From Zingiber officinale (lineage: Eukaryota > Streptophyta > Magnoliopsida > Zingiberales > Zingiberaceae), in contig NC_055990.1 of NCBI RefSeq assembly GCF_018446385.1, forward strand, positions 139,326,996-139,390,995: a stretch of DNA of 64,000 bases, read 5' to 3'. The notes beneath the pieces are model-generated. The model ran no database searches and was not told the origin of the DNA. It worked only from the letters and a program-made list of their open reading frames with translations. The number at the start of each line of letters is the position of its first letter. Position 1 is the first letter of the stretch. Positions 1-64,000 of this stretch are shown here, one piece after another. A program made the position numbers and the translations under genes.

Positions 1-435
1 CAACCCTTAGCTTCTGGAGTCAATGCGGAGATGGCTTAGGATTGCTAGGACAAAGCTGGAGAGGATGAAGAACAACCCCAAGTTGAATCTTCCCAAAAGG
101 GAGAGCCTCTAGAATGTTGGCACGGGGAGCTTCACATGGTCGTGTGGGTCACATGACCATGGCTTGATTTGGCTATGGTGGGGACATGGCCTTGTGGGTC
201 ACACGACTTGAGCTTGTTTTCTTCTGGAGATGCTCCTGTGTGCATTTTTACTCTATTTTCGCTCCAATATACGTCCTGTCAATCAAAATATGCAAAGAGT
301 AGATCTCCAAACAAAATGTGATGGAAGTATGATATTATAATGAAATACGATGCAATAAGCATACATTATATGCATGAAGTACAAGTAGATGTGCATCAAA
401 GTATGCATAAAAGTGTATATAATCTACGCACATCA
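1..435 (-). mobile_element. Athila-like LTR fragment (U3 start)
   Basis: The right edge (about 420-435, ending acgcacatca) matches the outer ends of the LTRs at 27148 and 35035, including the preceding 'agatctcc...aaca' and 'tataaaatctacgcacatca' stretches in diverged form. On the minus strand this is the start of an LTR (TGATGTGCG). At 115-215 it carries degenerate cacgacc/catggcc motifs like those in the other Athila-like LTRs. The rest of the LTR lies outside the window. Confidence 0.55.
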
Positions 436-948
436 TACTCGCAAAGCCCAAAGAATCTGCTGAAATCTAGTGGTCATCTCATCCCAGAGAGAGGTAAATT
501 CGGTGGTCATCTGCCTTTGGAGAGTGCTGAATCCATCTGAGACTAATTGTCAGATCTATCCTGAAGACTCCTCAAGTTGAGCAAGTTAATCCTCGATGGA
601 TAGTGAGGTCGAGGACTGGGTTAAGGTCGAGGGCTGGGTCAAGGTCGAGGGCTATATCAGAAGAGGTCCAAAGAGCTCCTCAACCGTAAATGCTGGCATC
701 TCCTCCCCCTCGGTCAAAATGATAGGAGGAAAATCGTCCCACTCTCCAAACTAGTCCATCCTTAGCGGTGATGTCTATATGCATTAATGCAAGCTGGCGC
801 TGACCAATCTCATCATATGCGCTAAGGGAAGTGGACGTACTATTGGTCATATCTACCCCTATGGTCGAAAATATGTAAGTTAAAATATGACAGTAGGGCA
901 TATGAAATTGTCACCTAGTGATAAGACTAGATGCATGGATGATATTTT
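436..948 (-). pseudogene. remnant of 'plant transposon protein'-like ORF
   Basis: The minus-strand reading at about 680-915 (HILTYIFSTIGVDMT followed by a Y-D-x-I-x-x-R-Q-L pattern) aligns residue by residue with the C-terminal half of the ORF at 8869-10036 (HILTAYMSSLHIDVT, then F-D-V-I-A-A-R-N-F). It therefore appears to be a third member of the family usually annotated as 'putative plant transposon protein' (Transposase_32-like). Only about 75 codons are recognisable. The 540-680 part is low-complexity (repeated gtcgaggnctgggtcaa) and may encode a Pro/Ser-rich tail. It lies inside Athila-like LTR sequence, as expected for the 3' internal part of such an element. Confidence 0.5.
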
Positions 949-2996
949 GATGTGCGTAGATTATATACACTTTTATGCATATTTTACGCACATCTATTTA
1001 TATTTTATTAGCATAATCTATGTTTATTGTACCCTATTTCATTATAATATCATACTTTCATTATATTCTATTTGGAGATATGTTCTTTACTTGTTTTGAT
1101 TGACAGAACGCTATTTAGAGTGACAATGGAACAAAAATGCACATTGGAGAGAACATAGAGAAGATCAAGCTCAGGCTGTGTGAAACCACACAACCATGTG
1201 GTCTTTCCTAAGGCAAATCAAGCTTTGGCCATGTGAGTTCACAAGACTGTGACATACTCCAAAAGAGAATAAACCATAACCGTGTGGACTTTCCACAGCA
1301 AAAGCAGACCATGACCGTGTGAAATCTCAGAGAACAAAAAGAGCATGGCTGTGTGAATCCACACGGTCATGCCTCTCTAGCTAAGACCATACATGCCACG
1401 ATTGCGTCAAAAGACATGGTCGTGTGGCGATGAAGCCGAAGCCGAAGCCGTGTCACGCCAAAATAGAGTCATGTTGAATTCTAGGTAGATTGCAGACCAA
1501 TTGTAAAATGACCATAACTTTATTCTCGATTAGATTTATGGGATGTTCTTTATACTGAAACGTAGTTGACTTTAAGATCTACAACTTTTCTTTAGGTCCA
1601 ACAGAGAGATAGCAGAGTCTACCCATGCTAAAAGGTACGACCGTGACTCTAAATTGTGGCTTCATTAGGACCTCCGCCCAAACTGCAGACCAAACTTTGA
1701 ACCACCATAACTTTTGATTTAAGCCAAGGGTCGATCCAAATATCATATTGTAGATAATTTCAAGGGATACAACTTTGGTTCAGGGTGAATTATGAGAACA
1801 ATAGGTTTAATGTGTGAAAAACTAAGTTTACTGGACCCCTATAATCCTGGTTTTCCTAAACAGTTTAGAGGAGGTATAAGGGTCAAGAACTCCATTCTTT
1901 GACTAATATTGGGATTGAAGACTTCATCCCTCTCCTTGGAGAAGGGTTCTTCCCTTAGGGGGAAATCATAGAGCTTTATCCACTTCCATTCCTTCAAGAT
2001 CTGTCCACCTCTGAAGGAAGGGAGCGCTACCAAGGATGCTACGCTTCAAAGATAAGCATCTATTCTCTCTATCTCCATGTATTGAATTGTAGTTTGCTTC
2101 TTTCTTCATCTTTGGATTGTAATCCTTTGAAATGGAGTAGATTCTCTAGATCTAGGATGTAGGAAGTAACTATGATGTGATGTGATGTATAAACTATGTA
2201 TTTGGACATTTCCCTATGTAATGAAGATTTTATATCATGTTCTATGTGTGTTGTGCTTTATATGTGTTTGATGAAATGTATGTGAGGTCAATTCATATAG
2301 ATGTGAGGGATTTATCTCTATGTTAAGGTTTCTACTAGAATGGATAACCAGGGGATCCTTAGTGATAGAGGATACCCATTCAACCGGACATCTTATGCCC
2401 TTAGTGACAGAGGACATCGACACTTACCCACTTTCTAAAGTCAAAAGATCTTAACATAAGGATTAATCCTTATTAGGATATTCTAATTGGAGCGGATACT
2501 CTAGTTCTACCGTCAGGAAAAACATTAGATAACTCTAGTGATTGTATGGTCGGGGGCATGTGATAGAGGGTAATCCTTTAACCGGACTTTCTAGAGTTGC
2601 TTCTTTACTTAATAGTGTTAGAACTTGTGTAGACTCTCCAAAGTGACTTTCGCAGGGTTATACCAGACTTTAGTTAGAAACCCTACACGAGTATAAGCAT
2701 GAAGTTAGGTAGATGGATAATGCATAGGGACATTAACAAGCATCATAACAAAACCAAAATTCTAGAATCTATCATCCTTCCTTCACTACACTCATTCTCT
2801 CACTCTCTACTCTCTCTTTACTCTCACTCTCTCTCTCCCTCATTTCTTCTCTTTCTTTTCATAGTGTTTTTGAATCACCTTTTGATTATCTAGATAATTC
2901 ACTATGTGAAGTTAACTAGTGCTTAATTAATAATCCATATGAGTTCAAGCATTGTATTACTGATGACATAACCATGCACTTGCTGTTCGATAATTC
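949..2996 (+). mobile_element. Athila-like LTR mosaic, forward orientation
   Basis: It starts with tgatgtgcgtagattatata, the inverted counterpart of the edge at 435. It then holds cacacggtcatg-type inverted repeats at about 1160-1450 and long leader-like sequence. Motifs such as 'caaccggaca' and 'tttaaccggac' (2375, 2577) recall the ttaaacgg blocks in the LTRs at 25860 and 26025. A CT-rich stretch lies at 2775-2870. On the minus strand an LTR start (TGAATTATCG) preceded by a purine tract falls at 2995, so at least two LTR pieces are joined here. No protein is supported. Confidence 0.4.
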
Positions 2997-3716
2997 ATCC
3001 CAGACTTAAATAATTGTTTGTCCTCAAGTAAAAACTGCATCTAAACTCATGTGGTTAAATAGTGCATTATAATCTCTGACAAATTAATCTAATCCTATCA
3101 AATGATTTTATTGGTGAGGAAGATACAAAAGTTATTTGAGTATGGCCTAAGTAATAGTTCTCCGTGCTCAGTGTAATAGTGGCATAAATTTGTCAAATAT
3201 CAATCCCTAAACCTAGTCATGTTATCATAAAATTGTGTTCCTTATGACTCTAGCGATAGACACTTACCTGCCACATATATGGTTCATATCTCTAAAACTA
3301 CACAAGGTCTCAAAGGACTACTTGGAATAAGGAGAAACATAATATTTATTTCTCCAGTAACCTAACTCAATCTCAAAGGGGTAAATTGTTAGTTTCCACT
3401 CACGATAACTATTTTTTTTTATCCCTTATTCATATGATTTTTTTCTTTTCTTTTTTTTTTAAATGCTTTAAAGGTGTAGCACTAATACAAATACAAATAT
3501 ATAAATACAAATGCAGGGATTTTGATTTTTCCAAGTGAGTTGCCATGATCCGAGATCATCCAATAACCAAAATGTAATTAAGACGATACCATAGAAACAT
3601 AAGTAATAGTTGAATTCTATGAATCATGACTATTTTTAAATTTATATACTATCAAAACTAGGCATAGTATAAAAAGATCCTAAAACAAAGCTAATACTCA
3701 AATTTCTACACTGAAG
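2997..3716 (-). mobile_element. 3' internal end of an Athila-like element
   Basis: Starting at cagacttaaat...ttgtcctcaag, this stretch matches the region inside the left LTR of the complete Athila-like element (27149-27900) in order: the polypurine tract complement, 'caagtatggcct', 'gacacttacctgccaca', 'cagtaacctaactc...tctcaaaggggt', the T-rich tract and 'gttgggat/gcagggattttgatttttcca'. It is the noncoding 3' end of a minus-oriented relative, broken at about 3716 where Tat-like sequence begins. Confidence 0.6.
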
Positions 3717-3727
3717 ATTGCTTTGCC

Positions 3728-4459
3728 TTGAGGAGCCAGAGGACAAATAGCAATCGTTATCGCCAGCGATCTCCCAATAGACAACCCTACCAAAGGCAGA
3801 ATAGTCCGCCTAAGCGGGAATATCAGGTGACTAAGACACAACAGGGGGCATTGCAATTGCTGGGCGGACCATCCCGAGTGCGCAAATCAGCACATCCTGA
3901 GATAGCGATTGCTCGATAGGAAGAAAACCGGAGCAACGCCGCCCGAGGAAATATTAATATGATAACGGGTGGATCTACTGATGGTGATTCTAATCGAGCA
4001 AGGAATGCACACGCTCGGCGACTGCAGATCCATGCGGTAGGATGCACCACAGAAAAAGCAGCGGGGCCAGAGATTAGTTTTGGTCCTAAAAATCTGGAGG
4101 GGGTGGAAGTACCCCATAATGACACTTTGATAATAAAAGCTATTATAGTTAACTATAATATTTCACGTACTTTCATTGATACTGGTAGTTCCGTCAATAT
4201 CATTTTCAAAAAAGCTTTTGACCAGTTACAGATAGATCCGAGTGAGCTTCAACCCATGATAATCCCTCTCTACGGTTTCACGGGCAATGAAGTACAACCG
4301 CTCGGCCAGATAAAACTAGCCATTTCTTTAGGAGAGGAGCCCTTAATGAGAACCAGGAGATCCTATTTCATGATGGTGGATGCACCTTCTACATATAACG
4401 TTATACTGGGTCGACCGACCTTGAATGAGTTTCGGGCAGTCGTTTCTACTTTTTACTAG
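3728..4459 (+). pseudogene. Tat gag C-terminus and aspartic protease
   Basis: The frame is open from 3728 to 4459 except for one in-frame TAG at 3917-3919. The first 60 codons are basic and Arg/Gln-rich, as in the gag tail. The retropepsin-type active site FIDTGSSVNIIF lies at about 4171-4206, and the family's second conserved block VILGRPTLNEF at about 4402-4434. The protease would mature the Gag-Pol polyprotein inside virus-like particles. The upstream part of gag is missing, so the copy is 5'-truncated as well as broken by a stop. Confidence 0.75.
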
Positions 4460-4559
4460 AAGGTGAAGTTCCCTGTTGACGACCAAGTGGGAGAAGTCCG
4501 TGGAGATCAATTACTCGCATGGAAATGCTATGTAGAGATTATCCGGACGGAAGCTAATG

Positions 4560-5640
4560 TCGCCCGCAAATTTTAGAGGATGGAAGTTAATGCCATCCAG
4601 GAGAAACCACCCAGTTTGATATACGAAGAAAAGGAGGAAGTACAAATACAGGTCGGGCGATCGGAAGTTGTAACTTTTGTGGCGACCGACTTAGACCTTC
4701 CACTCAAGGCTGAATTGATACAATGTTTGAGATGAATAGCGACGTGTTTGCATGGACTCCCAAGGAGGTCACAGGTATTTCCCATCTAGTAATGGAACAT
4801 TCATTACATGTTTATCCTGATGCTAGGCCTGCCAAGCAAAAGAAAAGAGACTTTGGGGCCGACCAGAACCAGATCATCAAGGAAGAAGTAGATAAGCTAC
4901 TGTTGGCGGGATATATTCGGGAGGTACAATTTTCTAGCTGGTTAGCCAACGTCATCCTGGTACCTAAACCAGGAAATAAGTGGAGAGTGTGTATTGACTT
5001 CCATGACCTCAACAAAGCTTGCCCGAAAGATTACTATCCTCTGCCACGCATTGACCAAGTGGTGGACTCTACTGCCGGATGCGAGTACATTTGTATGTTG
5101 GATGCCTATCAGGGCTATCATCAAGTACCTCTTGCTAAGGACGATCAGGAAAAGGTTAGTTTTATTACAGCTGAAGGTACCTATTGTTATAGAGTTATGT
5201 CTTTTGGACTAAAGAATGCAGGGGCGACATATCGGAGGCTTATGAACAAAGTCTTTCGAAAACAGATAGGAAGAAATATGGAGGTATATGTGGATGATAT
5301 CTTGATTAAATCTCCTCAGGCTGTTGATATGTGCAGAGATGTAGAGGAAACATGCCGAACCTTAAGATAATATGGACTCAAGCTCAATCCTGGCAAGTGC
5401 TTGTTTGGAGCAAGAAGTGGCAAATTCCTGGGCTATATGGTGACAGAGCGAGGGATAGAAGCAAATCCCAACAAAGTTCGAGTAATACAGGATATGGACC
5501 CCCACGCAATATGAAAGAAGCTCAAAGATTGACTGGGCGAATCACTGCGTTATCCCGCTTCATCTCTCGATCAACCGACCGAAGTTTCCACTTCTTCAAG
5601 ATACTTCGGAAGGCTAATAAATTTTAATGGGATGAAGAAT
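4560..5640 (+). pseudogene. Tat reverse transcriptase, frameshifted
   Basis: From 4723 the frame reads FAWTPKEVTGI, then the RT core: WRVCIDFHDLNKACPKDYYPLP (about 4981-5046), a YQGYHQ block (5107-5124), FGLKNAGATYRRLMN (5203-5247) and the catalytic YVDDIL (5287-5304). After a stop at 5368 the thumb continues in another frame (5376-5627: LNPGKC, then GARSGKFLGYMV, then a connection domain ending near WDEEYDNVF). At least one frameshift and several stops make it inactive. The YVDD box and the LNxxKC thumb are typical of Ty3/gypsy RT. Confidence 0.85.
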
Positions 5641-5672
5641 ATGATAATGTATTTCGAGAATTAAAAGATTAC

Positions 5673-6480
5673 TTGTCAACCTTACCTGTGTTAACTAAGC
5701 CTGTAATAGGGGAGACTTTATGGGTCTCTCTTTCAGGAAATGAGCATGCTGTAGGCTCAGTACTAGTGAGGCTGGAGGGTAAGGAACAACAACCAGTGTA
5801 TTTTTCAAGTCATCTGTTGAAAGGAGCTGAGTGTAGGTACACTACACTCGAGAAATTAGCTTATGCGTTGGTCTTGACAGCTAGAAGATTACGCCCTTAC
5901 TTCTTATTGCATGCAATTATAGTACTAACTAACAACACTGTTGGTCGAGTGCTCCTTAATCCAGAAGCATTCAGGAGACTGATCAAGTGGACGACCGAGC
6001 TTAATGAATACGATATACAATATCAGCCTCGTTCGACAATTAAAGCACAAGCTCTGGCAGATTTTATAATAGAAGTGCAAGGTCCCGAAGAAGAAGAGAC
6101 TTGGAAAATTTATGTAGATGGGTCTTCTACCAGACAAGACAGTGGTATTGGCATTCTTCTTATATCTCCTAGGGAGGATCGAGTTCAACTTTCTATCCGA
6201 CTAAGTTATAGAGCCACCAACAATGAAGCAGAATATGAAGCATTGATAGCTGGCTTACAAGCAGCTCGGCATGTGGGAGCTGCTCGGGTATGGATTTATT
6301 CTGATTCTCAGCTGGCAGCACAACAATTATCGGGTAATTTCAAGATTAGCAGTGATCGACTTAAGTTATATGCAGGAGCTTTTGATAAATTGAAAGCTAC
6401 ATTCCAAGAGGTACTATACTGAAGATCCATCGATCAGAGAATCAAGTGGCGGATGAACTAGCAAATCTTGCGTCAGCGAT
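5673..6480 (+). pseudogene. Tat dual RNase H region
   Basis: The first half (5673-6075) is the retroelement RNase H / connection domain (GNEHAVGSVLV, PVYFSSHLLKGAE, YTTLEKLAYALV, QALADFI). The second half (about 6097-6480) is a separate archaeal-type RNase H: KIYVDGSS with its catalytic Asp, NNEAEYEALIAGL with the catalytic Glu, and IYSDSQL with another Asp. The ORF stops at 6420, but the domain's last block (NQVADELANLAS) is readable just beyond it. A second RNase H is a hallmark of the Tat lineage. The copy ends abruptly at 6500, where the copia element begins, and resumes at 15342. Confidence 0.88.
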
Positions 6481-6495
6481 AGTACCTTGGAACCT

Positions 6496-6500
6496 AGACC
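6496..6500. repeat. target site duplication agacc (left)
   Basis: Identical to 15337-15341. Together they mark the insertion point in the Tat element. Confidence 0.92.
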
Positions 6501-7614
6501 TGTAGGACCGTTAGATTCGATAGAGGGGGGGGGGGGTGAATATCGATTCGAAAAACAAGAGTATAAGCGCAGCGGAAAAGTAAAATAGACACAGTTGTTT
6601 TACTTCGTTCGGAGCCTGTGACGACTCCTACTCGAAGGCCCGTGGTCCTTGGCCACTTTCGTTGGGCAATCACTAGCAATTCGAAATAATGATTACAAAA
6701 GAATCGTACAGTGAATGCTAATGAAAACTAAAAACAAAATACCGACAAGAAGGGAAAAGAATGGAGCGTAGTGTCGGAGCTTTGTTGGCGTCGCACTGAA
6801 CGTTGAGCAGCAAGACCAGCAGTAGAAGAATTCTCAGCTTAATTGATTGATTCTGAAGCTCCTGTCTGGGGCTTCTTTTATATGCTGTTCCAGGCGCCTG
6901 GATCCCTTCCGGGCGCCTGGAATGTGACGTAGCTGCACAAACCATGATGCTCCACGTGGCGATGACTCGGCTGGATAGAATTCGCCTTCGCCGGATCCTC
7001 CGGGCGCTCGGACCACCTTGTTCCAGAAAACTCCCTTTTCCCGCAAAACAAAGTTAGTCCGAGGCAAATGTATATCCTGTAATACAGATTGTCAGCAAAG
7101 TTCAACAGATAAATAAAAAGAGTATGACTTAGATTCCGTCTTTCCGAGACCGGAATCTAGTCACGATCTCGACTTAGACATCCGAAATGGATCTAAGCCG
7201 GATCGACGCCTAATGTCCCCTTCCCGGGAACGCGTCCTCACAGTCACTCCCCTCCAGTGACTTACCTGCCAGACGTCCGGTCAGCCCGTCGACCCGTCTG
7301 GACTTTTCGCCAAGCGTCCGGTCAGCCCGTCGACCCACTTGGACTTCTCGCCAGCTATCCGGTCAGCCCGTCGACCTAGCTGGACTTCTCGCCAAGCGTC
7401 TGGTCAGCCCGTCGACCCGCTTGGACTTCTCGCCAGCTATCCGGTCAGCCCGTCGACCTAGCTGGACTTCGTGCCAGACATCCGGTCAGCCCGTCGACCT
7501 GTCTGGACTTTTCCTGCACACTTGATCAAAGTGTCAGACAACAACAAAACTAACTTAACCTATTTGTCATTCATCAAAACCTGTGTTAGACCGTTAGTGC
7601 TACCCGCACCAACA
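6501..7614 (-). repeat. left (3') LTR of the 8.8-kb copia element
   Basis: 1114 bp. In the minus direction: TGTTGGTGCGGG start, six 41-bp hairpin units (7506-7269), palindromic GGCGCC motifs (about 7010-6887), TATAAAAG (6882-6875), and a C-run (12 bases, 6525-6536) near the ...TCCTACA end. It pairs with 14231-15336. Confidence 0.93.
7269..7506. repeat. six hairpins at exact 41-bp spacing (left LTR)
   Basis: Left arms start at 7269, 7310, 7351, 7392, 7433 and 7474. Arms pair as CCAGACG/CGTCTGG, CCAAGCG/CACTTGG (one mismatch), CCAGCTA/TAGCTGG, CCAAGCG/CGCTTGG, CCAGCTA/TAGCTGG and CCAGACA/TGTCTGG. The loop TCCGGTCAGCCCGTCGACC is almost constant. Stems vary between units while staying paired. 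Confidence 0.93.
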
Positions 7615-7628
7615 ATCTCCCCCTTTTT
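7615..7628 (-). other. polypurine tract of the 8.8-kb copia element
   Basis: The minus strand reads AAAAAGGGGGAGAT directly before the 3' LTR. This is the usual plus-strand primer site of copia elements and resembles the tract at 23721-23734. Confidence 0.85.
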
Positions 7629-8868
7629 GATGGAATGACAACTTGGTTAAGTTAGTGAAAACATATGCAAGAAGCAACATGTATTTATGTGGTTTTTAAG
7701 TTAGTTTGCATTTTCAAATTGATTTAGCTAACTTAACCACCTAACCCTTCTCCCCCTTTGGCATTCATCAAAAAAAATGAACAAAGGTAAATAATCATAG
7801 TGAAGAGTTACTGTAACAGGTAATCAAATTTTGAAAGATATCTAAGTTTGGTTCAAAATTTGAACGATAAAAGTGCAATTTTTAACACCAAGTAAAAAAA
7901 TAGTCAAGTTGACTTGGGGGAGACAGGTTGAGTTTTGAAAAGTATAAATTTAAGTTTAATCAAGTTTAACTCTCAAGCGTGTGGAAATTTTCAAAATAGG
8001 TTTTTCAAATTTACTTTTTATGTTTAAGTAACATCTACTTTTCGAAAAGGTAAAATTTTCAACTTCGATTTTTCAAAACAAAAAAAATAAGTTTTCAAGA
8101 AATAAAATTTTTGCCAAAATTAATTTTTAAGGCTAATTTGATAAAGGCTAAATTTTGAAATAGTTAATTTTTCAAATCAGGTTTGAAAATTGGGTGGGAT
8201 TAAACTTTCACATTTTTCAAATATTTAGTTAAATTTAAATTTTGTAAATCAATGTTCAAACATAGGTTAGGTTTTAAAAGGCATTTTTCAAACACACAAA
8301 ATTTGAGTTAATTCTCCCCCTGAACTTGATATTTAACTTTAACCAGCTGTCTAACCAATTATGTACTAACTATCTATCAGAAGATAGTAGCTTTCACATG
8401 GTTAGTCAGATTAAGTTGATTACAAGCAGTCAGTTTTTTTTTTTGACTTGACTGATTAACTTTAATCTGATTAATATCTGAGTTGTATTTAACGTCCAGA
8501 CTTATGTTGATGCACTGAAATAAGCATCTTAAGTCCAGACAGTTGGCCTATGCATCTCACCCCTTTCTATGTTTGTCAAACACAAGCAAGGTAAACCTAG
8601 GGTGTTGGTGAGATGCTCAAAAACTAGTCCTATGGGTACATGCTTTCTAAGGATTCAAAACTAGTCTAAGGCCAAAACTGTTTTTGAAAATCTAAAAATG
8701 GTAAGTTTTTGAAAACATACAGTTTTAACTTATAAGTTAAAAAACTAGTTTTTAGAAAAATTATAGTCTACCGAGATAAAACATAATCAATGTAGGTCTG
8801 AAATATCACTAGATAAATCCAAAATATTTTACAAGTAGTGTAGCTACAGAAGTAGGTCATCACTAAAG
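7629..8868. other. noncoding 3' internal region
   Basis: AT-rich sequence with runs such as tttcaaaa and aaattttga and no open frame of note. It lies between the accessory ORF and the polypurine tract and is presumably 3' UTR. Nothing else is recognised. Confidence 0.5.
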
Positions 8869-10135
8869 CTACTGAGATGATGAAGGGGGTGGTCCAGATC
8901 CCAAGGATCGAAGAAGTGCCATCAGCTCAGTGTGTCGGGTGTCTCCGGCAGCTCGTAACTCGGCAACCTCTCGCCGTATGTCCCGATGAAAATCAGAGTT
9001 CTCCTGCTGGAGACTCGCCATAGCTCTCTCTAGTCCGGTCATACGGTCGGCTAGAGTGCGGGGAGCGTGTCGTGGTGCTCGAGCTGGGGGTGGTGGTGGA
9101 GCCGGTGCGGCTTCCTCTGGAAATAGTGCGAGCATGAACTCGTCCACCTGTGCGTCTGGATCGGGCTGGTGCTGTGCCCCCCTCCGCCAAGACATAGTCC
9201 CGTCATCTCTATCTATATGGATGCCGACTAGGGAAAAGTTCCGAGCGGCTATAACATCGAACTCGGTCATATGGGCAACGTCTCCCCTAGTGACATCAAT
9301 GTGCAACGAGGACATATAGGCTGTCAGAATGTGACCAAATGGTATATGGACTCGACTGTCAGTCACAAATCCAGCTGAATAGATGATGGTGGAGAAGATA
9401 TGTAGGCTGATGTCAATGTCTAACCTATGAATCAGGGCATAAAGTAAGAACGAATGGAATGGGCGCATCACAGCGATGTCCCGAGTAGTCAGTGGTAAAA
9501 TGCAAAGGACTACAACCCTATAAAGAGCGTAGTCCTGGACTCGAAGTTCTACTGACCTAAACTGTGTCACAGTGGGATCTCTCTCTCCTCTGAAAAAATA
9601 TGAATAAATCGTATCGAGAGTAATATGTGAGTAGGGATCTTCGAACGGTAGATTCCTCGGAGGATAGCACAAAAAGGAGCAAGTAGATGGACGCAACTCT
9701 AAAAACTCTCGGATAGTCGTAGGGGAAAATACGATATCAGCGCCTGCTGCCCTAGTGGTATAGGTGAAATCGTCTACTTTTACTAGGTTATTGCAAAATT
9801 CGGCACACAGACTTATGTTTATTGGACTGGTACATTCGACAAGGTTCGTTAAGTTATAGTGGCCTATAACCTCTAAAGCAGAGGGACATGACCTTAGAAA
9901 GAACGATCTATCTATGCAGGTAGTCCTAATGGCCTTATAAATGGTGGATTCAAACTTAATCCTAAGTTCGTCTGTGGGAAACCTAGGGTCTGTACTAGTA
10001 TTGGAGGGTCCAGCACCAGTATTTGTTCGTTTCCTACTGTATATATAAATAAAAGAATATTCTAAGAAAAAATTGAGAAGACAAATTCTAATAAGATTTT
10101 AGAGAGGGGAAGTATTTTATTTACCGAGGAGCCAT
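8869..10135 (-). CDS. spliced accessory protein, 'putative plant transposon protein' family, intact
   Basis: Join 10135-10125 and 10036-8869 on the minus strand: an 11-nt first exon (ATGGCTCCTCG), an 88-bp GT-AG intron (10124-10037) and a second exon open to the stop, giving 392 aa. The start MAPRRKR is basic. The middle (FPTDELRIKFESTIYKAI, then FLELRPSTCSF, RFRSVELR-like and DIDISLHIF blocks) has the look of the family annotated as putative plant transposon protein (Transposase_32-like); the molecular function of that family is not known. A Pro/Ala-rich hinge (APAPPPPP) and a heptad coiled coil (MTGLERAMASLQQENSDFHR) end it. A TATA-like box and GGCGCC palindromes lie 155-270 bp upstream. 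The frame is intact although the gag of the same element has a stop. The exon structure is inferred from splice signals and frame. Confidence 0.72.
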
Positions 10136-10289
10136 CGAAAAATATAGATTTGACGACCTCGGTTGAATCGCAACAGCGTCTTCACCGCAAGAAAATTTTG
10201 ATTTAGAGTACTTTCGCACTGAAGTTCAAAGTGAACCTTGGCAAAAGTGAGAATTGGTGGGGCAAAGGTTGGGGGCACCTGCTGCCCCT

Positions 10290-10297
10290 TATTTAAA
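10290..10297 (-). promoter_or_regulatory. TATA-like box of the accessory ORF
   Basis: The minus strand reads TTTAAATA within CCTTTAAATAAGG, 155 bp upstream of the ATG at 10135 and directly downstream of the GGCGCC palindromes, the same layout as in the LTRs. Confidence 0.5.
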
Positions 10298-10303
10298 GGG
10301 GAC

Positions 10304-10410
10304 TCCGGGCGCCCGGATCCCTTCCGGGCGCCCGGGGTTGCTAGGGCGGGGCGCCCGGAACCCCTTCCGGGCGCCCCGGAGGGGAATACCAGGGGCGCCC
10401 GCCCCTGGTT
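10304..10410. promoter_or_regulatory. internal GGCGCC palindrome array
   Basis: Five near-palindromes with a gggcgccc or ggcgcc core, two of them spaced 20 bp. The string ggatcccttccgggcgcc is shared exactly with the element's own LTR (about 6900-6917). A T14 tract follows at 10411-10424. Confidence 0.8.
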
Positions 10411-10436
10411 TTTTTTTTTTTTTTTTGAAATTAGGT

Positions 10437-11817
10437 TTGAAGTTAAGTTGTGAGTTTGAATAAAATTTTGAGTTTAAGGTTAAAATTTTTAAATTAATTT
10501 TTAAGTTTAAAATTTTGAAATAAATTTTTAAAATTAAAATTTTAAAATTAATTTTTAAGTTTAAAATTAATATTTGGAAATAATTTTAAATTTTAAAATT
10601 TTGAAAATAATTTTTAAGTTTAAAATTAAAATTTTGAAAATAATTTTTAAGTTTTAAAATTAAAATTTTGAGATTAATTTTTAAGTTTTAAAATTAAAAT
10701 TTTGAGATTAATTTTTAAGTTTAAAATTAAAATTTTGAAATTAATTTTTAAGTTTAAAATTAAAATTTTGAAAATAATTGTTAAGTTTAAAATTAAAATT
10801 TTGAAAATTAATTTTTTTTAAATTTAGAATTAAAATTTTGAAATTAATTTTTAAGTTTTAAAATTAAAATTTTAACATTAATTTTTAAGTTTAAAATTAA
10901 AATTTTGAAAATAATTTTTAAGTTTAAAATTTACAATTTTAAAATTAATTTTTAAGTTTAAAATTAAAATTTTGAAATTAATTTTTAAGTTTAAAATAAA
11001 ATTTTGAAAATAATTTTTAAAATTAAAATTTTGAAAATAATTTTTAAGTTTAAAATTAAAATTTTGAAAATAATTTTTAAGTTTTTAAAATTAAAATTTT
11101 AAAATTAATTTTTAAGTTTAAAATAAAATTTTGAAAATAATTTTTAAGTTTTAAAATAAAATTTTGAAAATAATTTTTAAGTTTTAAAATTAAAATTTTA
11201 AAATTAATTTTTAAGTTTAAAATAAAATTTTGAAAATAATTTTTAAGTTTAAAATTTAAAATTTTAAAATTAATTTTTAAGTTTTAAAATTAAAATTTTG
11301 AGATTAATTTTTAAGTTTAAAATTAAAATTTTGAAATTAATTTTTAAGTTTAAAATTTTGAAATTAATTTTTAAGTTTAAAATAAAATTTTGAAAATATT
11401 TTTTAAGTTTTAAAATTAAAATTTTGAGATTAATTTTTAAGTTTAAAATTAAAATTTTGAAATTAATTTTTAAGTTTAAAATTTTGAAATTAATTTTTAA
11501 GTTTAAAATAAAATTTTGAAAATATTTTTAAGTTTAAAATAAAATTTTGAAAATAATTTTTAAGTTTTAAAATTAAAATTTTGAGATTAATTTTTAAGTT
11601 TAAAATTTTGAAATTAATTTTTAAGTTTAAAATAAAATTTTGAAAATATTTTTTAAGTTTTAAAATTAAAATTTTGAGATTAATTTTTAAGTTTAAAATT
11701 AAAATTTTGAAATTAATTTTTATGTTTAAAATAAAATTTTGAAAATAATTTTTAAGTTTAAAATTAATTTAAGTTTAAAATTAATTTAAGTTTAAAATTT
11801 TAAAATTAATTTTTTAA
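10437..11817. repeat. AT-rich minisatellite, ~33-bp unit
   Basis: About 1.4 kb of imperfect repeats built on aagtttaaaattaaaatttt plus gaaattaattttt, with unit lengths around 32-34 and many small indels. There is almost no G or C. It lies between gag and the internal promoter of the accessory ORF. Confidence 0.9.
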
Positions 11818-12340
11818 GCCTTATTCATCTCACCTGATCTATATTATCAATCAGGGAATCCTATGATTTTGTGAGATGAAATTGGTTTGATTACAGAGTT
11901 TTGGTTTAACTTGTGTTAGATTTAGACTTAGCTTTGGTTTCCGCAAATAGGCATTCTTCGGATAAACTTCTAAGCTTGGTGAGTCACAAGGACATCATTA
12001 GAAGTAACCAACCTTTCGAGGTTTTCCGAATAGTCCTATCCACGGAACTTAGTACTAAATCTTGGTCTAACTGGTTAGGATTCGTTTAAGGGTAGCTTCG
12101 GTCAGTTCCACTTGGCCAAATGCATCAGATCGAAACCATATCTTTCTAGACATGCGATGCCCAAGTTTCCCTAACGTACTATCATCCAAAAATTTCACCA
12201 ATACCATGATTCAAGTTAAACTTGGTCTCTAATTCTAATTGCCCTGCCGGGTTTGTTAGTTTTGGGTTACCCTGTCGGGTAAGTTAGTTTTGGAGGTGCC
12301 AGCTATTCTGGAGCCTCCCCCTGAATCATTGGCCATTAAT
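11818..12340 (-). other. internal spacer shared with the 57.9-63.2 kb copia element
   Basis: It matches 59370-59757 in order (tcatctcacc, gggaatcctat-attttgtgaga, tttggtttaact, gaggttttcc). In the relative this segment leads into the protease; here the match stops at the AT-rich repeat, which marks the point where pol was replaced. Confidence 0.7.
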
Positions 12341-14017
12341 TTAAGTTTTGATTTTAGGCTTGTGTCGATTTTTTTTATAGTTATAGTTAACTTGGTGATA
12401 ATTTTGTTGTTTTTTAAACTGTTTAGATTTTGAATTTGATTTAGGTTTGTATTTTGGATTTTGGTTTGGTTTATTTAATTTTATATAATGTATTTTTTCT
12501 TTAGGTATATAATATTGATTAAGTCCTACTTGCGTGGTTAGACACGCTTTCGGAACCCAAGCTAGATTGGTTGACTTGTATTGGGTTATTAATGATTTGA
12601 AGGTTTTATTTGAATTCGACTTATATCCTAATCCGGTTTTATTATAACATGTTTTTTGATTATTTAGGATTAAGTCTAAATTTTTTGATCTTGTTGTGAA
12701 TTTTTCTAACATCTCCTTTAAATTGTTTATTTCATTTTTTAATGATAAATTCTCCTCCTCAAGTGTTAGATCTTGAGTTGGATTTGAATTTTTTAATTGT
12801 ACCTTGAGGTTTTGATTTTCCTCAAGAAGTAATTTGTTTTCATTTTCTACTTTGGTTAATTTACTATTTAAACAAGAAATGATTCTAAAAAACTTTTTGT
12901 TTAAATTAAAATATACCTCATTCGAGCCTTCGGAAACGAGTACAGACTCGTGGCTTGTTTCGGGTTCAGACCCGTCTTCATCTTCCGACTCATTTTCAGT
13001 TTCGGCTTCGCGGGCCATCAGTGCGAGGTGGCTCTGATGTTTCTGCTCTTCTTCCTCTGATTCGTCTGAGGAGTCGTCCCACGTTGCTTTGAGTGTTTTC
13101 CTTTTTGTTAGCTTTGGTTTGTCGAACTTTAGTTTTGGGCATTCGTTCTTGTAATGTCCCTTTTTGTTGCAGCCGTAGCAAGTCACGTTCTTTTGTTATG
13201 AGGGAGAGCTGATCTTTTGAAGATCCTTTTTGCTGAAGCTCCTCTTTCTCCTGGTGAACATTTTTCTTACCAAGTTCACCAGGTGTTCTTCGTTTTCGGA
13301 GTCTTGGTCAGATTTTTCTTCAAATTCAGGCTTGCTTTTCTTTTCTTTGGAGGACCCTGCAAATATAGCTATACCTTTCTCGGTTCCAGCATTAGTTTGT
13401 TCGTGTAATTCTAATTCACAAAAAAGCTCATCTAATTTTAAGTTAGAAAGATCCTTAGAAATTTTGTAGGCATCTACTATTGATGCCCACAAACTATTAC
13501 GTGGAAAGGCGTTTAATGCGTACCTTATTAAGTCTCTGTTCTCCATCTGGTGGCCTATCGCATGGAGCCCGTTGAGGATGTCCTTGATCCTCGCGTGTAG
13601 TTGATTCGCCGTTTCACCTTCCTGCATTTTTATATTAAAAATTTTATTTAAGAGAAGGTCTCGTTTTGTTACCTTGGCGTCGCTCGTTCCCTCGTGCAGC
13701 TCGATCAACTTGTCCCATAGCTCTTTAGCGTTTTTGTGTGGACCGACTCTGTTCAGTTCTTCTCTTGTCAATCCGCATTGTAGAGTGTTGATCGCCTTAT
13801 TTTCTGTTGATGCTTTTTTCTTCAGATCTGCTGTCCAGTCTTCAGGATCTACTAGATTGCCGGCGTTGTCCACTGGAATTTTGTAGGGTCTCGTAATGCT
13901 CATCCACTGGTCGAAGTCTGTTTTGAGGTAGACCTCCATGCGCTTCTTCCAGTACGGGAAGTCGTCCCCGTTGAAGAGTGGAGGTCGCACCGTGCTAAAT
14001 CCTTCTTGTTGGGACAT
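12341..14017 (-). pseudogene. copia gag with one premature stop
   Basis: Reading from MSQQEGFSTVRPPLFNGDDF (ATG at 14017) the frame runs 559 codons to 12341 with a single in-frame TAA at 13198-13196. N-terminal gag domain: YWKKRMEVYLKTDFDQW, LWDKLIELHEGTSDAKVTKR and MQEGETANQLHARIKDILN. The CCHC knuckle CYGCNKKGHYKNEC (about 13180-13139) follows the stop, then an acidic Ser/Glu-rich stretch and coiled coil. The protein would form the particle and bind RNA; the truncated product lacks the knuckle. No pol follows. The first Met in the track frame (14026) is 3 codons upstream; MSQQ is preferred by comparison with MAQLEGYS at 61591. Confidence 0.88.
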
Positions 14018-14215
14018 TCTGTGCACAGGTAAATAACCGAAAAAAATATCCCAAGACTTGGTCTTGGATTAGTAGTGCGGGAAGAGAAAAATAGTAAAAA
14101 AAATCTAGATTGATATTGCAAAAAAAATGATAAACAAGTTTTGAGTGTAAAACTGAAAACCAAAAAAAAATCACCCCCAGTCTGATTGGTGGTTGCACCA
14201 AATCAGAGTGGTACC

Positions 14216-14228
14216 CACTCTGATACCA
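14216..14228 (-). other. primer binding site, initiator Met-tRNA type
   Basis: The minus strand reads TGGTATCAGAGTG, two bases inside the 5' LTR, matching the plant initiator tRNA-Met complement over 11 bases. Confidence 0.88.
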
Positions 14229-14230
14229 CT

Positions 14231-15336
14231 TGTAGGACCGTTAGATTCGATAGAGGGGGGGTGAATATCGATTCGAAAAACAAGAGTATAAGCGCAGCGG
14301 AAAAGTAAAATAGACACAGTTGTTTTACTTCGTTCGGAGCCTGTGACGACTCCTACTCGAAGGCCCGTGGTCCTTGACCACTTTCGTTGGGCAATCACTA
14401 GCAATTCGAAATAATGATTACAAAAGAATCGTACAGTGAATGCTAATGAAAACTAAAAACAAAATACCGACAAGAAGGGAAAAGAATGGAGCGTAGTGTC
14501 GGAGCTTTGTTGGCGTCGCACTGAACGTTGAGCAGCAAGACCCGAGAAGAATTCTCGACAATTGATTGATTACGAAGCTCTGCAGGGCTTCTTTTATATC
14601 TTTGTTCGAGCGCTGGATCCCTTCGGCGCACGGAATGTGACGTGCACAAACCATGATGCTCCACGTGGCGACGGGCTGGATAAATTCGCCTAGGCGCCGG
14701 ATCCTTCAGGCGCCGGACCTCAGCGCTCGGATCCCTCGGGCGCGGACCACCTTGTTCGAAAACTCCTTTTCCGCAAAACAAAGTTAGTCCGAGGTAGATG
14801 TATATCCTGTAACACAGATTGTCAGAGTTAAAGTTCAACAGATAAATAAAAGAGTATGACTTAGATTACGTCTTCCGAGACGGAATCTAGTCACGATCTC
14901 GACTTAGACATCCGAAATGGATCTAAGCGGATCGACGCCTAATGTCCCTTCCCGAACGCGTCCTCACGATCCTCCCTCCGGTGACTTACACCAGACGTCC
15001 GGTCAGCCCGTCGACCCGTCTGGACTTCTCGCCAAGCGTCCGGTCAGCCCGTCGACCTGCTTGGACTTCTCGCCAGCTATCCGGTCAGCTCGTCGACCTT
15101 GCTGGACTTCTCGCCAAGCGTCCGGTCAGCCCGTCGACCCGCTTGGACTTCTCGCCAGCTATCCGGTCAGCCCGTCGACCTAGCTGGACTTCGTGCCAGA
15201 CATCCGGTCAGCCCGTCGACCTGTCTGGACTTTTCCTGCACACTTGATCAAAGTGTCAGACAACAATAAAACTAACTTAACCTATTTGTCATTCATCAAA
15301 ACCTGGGTTAGACCGTTAGTGCTACCCGCACCAACA
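14231..15336 (-). repeat. right (5') LTR of the 8.8-kb copia element
   Basis: 1106 bp. It is nearly identical to the left LTR over 14231-14530 and 15000-15336. Between about 14540 and 14990 it has many 1-5 base deletions and one insertion of about 20 bases. The TATA box is at 14598-14591 (minus) and the same six hairpin units run from 14991. Confidence 0.93.
14991..15228. repeat. six hairpins at exact 41-bp spacing (right LTR)
   Basis: Left arms start at 14991, 15032, 15073, 15114, 15155 and 15196, in the same order as the left LTR. Unit 2 has a G-T pair (CCAAGCG/TGCTTGG) and unit 3 one mismatch. Confidence 0.92.
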
Positions 15337-15341
15337 AGACC

Positions 15342-16660
15342 GACCAATAGAACAGACAATATTGGTGTCTTGTGTTGAAAAACAAGCTGACATAGAAATA
15401 CAGAGTGACTAGAGACCACCAATCATATTATTTTTGCAACAGGGTGTCCTACCAGCAAATGCATAACAAGCTAGAGTCTTTAAGAAGAAGGCCACCCGGT
15501 ATACTTTGATAGGGGATCAGCTTTACAAAAGGGCCTTTTCCGGTCCCTTGCTCAAATGCATTGGATCAGAAGATATACAATATATTTTACAGGATGTTCA
15601 TCAATGTTCATGTGGTAGTCATATTAGGGGAAGATATTTAGCACATAAGATACTATTGACCGGGTATTTCTGGCCTACTCTACAAGAAGATGCGACTTAA
15701 CTTGTAAGGACATGTATGTCTTGTCAAAAGCATCAAAAAATCTCACATCATCCTACCCAACTGTTGAAGACTTCCATCATTTCTTGCCCTTTTGATCAAT
15801 GGGGTATGGACATAATAGGTCTGTTCCCCTAGCAACGGCTTAAAGGAGATTTCTATTGGTAGTTGTAGACTATTTCTCAAAATGGGTGGAAGCTGAACCA
15901 TTAGCAAGAATTACTGAGAGTGCTGTCATCAAATTCTTATGGTAGCACATTATCTGTAGATTTGGTATTCCCCATAAGTTAATTTCTGGTAATGGAAGAC
16001 AATTCTAGGGACAGAGAATTAAAGAATGATGTGCCAGATATGACATTACATAGGCATTCACCTCTGTGGCATATCCACAGAGTAATGGGCAAGCAGAAGT
16101 GACCAATAGAGAAATCATCAGAGGACTCAAAACTAAATTGGATCATGTTGGTAGTAGTTGGGTAGATGAGTTACCCAGTATGCTATGGGCTTATCGTACC
16201 ACTCCTCGAGAGGCTATCGAGATAACTCCATTCCAGCTAGTATACGGGAGAGAAGCAGTAGTCCCCATTGAGGTTGGGGTGGAATCTGATCGGAGAAGGT
16301 TTTATGATGAAGACAATGACGGTCGACGTCTTATGGAACTCGATCTTATCAAAGAAGCTCGGGACAAGGCAGCAACTCGTCTGGTATCTTATCAACAGTG
16401 AATGAGACAGAACTACAACAAAAGAGTTATCCTCCGATTCTTTCAATTAGGGGATTTACTGTGGAAGCGTGTTAAGCCTTTTAGAGATGTTACTAAATTA
16501 GTGCCCCAATGGGGAGGACCATACTAAGTTATACAGAAACTTGCTTCTAGTTCTTATTATCTCCAAGATTCAGAAGGGAGAAATCTCGAGAGGCCCTGGA
16601 GTGCAAATCACTTAAACCATACAGGGCCTAACAAGTACGCCTATAATTTGTCCATATATT
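15342..16660 (+). pseudogene. Tat integrase, degenerate
   Basis: This is the continuation of the element split at 6500. The N-terminal zinc-binding region is visible (YKRAFSGPLLKCI, H...H around GSHIRGRYLAHKI, then SCQKHQK about 15718-15740). The catalytic core starts at CPFDQWGMDIIG (about 15787-15822) but carries several stops. The third catalytic block lies in the open stretch 16066-16401 (AYPQSNGQAEVTNREI, LWAYRTTPREA, PFQLVYGREAVVP). The C-terminal part to about 16640 reads as LGDLLWKR and RPWSANHL. It would insert the cDNA into chromosomal DNA; this copy cannot. Confidence 0.82.
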
Positions 16661-16749
16661 CCATTTAATTTTTGGATATAATGAAAAGATGCAGGCATCT
16701 ACCCTTTAATCAATACATACATTTGCTAGAATGAATCGAACAATTCTTC
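16661..16749. other. spacer after integrase
   Basis: AT-rich sequence between the end of the integrase reading and the first tandem array. No ORF or motif is recognised. Confidence 0.5.
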
Positions 16750-17660
16750 TTTCGAGCGTGCTTCCTCCACTCAGCTATAGTCGATCGGAGACCTTAAGGA
16801 GTGACAGGTCTGGCTTTCTTGAGGGGAACCGGAGACTTTAAACTATTGATAGTCAAGTGTGCCTACTCTGCTCAAGGCTATTCGAGCGTGCTTCCTCCGC
16901 TCAACAACAGTCGATTGAGGACCTTAAGGAGTGACTGGTCTAGCTTCCTTGAGGGGAACCAGAGACTTTAAACCATTGATAGTCAAGCGTGCCTCCTCCG
17001 CTCAAGGCTATTTGAGTGTGCTTCCTTCGCTCGGCAACAGTCGATCGGGACATTAAGGAGTGACTGGTCTGGCTTCCTTGAGGGAAATCAGAGATTTTAA
17101 ACCATTGATAGTCAAGCGTGCCTCCTCCGCTCAAGCCTATTCGAGCGTGCTTCCTCCGCTCGGCAACAGTCGATCGGGGACCTTAAGAAGTGATCAGTCT
17201 GGCTTCCTTGAGTGGAACTGAAGACTTTAAACCATTGATAATCAAGCGTGCCTCCTCCGCTCAAGACTATTCGAGCGTGCTTCCTCCGCTTGGGAACAGT
17301 CGATCGGGGACCTTAAGGAGTGACTAGTCTGGCTTCCTTGAGGGGAATCGGAGACTTTAAACCATTGATAGTCAAGCGTGCCTCCTCCGCTCAAGGCTAT
17401 TCGAGCATGCTTTTTTCGCTCGGGAACAGTTGATCGAGGACCTTAAGAAGTGACCGGTCTGGCTTCCTTGAGGAGAATTATAGACTTTAAACCATTGATA
17501 GTCAAGCGTGCCTCCTCCGCTCAAGGCTATTTGAGTGTGCTTCCTCTGCTCGGCAACAGTCGATCGGGGACCTTAAGGAGTGACCGGTCTAGCTTCCTTG
17601 AGGGGAACTAAAGACTTTACACCCTCAAAGTTCGAGCACACCTCCTCCGCTCGACACCAA
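16750..17660 (+). repeat. tandem array, 130-bp unit, about 7 copies
   Basis: Units begin with ttcgagcgtgcttcctccgc at 16751, 16881, 17011, 17140, 17270, 17400 and 17530, so the period is 130 bp with one 129-bp step. Each unit holds two related half-motifs (cgagcgtgcttcctccgctc and caagcgtgcctcctccgctc), an agtcgatcggggacc block and cttccttgaggggaa. Copies differ by scattered substitutions. Such arrays between pol and the 3' LTR are known in Retand/Tat elements. Confidence 0.9.
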
Positions 17661-17769
17661 TCAATCAAGAAACCCTAAGCCTAAAACTGGAACATATCAG
17701 ATCTAAACTTCTTCAATACCACAGGCTAACTCGCTCAGGAGGACATTCCCGGCCGAAATGTGGTTATAT

Positions 17770-18510
17770 TCCGGCCTTTTCATATTAATTCTGATTTGCT
17801 CGAGAGCACAATCTCGACTAGAATATATCAATCTGTTGAATTTCAAATATTATCTTATATTCACTCGGGAGTACGTGTCTGATCGAGATATATCAATACT
17901 TTCGCCTTTTCATATTAATTCAGATTTGCTCGGGAGCACAATCTCAACCGGAATATATCAATCTGTTGAATTTCAAATATTATCTTATATTCACTCGGGA
18001 GTACGTGCCCGACCGAGATATATCAATACTTTCACCTTTTCATATTAATTCAGATTCACTCGGGAGCACAGTCATGGCCAGAATATATCAATCTTCCGAA
18101 TTTCAAATATTATCTTATATTCACTCGGGAGTACATACCCGATCAAGTTATATCAATACTTTGGCCTCCTCATATCATTTCAGATTCGCTCAGGGTCATA
18201 GTCCCGACCAGAATATGTCAAACTGCTGGATTTCAAGTATCTTCTTATATTCGCTCGAAAGTACATTCCCGACCAAAATGTGATAATACTTTGGCCTTCT
18301 CATATTAATACACACGCACTCGGGATTATGTATCCGACCGAGATATATCAATACTTTGACCTCCTCATATCATTTCGAGTTCATTCAGGAGTATATGCCC
18401 GATCAAAATATATCAATTTTCTAGCCTTCATATATTAATGCAAATTCATTCAAGAGTATATTCCTAATTGAAAAATGTCAAGGCGATGGCTCTCTTACAT
18501 TCACTCGATA
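17770..18510 (+). repeat. second tandem array, 130-bp dimers of ~65-bp units
   Basis: The block ending 'cctttt catattaatt' recurs at 17775, 17905, 18035, 18165 and 18295, every 130 bp. Inside each unit two related halves are seen (tcgggagcacaatctcgacc and tcgggagtacgtgcccgacc, each followed by a/gatatatcaat). A half-unit step occurs at about 18300-18360, which shows that the 65-bp monomer is the basic block. The sequence is unrelated to the array at 16750-17660 yet has the same 130-bp period. Confidence 0.88.
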
Positions 18511-18783
18511 GTACATTTACAATTAAAACAACCTCAAGTTTTGGAGTAAAACGAGGATAGTTTCGAAGATAAGCTGGTATATCTTAATTCTCGATTAGTC
18601 ATTCATAATTTATAAACATACTACATGCGCCCCACTACTTCACAAATTTTCCTTTTCATGCTTTAATTGACATATATTCATCTTGAAAATTCATTTACAA
18701 GTACACTTGGAGTAGTAGGTAAGCTTCATGAATATGGTCTCAAAAGAATTCAACACAAATAGTTTTACCTGTCCACCAAAGTT
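18511..18783. other. unassigned Tat 3' sequence
   Basis: AT-rich sequence between the second tandem array and the end of the antisense ORF. No motif is recognised. Confidence 0.4.
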
Positions 18784-19573
18784 CTACTTAAAACTACTGA
18801 CAAGGTCCTTAAGTAGCTCCTTGTTAAGAGGTCGACGGTCTATGAATCGGGGAGGAGGTTCTTGAGGTAAGAACCATCCTTCTCGCAATTGTGTCAGAAC
18901 CCCATCAACTGAGTTAAGGTCCCCACCATGCGACTGATGAATTCATTCGTGAACTCAGGAGAAGTCAGGTACTTGCGACGACGGTTTTCCCCATCTTTCC
19001 TCTTCACCTGCCTTATATGTCTGTAATTCTAACTCAAGGCATTCCGCTTTCTCTTGGAAACTGGTCTTTTCAGTTTTGAGACGCTCTGACTCCTTAGTGA
19101 GGAAGTCTATTTCTGAATCTTGAGCTTTCAATCTCTCTTGTAACTATAATAGCTCAAAATTCTGAGAGACCAACTCTTGAGCTGAATTTGGAGATCTAGA
19201 GATGGAAGTTTGAAATTGTTTTGGGATAGAAGATCTGAGAACAGCATTTGAAATAGCCTTATTTTTCTGGGATATTTCAACACTCAACTGAGAGGATATG
19301 CTCTGTATTTGCAACTCCAAAGTCTTTTTCTCTTCTTCTTTAACCCCTAATATTTGACGATGATGCTGCAAATCCTTCTCCAAAAGGGGTCATCAGATTG
19401 GTTTGAGAACTTACCTTCTCTTGGAGTTGGGTGACCTCATTGCCTGGAGTAAGGGAGGCTACCTTTAGGACCCTTAATTGATTCTTCAACTCTTTATTCT
19501 CCCTCTCTAGGTCAGCAGCCAAGTTGCCCATGTAGAAGCTTGAGGTGAAAAAAATGGATGAATATAATAACAT
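18784..19573 (-). pseudogene. Tat antisense ORF, 3' part (coiled coil)
   Basis: On the minus strand, opposite to pol, a broken reading starts near MGNLAADLERENKELKNQL (about 19530-19475), continues through a heptad-rich segment (MEKDLQHHRQILGVKEEEKK and EISQKNKAIS) and ends with LREGWFLPQEPPPRFIDRRP... at a TAG (18784-18786). The end matches the end of the forward relic at 44394-44624 (LREGGYLASKPPIHFLNYKK). It is a coiled-coil protein of unknown role; antisense ORFs in this position are described for Retand elements. The 5' part lies beyond the solo LTR at 24834-25440. Confidence 0.6.
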
Positions 19574-20043
19574 AATTAAAATCCGTGGACATAAACTAGA
19601 AAAATATATCAGGAATACTTGTTGGATCGAGAAGCGCTAGAGGGGGGGGGGGGTGAATAGCGCTCGTGACTATTTCATTCGATTCGTAAAACTATCGGAG
19701 TTAAAACACGCAGCGGAATAAAGAAGCAAACACAGAGACACAGGAGAATTTACTTCGTTCGGAGCCTAGATCGACTCCTACTCGAAGGCTCGCGATCCTT
19801 GATCGCTTTCCATGGGCAACAACTATAAGCACGATAAGAATTACAAGTGAAGTACAATAATCAATAATAAATAATTAAATTATATCGACGACAATAAGAA
19901 TAACTGAAGATTCGGACCTCCGGGTCGTCGGGGGGTCGTCGCAGCACTTCGGGATCGTGTCGTTAGCAGCTAGTCGTAGAAGGATTGCTTGCCGTGAGTT
20001 GTTCTGAGCTGCTGGTCGAAACCCTCATTTATACTGTGTTCAA

Positions 20044-20268
20044 GGCGCCTTCAAACCCTCTTAAGGCGCCTCCAGCCCGCCGAGTCGCACGTGTGGATCA
20101 ACACAGACCTGGTCGAACTCTATCTGGTTCAAGGCGCCTTCAGCCTCTTCAAGGCGCCTTCAACATTCGGTCCAAGGCGCCTTGAGCTTCATTCAAGGCA
20201 CCTCCAGTCTGCTGCGCTGGCTTTTCCTGGCTCGCACCCGAGGCGCCTCCAAGCTCCATGGAGGCGCC
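20044..20268. promoter_or_regulatory. GGCGCC palindrome array in solo LTR
   Basis: GGCGCC cores start at 20044, 20065, 20133, 20153, 20176, 20242 and 20263, with a variant GGCACC at 20197. Steps are mostly 20-23 bp, with 21 the commonest. Flanks extend the palindrome (aaggcgcctt, gaggcgcctc). On the minus strand the array lies just upstream of the TATA box. Confidence 0.88.
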
Positions 20269-20640
20269 TCGGACACTGTTCATCCGAGGTTAACTTGTGC
20301 TCCTTTGGTCATGCAAAAGTGTTAGTCCCAAACACATACCCTGCAAAACAAAGTTAGCACAAAACAACAGAAAATATGATAACAGAATATTATGAAAGTC
20401 TCCGGACTGTCCGGGTCTGACTTCGGATTTCCAACCGGAAACCCTAGGTCGACCCGACGCCTACTGTTCCCTCTAAGGGGAACGCATCCTCACCTACTCC
20501 ACTCAGGAGATTTACCTGTTGCCAGTGCGATCCTCCAGATCGACTGGACTTTTGCTCGGTGCTTGATGCTTCCGGACTTTCTGCTGGACTTCTGCTTCCC
20601 GGCTGGTCCAATCTTTCACCTGGTTCGCGACACCAGGACT

Positions 20641-21537
20641 TGTTGGACCCCGTGGTAGTTTTGATGTGATCAACCAAGTTGGTTAGGTCCTGCGTTGTAT
20701 TTGATCCCTGTGTCTGAGTGTGCAGGAGCTTAGGAACACAGGAAGTCGAGCGGAAGACGCAGCTAGCGAGAAGGACGGCACGGGAAGGGAGCCGACGGGT
20801 TTGGTGCGTCCGAAGGACGAGAGAGCTGCGGAAGAGTACTCCGGTGGTTGTGAAGAGCGTGCGCGACGTTCGAGGGACGTTAAGCCGGGACGGAAGGCTG
20901 CTCGAGGAAGGCCGGAAATTGGGTTCGGGTGAGCCCTATTTCGGTTGGCCACAATCACCCAAAAGATCAGAGCATCGGAAGTCGCAACAAGTTGGAAACG
21001 AAGTCAAAGGAGCTGAGCTGCCAGCTTAGAGGCGCCTCCAACCTGACTGGAGGCGCCTCCAACCTGACTGGAGCCGCCTCCAGCCTGATTGGAGGCGCCT
21101 TCAACCAGTCAAAGTGACCGTTCTGTGCGCGGATAAAGTTTTATCCGCTGCCTCCCATGGAGGCGCCTTGGACCCTCGTTGAAGGCGCCTTGGAGCCTAG
21201 GGATAGAATTTCCAGGACCTATATAAAGGTCCCTAGAGCTAGGAATTCAATATCAACTCAAGCATTCAATCTGTAGTATTTCCTAGCAATAGTTCTGAGC
21301 TTTTGAAAGTGTAAAAGGCTTCTCCGCTTTCAGCAAAGGAGATTTTTTCTACTGCGCTTTTTTTCTACTGCCCTGGATTAATAACCTCCTTGGTTGTAAC
21401 CAGGTTAATTCTCCTGTGTCTTTCTTTTACTGTTTTATTTAACTATTGCACTAATTGAGTTGAAAGTACGAGGAGGGTATATTTATTATTTCAGGAGCAA
21501 TTCACCCCCCCTCTTGCCGGCCTCCGCTGCACCAACA
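20641..21537 (+). repeat. left LTR of gag-only element
   Basis: It carries GGCGCC-type palindromes at 21031, 21052, 21073 (GCCGCC variant), 21094, 21162 and 21184, then tatataaag at 21220-21228. The end is ...ctccgctgcaccaaca. Confidence 0.93.
21031..21228 (+). promoter_or_regulatory. 21-bp phased GGCGCC palindromes and TATA box
   Basis: Four cores at exactly 21-bp steps (21031, 21052, 21073, 21094) with ggaggcgcctcc flanks, two more 22 bp apart (21162, 21184), and a TATA box 36 bp after the last. This is the U3 promoter of the element. Confidence 0.85.
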
Positions 21538-21539
21538 AG

Positions 21540-21552
21540 TGGTATCAGAGCC
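21540..21552 (+). other. primer binding site, initiator Met-tRNA type
   Basis: tggtatcagagcc lies two bases after the left LTR, a 13-base match to the 3' end complement of initiator tRNA-Met. Confidence 0.9.
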
Positions 21553-21602
21553 TGATCGCCTCAGAAGGACTAACTGCCAACTGAAGCACTACGATCAAGA
21601 CG

Positions 21603-23057
21603 ATGGCCGGAGCGAACATCCATCCCCCGAAGTTCGACGGAGACTTCGCCACATGGAAGCGCAAAATGGAGGTATTTTTTAAAACGGATTTTGATATTCT
21701 AATTACGATGAATTATGGTTTTGCAGCGCCGAAAGACAAAGAAGAAAACACATGGAGCAAGAAGGAGTAAGCCGATTTCATTGCCAACGGAAAGGCAGAG
21801 TTCCACTTACTCAGTGTGCTGCCACCACAAGAAGTAAATCGGATCGGAAGCTACGACTCAGCGAAAGATATCTGGGAAAAATTCCTGGAGCTACACGAAG
21901 GTACTTCCGAAGAGAAGCTAGTGAAGCGTGACATCCTCCGGAACCAGTTAACGAACCTCTGGATGAACCAAGGCGAGAAGGTAGCGCAACTCCAAGCGAG
22001 AATCAAGGAGCTGATAACGCAACTAACGAACCTTGGAGAAGAGGTGACCAACCGGGATTCCATCCGATACGCGCTCAATGCCTTCCCGAGAACTCCAGAG
22101 TGGGTCTCCTTAGTAGATGCATACTACATCTCTAAGGACCTCGAGGTAAGTACGTTAGAACAGTTATTTTCGACTTTTGAACTTCACGAATCTCGAGTTT
22201 CAGAGCCAAATGGAGTAGAGAACACCGGTCAGAAAATAGCTCTAAAGGCAAAAGTAAACGGTTCTGACTCCGAAGCCTCAGTTGACGAATCCGAAGCGGC
22301 ACTACTGGTAAGACGCTTCAATAAGTTTTTCAGTACTAATAAATTTAAATCGCAGAGGCATCATCGAAAGAAGAGGACGGTTCGTTGCTACAACTGCAAT
22401 GAAGAAGGGCACATCAAGGAGGATTGCCCAAAATTGAAAAGAAAGGAGAAAGAAAAGGAAAAGTCAAAGTACAAGAAACCAGAACCCTCCAAGCACAAGA
22501 ATCTGAAGGCTACTTGGTCAGATTCGTCAACCTCTGAGTCGGACATCGAAGAATTCTCGGGGTTAGCGCTATTGGCGAACCATCAACCGGAAGAAGACTC
22601 AAGCTCAGAGATGAGCATCGATGAAGGGGGAGGAACATCAGAAGAAGAAAGCAGCAGTGAAGGGGGAGCGTCACCAGATCAGGTAAGTAAGGTACGCAAT
22701 CTAGCCCCTTCTCAGTCTTTTCGATTTATTAAATCACTTTCTAAAGACTTATTCGAAATAGAAAAAGAAAATAAAGAATTAAAAATGAAATTAGCAAAAG
22801 CATGTCCACTTGAAATGTATGATAGTGTAAAATCAGAAAATGATAAACTAAAATTAGAAATTGAAAAACTGAAATATGCTACATGCTTAAATCAATTTCC
22901 AAATTCAAAATTAAGAATTTATGGTAAATTAAATTGGTATATAAGGAAGCATCAAGGTCAACTTAGGAAAATACCAAGAATCTATGTACCCCGTAGAATT
23001 TTGAATAATCCTGTAGGAAGGAACCTCTATTGGGTTCCAAAATCTGTACTTAATTAA
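21603..23057 (+). pseudogene. copia-type gag of the gag-only element, one stop
   Basis: ATG at 21603, 66 bp after the LTR; the frame is open for 484 codons except a TAA at 21768-21770 (codon 56). N-terminal gag: FDGDFATWKRKMEVFFKTDFD, LELHEGTSEEKLVKRDILRN, YALNAFPRTPEWVSLVDAYY. The CCHC knuckle CYNCNEEGHIKEDC lies about 22387-22428, followed by a KATWSDSSTSESD acidic stretch and a C-terminal coiled coil (KENKELKMKLAKACPLEMYD). A downstream ATG at 21816 would give 413 aa lacking the N-terminus. In an element without pol, gag is the only protein kept, which suggests it is useful for packaging in cis or trans. Confidence 0.88.
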
Positions 23058-23734
23058 TCTTTCAAAAATTAAAAGCTTACAGTGAGAAAATTAAACATTG
23101 AAATTCTTTATGGAAGCTTTGTCTAAGGAAGTGGTTGTTGCTCCAATAACCAAGAAGGCCTAGTGCCTCGCCACGACCTGGAAGCTAAAATATTGAAAGA
23201 AAATGTTTAATTAACTTTCTGAAAAAGCATTAAACTAGAATTAAATAATGCTTTAAAAGTTTTTAAATCTTTTTAAAATTCTAAAAAGTCAGATTGTGAA
23301 AATTCAAAAATTTTTAGAATTTTTTTTATTTATTGACGTAGAAATTTTTTTTTCTGAAAATTCAAAAATTTGACTTAGAAATATTTTTGGAAAAATTCAT
23401 TTTAACTTAGAATTTTTTTTTGAAAAATTCATATTGACTTAGAAAATTCTATACATTTCACTTAATTTAAGTTATTTTTTTAAACCCCAATTTTGCTGTG
23501 ATCAAAGGGGGAGAGAAAGGTACAAGTTCAAGGAGAAGTTAAACAAGGGGGAGATAAAATTTTAAATGTTTACTTATTGCAAATTTTTTTTTTTTAAAAA
23601 AAGGTGTTGCAATTTTATTTATTGCAAAATTGTACTTAACCTGTTAGTCTAGTAATTTACCTTTAAAATTACTATTTATGTCTATGTTGTCCCTAACTTG
23701 AACTTGGGTTGATGCACATCAAAAAGGGGGAGAT
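23058..23734 (+). other. 3' internal noncoding region and polypurine tract
   Basis: AT-rich with long T runs and three gggggaga blocks (about 23509, 23547, 23725). The tract aaaaagggggagat (23721-23734) adjoins the right LTR. No ORF. Confidence 0.7.
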
Positions 23735-24605
23735 TGTTGGACCCCGTGGTAGTTTTGATGTGATCAACCAAGTTGGTTAGATCCTGCGTTGTATTTGATC
23801 CCTGTGTCTGAGTGTGCAGGAGCTTAGGAACACAGGAAGTCGAGCGGAAGATGCAGCTAGCGAGAAGGACGGCACGGGAAGGGAGCCGACGGGCTCGGTG
23901 CGTCCGAAGGACGAGAGAGCTGCGGAAGAGTATTCCGGTGGGCGTGAAGAGCGTGCGCGACGTTCGAGGGACGTTAAGCCGGGACGGAAGGCTGCTCGAG
24001 GAAGGCCGGAAATTGGGTTCGGGTGAGCCCTATTTCGGTTGGCCACAATCACCCAAAAGATCGGAGCATCGGAAGTCGCAACAAGCTGGAAACGAAGTCA
24101 AAGGAGCTGAGCTGCCAGCTTGGAGGCGCCTCCAACCTGACTGGAGGCGCCTCCAGCTTGAAGGCGCCTTCAACCAGTCAAAGTGACCGTTCTGCGCGCG
24201 GATAAAGGTTTATCCGCTGACTCCCATGGAGGTGCCTTGGACCCTCGTTGGAGGCGCCTTGGAGCCTCGGGATAGAATTTCCTGGACCTATATAAAGGCC
24301 CCTGGAGCTAGGAATTCAATATCAACTCAAGCATTCAATCTGTAGTGTTTCCTAGCAATAGTTCTGAGCTTTTGAAAGTGTAAAAGGCTTCTTCGCCTTC
24401 AGCAAAGGAGATTTTTTCTACTGCGCATTTTTTCTACTGCCCTGGATTAACAACCTTCTTGGTTGTAACCAGGTTAATTCTCCTGTGTCTTTCTTTTACT
24501 GTTTTATTTAACTATTTCACTAATTGAGTTGAAAGTACGAGGAGGGTATATTTATTATTTCAGGAGCAAATCACCCCCCTCTTGCCGGCCTCCGCTGCAC
24601 CAACA
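23735..24605 (+). repeat. right LTR of gag-only element
   Basis: Near-identical to 20641-21537 but one or more palindrome units shorter (GGCGCC at 24125, 24146, 24163, then about 24254). The TATA box tatataaagg is at 24289-24298. Confidence 0.93.
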
Positions 24606-24855
24606 CTTTCCACCTAGGGTTACCCCCCTTAGGACTTTTGCCTGAAGCACTCGACCCACCAAGACTTTCCGCATAGGGTTACCACCCCCTATGACCTAGG
24701 GTTACAACCCCCTAGGATTTTTACCTTGCCTAACCACAGTTAGCTCTTTTCCTGAAACACTTAACAGACTTGTTAGATCATAACACACCTTAACTTTGAA
24801 TCCTTTGCCATTATCAAAACTCAGGTTTGATCGTCAGATGCTTCCCGCACCAACA

Positions 24856-25440
24856 ATACTTATAGTGGAGGCTTGTTGATTGTAAGCATCGGCCTGATCA
24901 AACACGTTTTTACCTCTCATAGAGTTATGGCCTTGTACCCAAGAGTTAGCCATGGAGTCCTTTAGTTGAAGGATGACAATAGAAGAAGGAATAGGATCAC
25001 CCTCAGCAAAGAAGGAAGACCTTGGGCCAACTTGAAAAGCACTCGAGGAGGGACGGGAGCTGAAGGTCCCGTAGAAGAAGAGGGCAAGGACCCTGGAAGG
25101 GAAGAAGAAGGCAATAAACTGGGACGAGAGCAAGAGGCACCAATGCTAGAAGTAAGAGGTGGTCTTGGTACATTAGTAGGAACGGTGGGAGGTAAAACAG
25201 AAGGCACAGAATCAATTGTTGGCCTGGTAGCAATATCTTGTAAGACAAAGGACTTTTCCCTACATAGAGCGGCTTTTTTGCTATCATGCGCCCATAGAAA
25301 CGAGCCAACAAAATGTCAGTATCCAAAAATCAAGGGGGGGGGGGGAGTCTCTGGCGAAGTCCCTCTGACACTTAAGTCAGTACAATTCCAGCTAGATGAA
25401 CAAAGAACAGTAAGAATATGCACGAGAGTAATTTGTTGAT
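24856..25440 (-). pseudogene. Tat antisense ORF, 5' part
   Basis: This continues the antisense gene of 18784-19573 on the other side of the solo LTR. Readable pieces are RFYGRMIAKKPLYVGKS (about 25300-25250), a Pro/Ser-rich stretch (25207-25040: VLPPTVPTNVPRPP) and VQGHNSMRGKNVFDQADAYN (about 24935-24875). Frames change several times. The sequence between 24875 and 19535 (after removing the insertion) contains a pyrimidine-rich run ending in cacctcaag before MGNLAAD, which could be an intron acceptor; this is inference. No family beyond the Tat antisense ORF is recognised. Confidence 0.45.
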
Positions 25441-25478
25441 GTTCTGAGAATGTACCTTGCCAACGAAAAGGACCTTCA

Positions 25479-25487
25479 CTTTATATA
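25479..25487 (-). promoter_or_regulatory. TATA box for the Tat antisense ORF
   Basis: The minus strand reads TATATAAAG, in a good position to start transcription about 30 bp further on and ahead of the antisense ORF. The Athila-like element inserted 4 bp upstream of it (TSD 25491-25495). Confidence 0.45.
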
Positions 25488-25495
25488 CCACCTAT

Positions 25496-27148
25496 TGTTA
25501 CGTCACCGCAAGTGTACGGTTACGTCATCAGTAATAAAATAATATCGAATCCACAGGGATTGGTAATAAGCACTAAAGATGTCTCAAAAGCAAATTAGCT
25601 AAATAATCATGAAGAGATTATATGTCTTAAGAAACAACTAAAGATTAGAAGTCAAAGTTAAATGCAGAAACTTAGTTTTGTGAAGGTTCTAGGAGATTTG
25701 GTTTCTTAGTGATACTCATTAATGTAAAGCGATCTAAAAATCCTATCCTCAATTGAAATGTGTTTGCAAGAAGTCACTGGTTATTTCTTGCAGAAAATAT
25801 CAGTCAAGGACTCATATCTAAACCTTAAGCAATCAAATAGTTATGATCCCTATGAAGCCCGTTTAATGGGGCAGCCTTGTAACGACGCCTCGCGGTCATA
25901 CAACATAGAAATATCATCACTAATCAATCCACAATAAGATATAGAATTCAGCATATCAATCTGTCCTACTTCTTTGTAGATCCCTGCTTCATCCCCTCAA
26001 AGTAATCCCCTATATGTCCGTTTAATGGGGCAGCCTTATCACGACATCCCGCGGTAATACAATCTAAAGAATTATTCTAAAAGATTCCACTAGAAATACA
26101 AACAACCAATCAAGAATGGTATTAGGGCACAAAACACAACAATCCATACAAGATTGATTGATACAAAACATAACAACATCCTTGAATCAAGAAGATGGCA
26201 AATCCATGAATCTTACATCAATTTACTTCACCAATACTCACTCCATTCTAGAACAAAGGAATCTACTCCATAGAAAATAGGAAAAGAACTGAAGGTGAGA
26301 GGATTGAAGACATTCCAATCAAAATCAAGAAGATAAAAAGGAACGCTTATCTCAATAGGACGAGTGATCTCTGGAACCAATCCACCGCCCTTGGAGTCGA
26401 ATCTTGGATGGAAAACGCCTCCTAATAGGTGGAAATGGCGCCTAAGAACTCATCTCCCTATAGGGAGAGCCCCTCCTTTTCAAAGAGGGGGAAATCCTTT
26501 ATATAAAAGAGGGAATTTAGGCACCACACGACCCAGGACATGACCGTGTGGGATTCACACGGCCAGAGCGCTCCTCCTCTCGGCCAAGGTCACACGGTCG
26601 TGTGACCCTCACATGGCCATGCCATGTTCTGCTTCTGCCTGCTTACACGGCCATACAAATCCACATAGCCTAGCTAATTTCTGTCTCTAGAAGTGTTGCA
26701 TGGCCGTGTGGCACACACGGTCATGCCATTTTTTGGCTCTAGAAAGGCTGCACGGCCGTGTGGCACACATGGCCGTGTACTGGCTGGCTTGAAAAGGTGG
26801 CACGACTGTGTAAGCTTCACACGGCCAAGGTACTCTCCCTTGCTATTGATGCTACACGACCCTGTCATCACCACACGGCCAGGGCCATTCCCCTTTGCAA
26901 GGCCATGTGGCACACATTGCCAAAGTCGTTTTCCTCCGTTTGATCATAGAATTGGCTACGAACATCAATTCTTCTTCAAATTCGACTCTTGAAAGCATAA
27001 AACACACAAGAGCATATCTCCGAACAAAGAGAAGTATTTATGCCAAAAGTATAGTAAGGAGCATGAAAGTGCATAGCTAAAGCATGTATAAAATATAAGA
27101 ATGTACGTCAAAACATGCTAAACAAGTGTATAAAATCTACGCACATCA
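25496..27148 (-). repeat. left (3') LTR of Athila-like element
   Basis: Plus-strand tgttacgtcaccgc...cgcacatca. CACGGCC-type inverted repeats cover about 26525-26920 and, in the minus direction, precede TATATAAAG (26505-26497). Two copies of a block containing gtttaatggggcagcct with a cgcggt end lie at about 25858 and 26020. Confidence 0.93.
26525..26925. promoter_or_regulatory. CACGGCC inverted-repeat array, left LTR
   Basis: About eight imperfect inverted repeats such as GGCCGTGTGGCACACATGGCC (one arm GGCCGTGTG, other arm CACATGGCC), centred roughly every 52-56 bp. It lies immediately upstream of the LTR TATA box on the minus strand. The right LTR has the same array at 34410-34805. Confidence 0.82.
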
Positions 27149-28259
27149 CACCCTCAGACTTAAACTTTTGCTTGTCCTCAAGCAAAATGCCGCAATCAAG
27201 ATTCATGTATTCAATAATGCATCATAATCCTTAGTGTACTTTCCTAACTCTATCAAAAGGTTTCATTAATAAGTATGATCATAGAAATAAATCAAGTATG
27301 GCTTAAGCATAAGTATCATGTGCACGGTGCAAATAAGTAACTCAAAACCCTTCAAGTTTCAATCTTTGTCCTAGTCAAGTCATCATCCAATTGAGTTCCT
27401 AATATTTCCAGTGATAGACACTTACCTGCCACACACTTGGTTCATATTTCTCAATCAACCCAGGGTCTTAAAGGCATGCTTGATATCAGGAGAACCATAG
27501 AAGTCATTTCCCCAGTAACCTAACTCGGTCTCAAAGGGGTGACTTGCTAGTTTTCACTCACGACAAATATTTTTATATCCCTTTTTTTTTATCAACACTT
27601 TTTTTCCCATTTTTTTCATCATCATACACCTTTTTTACACTAAGTGATTGCATTGTGCAACACTTAAACACATAAGTTATAGGCACAAAAGTTGGGATAT
27701 TTTGATTTTTCCAAATGAACTTTCAAGATTCGAGCCTCATCCAGTAACCAAAATGAAGTTTGAGAAATTACCATGGAAACCAAGTACTAAACAAATAGGA
27801 TAAATCATGACTATTTCAATGATATCAACTATTCAAGCTCAAGTAAAGTGAAGTGAAAGTAAGATCCTTAAGGTTAAGTCAAAACTAAAACTTATTTCTA
27901 TATGATACTTAGCTCACATCATGCTACTCAAGATAGAGAAAAGAGATACACTAAACATTCTAGCATCATTTACAATATCATGAATCAAGATAAAGAACGT
28001 GCTAACAATTTTGCTTTTGGCCAAGTAAGCATAAAAGTGAGGATTGATGTTTCTTCAATAGGGATGCCACAAAACTTTTCAAAAGACAGTCAAATGACTA
28101 TCAAAAACAATCCAAACAAAGCAAAACAAATGGAAAACAAAAACAAAAACAAAAACAAAAACAAAAACAAAAACAAAAACAAAGAATGCAGAAAATTGCA
28201 AAAAACTTTTTAGACTGTAGATCACCCCCAGACTTAAACTTTTCATCGTCCCGATGAAA
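27149..28259 (-). other. 3' noncoding region with polypurine tract
   Basis: The minus strand ends in AAGTCTGAGGGTG against the LTR, an Athila-style purine tract. Poly-T and A-rich tracts lie at 27580-27625, and an (aaaaac)n microsatellite at about 28137-28183. Related sequence is found at 2997-3716. No convincing ORF. Confidence 0.65.
28137..28183. repeat. (AAAAAC)n microsatellite
   Basis: About eight tandem hexamers just downstream of the ORF end at 28260. Confidence 0.9.
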
Positions 28260-29749
28260 TCAAAATGGTGGTGGAGGTGGACAAGGGAAAGGAGTTCTAT
28301 GTGGATGTCCAATAGGAAAGTTAGGAAAACCTGGAGTTTCACTCAGGATCCTATGATACTCATAGAGGGCATTTACTTGTTGACTAGTAATACTAATGCC
28401 CTGCATAAATTCTCTCATTCTAGCTTGATCAATATCATAGTCCTGAACAAATTCGGCCACTTGACCTTGAAAATTTCTCGTGAATTGAAAATGATTCTGT
28501 ACTTCTCTAAACTGGTCATTTGATAAAGAAAAGTGACCCTCCAACATTACTCGTTAGGCATCCTACTTCTCATGAAGCAAGTATAGAGATGTACGAAAAT
28601 CAGAAAAATCAAATCTGGAACTACTCGTACCATAGGCAAAAGAGTGTCTAGCAGGTTCCGGATGCTTGGAAGGTTGCGGATGTCCAGATGACGAGGGATC
28701 AAGGCGGGGCTCTGTGTCTCCGGATATAGAAAGAACATTCTCAAGATCTCTATCAATGATTACCCAATTAGCAGGGTTGCGGATAGAGGTGTGCTCGGGA
28801 TAAGGAAGAGGTAATGGAAAATCATTCTTCCTAGGAAAAGCAAAACCATTCTCATCCCGACAAATCATTTTCATAGCAAGACATGCATCAATATCAATCA
28901 TATCATTGCCATGAATGACCTCCAACCCATCTAGATCAAGATTCAAACTTATAGCTATTTAGTAATCAAACCACCAAAAACAATCGATCTTGAGGATGTC
29001 TTTCCAGCTCTCACCAAGGTTTGCAAAAATAGAAACTGGAATCAAAGTCAACCTTATGTAACATAGGCCACAGAGTATAAAGTTCTACTTTCTTTATAAC
29101 CCCATCACTTTCCCCTCTACCAAAAATAGTTTTACTCATGACACGATTTAAATATTTAAAAATGAGGTTTTGCATATGAGAAGCCTTATCTCTAGAGGGC
29201 TCATAGGGTTGATCTAATCTAGTAACCAAATTTCAAAAATGATTCCAATTAAATCTTGATTCAAACCTGCGAGAGTTATTGGTAGACAATCTAAAATTAT
29301 TATTGAAATCACTAAATATCCACTGAAACTCTTGATTTATTAGTCTAAAAGTAATCTTGCCAAAAAATCATCTTCATTAGCAAAGTGAACATCTAGTGAA
29401 CTCAAAAATTCCAATATAATTCAAGGATATGTAGGTAGATGTGTGTACATGATATCATTCCAATCAAGAGACCCAATTATCCAATCTATATCATCCTTAA
29501 TTCTTAACATGTCTAAAATAGCTGGGTCCATATAACATGTACACACAATCTTTCTATTGACAAGAATTTTAAATCTAGACTTATGATCTTCATTTCTAAA
29601 ATAATATTGAATTCATTGTCATTACCTTCGTCACGTGCTATCCTCTTTCCCTTGCCCTTTGTCGGTTGCTTTCCTTTTTCTTTGGTTGGCTCTCTTCCTC
29701 CGCTTGATCCACCACTTCCTTTGCGAAGTTTCTTCAAAATATTGGACAT
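28260..29749 (-). pseudogene. degraded ORF of 'plant transposon protein' type in Athila-like element
   Basis: ATG at 29749 gives MSNILKKLRKGSGGSSGG and a Lys-rich stretch (KEKGKQPTKGKGKRIARDEG), then broken frames. The readable block MSKTIFGRGESDGVIKKVEL (about 29130-29070), followed by YTLWPML, is typical of the family annotated as putative plant transposon protein. The last 230 codons (28946-28260) are open apart from one or two stops, Pro-rich, with a Gln-rich helical part (DQFREVQNHFQF) and a PCPPPPPF end. In Athila this position is often called env-like. Several stops make this copy inactive. It sits downstream of a palindrome array, like the intact ORF at 8869-10135. Confidence 0.62.
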
Positions 29750-29999
29750 GTTGTCAAGCTTGAGTAAGGAAAGGTGCTGTTTTGTTGGAGAAGTTCTTGT
29801 GAGAATAGATCTTGAAAGACAAGATCTTTAGGACTAGGAGTTGTAGATGTTGAAGGTAGGGGAGGAGAGAAGCGGTGTTAAGATCTAGATCTTGAGAAGT
29901 TTGTGGAGAGAAATGAGTTTAAGATCTAGATCTGAGAGGATTAGAGGAGAAGTTGAAGAAGAGAAGAGTTTGGGAGAGAGGAGTAACTTGAGGGAAATG
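29750..29999 (-). other. leader of the degraded ORF
   Basis: On the minus strand this is pyrimidine-rich (CTCTCC and TTCTTC runs) with two agatctagatct palindromes (about 29887 and 29925). It reads as a 5' UTR between the palindrome array and the ATG. No clear TATA box is seen. Confidence 0.45.
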
Positions 30000-30480
30000 G
30001 GTGTGTGTGGCCAACACGGCCTAGGTATGGCCGTGTCTTCAAGACACGGCTAAGGCAGATCACTCCTCACGGGTCGTGTAGATCTACACGACTCTAACCT
30101 TCTCCTTCTCGGGTTAGTCCACACAGTCGTGCCAATTTGCATGGCCACAACCATCTTCTTCACGGTCTAGTTCACACGGCCGTGTGTGCGACACGACCTC
30201 ATACTTCTCCTTCTTGAGTGACTTTGCATGGTCGTGCTAGATAGCACGGGCAATGCAGATTTCTCTTCTGGATTTTTACACAACCGTGTGTGGGACACAG
30301 CTGAGCACGTCTCTTCTTTTGGAATCATCACACGGCCGTGTGTGGCACACGACCAAGCAATTTTTCCTCTCGGGAGCCCTTACATGGTCGTGTCTTATTA
30401 ACACGACCCATACATCCTTATTCTCTGCAAGTCATACACGACCGTGTATAACACACGACCGAGCTCTGTTTTGCCCTGTA
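30000..30480. promoter_or_regulatory. internal CACGGCCGTGTG inverted-repeat array
   Basis: Perfect palindromes cacacggccgtgtg occur at about 30174 and 30328. Further units at about 30228, 30282, 30384 and 30436 pair arms like GGTCGTGT/ACACGACC around 7-base loops, with steps of roughly 50-54 bp. The motif class is the same as in this element's LTRs. Confidence 0.82.
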
Positions 30481-30651
30481 TTAGATGATCTTTCTCCTTC
30501 CCAACTTCTCCAACACTTCCATGACCATGAAGTTGTCATGCCCAGCTCATGGAAGCAAAATTACAACCTGAAAACAAATGTAACACAAATTTAAAAGTAC
30601 TACTAATGAAATGAAAAACTAAAACTGAAAAATACTAAAGGAACCCTTGGG

Positions 30652-31515
30652 TTACCTCCCAAAAAGTACTTGTTTAAGGTCTTTAGCTCGACTGATCTCC
30701 TTGATCCTTTTATCTTTTTCTTGCCCTAGGAGGGCAGATGTATTTTTCATTTTTATTGGGAGGCCTTCTCCCAATATTGCTTGCCAGATCATGTTCCTTA
30801 TCCGCTCCGATGACCTCCTATGAGGATGGAAATTCCAATCCTCAAGCTGATAAGCATCCGCCCCGCTGCAAACACTTAATAGAAAAGAAGAGACATGGTT
30901 AGAAGAGTTAGACAAATCATACTCCAACCTTTCCTTACCGATTACCAATGAAAGTTTATGATTTTTAACATCAATTATTGCTCCAGTTGTTGCGAAGAAA
31001 GGTCTTCCCAATATGATCGGAATCTTCGGGTCCTCTACCATGTACAGTACTACAAAATCTGTGGAAATTATAATCCCACCAACCTCTACCGATACGTCTT
31101 TGATAATACCCATAGGATATCTGCAAGAGTGATCAGCTAATTATAGTGTCATGGTAGTAAGTTTCAAGTTTTTGAGACCTAATTTATTACAGATTGAGTA
31201 TGGAATGAGGCTAACACTTTCCTCCAAATCACAAAAAGCTTTTTCTACGAATTCAGATCCTATATTGCAAGGTATGTAAAAGCTTCCTGGATCTTTAAGC
31301 TTTGGGGAAATGTTCTTCTCAAATAAAGCACTGCATTCCTCAGTAAGTGCAATTGTCTCAATGTCTCCCTTTCTTCTCTTATTTGACATGATGTCCTTCA
31401 AAAATTTGACAAACTTTGGCATTTGTAGAATCACATCAATTAAAGGAACTTCAACACAAATTTCTTTAACTTTTTCCAAAAATCTGTCAAATTCTTCATC
31501 TTTTTTCAGCATCAC
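30652..31515 (-). pseudogene. Athila-type protease region
   Basis: Two open stretches (31515-31141 and 31113-30652) separated by a TAA at 31143-31141 in the same frame. They read LEKVKEICVEVPLIDVILQM, YIPCNIGSEFVEKAFCDLEE (start of the retropepsin fold, with the active-site Asp-Leu-Glu replacing the usual Asp-Leu-Gly), SLIPYSICNKLGL, then IIKDVSVEVGG and PIILGRPFFATTGAIIDV. In active Athila proteases the site is DLGAS; here it reads DLEES, so even without the stop the enzyme is doubtful. RT should follow but the sequence passes instead into the palindrome array. Confidence 0.78.
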
Positions 31516-31589
31516 TAATCTCTGAGGAAAATGGACTACTTGATTCTGTGGGTTTAGTGGAAGAGTCTCTTCAACCTTATTGGTACTCC

Positions 31590-33005
31590 CCTCCTCTTTT
31601 TAAATTTGAAATGGTTCAGATGCAGGAGGAGAGAGCTCTTCTTCAATTTTCATCCCTTTTGGAGCAGTCACTTGAGGATTACCCAAGGTCCGCCCACTCC
31701 TAAGCTTAATTCGATTACAATGCTCTATTGGATTGACATTAGATTTTTCAGGAAATTGTTCGGGTGCTCTTAAAGATGATGAGGCTAGCTGGGCAATTTG
31801 GCTATCTTGAATCTTTTGATGCTTTTCAGAATTATCCATTCTCTGAGTTAGCTTCAAAAGATCTTGCTTCATTTCATTTTGATTGGAGATAATTTCCTCA
31901 AGCATCTTCTCTATTTTAGAAAACTGATAGTTTTGAGAAGATTGTTGTTATTGCTGAAAATTTTGTTGCCCCGCCTGGAAATTTTGTTTGCCTCCCATGG
32001 ATGGTCCTTGTTCTTGATTATTTTTTGTAGGAAAAATTTGAATGATTCTTCAACCCAGGGTTATATGTGTTGGAATATAGATTGTTTTGACTTTGATTAA
32101 AACCCATGATAGCGTCACATTGCTCTAATTGATTTATTTATGCAGATATAGCTCCCAAAGGACATGAGTCTTGAGAATGATCAGAACTTCCACATGTTTC
32201 ACAAGCACATACTATGGCATTTACTGTGTTAGAATTTATTCCTATATTTTTTAGCTTTTTAGTAAGAGCATCCAACTTTGCAGTCATTAGAGTAACTACA
32301 TCTACATCAAATTTTTCTGATGCTTTTGTTGAGTTTGAATAAGAATAGCCTTCACTTCTCTCTGTTGGCCATTGATGATGGTTCTGTGCTACACTTTCAA
32401 TAATTTCTTCGGCCTCATCTAGACTCTTATGCATAAGCCCCTCCAGCAGCTGAATCTAAGGACACTTTAGTATGATAGTTTATGCTGTTATAAAATGTGT
32501 GCAACACTAACCATTTCTCTAACCCATGGTGTGGGCATTGTCTGAGCATATTATTGTATCTATCCCATGCTTTAAATAAAGATTCTGAATCAGATTGTCT
32601 GAAGCTTGTAATAAGATTTCTCATATGAGCTGTCTTGCTAGGAGGATAGAACTTATCTAAGAATTGTTGCTCACATTGTTCCCAAGTGGTAATGCTATTT
32701 GGAGGTAAGGAATTCAACCATTGTTTAGCTCAATCTCTTAAAGAAAACCCAAACAGTAATAATCTAACTGCTTCTGAAGGAACACCGTTCATTTTCATGG
32801 TACCGTAAATTTCATAGAAGACTTCCAAATGCTGATTAGGATCTTCATGCGGTCCACCTCTAAACTGATTTTGCTGTACCATATTGATTATTTCATGCTT
32901 CATCTCAAAGTTATTTGCTTCAATAGAGGGTCTAGTAATGCTTGAGTGAAAGCCTCTAGCATAAGATGTTGCATAATCCTTAAGTGGTCTATTCACCATA
33001 TTTGA
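31590..33005 (-). pseudogene. Athila-type gag, broken
   Basis: Readable from MVNRPLKDYATSYARGFHSS (32999) through PHEDPNQHLEVFYEIYGTMK, then after a stop LNSLPPNSITTWEQCEQQFL (32717), FYPPSKTAHMRNLITSFRQ, ESLFKAWDRYNNMLRQCPHH and ACETCGSSDHSQDSCPLG (a CCHC-like knuckle near 32200-32160). A Gln-rich helix MLEEIISNQNEMKQDLLKLT (31905) follows and leads into the protease. At least three stops or shifts. The 'retrotrans_gag' core WxxxxxxFLxxFFPxxK-like pattern supports Ty3/gypsy. Confidence 0.82.
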
Positions 33006-33360
33006 TTATTCTTGTTCTTCTTGATGTCTTTGCAAGATTCTCCTTCTATGGAATGTTCTATTAATCTCGGGATCAAGAGGAAGTAGATCTCCTGCAAAGT
33101 TAGATCTTCGCATACAAGAAAAAGATTAAAGAATTTGATTCAAAGAAAAGAAAAGAATAGAAAGAATTTAGTATACAAAAAGAATTAAAGATCAATGAAT
33201 GCAATGAATGAATGGAATGATAAAAAAAAATAGATGCAATGAATGAATGTAATGAAAGAATGCAAAACATAATTAGAAACTAGTTACAAGTTAGATGTAA
33301 GAAAAGAAAAGAAAAGTTTAGTCTAACTCAAATGATAATCTCTAATATTATAGATGCAGT

Positions 33361-33378
33361 CCTCGACAACGGCACCAA
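33361..33378 (-). other. primer binding site, Asp-tRNA type
   Basis: The minus strand reads TGGTGCCGTTGTCGAGG shortly inside the 5' LTR. It differs at a few bases from TGGCGCCGTTGCCGGGG, the Asp-tRNA complement used by many Athila elements. Confidence 0.75.
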
Positions 33379-33382
33379 AAAT

Positions 33383-35035
33383 TGTTACGTCACCGCAAGT
33401 GTACGTTTACATCATCAGTAATAAAAGAATATCGAATCTACAGGGATTGGTTATAAGTACTAAAGATGTCTCAAAAGTGAATTAGCTAAATAATCATGAA
33501 GATATTATATGTCTTAAGAAACAACTAAAGATTAGAAATCAAATTTAAATGTAGAAACTTAGTTTTGTGAAAGTTCTAGGAGATTTGGTTTCTTAGTGAT
33601 ACTCATTAATGTAAAGCGATCTACAAATCCTATCCTCAATTGAAATGTGTTTACAAGAAGTCATTGGTTATTTCCTACAGAAAACATTGGTCAAGGACTC
33701 ATATCTAAACTTGAAGCAATCAAATAGTTATGATTCCTATGAATCCCGTTTAATGGGGCAACCTTGTCATGATGCCCCACGGTCATACAACATAGAAATA
33801 TCATCACTAATCAATCCACAATAAGATATAGAATTCAGCATATCAATCCATCCTACTTCTTTGTAGATCCCTGCTTCATCCCCTCAAAGTAATCCCCTAT
33901 ATGTCCGTTTAATGGGATAGCCCTGTCACAATGTCCCACGGTAATACAATCTAGAGAATTCTTCTAAAAGATTCCACAAGAAATATAAACAGCCAATCAA
34001 GAATGGTATTAGGGCACAAAACACAATAATCTATACAAGATTGATTGATACAAAACATAACAACATCCTTGAATCAAGAAGATGACAAATCCATGAATCT
34101 TACATCAATTTACTTCACCAATACTCCCTCCATCCTAGAACAAAGGAATCTACTCCATAGAAAATAGGAAAAGAACTGAAGACGAGAGGATTGAAGACAT
34201 TCCAATCCAAATCAAGAAAATAGAAAGGAACACTTATCTCAATAGGACGAGTGATCTCTGAAACCAATCCACTGCCCTCAGAGTCAAATCTTGGATGGAA
34301 AACGCCTCCTAATAGGTGGAAATTGAGCCCAAGAACTCAACTCCCCAAAGGAAGAGACCCTCCTTTTCAAAGAGGGGGAAACCCTTTATAGAGAAGAGGA
34401 AATTTAGGCGTCACATAACCCAGGACACGACTGTGTGAGATTCACACGGCCAGGGCGCTCCTCCTCTCGGTCAAGGTCACATGGTCGTGTAACCCTCACA
34501 TGGCCATGCCATGTTCTGCTTTTACCTGCTTACACGGTCGTGCAAATCCACACGGCCTAGCCAATTTCTGTCTCTGGAAGTGTTGCATGGCCATGTGACA
34601 CACACGATCATGCCATTTTTTAGCTCTAGAAAGACTGCACGGTCGTGTGGCACACACGACCGCGTACTGGCTGGCTTGAAAAGGTGGCACGACCGTGTAA
34701 GCTTCACACGGCCAAGGCACTCTCCCATGTTGTTGATGCTACACGACCCTGTCATCACCACACGGCCAGGGCCATTCCCCTTTGCAAGGCCGTGTGGCAC
34801 ACATTGCCAAAGTCGTTTTCCTCTGTTTGATAGTAGAATTGGCTATGAACATTAATTCTTCTTCAAATTCGACTCTTAAAAGTATAAAACACACAAGAGC
34901 AGATCTCCGAACAAAGAAAAGTATTTATGCCAAAAGTAAAGTAAGGAGCATGAACGTGCATAGCTAAAGCATGTATAAAATAGAAGAATGTGCGTCAAAA
35001 TATGATAAACAAGTGTATAAAATCTACGCACATCA
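33383..35035 (-). repeat. right (5') LTR of Athila-like element
   Basis: Same length as the left LTR. Many of the differences are C/T or G/A at CpG sites. Inverted repeats at about 34410-34805; TATAAAG at 34390-34384 (minus). Confidence 0.93.
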
Positions 35036-35040
35036 CCTAT

Positions 35041-36640
35041 CATAACCTCTACAATCATAAGGTGGCTAAGGATGTCATAAGTTGTTGGGTAATGGAAAGA
35101 GTACAACCTAGGCAATATGCAATAATTATCCGAGAAATCTTCAATTCACCCATATGTATACCTATTTTGTCATTTATAGCTTACACTATTGTCGAAGTCG
35201 TTGAAGAAATATGTTGTTATATGTGGTCGGCTGGTGGGAGACACAATAATCATTGAAGAAAGTTCCAGAAGAATATTCTCTAACACATAGCTATTATTCT
35301 GACAGGTTGTTAGGATTCTCTGCATATGTTGTTGGTTGAATATATCTTGGTTGGCTCATAAGGTTAGCCATCTTTGTGTCTGTCCTTACATTAAGCTGCT
35401 CAGTTAAATTCTACATAATATTATTGACCCATTTGAAAAAGAATATGATATATTGGCTGTGCTAGAAGTCCATTCAAGGAGTCATATGATGAACTGTGCA
35501 TGTTGGAACTCTGTTTGGGAGTCAATATGAAGCTAAGTGTCTTAAGCCCGGCCGACCTTTTATCTGGCCGGCAATGCATAGAGAGATTTATGAACATCAG
35601 GGAATTGACCCTTATTCTGACTAACCACGCATATGGCTAGTCAGTTGTGAGGTGGGGCGGACATTCCGACCGATCTATATGGTCGGCCATCTCTAAACCT
35701 AGTTGGCTGTTGAATAATCGGGCATGATATCTTCTCAGTTCAATAGTGATGCACTAAATCCCTTATGTTTGACCGGCTCAAGGGTCGGTCAGCTTTCTCC
35801 TGAATGAACCATAATCTAGTCAGGCCCTATATATAAATAAATAATTCAAAATGAATTAAAGAATATAAAAAATGAAAAGTCAAAGTCAATGTATCTAACT
35901 AATTATTATCGATGTTTCATATAATAATAGTGTTAGTTAGTGAAAGTTACTTTGGAGTCAAGAAAGGTAAAGTTAAATATATTTGGTCTATTTGCTCAAT
36001 TCCAATCGAATGCAACTAAGAAATGTTTTGCTCATTGTTAAGCCTAGCGGCAAAAAGTTTGACAATAAAGAAAACTTGAATTTATATCTTATGAGTAACA
36101 CATTTCTATTGGTTTTTGATAAATGCATTTTATAGTCCCTATCTATTTTTTGCATCAATTTTTATTATTAATTTAGTTTTACCAAAATAGATTGTATGGA
36201 TAAGATTAAGATTCTAAAACCATTTCTAGTGGCTGACTATTGAACTCTTCTTTTAAAATTATCATTAAAAAATATTATACTTGTTAAAATTATCCTTATT
36301 AACATCTTCTTCCTTATATATATATATATATAATTTTTTTCATGCTCATTTTAGCTTTAACATTAATCACAAACTTATATAATTGATCATCCATACAATT
36401 CAATTTTGATAGAAACTAGATTGACTTATGGGCCTAATTAACCATTGAAAATGCAAAATGAATGAGACACAAATAGATGAAGGGAGTTTAACATCTCTTT
36501 ACAAGTGCCAAGATGAAACACATTAATGTAATTTTATTTATTTATAGTGCCTTAAAGAACAAAGAGTGATTATTTCATGATAAAAGTAGAAAAGATAAAA
36601 AAAAAAAAAACCTAAGGCTATAAACAATTTATAAAAGAAC
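35041..36640. other. unassigned sequence, probably Tat relic then gene 3' flank
   Basis: 35041-35830 contains repeated ggccgacc/ggtcggcc motifs (35550-35790) reminiscent of retroelement 3' regions and may be the continuation of the Tat element across the Athila insertion. 35830-36640 is AT-rich, with a (TA)9 run at about 36316-36333 and a poly-A at 36597-36610. No ORF is supported. Confidence 0.4.
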
Positions 36641-36647
36641 AAAATTA

Positions 36648-39405
36648 TTAACTCCTTTGGAGAATCTTCTTGAACCAACGAGCCGATTCCTTCGGATAGC
36701 GCTTTTTATTCTTAAAGTCAACATAGACAATACCAAACCTTGATGTGTATCCTAGTCTCCATTCAAAGTTATCAAGAAGAGACCATGCAAAGTACCCAAT
36801 CACTGAAGCACCATCATCTATAGCTCTCTTTAGTTCAGTAATGTAATTATAATAAAAATGTCTCCTTTGAGTATCTTGTAAGCCTTTTGGAAGTGTGACA
36901 TTGCCCGGTTGATCCATGCCTATAATTTTAATCAATGAATTATGTGGTTAGAGAATAAATCTAAATTCTTAAATAAAAGATGCATTAAACAAGTGATAAA
37001 TATTTACCATTTTCAGATAGAAAAATAATTGGATTGCCATAGTTTTCCTTAACATATGTCACTGCCTTATACAATCCCCACGGAACTATGTAGAGCCAAT
37101 CGGAATGAGCCTAATGATATATAAACAATTGTATTCGATTACTTATAGGCTTACATTTAGTTTTAAAAAACAAAAATCTATAATATAATCGAAAAAGTTA
37201 TAAGAAGGTTATTTCTTACCCTTGGTCCAATTGGTACCCCATTTCGATCATCTGAATTTATTAATAGAACAATATTATTAGCATATCATTTTATTAAATT
37301 TAACATTATCAAAAATAAATATTGTATATATCTTACATTTAAATTCAACGAGCCAATCATCTTGATAACTAATAGGTTTAGGATTCGTTGTACTATTATC
37401 CTTAACATAATAAGTTGTGTATTGATTAATTCCCAAATAGTCGTATGAACCTCTAACTAGCTCCACTTCATCATTAGTAAATTTTGGCAATCTTTCTTTA
37501 ACAATGTCTTGAATGGATTGAGGATAGTATCCATATGTCAGAGGGTGAATGAACCTAAGAAAAGTAAACAAAATTAGGTTACATTGAAAAAGTTAATCAT
37601 AGTTAGATATTGAAACCAAGAATGTACTTACCATCCCACATGAAAATCTTTAGCTCTCTGAGCAGCAGCTTTATCTTTGTCAGAGTAAGTGTGAGGTTCG
37701 TACCAAACAAAATCTAGAAGAATTCCAATTTTTCCTTGTTGCTCTTTCTGAATAAAAAAAGAAAATGGTATTAGTATTATGTATATTTACAGACTTACAA
37801 TTTTAAAATGAGTTTGTTATATTTGATAGCAAGAGATTTTAAGAATTAGCTAAGAATAAATTTACTATTAATACATAAACTTTGTTAAAGACATATTACT
37901 TGATACTTCTCACGATATCTATTAACTGCTGCAGCATGAGATAAGATGAGATTATGAGCCACAATGTAAGGCTCCGTAGATGAGTTTCCTCCAAATTGAC
38001 TACCAGTAGCTCTTCCAGGGGCTTGAGCACCAGTATCAAAACCTAGAGCTGCCACCACTCTTGGCTCATTGAATGTGAACCAATTTTTCACTCTATCACC
38101 GTATCTCTTAAAGCAAAAGTCAGCATAATCCGCAAATGCATCCCTAAACAAATTGATTATAAATTAAATCAAATATTTATAATATCTTTTAATAAGTTAG
38201 ATTAGAAATTCTTAAATATGCCGTAAGCATAATTAATTTCAACAATATAAGTAATTATTCTATTTTACTACTTACATTATCTTCGGACTCAACCAACCCA
38301 AATATTCATTTTGGAGTGCTAATGGAAGATCGTAGTGATAGAGATTGACATATGGAATAATACCTAATGTGAAGATAGAAAGGTTAAAATATATGAAAAC
38401 ATGCCAAACTTATTTGTTTAACAGTCAGATAGAAATAAATTACCTTTGAGTATTAAATTGTCAATTAGCCTATCATAATAGTCAACACCTTCCCAATTAA
38501 TGGCTCCAGTTCCATCTACAAGACAAAAGAAATAACAAATTATTAGTATTTAGAAATGGTAAGATGGTGTATATAATATTATGAAAAAGATTCATAGCTT
38601 CAATTACTTGGGAAAATTCTACTCCAAGAGATCGAGAATCTATAAGCATCAAAATTGTGCTCCTTCATAATGTCAATATCTTTCTACAAGACGAAACTCA
38701 AATTTTAATATATTTAAGAAAAAGATTAAATCCAATTTAATTTCATTTTAATTGTCTCCAAATATCAACAATGAGAATATCAAAAATTTGTTTGTTTGAA
38801 CTTAATTATCAACATAAAGTTACATTAGATAAGATCTTTTTAAATTATTAAAAATAAAATCTTGAACCAATGGAGTAATGATTTGAAAATAAAATTTAAT
38901 ATTTGATTCTTCATAAAAATTATAGTTTTTTTGCTTTTTGTTATTAAATTTAAAATTATTAAATAGTCAATGATAACAAAAGAAAATATACATTTGACCT
39001 TATAATGATGATACTCATCATCTGTTACATCACCCGTTGCGTTATTTGGAATGAGACCTACACCACAATAAATAAAGCAAATTCAAATTTACTCCATTAT
39101 ATAACTTTAATTCGAGAAAGACATATGTAAAACTATAAAATTTAAATGTTTAGTACGTTACCTGGAATTTTTACAAATGCATCCCAAATGCTAGGTCCTC
39201 GACCACCCTTGAGTGCCTCTCCCTCAACTTGATAAGCAGATGCAGCGGTGCCAAATACAAAGCCATGAGGGAAGGCATCACGACTTAGCTTGTGTACTTT
39301 TGAAACTAGTTTCGCATTGTTTGTTTTATAACCATATATACATTCGGCTACGAGAAGTAAAATAAATAAAAAGAAAAATGTGGAGGAGGACCCTTTAAGG
39401 TTCAT
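36648..39405 (-). CDS. beta-glucosidase, glycoside hydrolase family 1, 11 exons
   Basis: Exons on the minus strand: 39405-39162, 39057-38999, 38683-38608, 38515-38444, 38363-38276, 38143-37900, 37747-37632, 37554-37337, 37251-37220, 37110-37008, 36919-36648; all introns GT-AG, total 1524 nt, 507 aa, no stop. A signal peptide ([16 protein letters not shown]) suggests secretion or vacuolar targeting. GH1 marks in order: [44 protein letters not shown] (acid/base Glu in NEP), [16 protein letters not shown] (nucleophile Glu; Ser replaces the usual Thr of TENG) and [15 protein letters not shown] (aglycone/glucose site). Four N-glycosylation sites are visible. The enzyme hydrolyses beta-glucosides by the retaining mechanism; the substrate cannot be told. 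It resembles the rice BGlu1/Os3BGlu8 type. An upstream in-frame ATG at 39429 would add 8 residues; the TATA box position favours 39405. It is the only ordinary gene in the window. Confidence 0.93.
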
Positions 39406-39462
39406 TGTGGAAGAGATGGAGATGCACAATGATTAGTGAAGAAAATAAAAAGCAAGTGATAC

Positions 39463-39473
39463 CTATATATAGT
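39463..39473 (-). promoter_or_regulatory. TATA box of the beta-glucosidase gene
   Basis: The minus strand reads ACTATATATAG about 60 bp upstream of the ATG at 39405 (about 35 bp upstream of the ATG at 39429). A start of transcription about 30 bp downstream leaves room for a short leader only if 39405 is used. Confidence 0.6.
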
Positions 39474-39479
39474 GGTACA

Positions 39480-39798
39480 ATTACTAGATAAACATGGTAA
39501 GAGTTAAATGGATGAGTATAAAAGAAAGTTTGGACCAATTCTTAAGGATAAAAATTTCAAGCTAATGATAAAAATTCAAGAATTCAATGAATTGATTTTC
39601 AATTTAAAATATCTCTTTAATTTTCTTGAGACTAACTTTTATATCATTTATTTGGAATTTTAAAATCAACAAATATTACTCTCTATTTTCTAGCATATAT
39701 CACATTTAAAAAAAAAAAGAAAAATACTATTTTCTAGCATTATTGAAACCCTTATTGCACAGAGTCCTCTTACAATCGCATTGTGTCTCAGGATAGAA

Positions 39799-39852
<54 letters not shown>

Positions 39853-40209
39853 TTGATCTAAATAATAGGTTATTTTACCTAATATACTAAATATATAAAT
39901 ATATATATAGTAAATTATTCTAAAAAATGTTTTTAATTATCTATATCATCAAAAGGCATCGTCTTTTTAAAAATTATTAAAATAATATTCTAAACATAAT
40001 TTGATATAAAAAATATCTCAACATACTCGATTTTAAAATAGCTACCTTTAAAATAATATATCTTTATCTTAAAGCAGTTTTGTTCAAGATGATGCAGTTT
40101 TAATTAAAAGTATTCTAAAATGGTATAATTCAAGCAAAAATTATTCTAAAGTGTTGTAATTTTGTTCGAATTTGCTTTAAATGGAAACGCAGATATATTT
40201 TAAGTATTG
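39480..40209. other. gene upstream region with (AAT)n microsatellite
   Basis: AT-rich intergenic DNA with an uninterrupted aat repeat of about 17 units at 39799-39852 and a poly-A at 39707-39719. No ORF. Regulatory elements other than the TATA box cannot be identified. Confidence 0.6.
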
Positions 40210-40219
40210 GGATGAGCAT

Positions 40220-40426
40220 TAGTTCAGATCCTCTGTTCTCATTTTTCTCTATCCTCGTGTTCCATTGTCGATCGAACAGATTAAATTAAATCTTAAAGAT
40301 GATTTACATATCACGAGGATATTGTCCATATTTTAAAGATGTAAATCATCCTTCAAATTTAATCTGATCCATCCGATCGACAGTGAGACACGGGGACATA
40401 GAGAAATGGGGAGAGGATCTGAACTA
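40220..40426. mobile_element. MULE-type foldback MITE
   Basis: A 207-bp inverted repeat: tagttcagatcctct at the left end matches agaggatctgaacta at the right, and pairing continues inward (about 95 bp per arm, including ctgtcgatcgaacagatt versus its diverged complement). The flanks ggatgagcat (40210-40219 and 40427-40436) are identical, a 10-bp duplication (9 bp if the outer g is chance), as expected for Mutator-like elements. It lies about 0.8 kb upstream of the beta-glucosidase gene. Confidence 0.85.
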
Positions 40427-40799
40427 GGATGAGCATGGGTACTATTTTGATAATTTTTGTTTTAAAAAATAATATTATAAATAATTAATTAAGGATATTC
40501 TTTTATTTTTATGAATATATATTATATCAAAAACCTTCAAAATCATAAAAAATTTCATCGTGTCAATTCATGGAACTACATTGTTTATACAAGCTCAAAC
40601 TAAATAATATGAAAGTAACTACTCTAATCGAGGTTGTTGCGCCAATATTTTGTTGACGTTGTTATGTTTATTGAAGATGAGAATATTATGTTTATGGAAG
40701 CTGAGATTAGGAGGGAAAAAACTATTTCTGTTTACATTTTCTTTTTCAATTTCTAAAGCATAAGAGAAGAGAAAATAATATTTTAATTTTAGTTACGGC

Positions 40800-41075
40800 A
40801 AATGACCAAAAAAACACACTTAAAGTTGTGGTGTTTAAAAAAAACACGTCTAACTTTCAGATTTCTTAAAAGATGTATTTTTTTTATTTTAACTCTCTCA
40901 TCAATCACTTTGGTACCGTATTCAAAGAATAACTTATGGTAATCGAACAAAAAGCATACTTATGGTTGTGAAATTATCAAAAGGTACATCTAACTTTTAA
41001 ATTTCTCAAACAATGCGCTTGTTTTCGATTTTACCCCTTTCACCAACCACTATGGTATTGTATCCAAACAACAAA
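40800..41075. repeat. diverged direct duplication, ~142 bp
   Basis: Two copies, each with aaaa-gca/caca-acttaaagttgtg..., a c/tatctaacttt-aaatttct block and tggtaccgtattcaaa / tggtattgtatccaaa ends (40911 and 41053). It resembles part of a small nonautonomous repeat. No ORF. Confidence 0.6.
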
Positions 41076-41149
41076 TGAAACATGCCACGAGAATAAATAT
41101 GTAAACTTAGAAAGTCTATATATGGTCTAAAGCAAGTGTCAAGACAATG

Positions 41150-41960
41150 GAATATAAGATTTAACGAAGTCATTTTATCTTTATGTTTTCGAAATGTTCA
41201 ATGAGAATCATTGTGTTTACATAAGAAAGAAAAAAAAGAAAAATTTATCATTTTATCATTATATATTGATGATATACTAATAGTTAGAAGTAACATAAAA
41301 TTTATGATTGAAGTCAAATCATGACTTTCATCATAATTTGATATAATAGATATGAAAGAAGTAGTATAATAGAGGTCAATCAAAAAGACTTTTGGGTTTA
41401 TCTCAAGAGACTTGTATCACTAAGATTCTACAACACTTTAATATGTCAGATTGTAACATTGAACAAATTCTTATAATAAAAGGTAATGTTCTGAGAAAAA
41501 AATATATGTCCTAAGACTCTTGAGGAAATAGTCAAGATGTAGAAAAAAATCATATGTCAGTGTCACTGTTAGTTTGATATACATTATGTTGTGTACACAT
41601 CCTAATATCAGCTATGTTATTGGCTTAATTAGCCGTTTCCAGTCAAACTTAGGATGAAGACACTGAAAAGTGGTGAAGAGGATATTCATATATTTCAAAG
41701 GGATAACAAATTATTATTTCTGTTTTCAAGGATCTAATATGAGTTTGAAAGGTTACATAGATGTAGATTGAGCAGTGGACCTTGATGATAGAAAATCCAC
41801 ATATGACTATATCTTCTTGCTAAATGATGGCATCATCAAATGGAATAGTAAGAAACAAGCTTGTGTAGTGATGCCAACAATGGAAGCTGAGTATGAGTCT
41901 TGTTTAATGGTTGTGAAAGAAGCATTCTGGTTAAGAAGGTTCCTGAATCACTCAATCGAG
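41150..41960 (+). pseudogene. copia RT and RNase H relic
   Basis: A short YIDDILIV stretch (about 41262-41285) is the RT catalytic box of copia elements. After many stops the RNase H end is readable: a degraded 'DWA..DLDDRKSTYDYIF', IIKWNSKKQACVVMPTMEAE and EAFWLRRFL (41775-41945). No flanking LTR or gag. It is old and inactive. Confidence 0.7.
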
Positions 41961-42870
41961 AAAGCCCTAGTTGCGACTAGGCAGGAAAGTCTTAGCAGAT
42001 CGTGGAAGTCAGGCAAGAAGTCTAAGTGCGTGGAGGACCTGACACCTGGTAGTTGGAGCCGATAGGACTGGAGGACCTAATATCAAGAGGAAGCCCAAGT
42101 GAATCAATCTTATGCTAAGACGAAGTCTAAGTATGTCTGAAGGACCCAATGTTTGGTAGGTAGATTGAGGTAAGAAACTAAAGAGGAGCACTAGGGAGGT
42201 CATGCCCGGGGAAAGGACAAACCTTAGGTCACTAATCCAACTGAAAGAATCAAGATGTTTCCAAGTTGAGATCAATACAAATTTTACTGTCTATTATTAT
42301 TACTCATTCATCATATCTCTGTGCTAACTTTGTGTTGTAGGGATATCTTTTATATACTGTGCATCTGACTTTGTTTTGCAGATTCTGAAGGATTGGTTAA
42401 CCGAACAAGAGGTTCAATCGACCGAACCAAGCTAACATGACATAGAGTTTAGATCAAGCAAATCACATTTTGTATTCAAGGCGGATCGATCAAATGAACA
42501 CAAGGATCGATAGACTGAACCTATTTCGGTAAACAACCTGGAAGATCGAATCTCGACAAACTTGAAATTCAGGCTGATCGACTGACTAAACCCAAGGATT
42601 AGTCGATCAAACAATTAAAAGAATTAATGATGAAAAAGATCAAATCTCTACAAAGATGGAAATTGGGCTGATCAGTCGACTAAACCCATGGATTGATTGA
42701 CCAAACAATAAATACTAATAATGAGGCAATGATCAGATCTCGATGAAGAAGAGAAGCTGGTGGATCAGTCGATTGATAGGGAGATTGGTCGACCAAAAGG
42801 ATTAGTCGACCAAACATATTTTCCGTCGACTGAACGAAGCTTATAAAAAGACTGAACATCTTTTCGTCTT
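41961..42870 (+). mobile_element. LTR-like sequence with TCGACC palindromes
   Basis: 41961-42270 holds repeated aggaagtc/agaagtctaag motifs. 42390-42840 holds about ten variants of ggatnagtcgaccaaac and ttggtcgaccaa (42783-42794 is a perfect palindrome). TATAAAAAG at 42842-42850 follows directly, the same array-then-TATA layout as in the copia-type LTRs here. No partner LTR or target duplication was found. Confidence 0.5.
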
Positions 42871-43479
42871 TTTGTGATGTTTGGCTGTATTGGTTAAAAT
42901 TTATTTACTACTTTAGATGCCTCTTATATTCCATCTATGGATTATATGAAAGGAGATAAATCACAGGTGGCTACTAGATCAAATAGTGACTAGTGCATAG
43001 GAGAGGGCAGGAACATGACTACTAGCCAGAAATTGACCCCCTAAACCTCATGATAGTATCACTCCATGGACTAACCAACTGCCCGTTCCAAAGGGACACA
43101 TCTTCCAAAAAAAATAAAACCCATCGTGATAATAGTTCTGGCTTATTGTAGATAAAGTAAATCGATGGGGGAGAGAGAGGGTTAAAAAATAGAATATGCT
43201 TTTGTTTTTTAATATAAATATCCAACTTTTCCAACTGATTAATTTTATTGGTGACTAATTTGACCCTATAAAAAATTTTTACTAGTCATCAAGATAAATT
43301 TAGAAAGTACAGATGGTCCTGACGAAAGACCCAACATCACAAATAGTTCAAACCATGGACATTATGTCTTATACAAAATTTAAACTCTTATTGCACAGAG
43401 TCATCTTACCATCACCATGTATCTTAATAATAATAATAATAATAACAATTTACTATTATTATTATATATTATCATCATC
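42871..43479. other. unassigned spacer with AAT microsatellite
   Basis: A (aat)n run at about 43426-43445 and related tta repeats to 43470; otherwise no motif. 43380-43410 (attgcacagagtcatcttacc) resembles 39753-39780, so a short repeat is shared with the gene's upstream region. Confidence 0.45.
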
Positions 43480-44624
43480 ATCTCTCGCCTGTTTATCTCC
43501 TGCCCAGAGTAGACCTTGTCCGCCCTTCCTTCTGCCAATCCAACGCTTGCACCTGCTCCAGCACAGGATGCCACTTATCCACTGGGTGGCTCTCCAGCTC
43601 CTGCCCTCCATGTGGCTCCTCATGGGAGAACCTTTCCGATTTCTACTTCTGTCACGCCGAGGAGGCCTTACCAATTTTTGGCCAAGTTCGAATTACCGTC
43701 CGCCTAGGCCATAGCTTCTTCACCGATTGCCCCTTCACCTACTAGCTAGGTACTAATGAGGGATCATTTAAAAGATGCCTAGGAGGATGCAGGAAACCAA
43801 CTCAACAAGCTTAATCCGATAAGAGTTGGCTAACCAATACTCGTATGAATTGACCAAGGTAATATAATTTTATTTCTTGTTTCTCATACCGGATGTTACT
43901 AACACTATTTGTCCTCTAGCATTGGGTGATCGGGATGAGCCTTGCACAACAATTGTCCATCCTAGCTTAGGAAAATGAATCCCTAAGGCAGCGCATTTTT
44001 TAGGCTGGCAACATACCCTCCCGTGATTGGTTGAGCGGGTTAGAGTCCTAGCTCCACAAAGCTAAGAAGTTGGTGAAAGCTGAGCTTGAGAAAGTTTCCA
44101 AATTAAAGACCACCCTTGAAACTTTTGAAGCCTAACTCTGATCAGACACACCTCTCTAGGTGAAGGTGCAAGTGGATCTAGATGGGAAATCTACAGAGGT
44201 TGAATGCCTTTATACTCAGCTAAAGGAGTTGAAAATGACATATGACACTGAGCTATCCACCAAAGAATCTACATTGGCAGCACGAAACATTGAGCGAGAT
44301 TCCCTATGCTCGGACCCATCAATAGCCTAGACCACATTGTGTACCAAGGAATATGAATTGACAGTCTTCTGAGCAGAGTTGGAGGCTTACTAGGTGGGGG
44401 AGGATGAGAGATTTGAAATAAAGAAAAAGGCCCTCCTTCAATCACGCGAATTCAACGCACTCATCGCCAAGTCCATCAATAAAGCTCTTAATCTTGGGGC
44501 GGATGATGCTATGGAACAACTAAGGGAGGGAGGCTATTTGGCTTCCAAACCCCCCATTCATTTTCTTAACTACAAGAAACTACTTCAGAATCGCCCGCCC
44601 GGACTATTTCCCAATTTGTTGTAA
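43480..44624 (+). pseudogene. second Tat antisense ORF relic (forward strand)
   Basis: Readable with stops: a Pro/Ala-rich N-part (43516-43700: NPTLAPAPAQDATYPLGGSP), then HWVIGMSLAQQLSILA (43921), a coiled coil (LHKAKKLVKAELEKVSKLKT about 44055-44115; VKVQVDLDGKSTEVECLYTQ) and an open end 44394-44624 with LREGGYLASKPPIHFLNYKK. The C-terminal block matches the end of the antisense ORF at 18784. It implies a Tat element of minus orientation here, but no pol is seen. The function of this coiled-coil protein is unknown. Confidence 0.6.
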
Positions 44625-45127
44625 TTTTGCCTAATATTCTTTTATCCTTTGTTAATGAACCTAAACATAATGTTTGTATTTTCCATATGCATAGTGAAGT
44701 TTCTATTACATTTATCTTATGTCTTGACTCAAATGTTTGGTTGTTTAATAACTGTTGCCTTTTCTTTGAGTGTATATAATTAAGGATAGCATACACCCAT
44801 CCAGGTCAAAGTCTAGAGGTAATAAATTAAGGACCATGCACATCTGTCTGAGACAAAGCTTGGATAGGATATAATGAGGTGAGCTCTACTTGGGTAGGTG
44901 CAACATATTTTTAGAGATCATTCGGAGTCAAGTTCACCCGAACTCTAAAGTCAGACGACCTATTACAGATAATGCTTATTCAGTTAAGGGTGATAATATT
45001 TGAGATCAGTTGGGATTAAATTTGTCTAATATTAACTTTGTTCGGCGTTAAAACTAGTCTAGGATGAACCCGGTCGGCCTTTCGATCATTGTCCCAATTA
45101 CTGTCCACCTGGGCAAGTCTTTACTAT
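44625..45127. other. Tat-like noncoding sequence
   Basis: After the ORF come AT-rich DNA and repeats of the form 'gagatcattcggagtcaag' and 'gagatcagttgggattaaa' (44915, 45003), probably a decayed tandem array like those at 16750-18510. It ends where the gag-only relic begins. Confidence 0.45.
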
Positions 45128-46515
45128 CAGTACCTCGAGGTAGTTTTGATATGATCAATCGAATTAGAGTTACATCTTGTTGTGTTTTGATGCCTTGTGT
45201 CTGAGTATGTAAGAACTTAGGAGCATAGGAAGTCAAGCGAAAGACGTAGCTATGAGAAGGATGGCACGAGAGAGAGTCGACGAGCTCGATGCGCCCGAGG
45301 GACGAGGTGCTATTAAAAAGTACGCTGGTGGACGAGAAGGAGGCGCACGACATTTTTGAGAGACAAGAAATCGGAGCGGAAGACTGCTCGAGAAGGCCCT
45401 ATTTCAGATGGCCAAAATCACCTAAACTAGTAGAACGGGAGTAAGAGCCCAGGCCAAAAGTTAACTGAGAAGTTGACTTCGGTTCGAGAGCCTGCACCAA
45501 GTCTAGGTGCCCGGATGGTCCGGGCGCTCAGACCTGGTCCGAGCACTCAGACCTGGTCTGGGTGCCCAGACCTAGTCTCGGCGCCCAGACCTAGTCTGGG
45601 CGCCCCCGAGACGCCTCTCCCAGTGGGTGCTATAATCGCAACGGTCCGGGTGCCTGGAGCCCTTCCGGACTTCCAGAACTAAAAGTTTATCAAAACTCAA
45701 CATGTCGCAATCCAATGCAAATCGGATAAAATTTTATTCATGCCCAGGTGCTTGGAACTCTTCCAGGCGCCTTGATCAAGGCTATAAATACAACCCTGAT
45801 CCCAGTAGTTCACAATCACTTGTACACGAGTTTCTTTAAGTGTTCTGCTACTTTGTGTGCTTCCAATGCTTGTAAGAGGCTTCTCCGCCTATAATGAAAG
45901 GAGAATTTGATTAGTGCTTCAAAGTCTTAGATTAACAACTTTCCCCGTTGTAACCAAATAAAATTGGTAGTCTCTTTTCTTTTATTAGTTTGTCAATTTT
46001 TTTTTATACAAGTGTGTTATTATTTCAAAAGATTAAGAAAGGTTCAATTTTCTTTTTGAAGGTAAATTCACCTCCTCTTGCCTGCCACATGAGTCTTATC
46101 AAGTGGTATCACAGGCAAGCTCACTTCAGAAGGACTAGCCATCATCCGAAGAAAAAGATATGGTCGGATCCAATATCTACCCGCCAAATTTGAGGGAGAC
46201 TTCGCAACATGGAAGAAGCGCATGGAGGTATTCTTTAAGACTGACTTCGAAATTCTTTTATTTTTAAAATATGATTTTGTAGCACCTATGGATTAGCACG
46301 AAGCCGAGAAAGAAGAGTACACATGGACGAAAAAAGAGCAAGCCGACTTCGTGGCCAATGGAAGAGCAGAGTTCCATCTTCTTAGCGTTCTTCCGCCCCA
46401 GGAGGTTAGCCATATTGGAAGCTACTGCTCCACTAAAGATTTCAGGGAAAATTTTCTGGAGCTCCACAAAGGTAATTCAGAAGCCAAACTGGCAACGCGG
46501 GACATCCTCTAAAGA
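45128..46515 (+). mobile_element. relic of a gag-only element (LTR, PBS, gag 5' part)
   Basis: From 45128 (cctcgaggtagttttgatatgatcaa) the sequence follows the LTR of the 20641-24605 element through agcgaaagacg-tagct and ggacgagg. GGCGCC-like palindromes (degraded to ggtgcccaga forms) lie at 45500-45775 and tataaata at 45783-45790. The LTR ends at about 46101; the PBS tggtatcacaggc follows at 46104. It is cut at about 46515. The start of the LTR (TGTTGG) is mutated. Confidence 0.75.
46160..46515 (+). pseudogene. gag 5' fragment of the relic
   Basis: ATG at 46160; with one frameshift near 46185 it reads FEGDFATWKKRMEVFFKTDF, KKEQADFVANGRAEFHLLSV and LPPQEV, the same order as the gag at 21603. 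At the position of that copy's stop codon this one has KKEQADF, which shows the TAA at 21768 arose from CAA. Stops and truncation at 46515 make it inactive. Confidence 0.75.
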
Positions 46516-48379
46516 CATTGTGAGAATTAGAAATGTTATCATTCTCATTTCTTTCATGACGGATGAAATTATTAAGTGTTGAACCAAGGTAAGAATAGAG
46601 TGCAGGAATGCTTGAGTTTATGAAACTTAATAATTTCAGGTAACTTCCTTTTACTATCTTTTGAACATGATCTAGGATAGTTAGAAGGAGGTACCATCTT
46701 AGTTGTTACTTTAGTTAGCTCACTTGCACGAGGCGTGCAAGAATAAGTGTGGGGGATTTGATAAGCTATGAATTGATACATTACTTTTGGGTCAATTTGT
46801 GGTGATCTTTATATATTTGCACACTTTAATTTCAAATTTTAATCATATTCCCCAAACAAGGTTTTTATGAGCTTTATGACGTTTTTCTTTCTAATACATG
46901 ATTTATTCATCATTATGTGAATTTGTTCTTGTAGGGTACTAATGGATTCAATATTCAAGTGGGGGTGTGGTTCACTCAACCAAATAAAGTCCAAAACCCT
47001 AACTGACCTCAATTGAGCCTGGACTCAAATTAGACCCCAGCTGAACCTAACCCTAGGTATAAAAGCTGGAATTTGGCACAGTGAACAGTGAGCTTGTGCT
47101 ACTGTTCATCGTGGTGTTTCCTCAACGTGCGACCGCGGCTCCTCCCTGCATCCAGATCTACGAGTAGCTTGTCCTCATCGGTGGTGAGGTTTTCAGCTTA
47201 GGCGACCAGTTTCCGATCACTGTTAGTCTTCAGCAAGTGAATTTGGCAGATGGAACACTGTAGCTGTGGATTACGGCTTTCTCCTCAGTTCAGCGGCGTT
47301 CCTCTGGGTTGAGTTTCCATTCCGCTTCAGAACCATCAGCAGCGTTCCTTCGGTGCTTCTGATCCATTTCCGACAGCATTCCATTCTTCGTGGCTTTTCA
47401 TCTAGCTCGCGATTCCAGCGCCAGTGAATCCTGTGTGAGATAGTGAACAACTTCAAATTTGGAACTCGGTGAAGATTTGTGAGCTAATTCAGGTGAATCT
47501 AAGTTCATCTTGAAGCTCATGGGCATCATTCCGATTCTGTTGGAGCGTTCTCTGCGGATTCTTTGTGCGACAACAAAGAGAAGATGAACTAATTAAGAGC
47601 TGGATTGTAGGGATGTTTATCTTTTTGCAGTTTAATTTTTAGAATAGATTTACTTGTTTTTGCAGTTTTGATTTTGAATTTATTAGTTCATAGAGCAGAT
47701 CTATTGGCATTTCATTCTTCTGCACAATTTTGTTTGCTATACTTTTGATTTCTTTCTGTTTAGTGCTCTGTTCAGTTTCAAGGTTTCTGCAGCATTTTGT
47801 TTAGCAATCTATTTTCTGAGTTCGTGTTCAGCTATTTCAGTTTTGAGTTTTCATTAGTTGGTAAGTTAGTAGATTGATAGGATAGTCAAGTTTTAGAGTG
47901 ATTAGTTGAATGTCGTGTTAAGTTTTGTCAAGTCTTTTTCATTAGGTAACCTAGTTTAGCCAAGTGGATTTAATTTCATACTAATTTTTGATAGTTTGAG
48001 TTTAATACTCGAGTTTGTTTAAGATTAATTCAGAGTTGGTAAGTTTTGATTATTGCAAATGAGTTTAGCTTTATTCAATGCAAGTGTCTTGTGTGGAGTT
48101 CGATTTGTGTTAAGTAGGATTTATCACTGCAGTAGGTAGTTGAAGTGTTGCAAATTATTTCTGGTTTATATTTCATTTCAATACTAAACCCCCATGTTAT
48201 AACTTGAAAACCCAAAGAAGAGCGTTCTCAATCCAAGACAAGCATGTATCTAGCATAATCCTCGAAATTTGACTCGGGCCTTAAACTAAAATATTTCCTT
48301 GTGTAGTTATGGGTTTTCGATCATAACATTAATTTGGAAGCGTATTCATGACATACATTTGGAAAGCTTACCAGGGAGC
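46516..48379 (+). mobile_element. 3' end and LTR of another gypsy element
   Basis: A purine tract aagtgtggggga (46745-46756) is followed by an LTR-like start TGATAAGC (46759). Inside, features such as 'gtataaaagctgg' (47057), 'cttgaaaacccaaagaa...caatccaagaca' (48205-48240) and 'ccttgtgtagtt' (48297) are typical of long plant gypsy LTRs. The right edge is blurred, about 48300-48380, where chromovirus gag begins. No TSD found. Confidence 0.6.
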
Positions 48380-49050
48380 TCCAAGAGAAAGCAGTGGAGT
48401 AATAAAAAGGGAGGATCCGTAAGTAAGCAGCTTAAGTATGCTACGTGTCCCACGTGTGGAAAGATGTATCCTGGAATTTGTCACAAGGGCACTAGTGCTT
48501 GTTATACGTGTGGTCAAGAGGGCCATATGACCAAGTATTGCCCAACCAAGATCAACCTACCTCCAGCACAACCTGTTCAGTGTGGAGGCAAGCAGGCATA
48601 GCTACACCAGGTGCAGGCCGCTTTGGAGGGTCCTCATAGTAGCCAAGGCAGACTGGAGGCCCCACCAAGTTCTAAAAATGCTTGAGTTTTCTCCCTTACC
48701 AGAGAGGAGGTAGCAAACGCCTCAACTATTGTCACAGGCCGGTCAGATACACATTTTTAGTCAATATGCAACTGTGCTATTTGATACTGGGGCAACCCAT
48801 TCGTTTGTCTCCATAGCATTTGCTGAAAGAATAGGTATACCCCCGGAGGTCCTACGTGAATAATTATTGATGACACTACCCTCGGGAGAGATAATGACAT
48901 CTACGCATTGGCTACATGCTGTGCTAGTCAAAATTTCAGACAGAGAACTGTACAGTGATATGATAATGCTGAACATGTCTGATTATGATGTTATTTTTGG
49001 GATGGACTTTCTGAGCAAGTATGGTGCTTCCATCGAGTGCCGTAAGTGAA
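48380..49050 (+). pseudogene. chromovirus gag zinc knuckle and protease
   Basis: The frame to 48601 carries CPTCGKMYPGICHKGTSACY (first part of the gag knuckle) then CGQEGHMTKYC (CCHC). After a stop and shift comes the protease: ATVLFDTGATHSFVSIAFAE (about 48769-48828, active-site DTG), then DVIFGMDFLSKYGASIECRK (48987-49046). The protease lies in two frames. It would process Gag-Pol. Confidence 0.8.
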
Positions 49051-49139
49051 GAGTCCTATTCTAACCCGAGGCAAAACCTAAGTTTGAGTTCATCGAAGAA
49101 TCAAAGAAAAGAACCCAGAGATTTTTATCAGCTATAAAA

Positions 49140-49985
49140 GCTTAGAAAATGTTAGCCGATGGATGTGCTGGGTTTCTAGCTCATGTGGTTAATACCCAAC
49201 AAGAAAGAGACCAAAAGTTAGACGAAGTTAGAGTCGTATGTGACTACCTAGAAGTGTTTCCGGATGAGTTGTCTGGCTTAGCCTCAGATAGGGAAATTGA
49301 ATTTGAGATTGAACTCATCCCTGGTACCCATCCAATCTAAAAGGCACCCTACCGCATGACTCCAGTAGAATTGAAAGAACTTCAGGGATAGCTACAGGAG
49401 CTACTCAACAAGGGTTTTATTTGCCCTAGTCACTCACCATGGGGAGCTTCGGTGTTGTTCGTAAAGAAGAAGGGCGGGTCCATGTGAATATGTGTGGACT
49501 ACCAAGCACCAAACAAAGTAACAATGAAGAATAGGTATCCCTTGCCGAGAATTGATGATCTATTTGATCAATTAAAGGGAGCCACAGTCTTTTCCAAGAT
49601 AGACTTGCGGTCCGGATATCATCAAGTGAAAGTGAAAGTGGATGATGTACCGAAGACGACATTTCGAATGAGGTATGGGCATTACGAGTTTGTAGTCATG
49701 CCTTTTGGGGTGATGAATGCTCCTGCTACATTTATGGATCTGATGAACAGAGTATTCAAAGTATATTTGGATAAGTTTGTAATCGTCTTCATAGACGATA
49801 TCCTTATATACTCAGAACTCAGGAAGAACATGTTGAATATCTGAGGACAATATTACAGATTCTTCAACAGAGCCAGTTGTACACAAAGTTCTTCAAGTGC
49901 GAGTTCTGGCTCGATCAAGTGTCCTTCCTAGGTCACATTATTTCCAAGGATGGGGTTATGGTGAACCCGATGAAAATAGTAGCAG
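49140..49985 (+). pseudogene. chromovirus reverse transcriptase, interrupted
   Basis: VFPDELSGLASDREIEFEIE (about 49257-49316), PYRMTPVELKEL, then [13 protein letters not shown] (49435-49473), [20 protein letters not shown] (49539-49598), [11 protein letters not shown] and [18 protein letters not shown], with the catalytic box FIDDILIYS at 49791-49817. Stops at 49338, 49389 and 49487 and a frameshift near 49840 break it. The thumb is cut at 49985 by the solo LTR. Confidence 0.85.
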
Positions 49986-52900
49986 TGTAACGCCCGCCCT
50001 CCCTGCTACTCAAAGGGACGGGACTACTGACTTACTTAACTATTCCAGGATACATACATATTCAAAAATTCTTTCTTATAACATAAAGTAGCGGAAATGT
50101 CATAGGGTTATACTGGAATGTAACATAATTACAATGGTTCATGTCAAACATAACAAAACATTATAGCAGGTCTTATTTGTCTTAGCCGAGCCACTGCCAC
50201 ACACACCTCCTTGTCTCTCCTGCAACTCCCTTAGGTCATCCATCCCTTGCCTTTATCTGTGGTACAAGGAAGTAAGCTATGAGCACACGAGCTCAGTAAG
50301 ATTCTTTCCTACTCACAAAATTCGTATCTCAAGCATAATCATACAAGCATATCATCAATGAAAAATCATAATCATCAATAGGTGAGCATAATTTCTTATC
50401 ATAACATATTCTTATGAATCATGTTTCTAACATATCATAAACAAAGTAATCATATGAGGTAAATCATGAGAAACATAACATATCATGAAACATAGAAAGG
50501 AACATATCATATAAGCATGGGTGCATTATGCAAAATGCATTTTTAAAACATATGGCATGTTGAGTGCAAAATGTCTTGATACATATCTTTTAATACTTAA
50601 ACGTAATATCATCATCATGAGGGCCCGACTTGTACCACATACATACATAAATGCGCACAATCCCTAGGACAGGGTAGCTAGCCCCGAACCTACTAGGGAT
50701 CTAGACCCGTTCATAGTCCGTCGGTCTAGGGGCGTACTAAGGAGCCCATCCCTTTTTACTAGACCCGTTCATAGTCCGTCGGTCTAGGGGCGCTTATGGA
50801 GCCCACCCTTGGTACAAGCCATACAAAGTAAAGTACATGTCATGCATATCATATCATCATAATTGTCATATCATATCATCATAAATGTCATGCTCTTGTC
50901 TTAATCATGGAGGGTGCTCTTAATCCCAACTTAAGGGAAGCAACTCCTTGTCATTTTCTTATCATATCATAAGGCATGCATTCTTGGCACATGGCCATCA
51001 TATAAAACCATTATCATGCTTGGTTCATAAGCTTACATGGATGAGCATGCAACATATTGAAATTATACATGCTTGAGTACATAATCATCATAAGGATCAT
51101 CTCATGCATAATTCATAACATACATAATCAACATGTTACTGATCTTATCATAAAGCATGCACACTTAAATATAAAACATATCATAAACAAATTCATGGCT
51201 TGCTAAGTTTAAGTTTAAAACTTTCTTGAATTCTAAGTTATAGTCATGGCCGAAAGTTCATAACAAAGAATACTCCTAAGCCACATACAACATGAATACT
51301 TAGCAAATCTCATAACATATCATAAGAAGTCTATGAACATACTAAATTAGGTTTTGAGTTTCATGAACCCTAACACCTTATCATAGCCGAACATCATATA
51401 ACAAGAAGTAAACTTCTAAGCAACACATGAACATAAATACTTAGCCAAATTGCTAACATATCATAAGGAAGTCAATGAGCATGCTAGATTAGGTTTCGAG
51501 CTTTATGAAACCCTAAATTCTTATCATGGCCGAAACTTCATAAGCCAAGAATATACACTTCTAAACAACATGTAACATGAACACCTAGCTAATTCCATCA
51601 TATATCATAAAGAAGTCTATAAGCACACTAAATTAGGTTTAGAGCTTCATGAACCCTAAGGATTCATCATGGGTGAAACTCCATCATGCAGGAAATGAAC
51701 TTCTAAGCAACATATAAGTACAAGTTTCTATCCCATTTTATAACATATCATCAAGAAACCTATGAGCATACTAACTTAGGTTTTGAGCTCTATGAACCCT
51801 AAAAATTATCATAGCCGAAACATCATGCAACAAGAAGTAGACTTCTAATAAATCTTTTAACATGAATACCTAGCCAATTAGATAACATATCACAAGGAAG
51901 CCTATGAACATGCTAAATTAGGTTTAGAGCTTTATGAAACTCTAAATCACTATCATGGCCGAAACTTCACAACTAAGACATAAACTTATGAACAACATGT
52001 AAACATAAATCTTCTTAGTAAATTTCATAACATATCACATGGAGGTCTATGATCATACTAAATTAGGTTTTGAGTTTCATGAACCCTAATATTTCCATCA
52101 TGGCCGAAACTTCCTCAAGCAAAAACATAGCTTCTAAACAACATATGAACATGAATCTCTAACAAATTTCATAACACATCATAAATAGATCTATGAGCAA
52201 GTTAGATTAGGTTTTAAGCCTCATGAACCCTATATTTTTATCATGGCCGAAACTTTCTTCAAGCAAGAACATAAATTCTAGATAACATATGAACATGAAT
52301 CTCTAGTAAATTTCATAACACATCATAAATAAATCTATGAGCAAGTTAGATTAGGTTTTAAGTCTCATGAACCCTATATTTTTATCATGGCCGAAACTTT
52401 CTTCAAGCAAGAATATAAATTCTAGATAACATATGAACATGAATCTCTAGCAAATTTCATAACACATCATAAATCAATCTATGAGCAAGTTAGATTAGGT
52501 TTTAAGCCTCATGAACCCTATATTTTTATCATGGCCAAAACTTTCTTCAAGCAAGAACATAAATTCTAGATAACATATGAACATGAATCTCTAGCAAATT
52601 TCATAACACATCATAAATAAATCTATGAGCAAGTTAGATTAGGTTTTAAGCCTCATGAACCCTATATTTTTATCATGGCCGAAACTTTCTTCAAGCAAGA
52701 ACATAAATTCTAGATAACATATGAACATGAATCTCTAGCAAATTTCATAACACATCATAAATCAATATATGAGCAAGTTAGATTAGGTTTTAAGCCTCAT
52801 GAACCCTATATTTTTATCATGGCCGAAACTTATAAAAAAAAGAGAGAAGGTTAATAAACATCTTAATAAGAAGATCAAGCTTAACATCACACACATAATT

Positions 52901-53587
52901 TCCTTTCCAACTAAATTCATATCATAACCTACTAAAGTTCATAAGCATGGTTTCTTCTCTTCTTTTTATTTCTAATTCTAAGAGTTCAAATCTTTCGAGA
53001 AATACCGTAAGCAACTTGTACCACAGGTGAGGGAATACTTACATCCTTATTCGCTTAAGGAAAAGGGATCTTGCTTGTGGAGCCTTCCTAGAGAGGGGTC
53101 TTCTTTGTTTTTGGGTTTCGGCAAGGAGAGGTAGGGGAAGATCCTTGGTCACGGTGAGGAAGAGGAGGGAGGAGGAAGAGAAGAAAATGAGTTTTCTTCT
53201 TAAATTCTCCTTTTATTCATAATGAGAGGAGGAGGGGAAAATGTACTTTTCCTTCTCCTTTCTTTTACTTCTCGTTAATGAAAAAGAGGAAGTAAAAATC
53301 CTCTTTTCTTTTTGAGAGGGGGAGGCAACTCTAACTTCTCCTTCTCAATGAAAAATCTCTTTTCTTACCCTTAACTATATTGTCACTTCTTTCTTTAACA
53401 ATAATTTCTCTTGGTCTATTGGTTAACACATGCATATATCTAGTAAGAGATCCAAGGTTCAAGCCTTGATCATCTCTCTTTTTGGTTTTATTTTTATTTT
53501 TATTATTTTTACAAATTCCACATAAGGCCTATTTTTATTCATGATAAAAATATCTAAAATCTCGCTAAGTACTTTATGGGTGTTACA
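49986..53587 (-). mobile_element. solo LTR of a Tekay/Del-like element
   Basis: 3602 bp, tgtaacgccc...gggtgttaca, flanked by agcag (49981-49985) and agctg (53588-53592), a duplication with one mismatch; removing it restores the RT reading frame around IVA-VSN. Minus orientation is judged from the gcccgccct end, which is the complement of the 57.9-kb LTR's end. Contains tandem repeats (51190-52830). The noncoding left part (50000-51190) has two copies of a tagacccgttcatagtccgtc block (50689, 50761). Confidence 0.85.
51190..52835. repeat. tandem array, 144-bp unit, about 12 copies
   Basis: The block tcatggccgaaact recurs at 51244, 51381, 51533, 51665, 51809, 51953, 52098, 52241, 52384, 52529, 52673 and 52817. 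Units at 52098 onward are nearly identical, those to the left diverged, so recent expansion was at the right side. It lies inside the solo LTR. Confidence 0.92.
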
Positions 53588-54383
53588 AGCTGTGAGTAAC
53601 TAGAATAGATCTAAGAATGCTAGTGAAATCAGGAGTTTTCTTGGGTTAGCAGGCTACTACAGGAAATTTGTAGAGAACTTCTCAAGTATCACCTCTCCAT
53701 TGACAGTACTTACCAGAAAGAACAGAAAATTTGAGTGGATAGAGGATTGTGAGAAGAGTTTCACTAAACTGAAAAGGATACTGACCAGTGCTCCAATCCT
53801 GACTCTTCCAGAGAATAGCGAAAGCTTCGATATTTACAGTGATGCTTCTAAATTAGGACTCAGGGTTATACTGATGCAGAATGGCAAAGTCATTGCCTAT
53901 GCCTCGAGACAACTCAAGGATTATGAGAAGAACTATCCTACTCATGACCTTGAGTTAGCAGCGGTAGTCTTTGCTTTCAAAATTTGGAGGCATTACTTAT
54001 ACGGAGCTCAGTGCAAGATTTACACAGATCACCAGAGTCTTAGGTATTTCTTCACTCAGAAAGACTTGAACATGAGACAACGGAGATGGCTTGAATTGGT
54101 CAAAGACTATGATTGTGAAATCCTCTACCATCCAGGGAAGGCAAACAAAGTGGCAGATGCACTAAGTAGGAAATCTTGCGCAACTTTATTGTCCTTATCT
54201 ACTATGTCCCATCCCCTACAGAAAGAAATAGTAAATTTTGGGCTTGAAATTGTTACTGGACAGCTCTCTACCTTGACATTAGTGTCAACCCTGCTTGAAG
54301 ATATACAGAAAGGGCAAGATGAAGATCCTAATATTCAGAAGATCAAGCAGGGAATACAAGAAGGAGAAAATGGAGAGTTCTGA
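53588..54383 (+). pseudogene. chromovirus RT thumb and RNase H
   Basis: Resumes after the insertion with [20 protein letters not shown] (about 53628-53687), [18 protein letters not shown], then RNase [21 protein letters not shown] (catalytic Asp), [18 protein letters not shown] (Glu) and [13 protein letters not shown] (Asp), ending [11 protein letters not shown]. Open from 53700 to 54383 (227 codons). The usual GLGxVLMQ is here GLRVILMQ, a change at a normally invariant Gly. Confidence 0.85.
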
Positions 54384-54429
54384 GTATCAGACCGTGGGAT
54401 ACTATATTATGGCGATCGCCTTTGTGTCC

Positions 54430-55740
54430 CTAATCAAGCAGAACTACGATAGAAAATTTTAGATGAAGCCCATGGAACACCATACGCTATGCATCCTGGT
54501 TCCACCAAGATGTAAAGGAATGATTCTGGTGGTCTGAAATGAAAAGAGACATAACAAGATATGTCAGAACCTATCTGACATGTCAACGGGTTAAAGCAGA
54601 ACATCAAAGACCGGGCGAAGTTCTGCAGCCTATTCAGATTCCAGAGTGGAAGTGGGAGGATATATCTATGGACTTCATAGTAGGATTACCCAGAACCACG
54701 AATGGTTACGATGCTATCTGGGTAATAGTGGACAGATTGACCAAGTCTTCTCATTTTCTAGCTATTAGAATATCTTACTTTATCAAACAGCTAGCGCAAA
54801 TGTATGTTAAAGAGGTTATCAGATTGCATGGAGTTCCCAAAACCATAATTTTAGATAGAGATGGTCGCTTTACTTCACACTTCTGGGAGTGTGTTCAGAG
54901 AGCCCTTGGTACTAAGCTGTGTGATTTAGCACAACATTTCATCCTCAAATTGACGGGCAAGCAGAACGAGTAAATCAAGTTCTAGAGGATATGCTATAGG
55001 CTTATGCCATAGACTTCAAAGGGAGCTGGTGCCGATACCTATGCTTAGAAGAATTCGCATACAACAATAACTACCAAGCTACTATCAGAATGACACCCTA
55101 CGAGGCTCTATATGGAAGGAGATGTAGGTCTCCTATTTGTTGGTATGAAGGGGGTGAAAAGAAAGAAATGAGACTCCAGACAGATCTTATCGAGGACACC
55201 ACCAAAGCCATTCAGGACATTCGCTAGAGAATAGAAACTGCTCAGAGTCGGCAGAAGAGCTATGCGGATGTGCGTCATAGATCGTTGGAATTTGAGGTTA
55301 TGGATTCAGTGTTCCTCAAAGTAGCTCCTATGAAAGGAGTGATGCAGTTTGGAAAGAAAGGAAAGTTGAGTCCATGTTATGTGGGGCCATACCTGATCAC
55401 TAGAAGGGTTGGCAAGATAGCTTATGAGCTGGAACTACCTTAAGAGATGTCAGTCATCCATAATGTATTCCATGTCTCAATGTTGAAGAAGCATGCTCCC
55501 GATGTAAACCAAGTGATTGAGTCACATATGGTACAAGTTCAAGAGAATCTCAATTATGAAAGTCGACCTATTCAGATAATAGATCAAGAAGTTAATAAGC
55601 TGAGGAACAAAGAGATACCGTTAGTAAAAATATTGTGGTAAAGTCAACAAAATGAAGAGACAACATGAGAACGCGAGGATGATATGAGACAGAAGTATCC
55701 ATAATTGTTCTAAGTTCGAGGATAAACTTTTTATAAGGTA
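54430..55740 (+). pseudogene. chromovirus integrase with chromodomain
   Basis: The zinc-binding end is readable (MKRDITRYVRTYLTCQRVKA, 54539), then the catalytic core WKWEDISMDFIVGLPRTTNG (54652-54711) with the first Asp, and ILDRDGRFTSHFW with the second; the third block is frameshifted (QNE*VNQVLED near 54963). C-terminal GPYLITRRVGKIAYELELP, then HNVFHVSMLKKHAPD and a chromodomain (YESRPIQIIDQEVNKLRNKE ... TWEREDDMRQKYP). Chromodomains can steer integration to heterochromatin. At least four stops. Confidence 0.82.
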
Positions 55741-55748
55741 TGGGGAAT

Positions 55749-57906
55749 TGTAACTCCTGTAAATTTCCTCCCTTCCAAAAGAGCAAAAAGAAATAGAAGA
55801 AAATAAAAGAAAAGAAAAGAAATATAAATAACCCGAGTTGGGATTTGGACCCTACACCCTTGATTTAAGAGTGGTTTAAGTAGCCATTAGGTGGTGGTAA
55901 TGCATCACATTGGAAATATGAAACTATTCATTATATGTAGATTATGTGTGAAGAGATGCTTCAACTTCCACTTAGTATAAAAGGGAAAGGAAGAGATCAA
56001 AAACCTAATTTGTCATTTCCTCTTCTCCTCCCTAGCCGAAATTCCTCTTCTCTCTTGTTGGTTTTCGGCCAAGAACCCTAGGGTTCCAAGTTTCTAAGTT
56101 CTTCAAGAGGAGAATCTAGGAGGAGAGTTTTCACAAGGATTAGTACGCACGTGTAGGGTGACTCAGAGATTAAGGCGTACAATAGAGGATTGACTTTCCT
56201 ACACCCTATAATAGTAAGATCTAGCGAAAGGATGTAAGTACTACTCACCTGCAGTATAATTTGTTTCGATGATACATGTTATGATATGTTTTATGCATGT
56301 TAAAGAAGATACATGTTGTGTTATGTTTTATGCATGTTAAAGAAGATACATGTTATGATATGTAAGTTGCCTTCTGAAATTTTGGGATTAAGAGCATGTT
56401 TAGAGTATCTTGAATTGCCTCCCATATAGTTTTGGGGCTAAGAAGCATATTCAAAGTGCCCTAAAGTGCTTCCCTATAAGTGTGGGGGATTAAGTGCACA
56501 TAAGGTGTTTTTTTAAATGACAAGCAAGTGCAAGTATAAGAAACCAATATGTAAAAGAAAGTATTTTACTTTAAAGTGGCATGTACTGGACATAAGGTCC
56601 ATGGGTGGGCTCCTAGACCGCCCCTAGGCCCCTAGATCGCCTAGTAGTACCTTAATAGGTTCAGGATTAGCTACCTCGGATCTTATTAAGGATGCATGCA
56701 AAGTGGTACAATGTCATGCCTAAGCAAGTTTATTATTATTTTCACTAGTTATGTAATATAAAGTTTTCAAACTTCGTTGTTTATCTTAGTAGAAGCCTTC
56801 TTAAATTTGAGAACTTGAGTTATGAAGTGTAGCATGGATGAACTCTATAGTATGACAAGATTTATGTTTCCATTGCATGTTTACATTGTTAGCATGATTT
56901 TAAGTTGATGTTTTGTATGATAAACCTATTTAAAAATGCATGTCATGTATAGATTTCCGAATTATGTGTTTTAGCGTGAATTACTGTCAAGTTCGAGTTT
57001 TGTGTTTTCCCCAAGCGGTTTTGAAAGCATGTTCCTTCTTTTTATGCTTGTTTTGTGAGTAGATGGTGCTTACTAAGCATTCGCTTATAGATTTGCATTT
57101 CCTTATACTAGGTAAATGATAGCTTGAGTAGGTGGAGGCAGCAGTAGCGATGTTTTGTGTGTGTGTGACGGAACAGTGGAAGGAGATCTGGGAACTTGTT
57201 ATTGTTTGGAATATGTTAGAACTTGATGCTAAAGTATTTTATTCTCTCCGCTCTACATGAAATACTATCACTAGTTGCTTAGGATGAATTTATCAGTTTG
57301 GCAGTAATTAGAGTGACAAAGATAAGTACAAAGGGGAGAACAACCCATTTTGTAGAGCAGGTTGTGACCCCCACACGGTCTGTGACACGACCGTGTGGAT
57401 TCACACGGCCTCAGACCCCTCTCTCTCGGCCAAGGTGACACTGTCATGTGGATTCACACGGCCGTGCATCTCTCCCTCTTAGCCAAGGTGACACAGTCGT
57501 GTGGATTCACACGACCGTGCACCTCTTCCTCTTGGCCAAGGTGACACGACCATGTGGATTCACACGGCCATGCACCTCTTCCTCTTGGCCAAGGTGGCAC
57601 GACCATGTGACTCTCACACGACCGTGCACTACCTAGGTGACACAGCCATTCATCGCCACACGACCAGGTCTTGCTCCTTCTCGAGCAAGGCTACACGGCC
57701 GGTCAAGGCCACACGACCTAGACCCACTAGAAGCTCTAGACTCCCTTCCAGCTCTGCTTGGCTCCAAGTCACGTCCTATCAGTCAGAACAAGTTTAGAGT
57801 AGATATCTGGACTAAGCAGTATATAATAAGTAAGAATGTCAAAATTTAGATATGAAAGAGTAACGTCTGCCCTTATAAGGTGAGGGTTAGAAGGGCGGGT
57901 GTTACA
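55749..57906 (+). repeat. 3' LTR of the chromovirus
   Basis: 2158 bp, tgtaactcct...gggcgggtgttaca, preceded by a purine tract (ggtatggggaatt, 55737-55748). A TATA box tataaaag is at 55978-55985. A CACGGCC-type array is at 57370-57720, here far downstream of the TATA box. Confidence 0.82.
57370..57720. repeat. CACGGCC inverted repeats with exact 53-bp period
   Basis: ggccaaggtgac-type starts at 57428, 57481, 57534 and 57587. Each unit holds an inverted repeat such as GTCGTGTG-gatt-CACACGAC (57496-57515, perfect 8-bp arms). The motif is the same as in the Athila-like LTRs. Confidence 0.88.
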
Positions 57907-59110
57907 CTTCAATTTTAGTGTGAGTTTGTTATATACTCTGTAACCTCTACTATTTAATGAGTAGCCAATAAAGATTCCATTGTTTACTTTTGAGGTAAAT
58001 TTTCCTAAGTGTTCTCTTGTATTTAGTATTTAGGCTGGAAATCCAAATACTTTAAAGTATTTAATATTAGGTTGTTTATTAAAATAGAGTTCAAATGAAG
58101 TTTTATTATAAGTTTTATATATTGTGATTCTATTTTGTACATAGCATGTTGTGCTAACAGCTTATGCCCAAAAATATTTTGATAATTTATATTCATTTAA
58201 CATTGTCATAGAGGCTTCAAGTAGAGTTATATTCTTTCTTTCTACTTTTCCATTTTGTTGGGGTGTCCTAGGACAAGAATGTGATGATATCCATTTTCAA
58301 GGCAGAATTGATTAAAGTTATGATTTTTAAATTTACTTCTGTTATCACTTCTGATTCTTTTAATTTTTATATCTTTTTTATTTTTAATTTGTTTGCAAAA
58401 ATTACTAAATACCTCAAATGTTTCATCCTTACTTTTTAAGAATTTTATCCAGGTAAATTTAGAGTAATCATCTATTATTACTAGGCAGTAAAGGCTCCCA
58501 TTTATTGATTTGATTCCATGGGAGTCAAATAGGTCCAAGTGTAATAGTTCTAGTATAGAATTTTTTTGAAGTTGATTAGTTGATTTGTGAGTTGACTTTG
58601 TTTATTTTCCTTGTTGACAGACATTACAAATTGTTGAGTGTAAGTTGGGTAATTTTGGTAAGCCTCTAACTAATCCATTTAATTTACTTAGATTTCTAAA
58701 GTTTGTGTGTGACATTCTTCTATGCCATAGACAGGATTCTTATTTTGTGTCAAGTGACACTTAAGTGAGGAATCAGGTTAATTGCACAGATATTATCCTT
58801 TCTAAACCCTTTTAGTTTTATAGTAGGATTATCTATGAGCTTAATTAAGCATTCTGAGGATAAGAACCTAACCTTATATCCAAAATCACACAATTGACTT
58901 AAGCTAAGGAGATTGTATTTGAGATTTTCAACAAGTAATACTTTCTTAATAATAAAATTAGTTCTGAGTTCAATATTACCTATTTCAATTACCTTGAGTT
59001 TGCGGTTGTATCCAAAGGCAACTGTTCAAAAGCTTTTATATGTTAATTGAGTGAATTTAGTGTGATTCTCAATCATGTGTTTGGAGCAACCACTATCCAA
59101 TATCCACATT
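57907..59110 (-). pseudogene. copia protease and integrase relic
   Basis: WILDSGCSKHM near 59110-59075 is the copia protease site (DSG). It is followed by the pre-integrase region (ENLKYNLLSLSQLCDFGYKV, about 58940-58880) and a degraded zinc finger (CQQGK). The integrase core is open at 58538-58242: MDLFDSHGIKSINGSLYCLV, VIIDDYSKFTWIKF and IRSDNRSKFKN, where the second Asp-block normally reads SDNGxEF. The part to 57907 reads as the copia integrase C-terminus with stops. Confidence 0.8.
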
Positions 59111-59757
59111 GTTTTCTACAATAGGTAGGAGTTTAAAACCAAATTAGATTAAGTTTTGATTTTGAACTTCTATTAGGGTGAATAAAATAAGTTTGAGTTT
59201 ATCTTTTGAAAATAAATTTTTAATATAATTTTTAAATAATTTAGAAAATAATTTAAAATCATTTTGAAAATAAATTATACATTAATTAGTATATTTGAAT
59301 AAATTTGATTTCAGAGTTTAATTATTGATATTTAATTACTCTTATTTAAATTTTTGTTAAATCCTTAGTCATCTCACCCGGTTTATGTTTTCAATGAGGG
59401 AATCCTATAATTTTGTGAGATAAGTTAAGTTCAATTTCAAGGTTTGGTTTAACTTTATGTTAGATTTAGGTTTAGCTTTGGGTTCAACAAATATGTATTC
59501 TTTGAATAAACTTCTGGGCTATGATGAGTCAACTGGATATCATTAGAGTAACCATGCCTTTGAGGTTTTCCAAATAGTCCTATTCACTGAACTTAGTATA
59601 AAACCTTGGTCTAACTAGTTAGGATCCATAAGGGATAACTTCAGTTAGTTCCATTAAGCCAAATGCACTAAGTTGAAGTCATATCTTCCTAGATATGCAC
59701 AAACAGAGTTTCCCTTAACCTACTATCATCCAAAACTGTACCAGTACTTTTGTCAAG
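59111..59757 (-). other. gag-protease linker
   Basis: AT-rich; 59370-59757 is homologous to 11818-12340. In this copy the linker continues into the protease. Confidence 0.6.
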
Positions 59758-61591
59758 TTAAACTGTTGTTCCTATTTTAGCTAGTCCTAATTGCCCTATC
59801 GGGTAAGTTATTATTTTGGAGGTGCCAACTAATTTAGAGCCTCCCCTTGAATTATTGAATCTTTTGGGTTTATGTCGATTAGTTTTATAGTTGTAGTCTA
59901 CTTGGTTATAGTTTTTGTTTATATTATTTTTATTTAAGTTAGGTTTAAATAACTTAGGGGTTTTATTTTGTTTTGTATTCATTTTTGAAGGTTTAATTTT
60001 AGAGTTTAAGTGAGAGTCTTTTGATTTATATTGATTTATATAATAAATTTTATCTTTAGGCATATAATATTGATTGGGTCCTACTTGTGTGGTTAGACAC
60101 GCTTTGTAGCCCAAGCTTTACTTTAATTTTTATTTTGGTTAACTAAAGAGATAAAGGATTTGTTGGTTGAACTGAGCTTATTTCTGAGTCTGGACTTGTT
60201 GTACACAACTCTTTGTGATCCAAGTATCATGTCAAGGTACTTGGATCTAGTTGTGAATTTTTCAAGTAATTCCTTTAGTTTAACTATTTCATTTTTCAAT
60301 ATGAAATTATCCTCCTCAAATTTAATTTTGCAACTTGAGTTGGGATTTTAGTTTGAACTTGTTCAGTTATTGAGTTAAATTTTAATTGTTCATTAAGTTC
60401 ATCATTTTCTTTTGTTAGTTCATTTATTTGATTTTCATAAGTAGTTAATTTCCTATTTAAGCATGCAATGATTTTAAAGAACTTTTTATTTAAACTATAA
60501 TATACCTCATCGGAACCTTCGGAAATGAGTGCGGACTCGTGGCTTGATTCGAGTTCGGACCCGTCTTCCGATTCACTTTCCAATTGTAGTCTGTACGCCA
60601 TCAGTGTGAGGTAGTTGGAGTGCTTCGTTTCTTCGCTGTCTGAATCTTCCCCTGACGATTTATCCCACGTCGCTTTAAGAGCCTTCTTCTTTTTCAGATT
60701 CGGGCAGTCGATCTTGTAGTGCCCCTTCTTGTTGCATCCAAAACAGTTCACATTCTTGTTATTAGAGTTGGAGGTGGAGTTGATCTTCTGCAAGTCCTTG
60801 TTGGTGAAGTACTTCTTTTTCCTGGTGAACATTTTTCTTACCAGGTTCACCAGGTGTTCTTCATCATCTGAGTTTGGGTCAAACTTGATTTCAGGTTCCG
60901 GTTTGGATTTGGACTTGTCTTTTGATGACCCTACAATAAGAGCAAGACCTTTTTAGGATTTGGCGTTAGTCTGTTCGTGTAGTTCTAGTTCACAGAATAA
61001 TTCATCTAGTTTTAACTTTGACAAGTTCCTCAAAATCTTATAGGCATCCACGATGGATGCCCACAGTGCATTTCGAGGAAATGCATTTAAGGCATACCTT
61101 ATCAGATTCCGATTCTCTAATTGGTGGCCGATTGTGTGGAGTCTGTTGAGGATGTCTTTTATCCTCGCGTGCATCTGACTGTCAGTCTCACCTTCCTGCA
61201 TTTTGACATTAAATAATTTATTTTAAAATAAGTCTCTCTTTGTTACCTTAGCGTTGTTGGTTCCCTCGTGTAGTTCTATGATTTTGTCCCAAAGTTCCTT
61301 TGCATTTTCGTGTGGGCCGACGTGGTTCAACTCTTCTTTTGTTAGCCTGCACTGAATTGTGTTGAGAGCTTTGAAATCAATCTGTGGCTTTTTCTTTATT
61401 TCCGGATTCCAATGTTCTAGATCCATTGGAATTCTGGCGTTGTCGACGGGAGCTTTGTAGCCTCTAGTGATGTTGAACCACTAGTTAAAATCGGTCTTTA
61501 GGTACACTTCCATTAGCTTCTTCTACTATGAGAAGTCGTCACCATTGAATAGGGGAGGATGAATGGTGCTATACCCTTCAAGTTGTGCCAT
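59758..61591 (-). pseudogene. copia gag, frameshifted
   Basis: ATG at 61591 (MAQLEGYS) then broken frames: LWDKIIELHEGTNNAKVTKR (about 61310-61230), MQEGETDSQMHARIKDILNR (61201), the knuckle CFGCNKKGHYKIDC (about 60742-60700), an acidic stretch and coiled coil (60640-60300), and a basic tail KACLTTQVGPNQYYMPKDK (60105). It aligns throughout with the gag at 12341-14017; there the frame is nearly whole. Confidence 0.82.
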
Positions 61592-61838
61592 TTCACATCT
61601 GTAAAAAAAAACTAAAATGAGGTACCACGACTTGGTCTTGGATTAGTTGTATTTGAGATATATTTAAAAATGTAAAAAAATTTGAGAGGTGTTGCACCAA
61701 TCTTAAATTAAAACTGAACGAAAGAAATTATCTAAATAGGTAAAGTTTTACCAATTCAAATAGAATGTGAAACACAAAGAAATCTAAAAACAATTCCCCC
61801 GGCTTGATTGGTGGTTCCACTAATTTAGAGCAGAACCT

Positions 61839-61850
61839 GCTCTAATACCA
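61839..61850 (-). other. primer binding site, initiator Met-tRNA type
   Basis: The minus strand reads TGGTATTAGAGC, one mismatch to the initiator tRNA-Met complement, two bases inside the LTR. Confidence 0.82.
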
Positions 61851-61852
61851 CT

Positions 61853-63198
61853 TGTTGAATCGATCGCACATGAGAGGAGGGTGAATCACGTGGTTTTCAA
61901 TAACTCATTTTCTCATTTTGAAATCAAAGTATACGAATGTAGTGGATAAACTAAAAAAAAGAGAACACAAGAAGACACGAACGGTTTACTTGGTTCGAAG
62001 CATTTGGCGACTCCTACTCCAAGACCCAGGTCCCGTGTACCTATCAACGGGTAATCCACTAAAGGCCTCTTCCGATACCTCCGGAAGAGGAAATCAAGCA
62101 TAAAGTAAGTTGAACAAGTGCAATACATTGCACTTATCCTTTTGTAGTAATTAATTACAAAAGTAAATTACCGACACTAAGAGATTAAAGTAGGAGCGCT
62201 TGTGTCGATGTTGGTCTAATGGCCGTGATCGGAAATCCTTGGAGCAGTCATCGGGTGCATGAGCTTTATAGTAGACTTGTAGCAGGAGCCTGGAGCAATC
62301 AGAACCTCAAAAGAATGAGTAGTAGCTCGAATATGCGTTGTTGTTGAATGCCTCCTCGAGACAACCTTATAAAAGGCATGGAAGGCACCTCCAATAAGGC
62401 AGATTTGATCAAGAACAGCCCGGTGCTTATCCACGACATCGACCAAAATTTATCTTGCAGAAGGCGCCTTCTATGGCCATGGAAGGCGCCTTCTATGAAC
62501 AGTACCAATGCACCTTCTATCAAGCTTGAAGGCGCCTTCGGATATTATTCATCCGAAGGCAAATGTGCTCATTTGTCTTGCAAAATAACATTAGTCCAAT
62601 AAACAAAATAATAACCTGCAAGACAAATGTTAGTACAGTGATAATGAGCAGTATTAATTAGTTCCTGTCCTCTCAAGACCAGGAACTAGTAAAGGTCTCA
62701 GCTTAGGGATCCCAAATGGACCTAAACTGGACCGACGCCTACTGTCCCTTCAACCAGGATGCATCCTCACTTGGCCACTCTCCTCCAGTAACTTACCTTA
62801 ACTTACTAGTTTGCTAGACATCCGGACAGCCCGTCGACCTATCTGAACTTCATGCCAGCTATCCGGTCGACCCATTGACCTAGCTGGACTTCATGCTAGA
62901 TATTTGATCAGCCTGTCAACCTATCTGGACTTCGTACCAGCTATCCAGTCGGCTCATCAACCTAGCTTGATTTCATACCAGCAATCCGGTCAGCCTGTCG
63001 ACCTAGCTAGATTTCATACTAACTATTTGGTCGGCTCATCGACCTAGCAGGATTTCGTACCAGCTATCCTGTCGGCCTGTTGACCTAGCTAGATTTCCTG
63101 CACATTAATCAAGTGGTTAGATCACGGCATAACCTAACTTAACTTACTTGTCATTCATCAAGACCTGGGTTAGACCGTTAGTGTAAACTGCACCAACA
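61853..63198 (-). repeat. 5' LTR of the 57.9-63.2 kb copia element
   Basis: 1346 bp, tgttgaatcg...gcaccaaca. In the minus direction: seven 41-bp hairpin-type units (63090-62814), GGCGCC palindromes (62531, 62485, 62463), then CCTTTTATAAGG (62377-62366). Same module order as the LTR at 6501-7614. Confidence 0.85.
62814..63092. repeat. seven decayed hairpin units, exact 41-bp spacing
   Basis: Left arms start at 62814, 62855, 62896, 62937, 62978, 63019 and 63060. Most arms are CCAGCTA/TAGCTGG or variants with mismatches; the loop keeps the tccggtc-gcc-tcgacc pattern. Spacing is unchanged although the sequence has decayed. Confidence 0.88.
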
Positions 63199-63658
63199 AG
63201 AATCCATTCATTATTTCAAGGATTTCTACAAGGTTTTCCTTCATCATTTTTCCAGTAGTCGGTGTTACCAGAAGACCCACTTGAGTCTTTTCTCACTCAA
63301 ATAAGGGCCTAAAGAGGCACTCAGGGCCTAACTAAAAATTCAATCAAGTGGCTATGAATGCCCCTTCAGCCACCATCGAAATTCTGGTGAGCGCCTTCTC
63401 CTAAGGCCTCACCGATAATGATTTCTTCCACTCCTTGATCAGAAGACCTCTAAGGAACTTCTACCATCTAGTTGACTATAGTTCATTAATGTTAAGGAGG
63501 TGCAGGCCGCCTAGAAGAAGGAAGTCACCGCACCAGCTGCTATTCCAGCGCCCAAGCGCCAAGCATTACCTACTTTGCCACATAGAGGACCTCGGGCGGG
63601 TCCTCAGCCTCATCATCAAGAACCACAACACTAGGCCATGAAGCATGTTGTAAAATAC
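63199..63658 (+). pseudogene. Tat gag fragment
   Basis: Readable in shifting frames: QVAMNAPSATIEILVSAF (about 63346-63400), DNDFFHSLIRRPLRNFYHLV (63417-63476), VQAA-RKKEVTAPAA and QALPTLPHRGPRAGPQPHHQ, ending MKHVVKYC, the usual lead-in to the gag knuckle. It corresponds to the gag part missing upstream of 3728. The copia LTR borders it at 63198. Confidence 0.62.
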
Positions 63659-64000
63659 TGAAAAAATGATGAATAATGATAAGGGAATTTTATGGAATTT
63701 CTGGGAAATTTTCCGAAATTTTTCGGAGTTCGTATGGACGAGTTTACGGGGATAAAAACGGGGCTCCGGGGAAGCCTGTTTTGGTTACCCATTTAAGCGA
63801 GGAAAAGTTTGATTTCTTTTTCCTTTTTGTTTTTTTGTTGTTTTTATTTATTTTATTTCTGTCGTTTTCTTTACCTCCCCGCGCCTCCTCTCCTTATTTC
63901 CCCTGCGACACTGATCTGCCCAAACCGCCGCCCGCGGCGGTTTGCTTCTCCTCCCGTGTGCATAAGCCGAGACCCCTTCTCTTCCTCCTCGCCGAGCGAC
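63659..64000 (+). other. LTR-like or leader-like end, unassigned
   Basis: Begins tgaaaaaatgatgaataatg right where the gag reading stops, then aattttccgaaatttttcgg, gggataaaaacggggctccg, a pyrimidine-rich tract and a GC-rich part with ccgccgcccgcggcgg (63931-63946). This looks like the start and promoter/leader of a further LTR, or of a gene running out of the window. Not decidable here. Confidence 0.35.

Follow-up and report, generated by a model that had tools for sequence, protein, structure and literature searches.

Matched palindromic arrays in the LTRs and upstream of an internal gene in ginger Copia and Athila-like retrotransposons point to a candidate self-encoded regulator

Two retrotransposons with an internal array

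The window, by which we mean the whole 64 kb stretch of DNA that was analysed, comes from the 3.09 Gb genome of ginger (positions 139326996-139390995 of its contig) and holds a Sirevirus-type Copia element and an Athila-like element, both on the minus strand, whose LTR pairs were found by self-BLAST and are 90.4% and 92.5% identical, respectively. Their features are listed here with those of a further Sirevirus-type element that serves as a contrast.

Copia (Sirevirus-type) element
6498-7615, minus strand: 3' LTR (self-BLAST), with GGCGCC at 6893 and 6912 (hexamer positions)
6875-6884, minus strand: TATA box of the 3' LTR, CATATAAAAG, with 16 bp from the first base of the last GGCGCC to its TATAAA
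7617-7624, minus strand: polypurine tract AGGGGGAG (motif position)
8869-10036, minus strand: second exon proposed for the internal gene, with a Transposase_32 (PF20167) domain and a C-terminal helix
10037-10124, minus strand: proposed intron (GT...ACAG), inferred from motif positions
10125-10135, minus strand: proposed exon 1 (ATGGCTCCTCG), followed by a GTAA donor
10288-10297, minus strand: TATA-like box of the internal promoter, TTTAAATAAG, with the last GGCGCC starting 16 bp away
10304-10410, minus strand: internal array of five GGCGCC, 19-24 bp apart
12344-14068, minus strand: gag (Retrotran_gag_2, PF14223) and a zinc-knuckle-like ORF (domain matches)
14228-15337, minus strand: 5' LTR (self-BLAST), its array decayed
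14591-14600, minus strand: TATA of the 5' LTR, without the 16-bp spacing

Athila-like element
25494-27149, minus strand: 3' LTR, with dyads at 26542-26921 and a TATA at 26497-26507
28263-29749, minus strand: internal gene of the ATHILA ORF-1 type (ATG at 29749), disrupted in the window copy
29999-30460, minus strand: internal array of ten dyads (relaxed scan)
32430-32729, minus strand: gag piece (Retrotrans_gag, PF03732; domain match)
33381-35036, minus strand: 5' LTR (self-BLAST), with dyads at 34429-34808

Contrast element
20640-24605, plus strand: Sirevirus-type element with gag (self-BLAST, domain match)

The domain matches bear out the initial annotation in placing the internal array of both elements between gag and a Transposase_32- or ATHILA-type ORF. 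The PF00098 match of the zinc-knuckle-like ORF lies below the cut-off, a Gypsy-type gag is present in the Athila-like element (PF03732, E 1.2e-17), and no pol-like frame was seen in either window copy among frames of at least 80 codons. The sequence AGGGGGAG occurs four times inside the Copia element (7617, 7750, 8314 and 12315), which is the multiple-PPT feature of Sireviruses; the 3' LTR follows 10 bp after the start of the polypurine tract itself, if the LTR is taken, by eye, to start at the TG at 7614. Another element appears to have been the insertion site of the Copia element; a 5-bp duplication, AGACC, was read by eye near 6490 and 15345. An AT-rich 33-bp tandem block of ~42 copies fills 10455-11799, between the Copia gag and the internal promoter, and a tandem array with a 144-bp unit in about 11 copies lies at 51244-52835.

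Palindromes shared by LTR and internal array

Within the 315 bp from 10140 to 10454 of the Copia element there are five GGCGCC, and no palindromic hexamer reached that frequency in any of 300 dinucleotide shuffles. The 18-mer ggatcccttccgggcgcc, which had been reported as common to the LTR and the internal array, has just two sites in the 64-kb window, one at 6900 in the 3' LTR and one at 10315 in the internal array. GGCGCC does stand in both arrays, as had been claimed, but it is not the leading palindrome of the LTR, where GTCGAC has six copies and GGCGCC two; in three further copies of the family the LTR stretches hold five, four and two GGCGCC. The GTCGAC belong to a 41-bp tandem repeat that is separate from the GGCGCC array and is found at 7276-7510 and 14998-15232 in the Copia LTRs and at 62820-63097 in a related LTR. 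This repeat of the window LTR, with its six GTCGAC, has no internal counterpart and counts against the matching of arrays. In the contrast element GGCGCC occurs five and four times in the LTRs and not once between them, and no second long frame was seen.

The repeating unit of the Athila class is a spaced dyad, GGCCGTGT-N5-7-ACACGGCC, scanned as GGYCGTGT-N5-7-ACACGRCC with two 8-base arms and spacers of 0-11 permitted, of which only 5-7 were found. Strict dyads number seven in the internal array (where 200 shuffles gave 0.03 on average), seven in the 3' LTR (0.055) and eight in the 5' LTR (0.06), so that inverted repeats were rightly placed in the internal array and both LTRs; the perfect CACGGCCGTG proposed as their unit did not hold up, having only four sites in the window. 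In the two LTRs of the Athila-like element no hexamer palindrome is prominent: 182 and 295 of 300 shuffles equalled the highest counts. The window total of strict dyads is 30, with 22 in the element, four at 57.4-57.6 kb and four at 0.1-1.4 kb; the stretches that hold the last two groups are 57360-57718, where five dyads lie 53 bp apart, and 138-1368. The dyads follow a period of ~52 bp in LTR and internal array alike, the internal steps being mostly 51.5-53 bp with two shorter ones (30 and 42.5), and the LTR run having steps of 51-54 bp and then two odd ones (24.5 and 17.5). The internal grid is present in 24 of 30 Athila loci, the window copy included (23 of 29 further copies). The six loci without internal dyads (L065, L080, L082, L083, L085 and L087) were omitted before counting and treated as interrupted, not mismatched, their upstream sequence looking by eye like other repeats. 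L082 also holds a second Athila family (2215-2501), with six dyads every 53 bp and an arm end that is mostly changed from T to C (GGCCGTGC).

Across ginger, the LTR and internal palindrome classes agree in all 19 elements in which both arrays could be read. These comprise four classes, namely GGCGCC, GTCGAC and ATCGAT in Copia (Sirevirus-type) elements and the Athila-like dyad. Sixteen loci were taken by their PF20167 match, consisting of the eight best (L001-L008) and eight more (L050-L057) picked for differing hit lengths among the 142 others listed; both arrays are present in 14 of them and match in all 14 (three GTCGAC, eleven ATCGAT), which leaves outside the count L003, with an interrupted internal array, and L053, whose fetched stretch has no LTR array. 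To these 14 are added four GGCGCC elements (the window copy, L010, L011 and L012, the last three paired with the LTR stretches L039, L040 and L041, so that three of 29 copies outside the window contributed LTRs) and the Athila-like element of the window. Since elements within one family are not independent, the tally at the level of families is four of four, and the Athila match is read in one element, the window copy with both its LTRs. With this proviso for Athila, the idea that two superfamilies share one plan, with LTR and internal motifs changing together between families, has stood, and no element was seen with one class in the promoter-side array of its LTR and another in that of its internal gene.

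The geometry of the arrays also recurs. ATCGAT dyads are stepped by 31 and 53-55 bp internally and by 30-31 and 50-55 bp in the LTR, besides two longer gaps, with centres that differ between the two sites, and in the GTCGAC arrays gaps of 13 and 20 bp recur, among others, in LTR and internal array. A strict helical phase of 10.5 bp was considered and rejected, the phase score of the ATCGAT arrays being broad with a peak at 11.5-11.75.

Placement of the arrays before promoters

In the GGCGCC family, whose 30 loci, like those of the Athila family, include the window's own copy (L009 and L058), the start of the last GGCGCC lies 16 bp before the TATA, one base of slack being allowed; this holds at 27 of the 30 internal promoters and at three of the five LTRs, and the ten bases that separate the two vary. 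The internal exceptions are L034, which has no box, one locus at 35 bp and one with no palindrome in reach. Among the LTRs the exceptions are the window's decayed 5' LTR and another one with a distance of 25 bp. In the three GTCGAC elements the distance from palindrome to TATA is 20-21 bp internally and 31 bp in the LTR, the latter counted by hand. The LTR of the Athila-like element has a TATA, and at the internal promoter of that element no TATA was seen, only a pyrimidine-rich leader.

The internal gene and its predicted product

The Copia internal ORF has 386 codons and matches PF20167 with E 3e-11; its 43.9 bits fall slightly short of the cut-off of 45. Splicing from the short first exon is proposed from the motifs; the exon-1 ATG and donor are retained in 28 of 30 GGCGCC-family loci. 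The gene is open in most copies of that family, and it is open and conserved-looking across the Copia families. By eye, the end of the Copia pol lies just upstream of the gene in L001, L006 and L008, which places the internal gene between pol and the 3' LTR. For the broken Athila-like gene one piece gives an ATHILA ORF-1 match below the cut-off (E 0.0072), and PF03078 is found in seven of seven relatives, the best at E 3.3e-24 in an open relative. An envelope reading of the internal protein was tried and not preferred, a transmembrane segment not being clear in seven proteins: their maximal 19-residue Kyte-Doolittle scores run from 1.23 to 1.73, and one exceeds 1.6, the usual threshold for a transmembrane segment.

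A database protein labelled Salmonella enterica (P0004) is 58% identical to a ginger retrotransposon protein over 32% of its length, the label probably reflecting sample contamination, and the ginger gene models P0006, P0009, P0010, P0011 and P0016, which fuse the retrotransposon protein with peroxidase, dUTPase and other domains, are probably annotation chimeras.

The fold predicted for the Copia internal protein, the one protein for which folds were compared, has as its best match, a weak one, VANC21 bound to DNA. At the level of sequence, VANC21 was not matched at E<=10 by the profiles A5, A3 and A4 or by P0013 in a search of PDB sequences in which the presence of the VANC21 chain is unconfirmed. 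A viral structure library gave no match at E <1 for the predicted fold, and an AlphaFold model built from two sequences was discarded at a pLDDT of 37. The resemblance of the predicted fold to VANC21 makes a self-encoded regulator the best candidate.

Origin of the matched arrays

How the two arrays of an element came to match can be approached from the sequence between the motifs. That the internal array is a nested fragment of the LTR would account for the motif and the 18-mer common to both. Over ten comparisons of the internal region with the element's own LTR, however, the longest matches (at most five per comparison, with complete match lists examined for the two window elements) lie in the arrays or at their edges, which speaks against nested LTR fragments as the source of the internal arrays; we give this origin hardly any credence, and the initial annotation, which had named such a fragment as grounds for dropping its reading, is not upset here. 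A second process, concerted evolution without regulation, would have the arrays swap units, as could happen if reverse transcriptase switched template from one palindrome to another. Two of the three GTCGAC elements have 63-66 bp common to both arrays at 90-91% identity, spacers included, and in the window Copia 32 bp are common to LTR and internal array at 91% identity; as the spacers are shared in those two GTCGAC elements, an exchange of units between arrays is likely there. The ATCGAT and Athila arrays, on the other hand, share arms but hardly spacers, the centre tetramers of ATCGAT differ, and the placement of the arrays next to promoters is kept. In the Athila arrays identity is 0.24 in spacers and 0.37 in flanks against 0.26 expected, and 0.72-0.75 in the arms, the last value being inflated because the dyads were detected by their arms. 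Since spacers differ in the ATCGAT and Athila arrays, selection appears to maintain the arms there. We therefore regard concerted evolution alone as improbable, and exchange may have been the means while selection keeps the arms.

A candidate regulator of two promoters

The interpretation that we prefer, with moderate confidence, is that the element encodes a DNA-binding regulator of both its promoters, each family having two promoters under one palindromic element. The LTR promoter would produce the genomic RNA and the internal promoter the transcript of a distinct gene close to the 3' LTR, in the 'env-like' position, both under one family-specific palindromic response element, much as the initial annotation had supposed in having one regulator drive both transcripts. 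The internal gene (Transposase_32 in Sirevirus-type, ATHILA ORF-1 in Athila-like elements) would most likely encode a DNA-binding protein with a VANC21-like fold, whose C-terminal helix could pair two subunits. Such a protein would recognise its own family's dyads at the LTR and in the internal array and maintain the activity of both promoters, probably as an anti-silencing factor, in a positive loop. Binding, dimer formation, activation or anti-silencing, and a like role for the Athila protein are what we infer from layout and predicted fold.

Two other ways of using the arrays can be set against this. One is at the level of RNA, with array hairpins in the genomic RNA serving dimerisation or packaging. 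The genomic RNA of a retroelement includes the 3' U3 and the internal part, and so both arrays would fall in it; yet the spacing to the TATA boxes is fixed, which, together with the position before two promoters, indicates action at the DNA level, and we find a role in RNA very improbable. The other is a host transcription factor, one per family, that binds both arrays, the internal gene then having a movement, assembly or envelope-like role. Palindromes before a TATA resemble ordinary activator sites, the database comparison of Bousios 2010 gave mainly plant stress-factor sites in the available part of that paper (PMC2829016), and the LTR array persists without an internal gene in the contrast element of the window as well as in OPIE-2, PREM-2, Osr8 and Tnd-1 (PMC2829016, same part). 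Against this, homologous internal proteins (34-37% identical) accompany three unrelated motif classes in one host, which would require three or more host factors, and the predicted fold has as its best match a transposon-encoded DNA-binding protein. Taken together we judge the host factor unlikely, although it keeps more weight than the role in RNA. From the self-encoded regulator a wider proposal can be drawn, which we put forward only tentatively: that the env-like and ATHILA ORF-1 genes of plant LTR retrotransposons are VANC-fold, sequence-specific anti-silencing regulators and not envelopes, each recognising the palindrome class of its two arrays, with protein and palindrome changing together, across both Copia and Gypsy and with an ancestry common to the VANC system.

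Relation to known systems

The Copia half of the pattern is already known, the ginger families adding a new member to it, as palindromic RM boxes have been published for Sireviruses upstream of the TATA in LTRs and upstream of the env-like gene (Bousios 2010, PMC2829016), the same two places in which the ginger Copia palindromes stand. In the available part of that paper, the four RM Sireviruses without an env-like gene have no internal RM copies, the feature is termed Sirevirus-specific, a CGG-CCG core is found in 12 of 13 elements with Tnd-1 lacking it, the internal promoter is not conclusively identified, and the table already implies one motif per element at both sites. Ginger differs from the set described there in having two classes without the core in the arms: the window class contains it, as CGG-GCGC-CCG, and both GTCGAC and the arms of ATCGAT lack it. 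It also adds a Gypsy case of the Athila type, a TATA that keeps a set distance at the internal promoter, and a protein whose predicted fold is VANC-like. Among the matches listed from open-licence PMC literature, a body that leaves most subscription papers and preprints outside its scope, there were no matched arrays in Athila, no VANC-like fold in LTR retrotransposons and no TATA-bearing internal promoter at the same spacing.

Accessory genes near the 3' LTR that are nuclear or predicted to bind DNA are known as gene23 of Grande and TRP28 of Retand; the Grande gene has its own promoter, and about half of Retand elements carry tandem repeats in that part (PMC7264820, PMC11963269). Those genes differ from the ginger ones in being antisense, and the available parts of the two papers describe no LTR-matched array. 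A sense 3' ORF of sunflower Athila 14 has partial Transposase_32 similarity and a nuclear localisation signal, with neither promoter arrays nor a VANC-like fold described in the part of the paper at hand (PMC11728184), and a 2026 paper, in its accessible part, counts among the questions still to be investigated the presence of such ORFs in Tork and Athila and an effect of the proteins on the epigenetic landscape of the elements (PMC12844716).

For the role of plant env-like and ATHILA ORF-1 genes, layout and predicted fold together offer a direct test, the binding of each protein to its own palindrome. Were our preferred reading true, sequence-specific control of silencing by the element's own protein would reach beyond DNA transposons and include two widespread groups of plant retrotransposons, and the retention by each family of its own palindrome would be explained. 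Foamy viruses likewise have an LTR promoter and an internal promoter that are both under a self-encoded activator, Tas. The likeness, two promoters in one retroelement with one self-encoded activator, is one of analogy only, as that system belongs to an animal retrovirus and its protein is unrelated. In its choice of targets the proposed regulator is paralleled by VANC of the Arabidopsis VANDAL DNA transposons, an element-encoded, DNA-binding, anti-silencing protein that changes together with arrays of short motifs in the noncoding DNA of VANDAL, according to the available parts of the reports (PMC5735166, PMC10398659). The ginger genes lie in LTR retrotransposons and not in VANDAL (Mutator-like) DNA transposons, and their motifs are palindromes or dyads, unlike the same-orientation arrays of the VANC21 motif YAGTATTAY (same sources). 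In both systems, nevertheless, an element-encoded protein is accompanied by its own noncoding motif arrays that change with it, and the fold predicted for the Copia protein weakly resembles that of VANC21.
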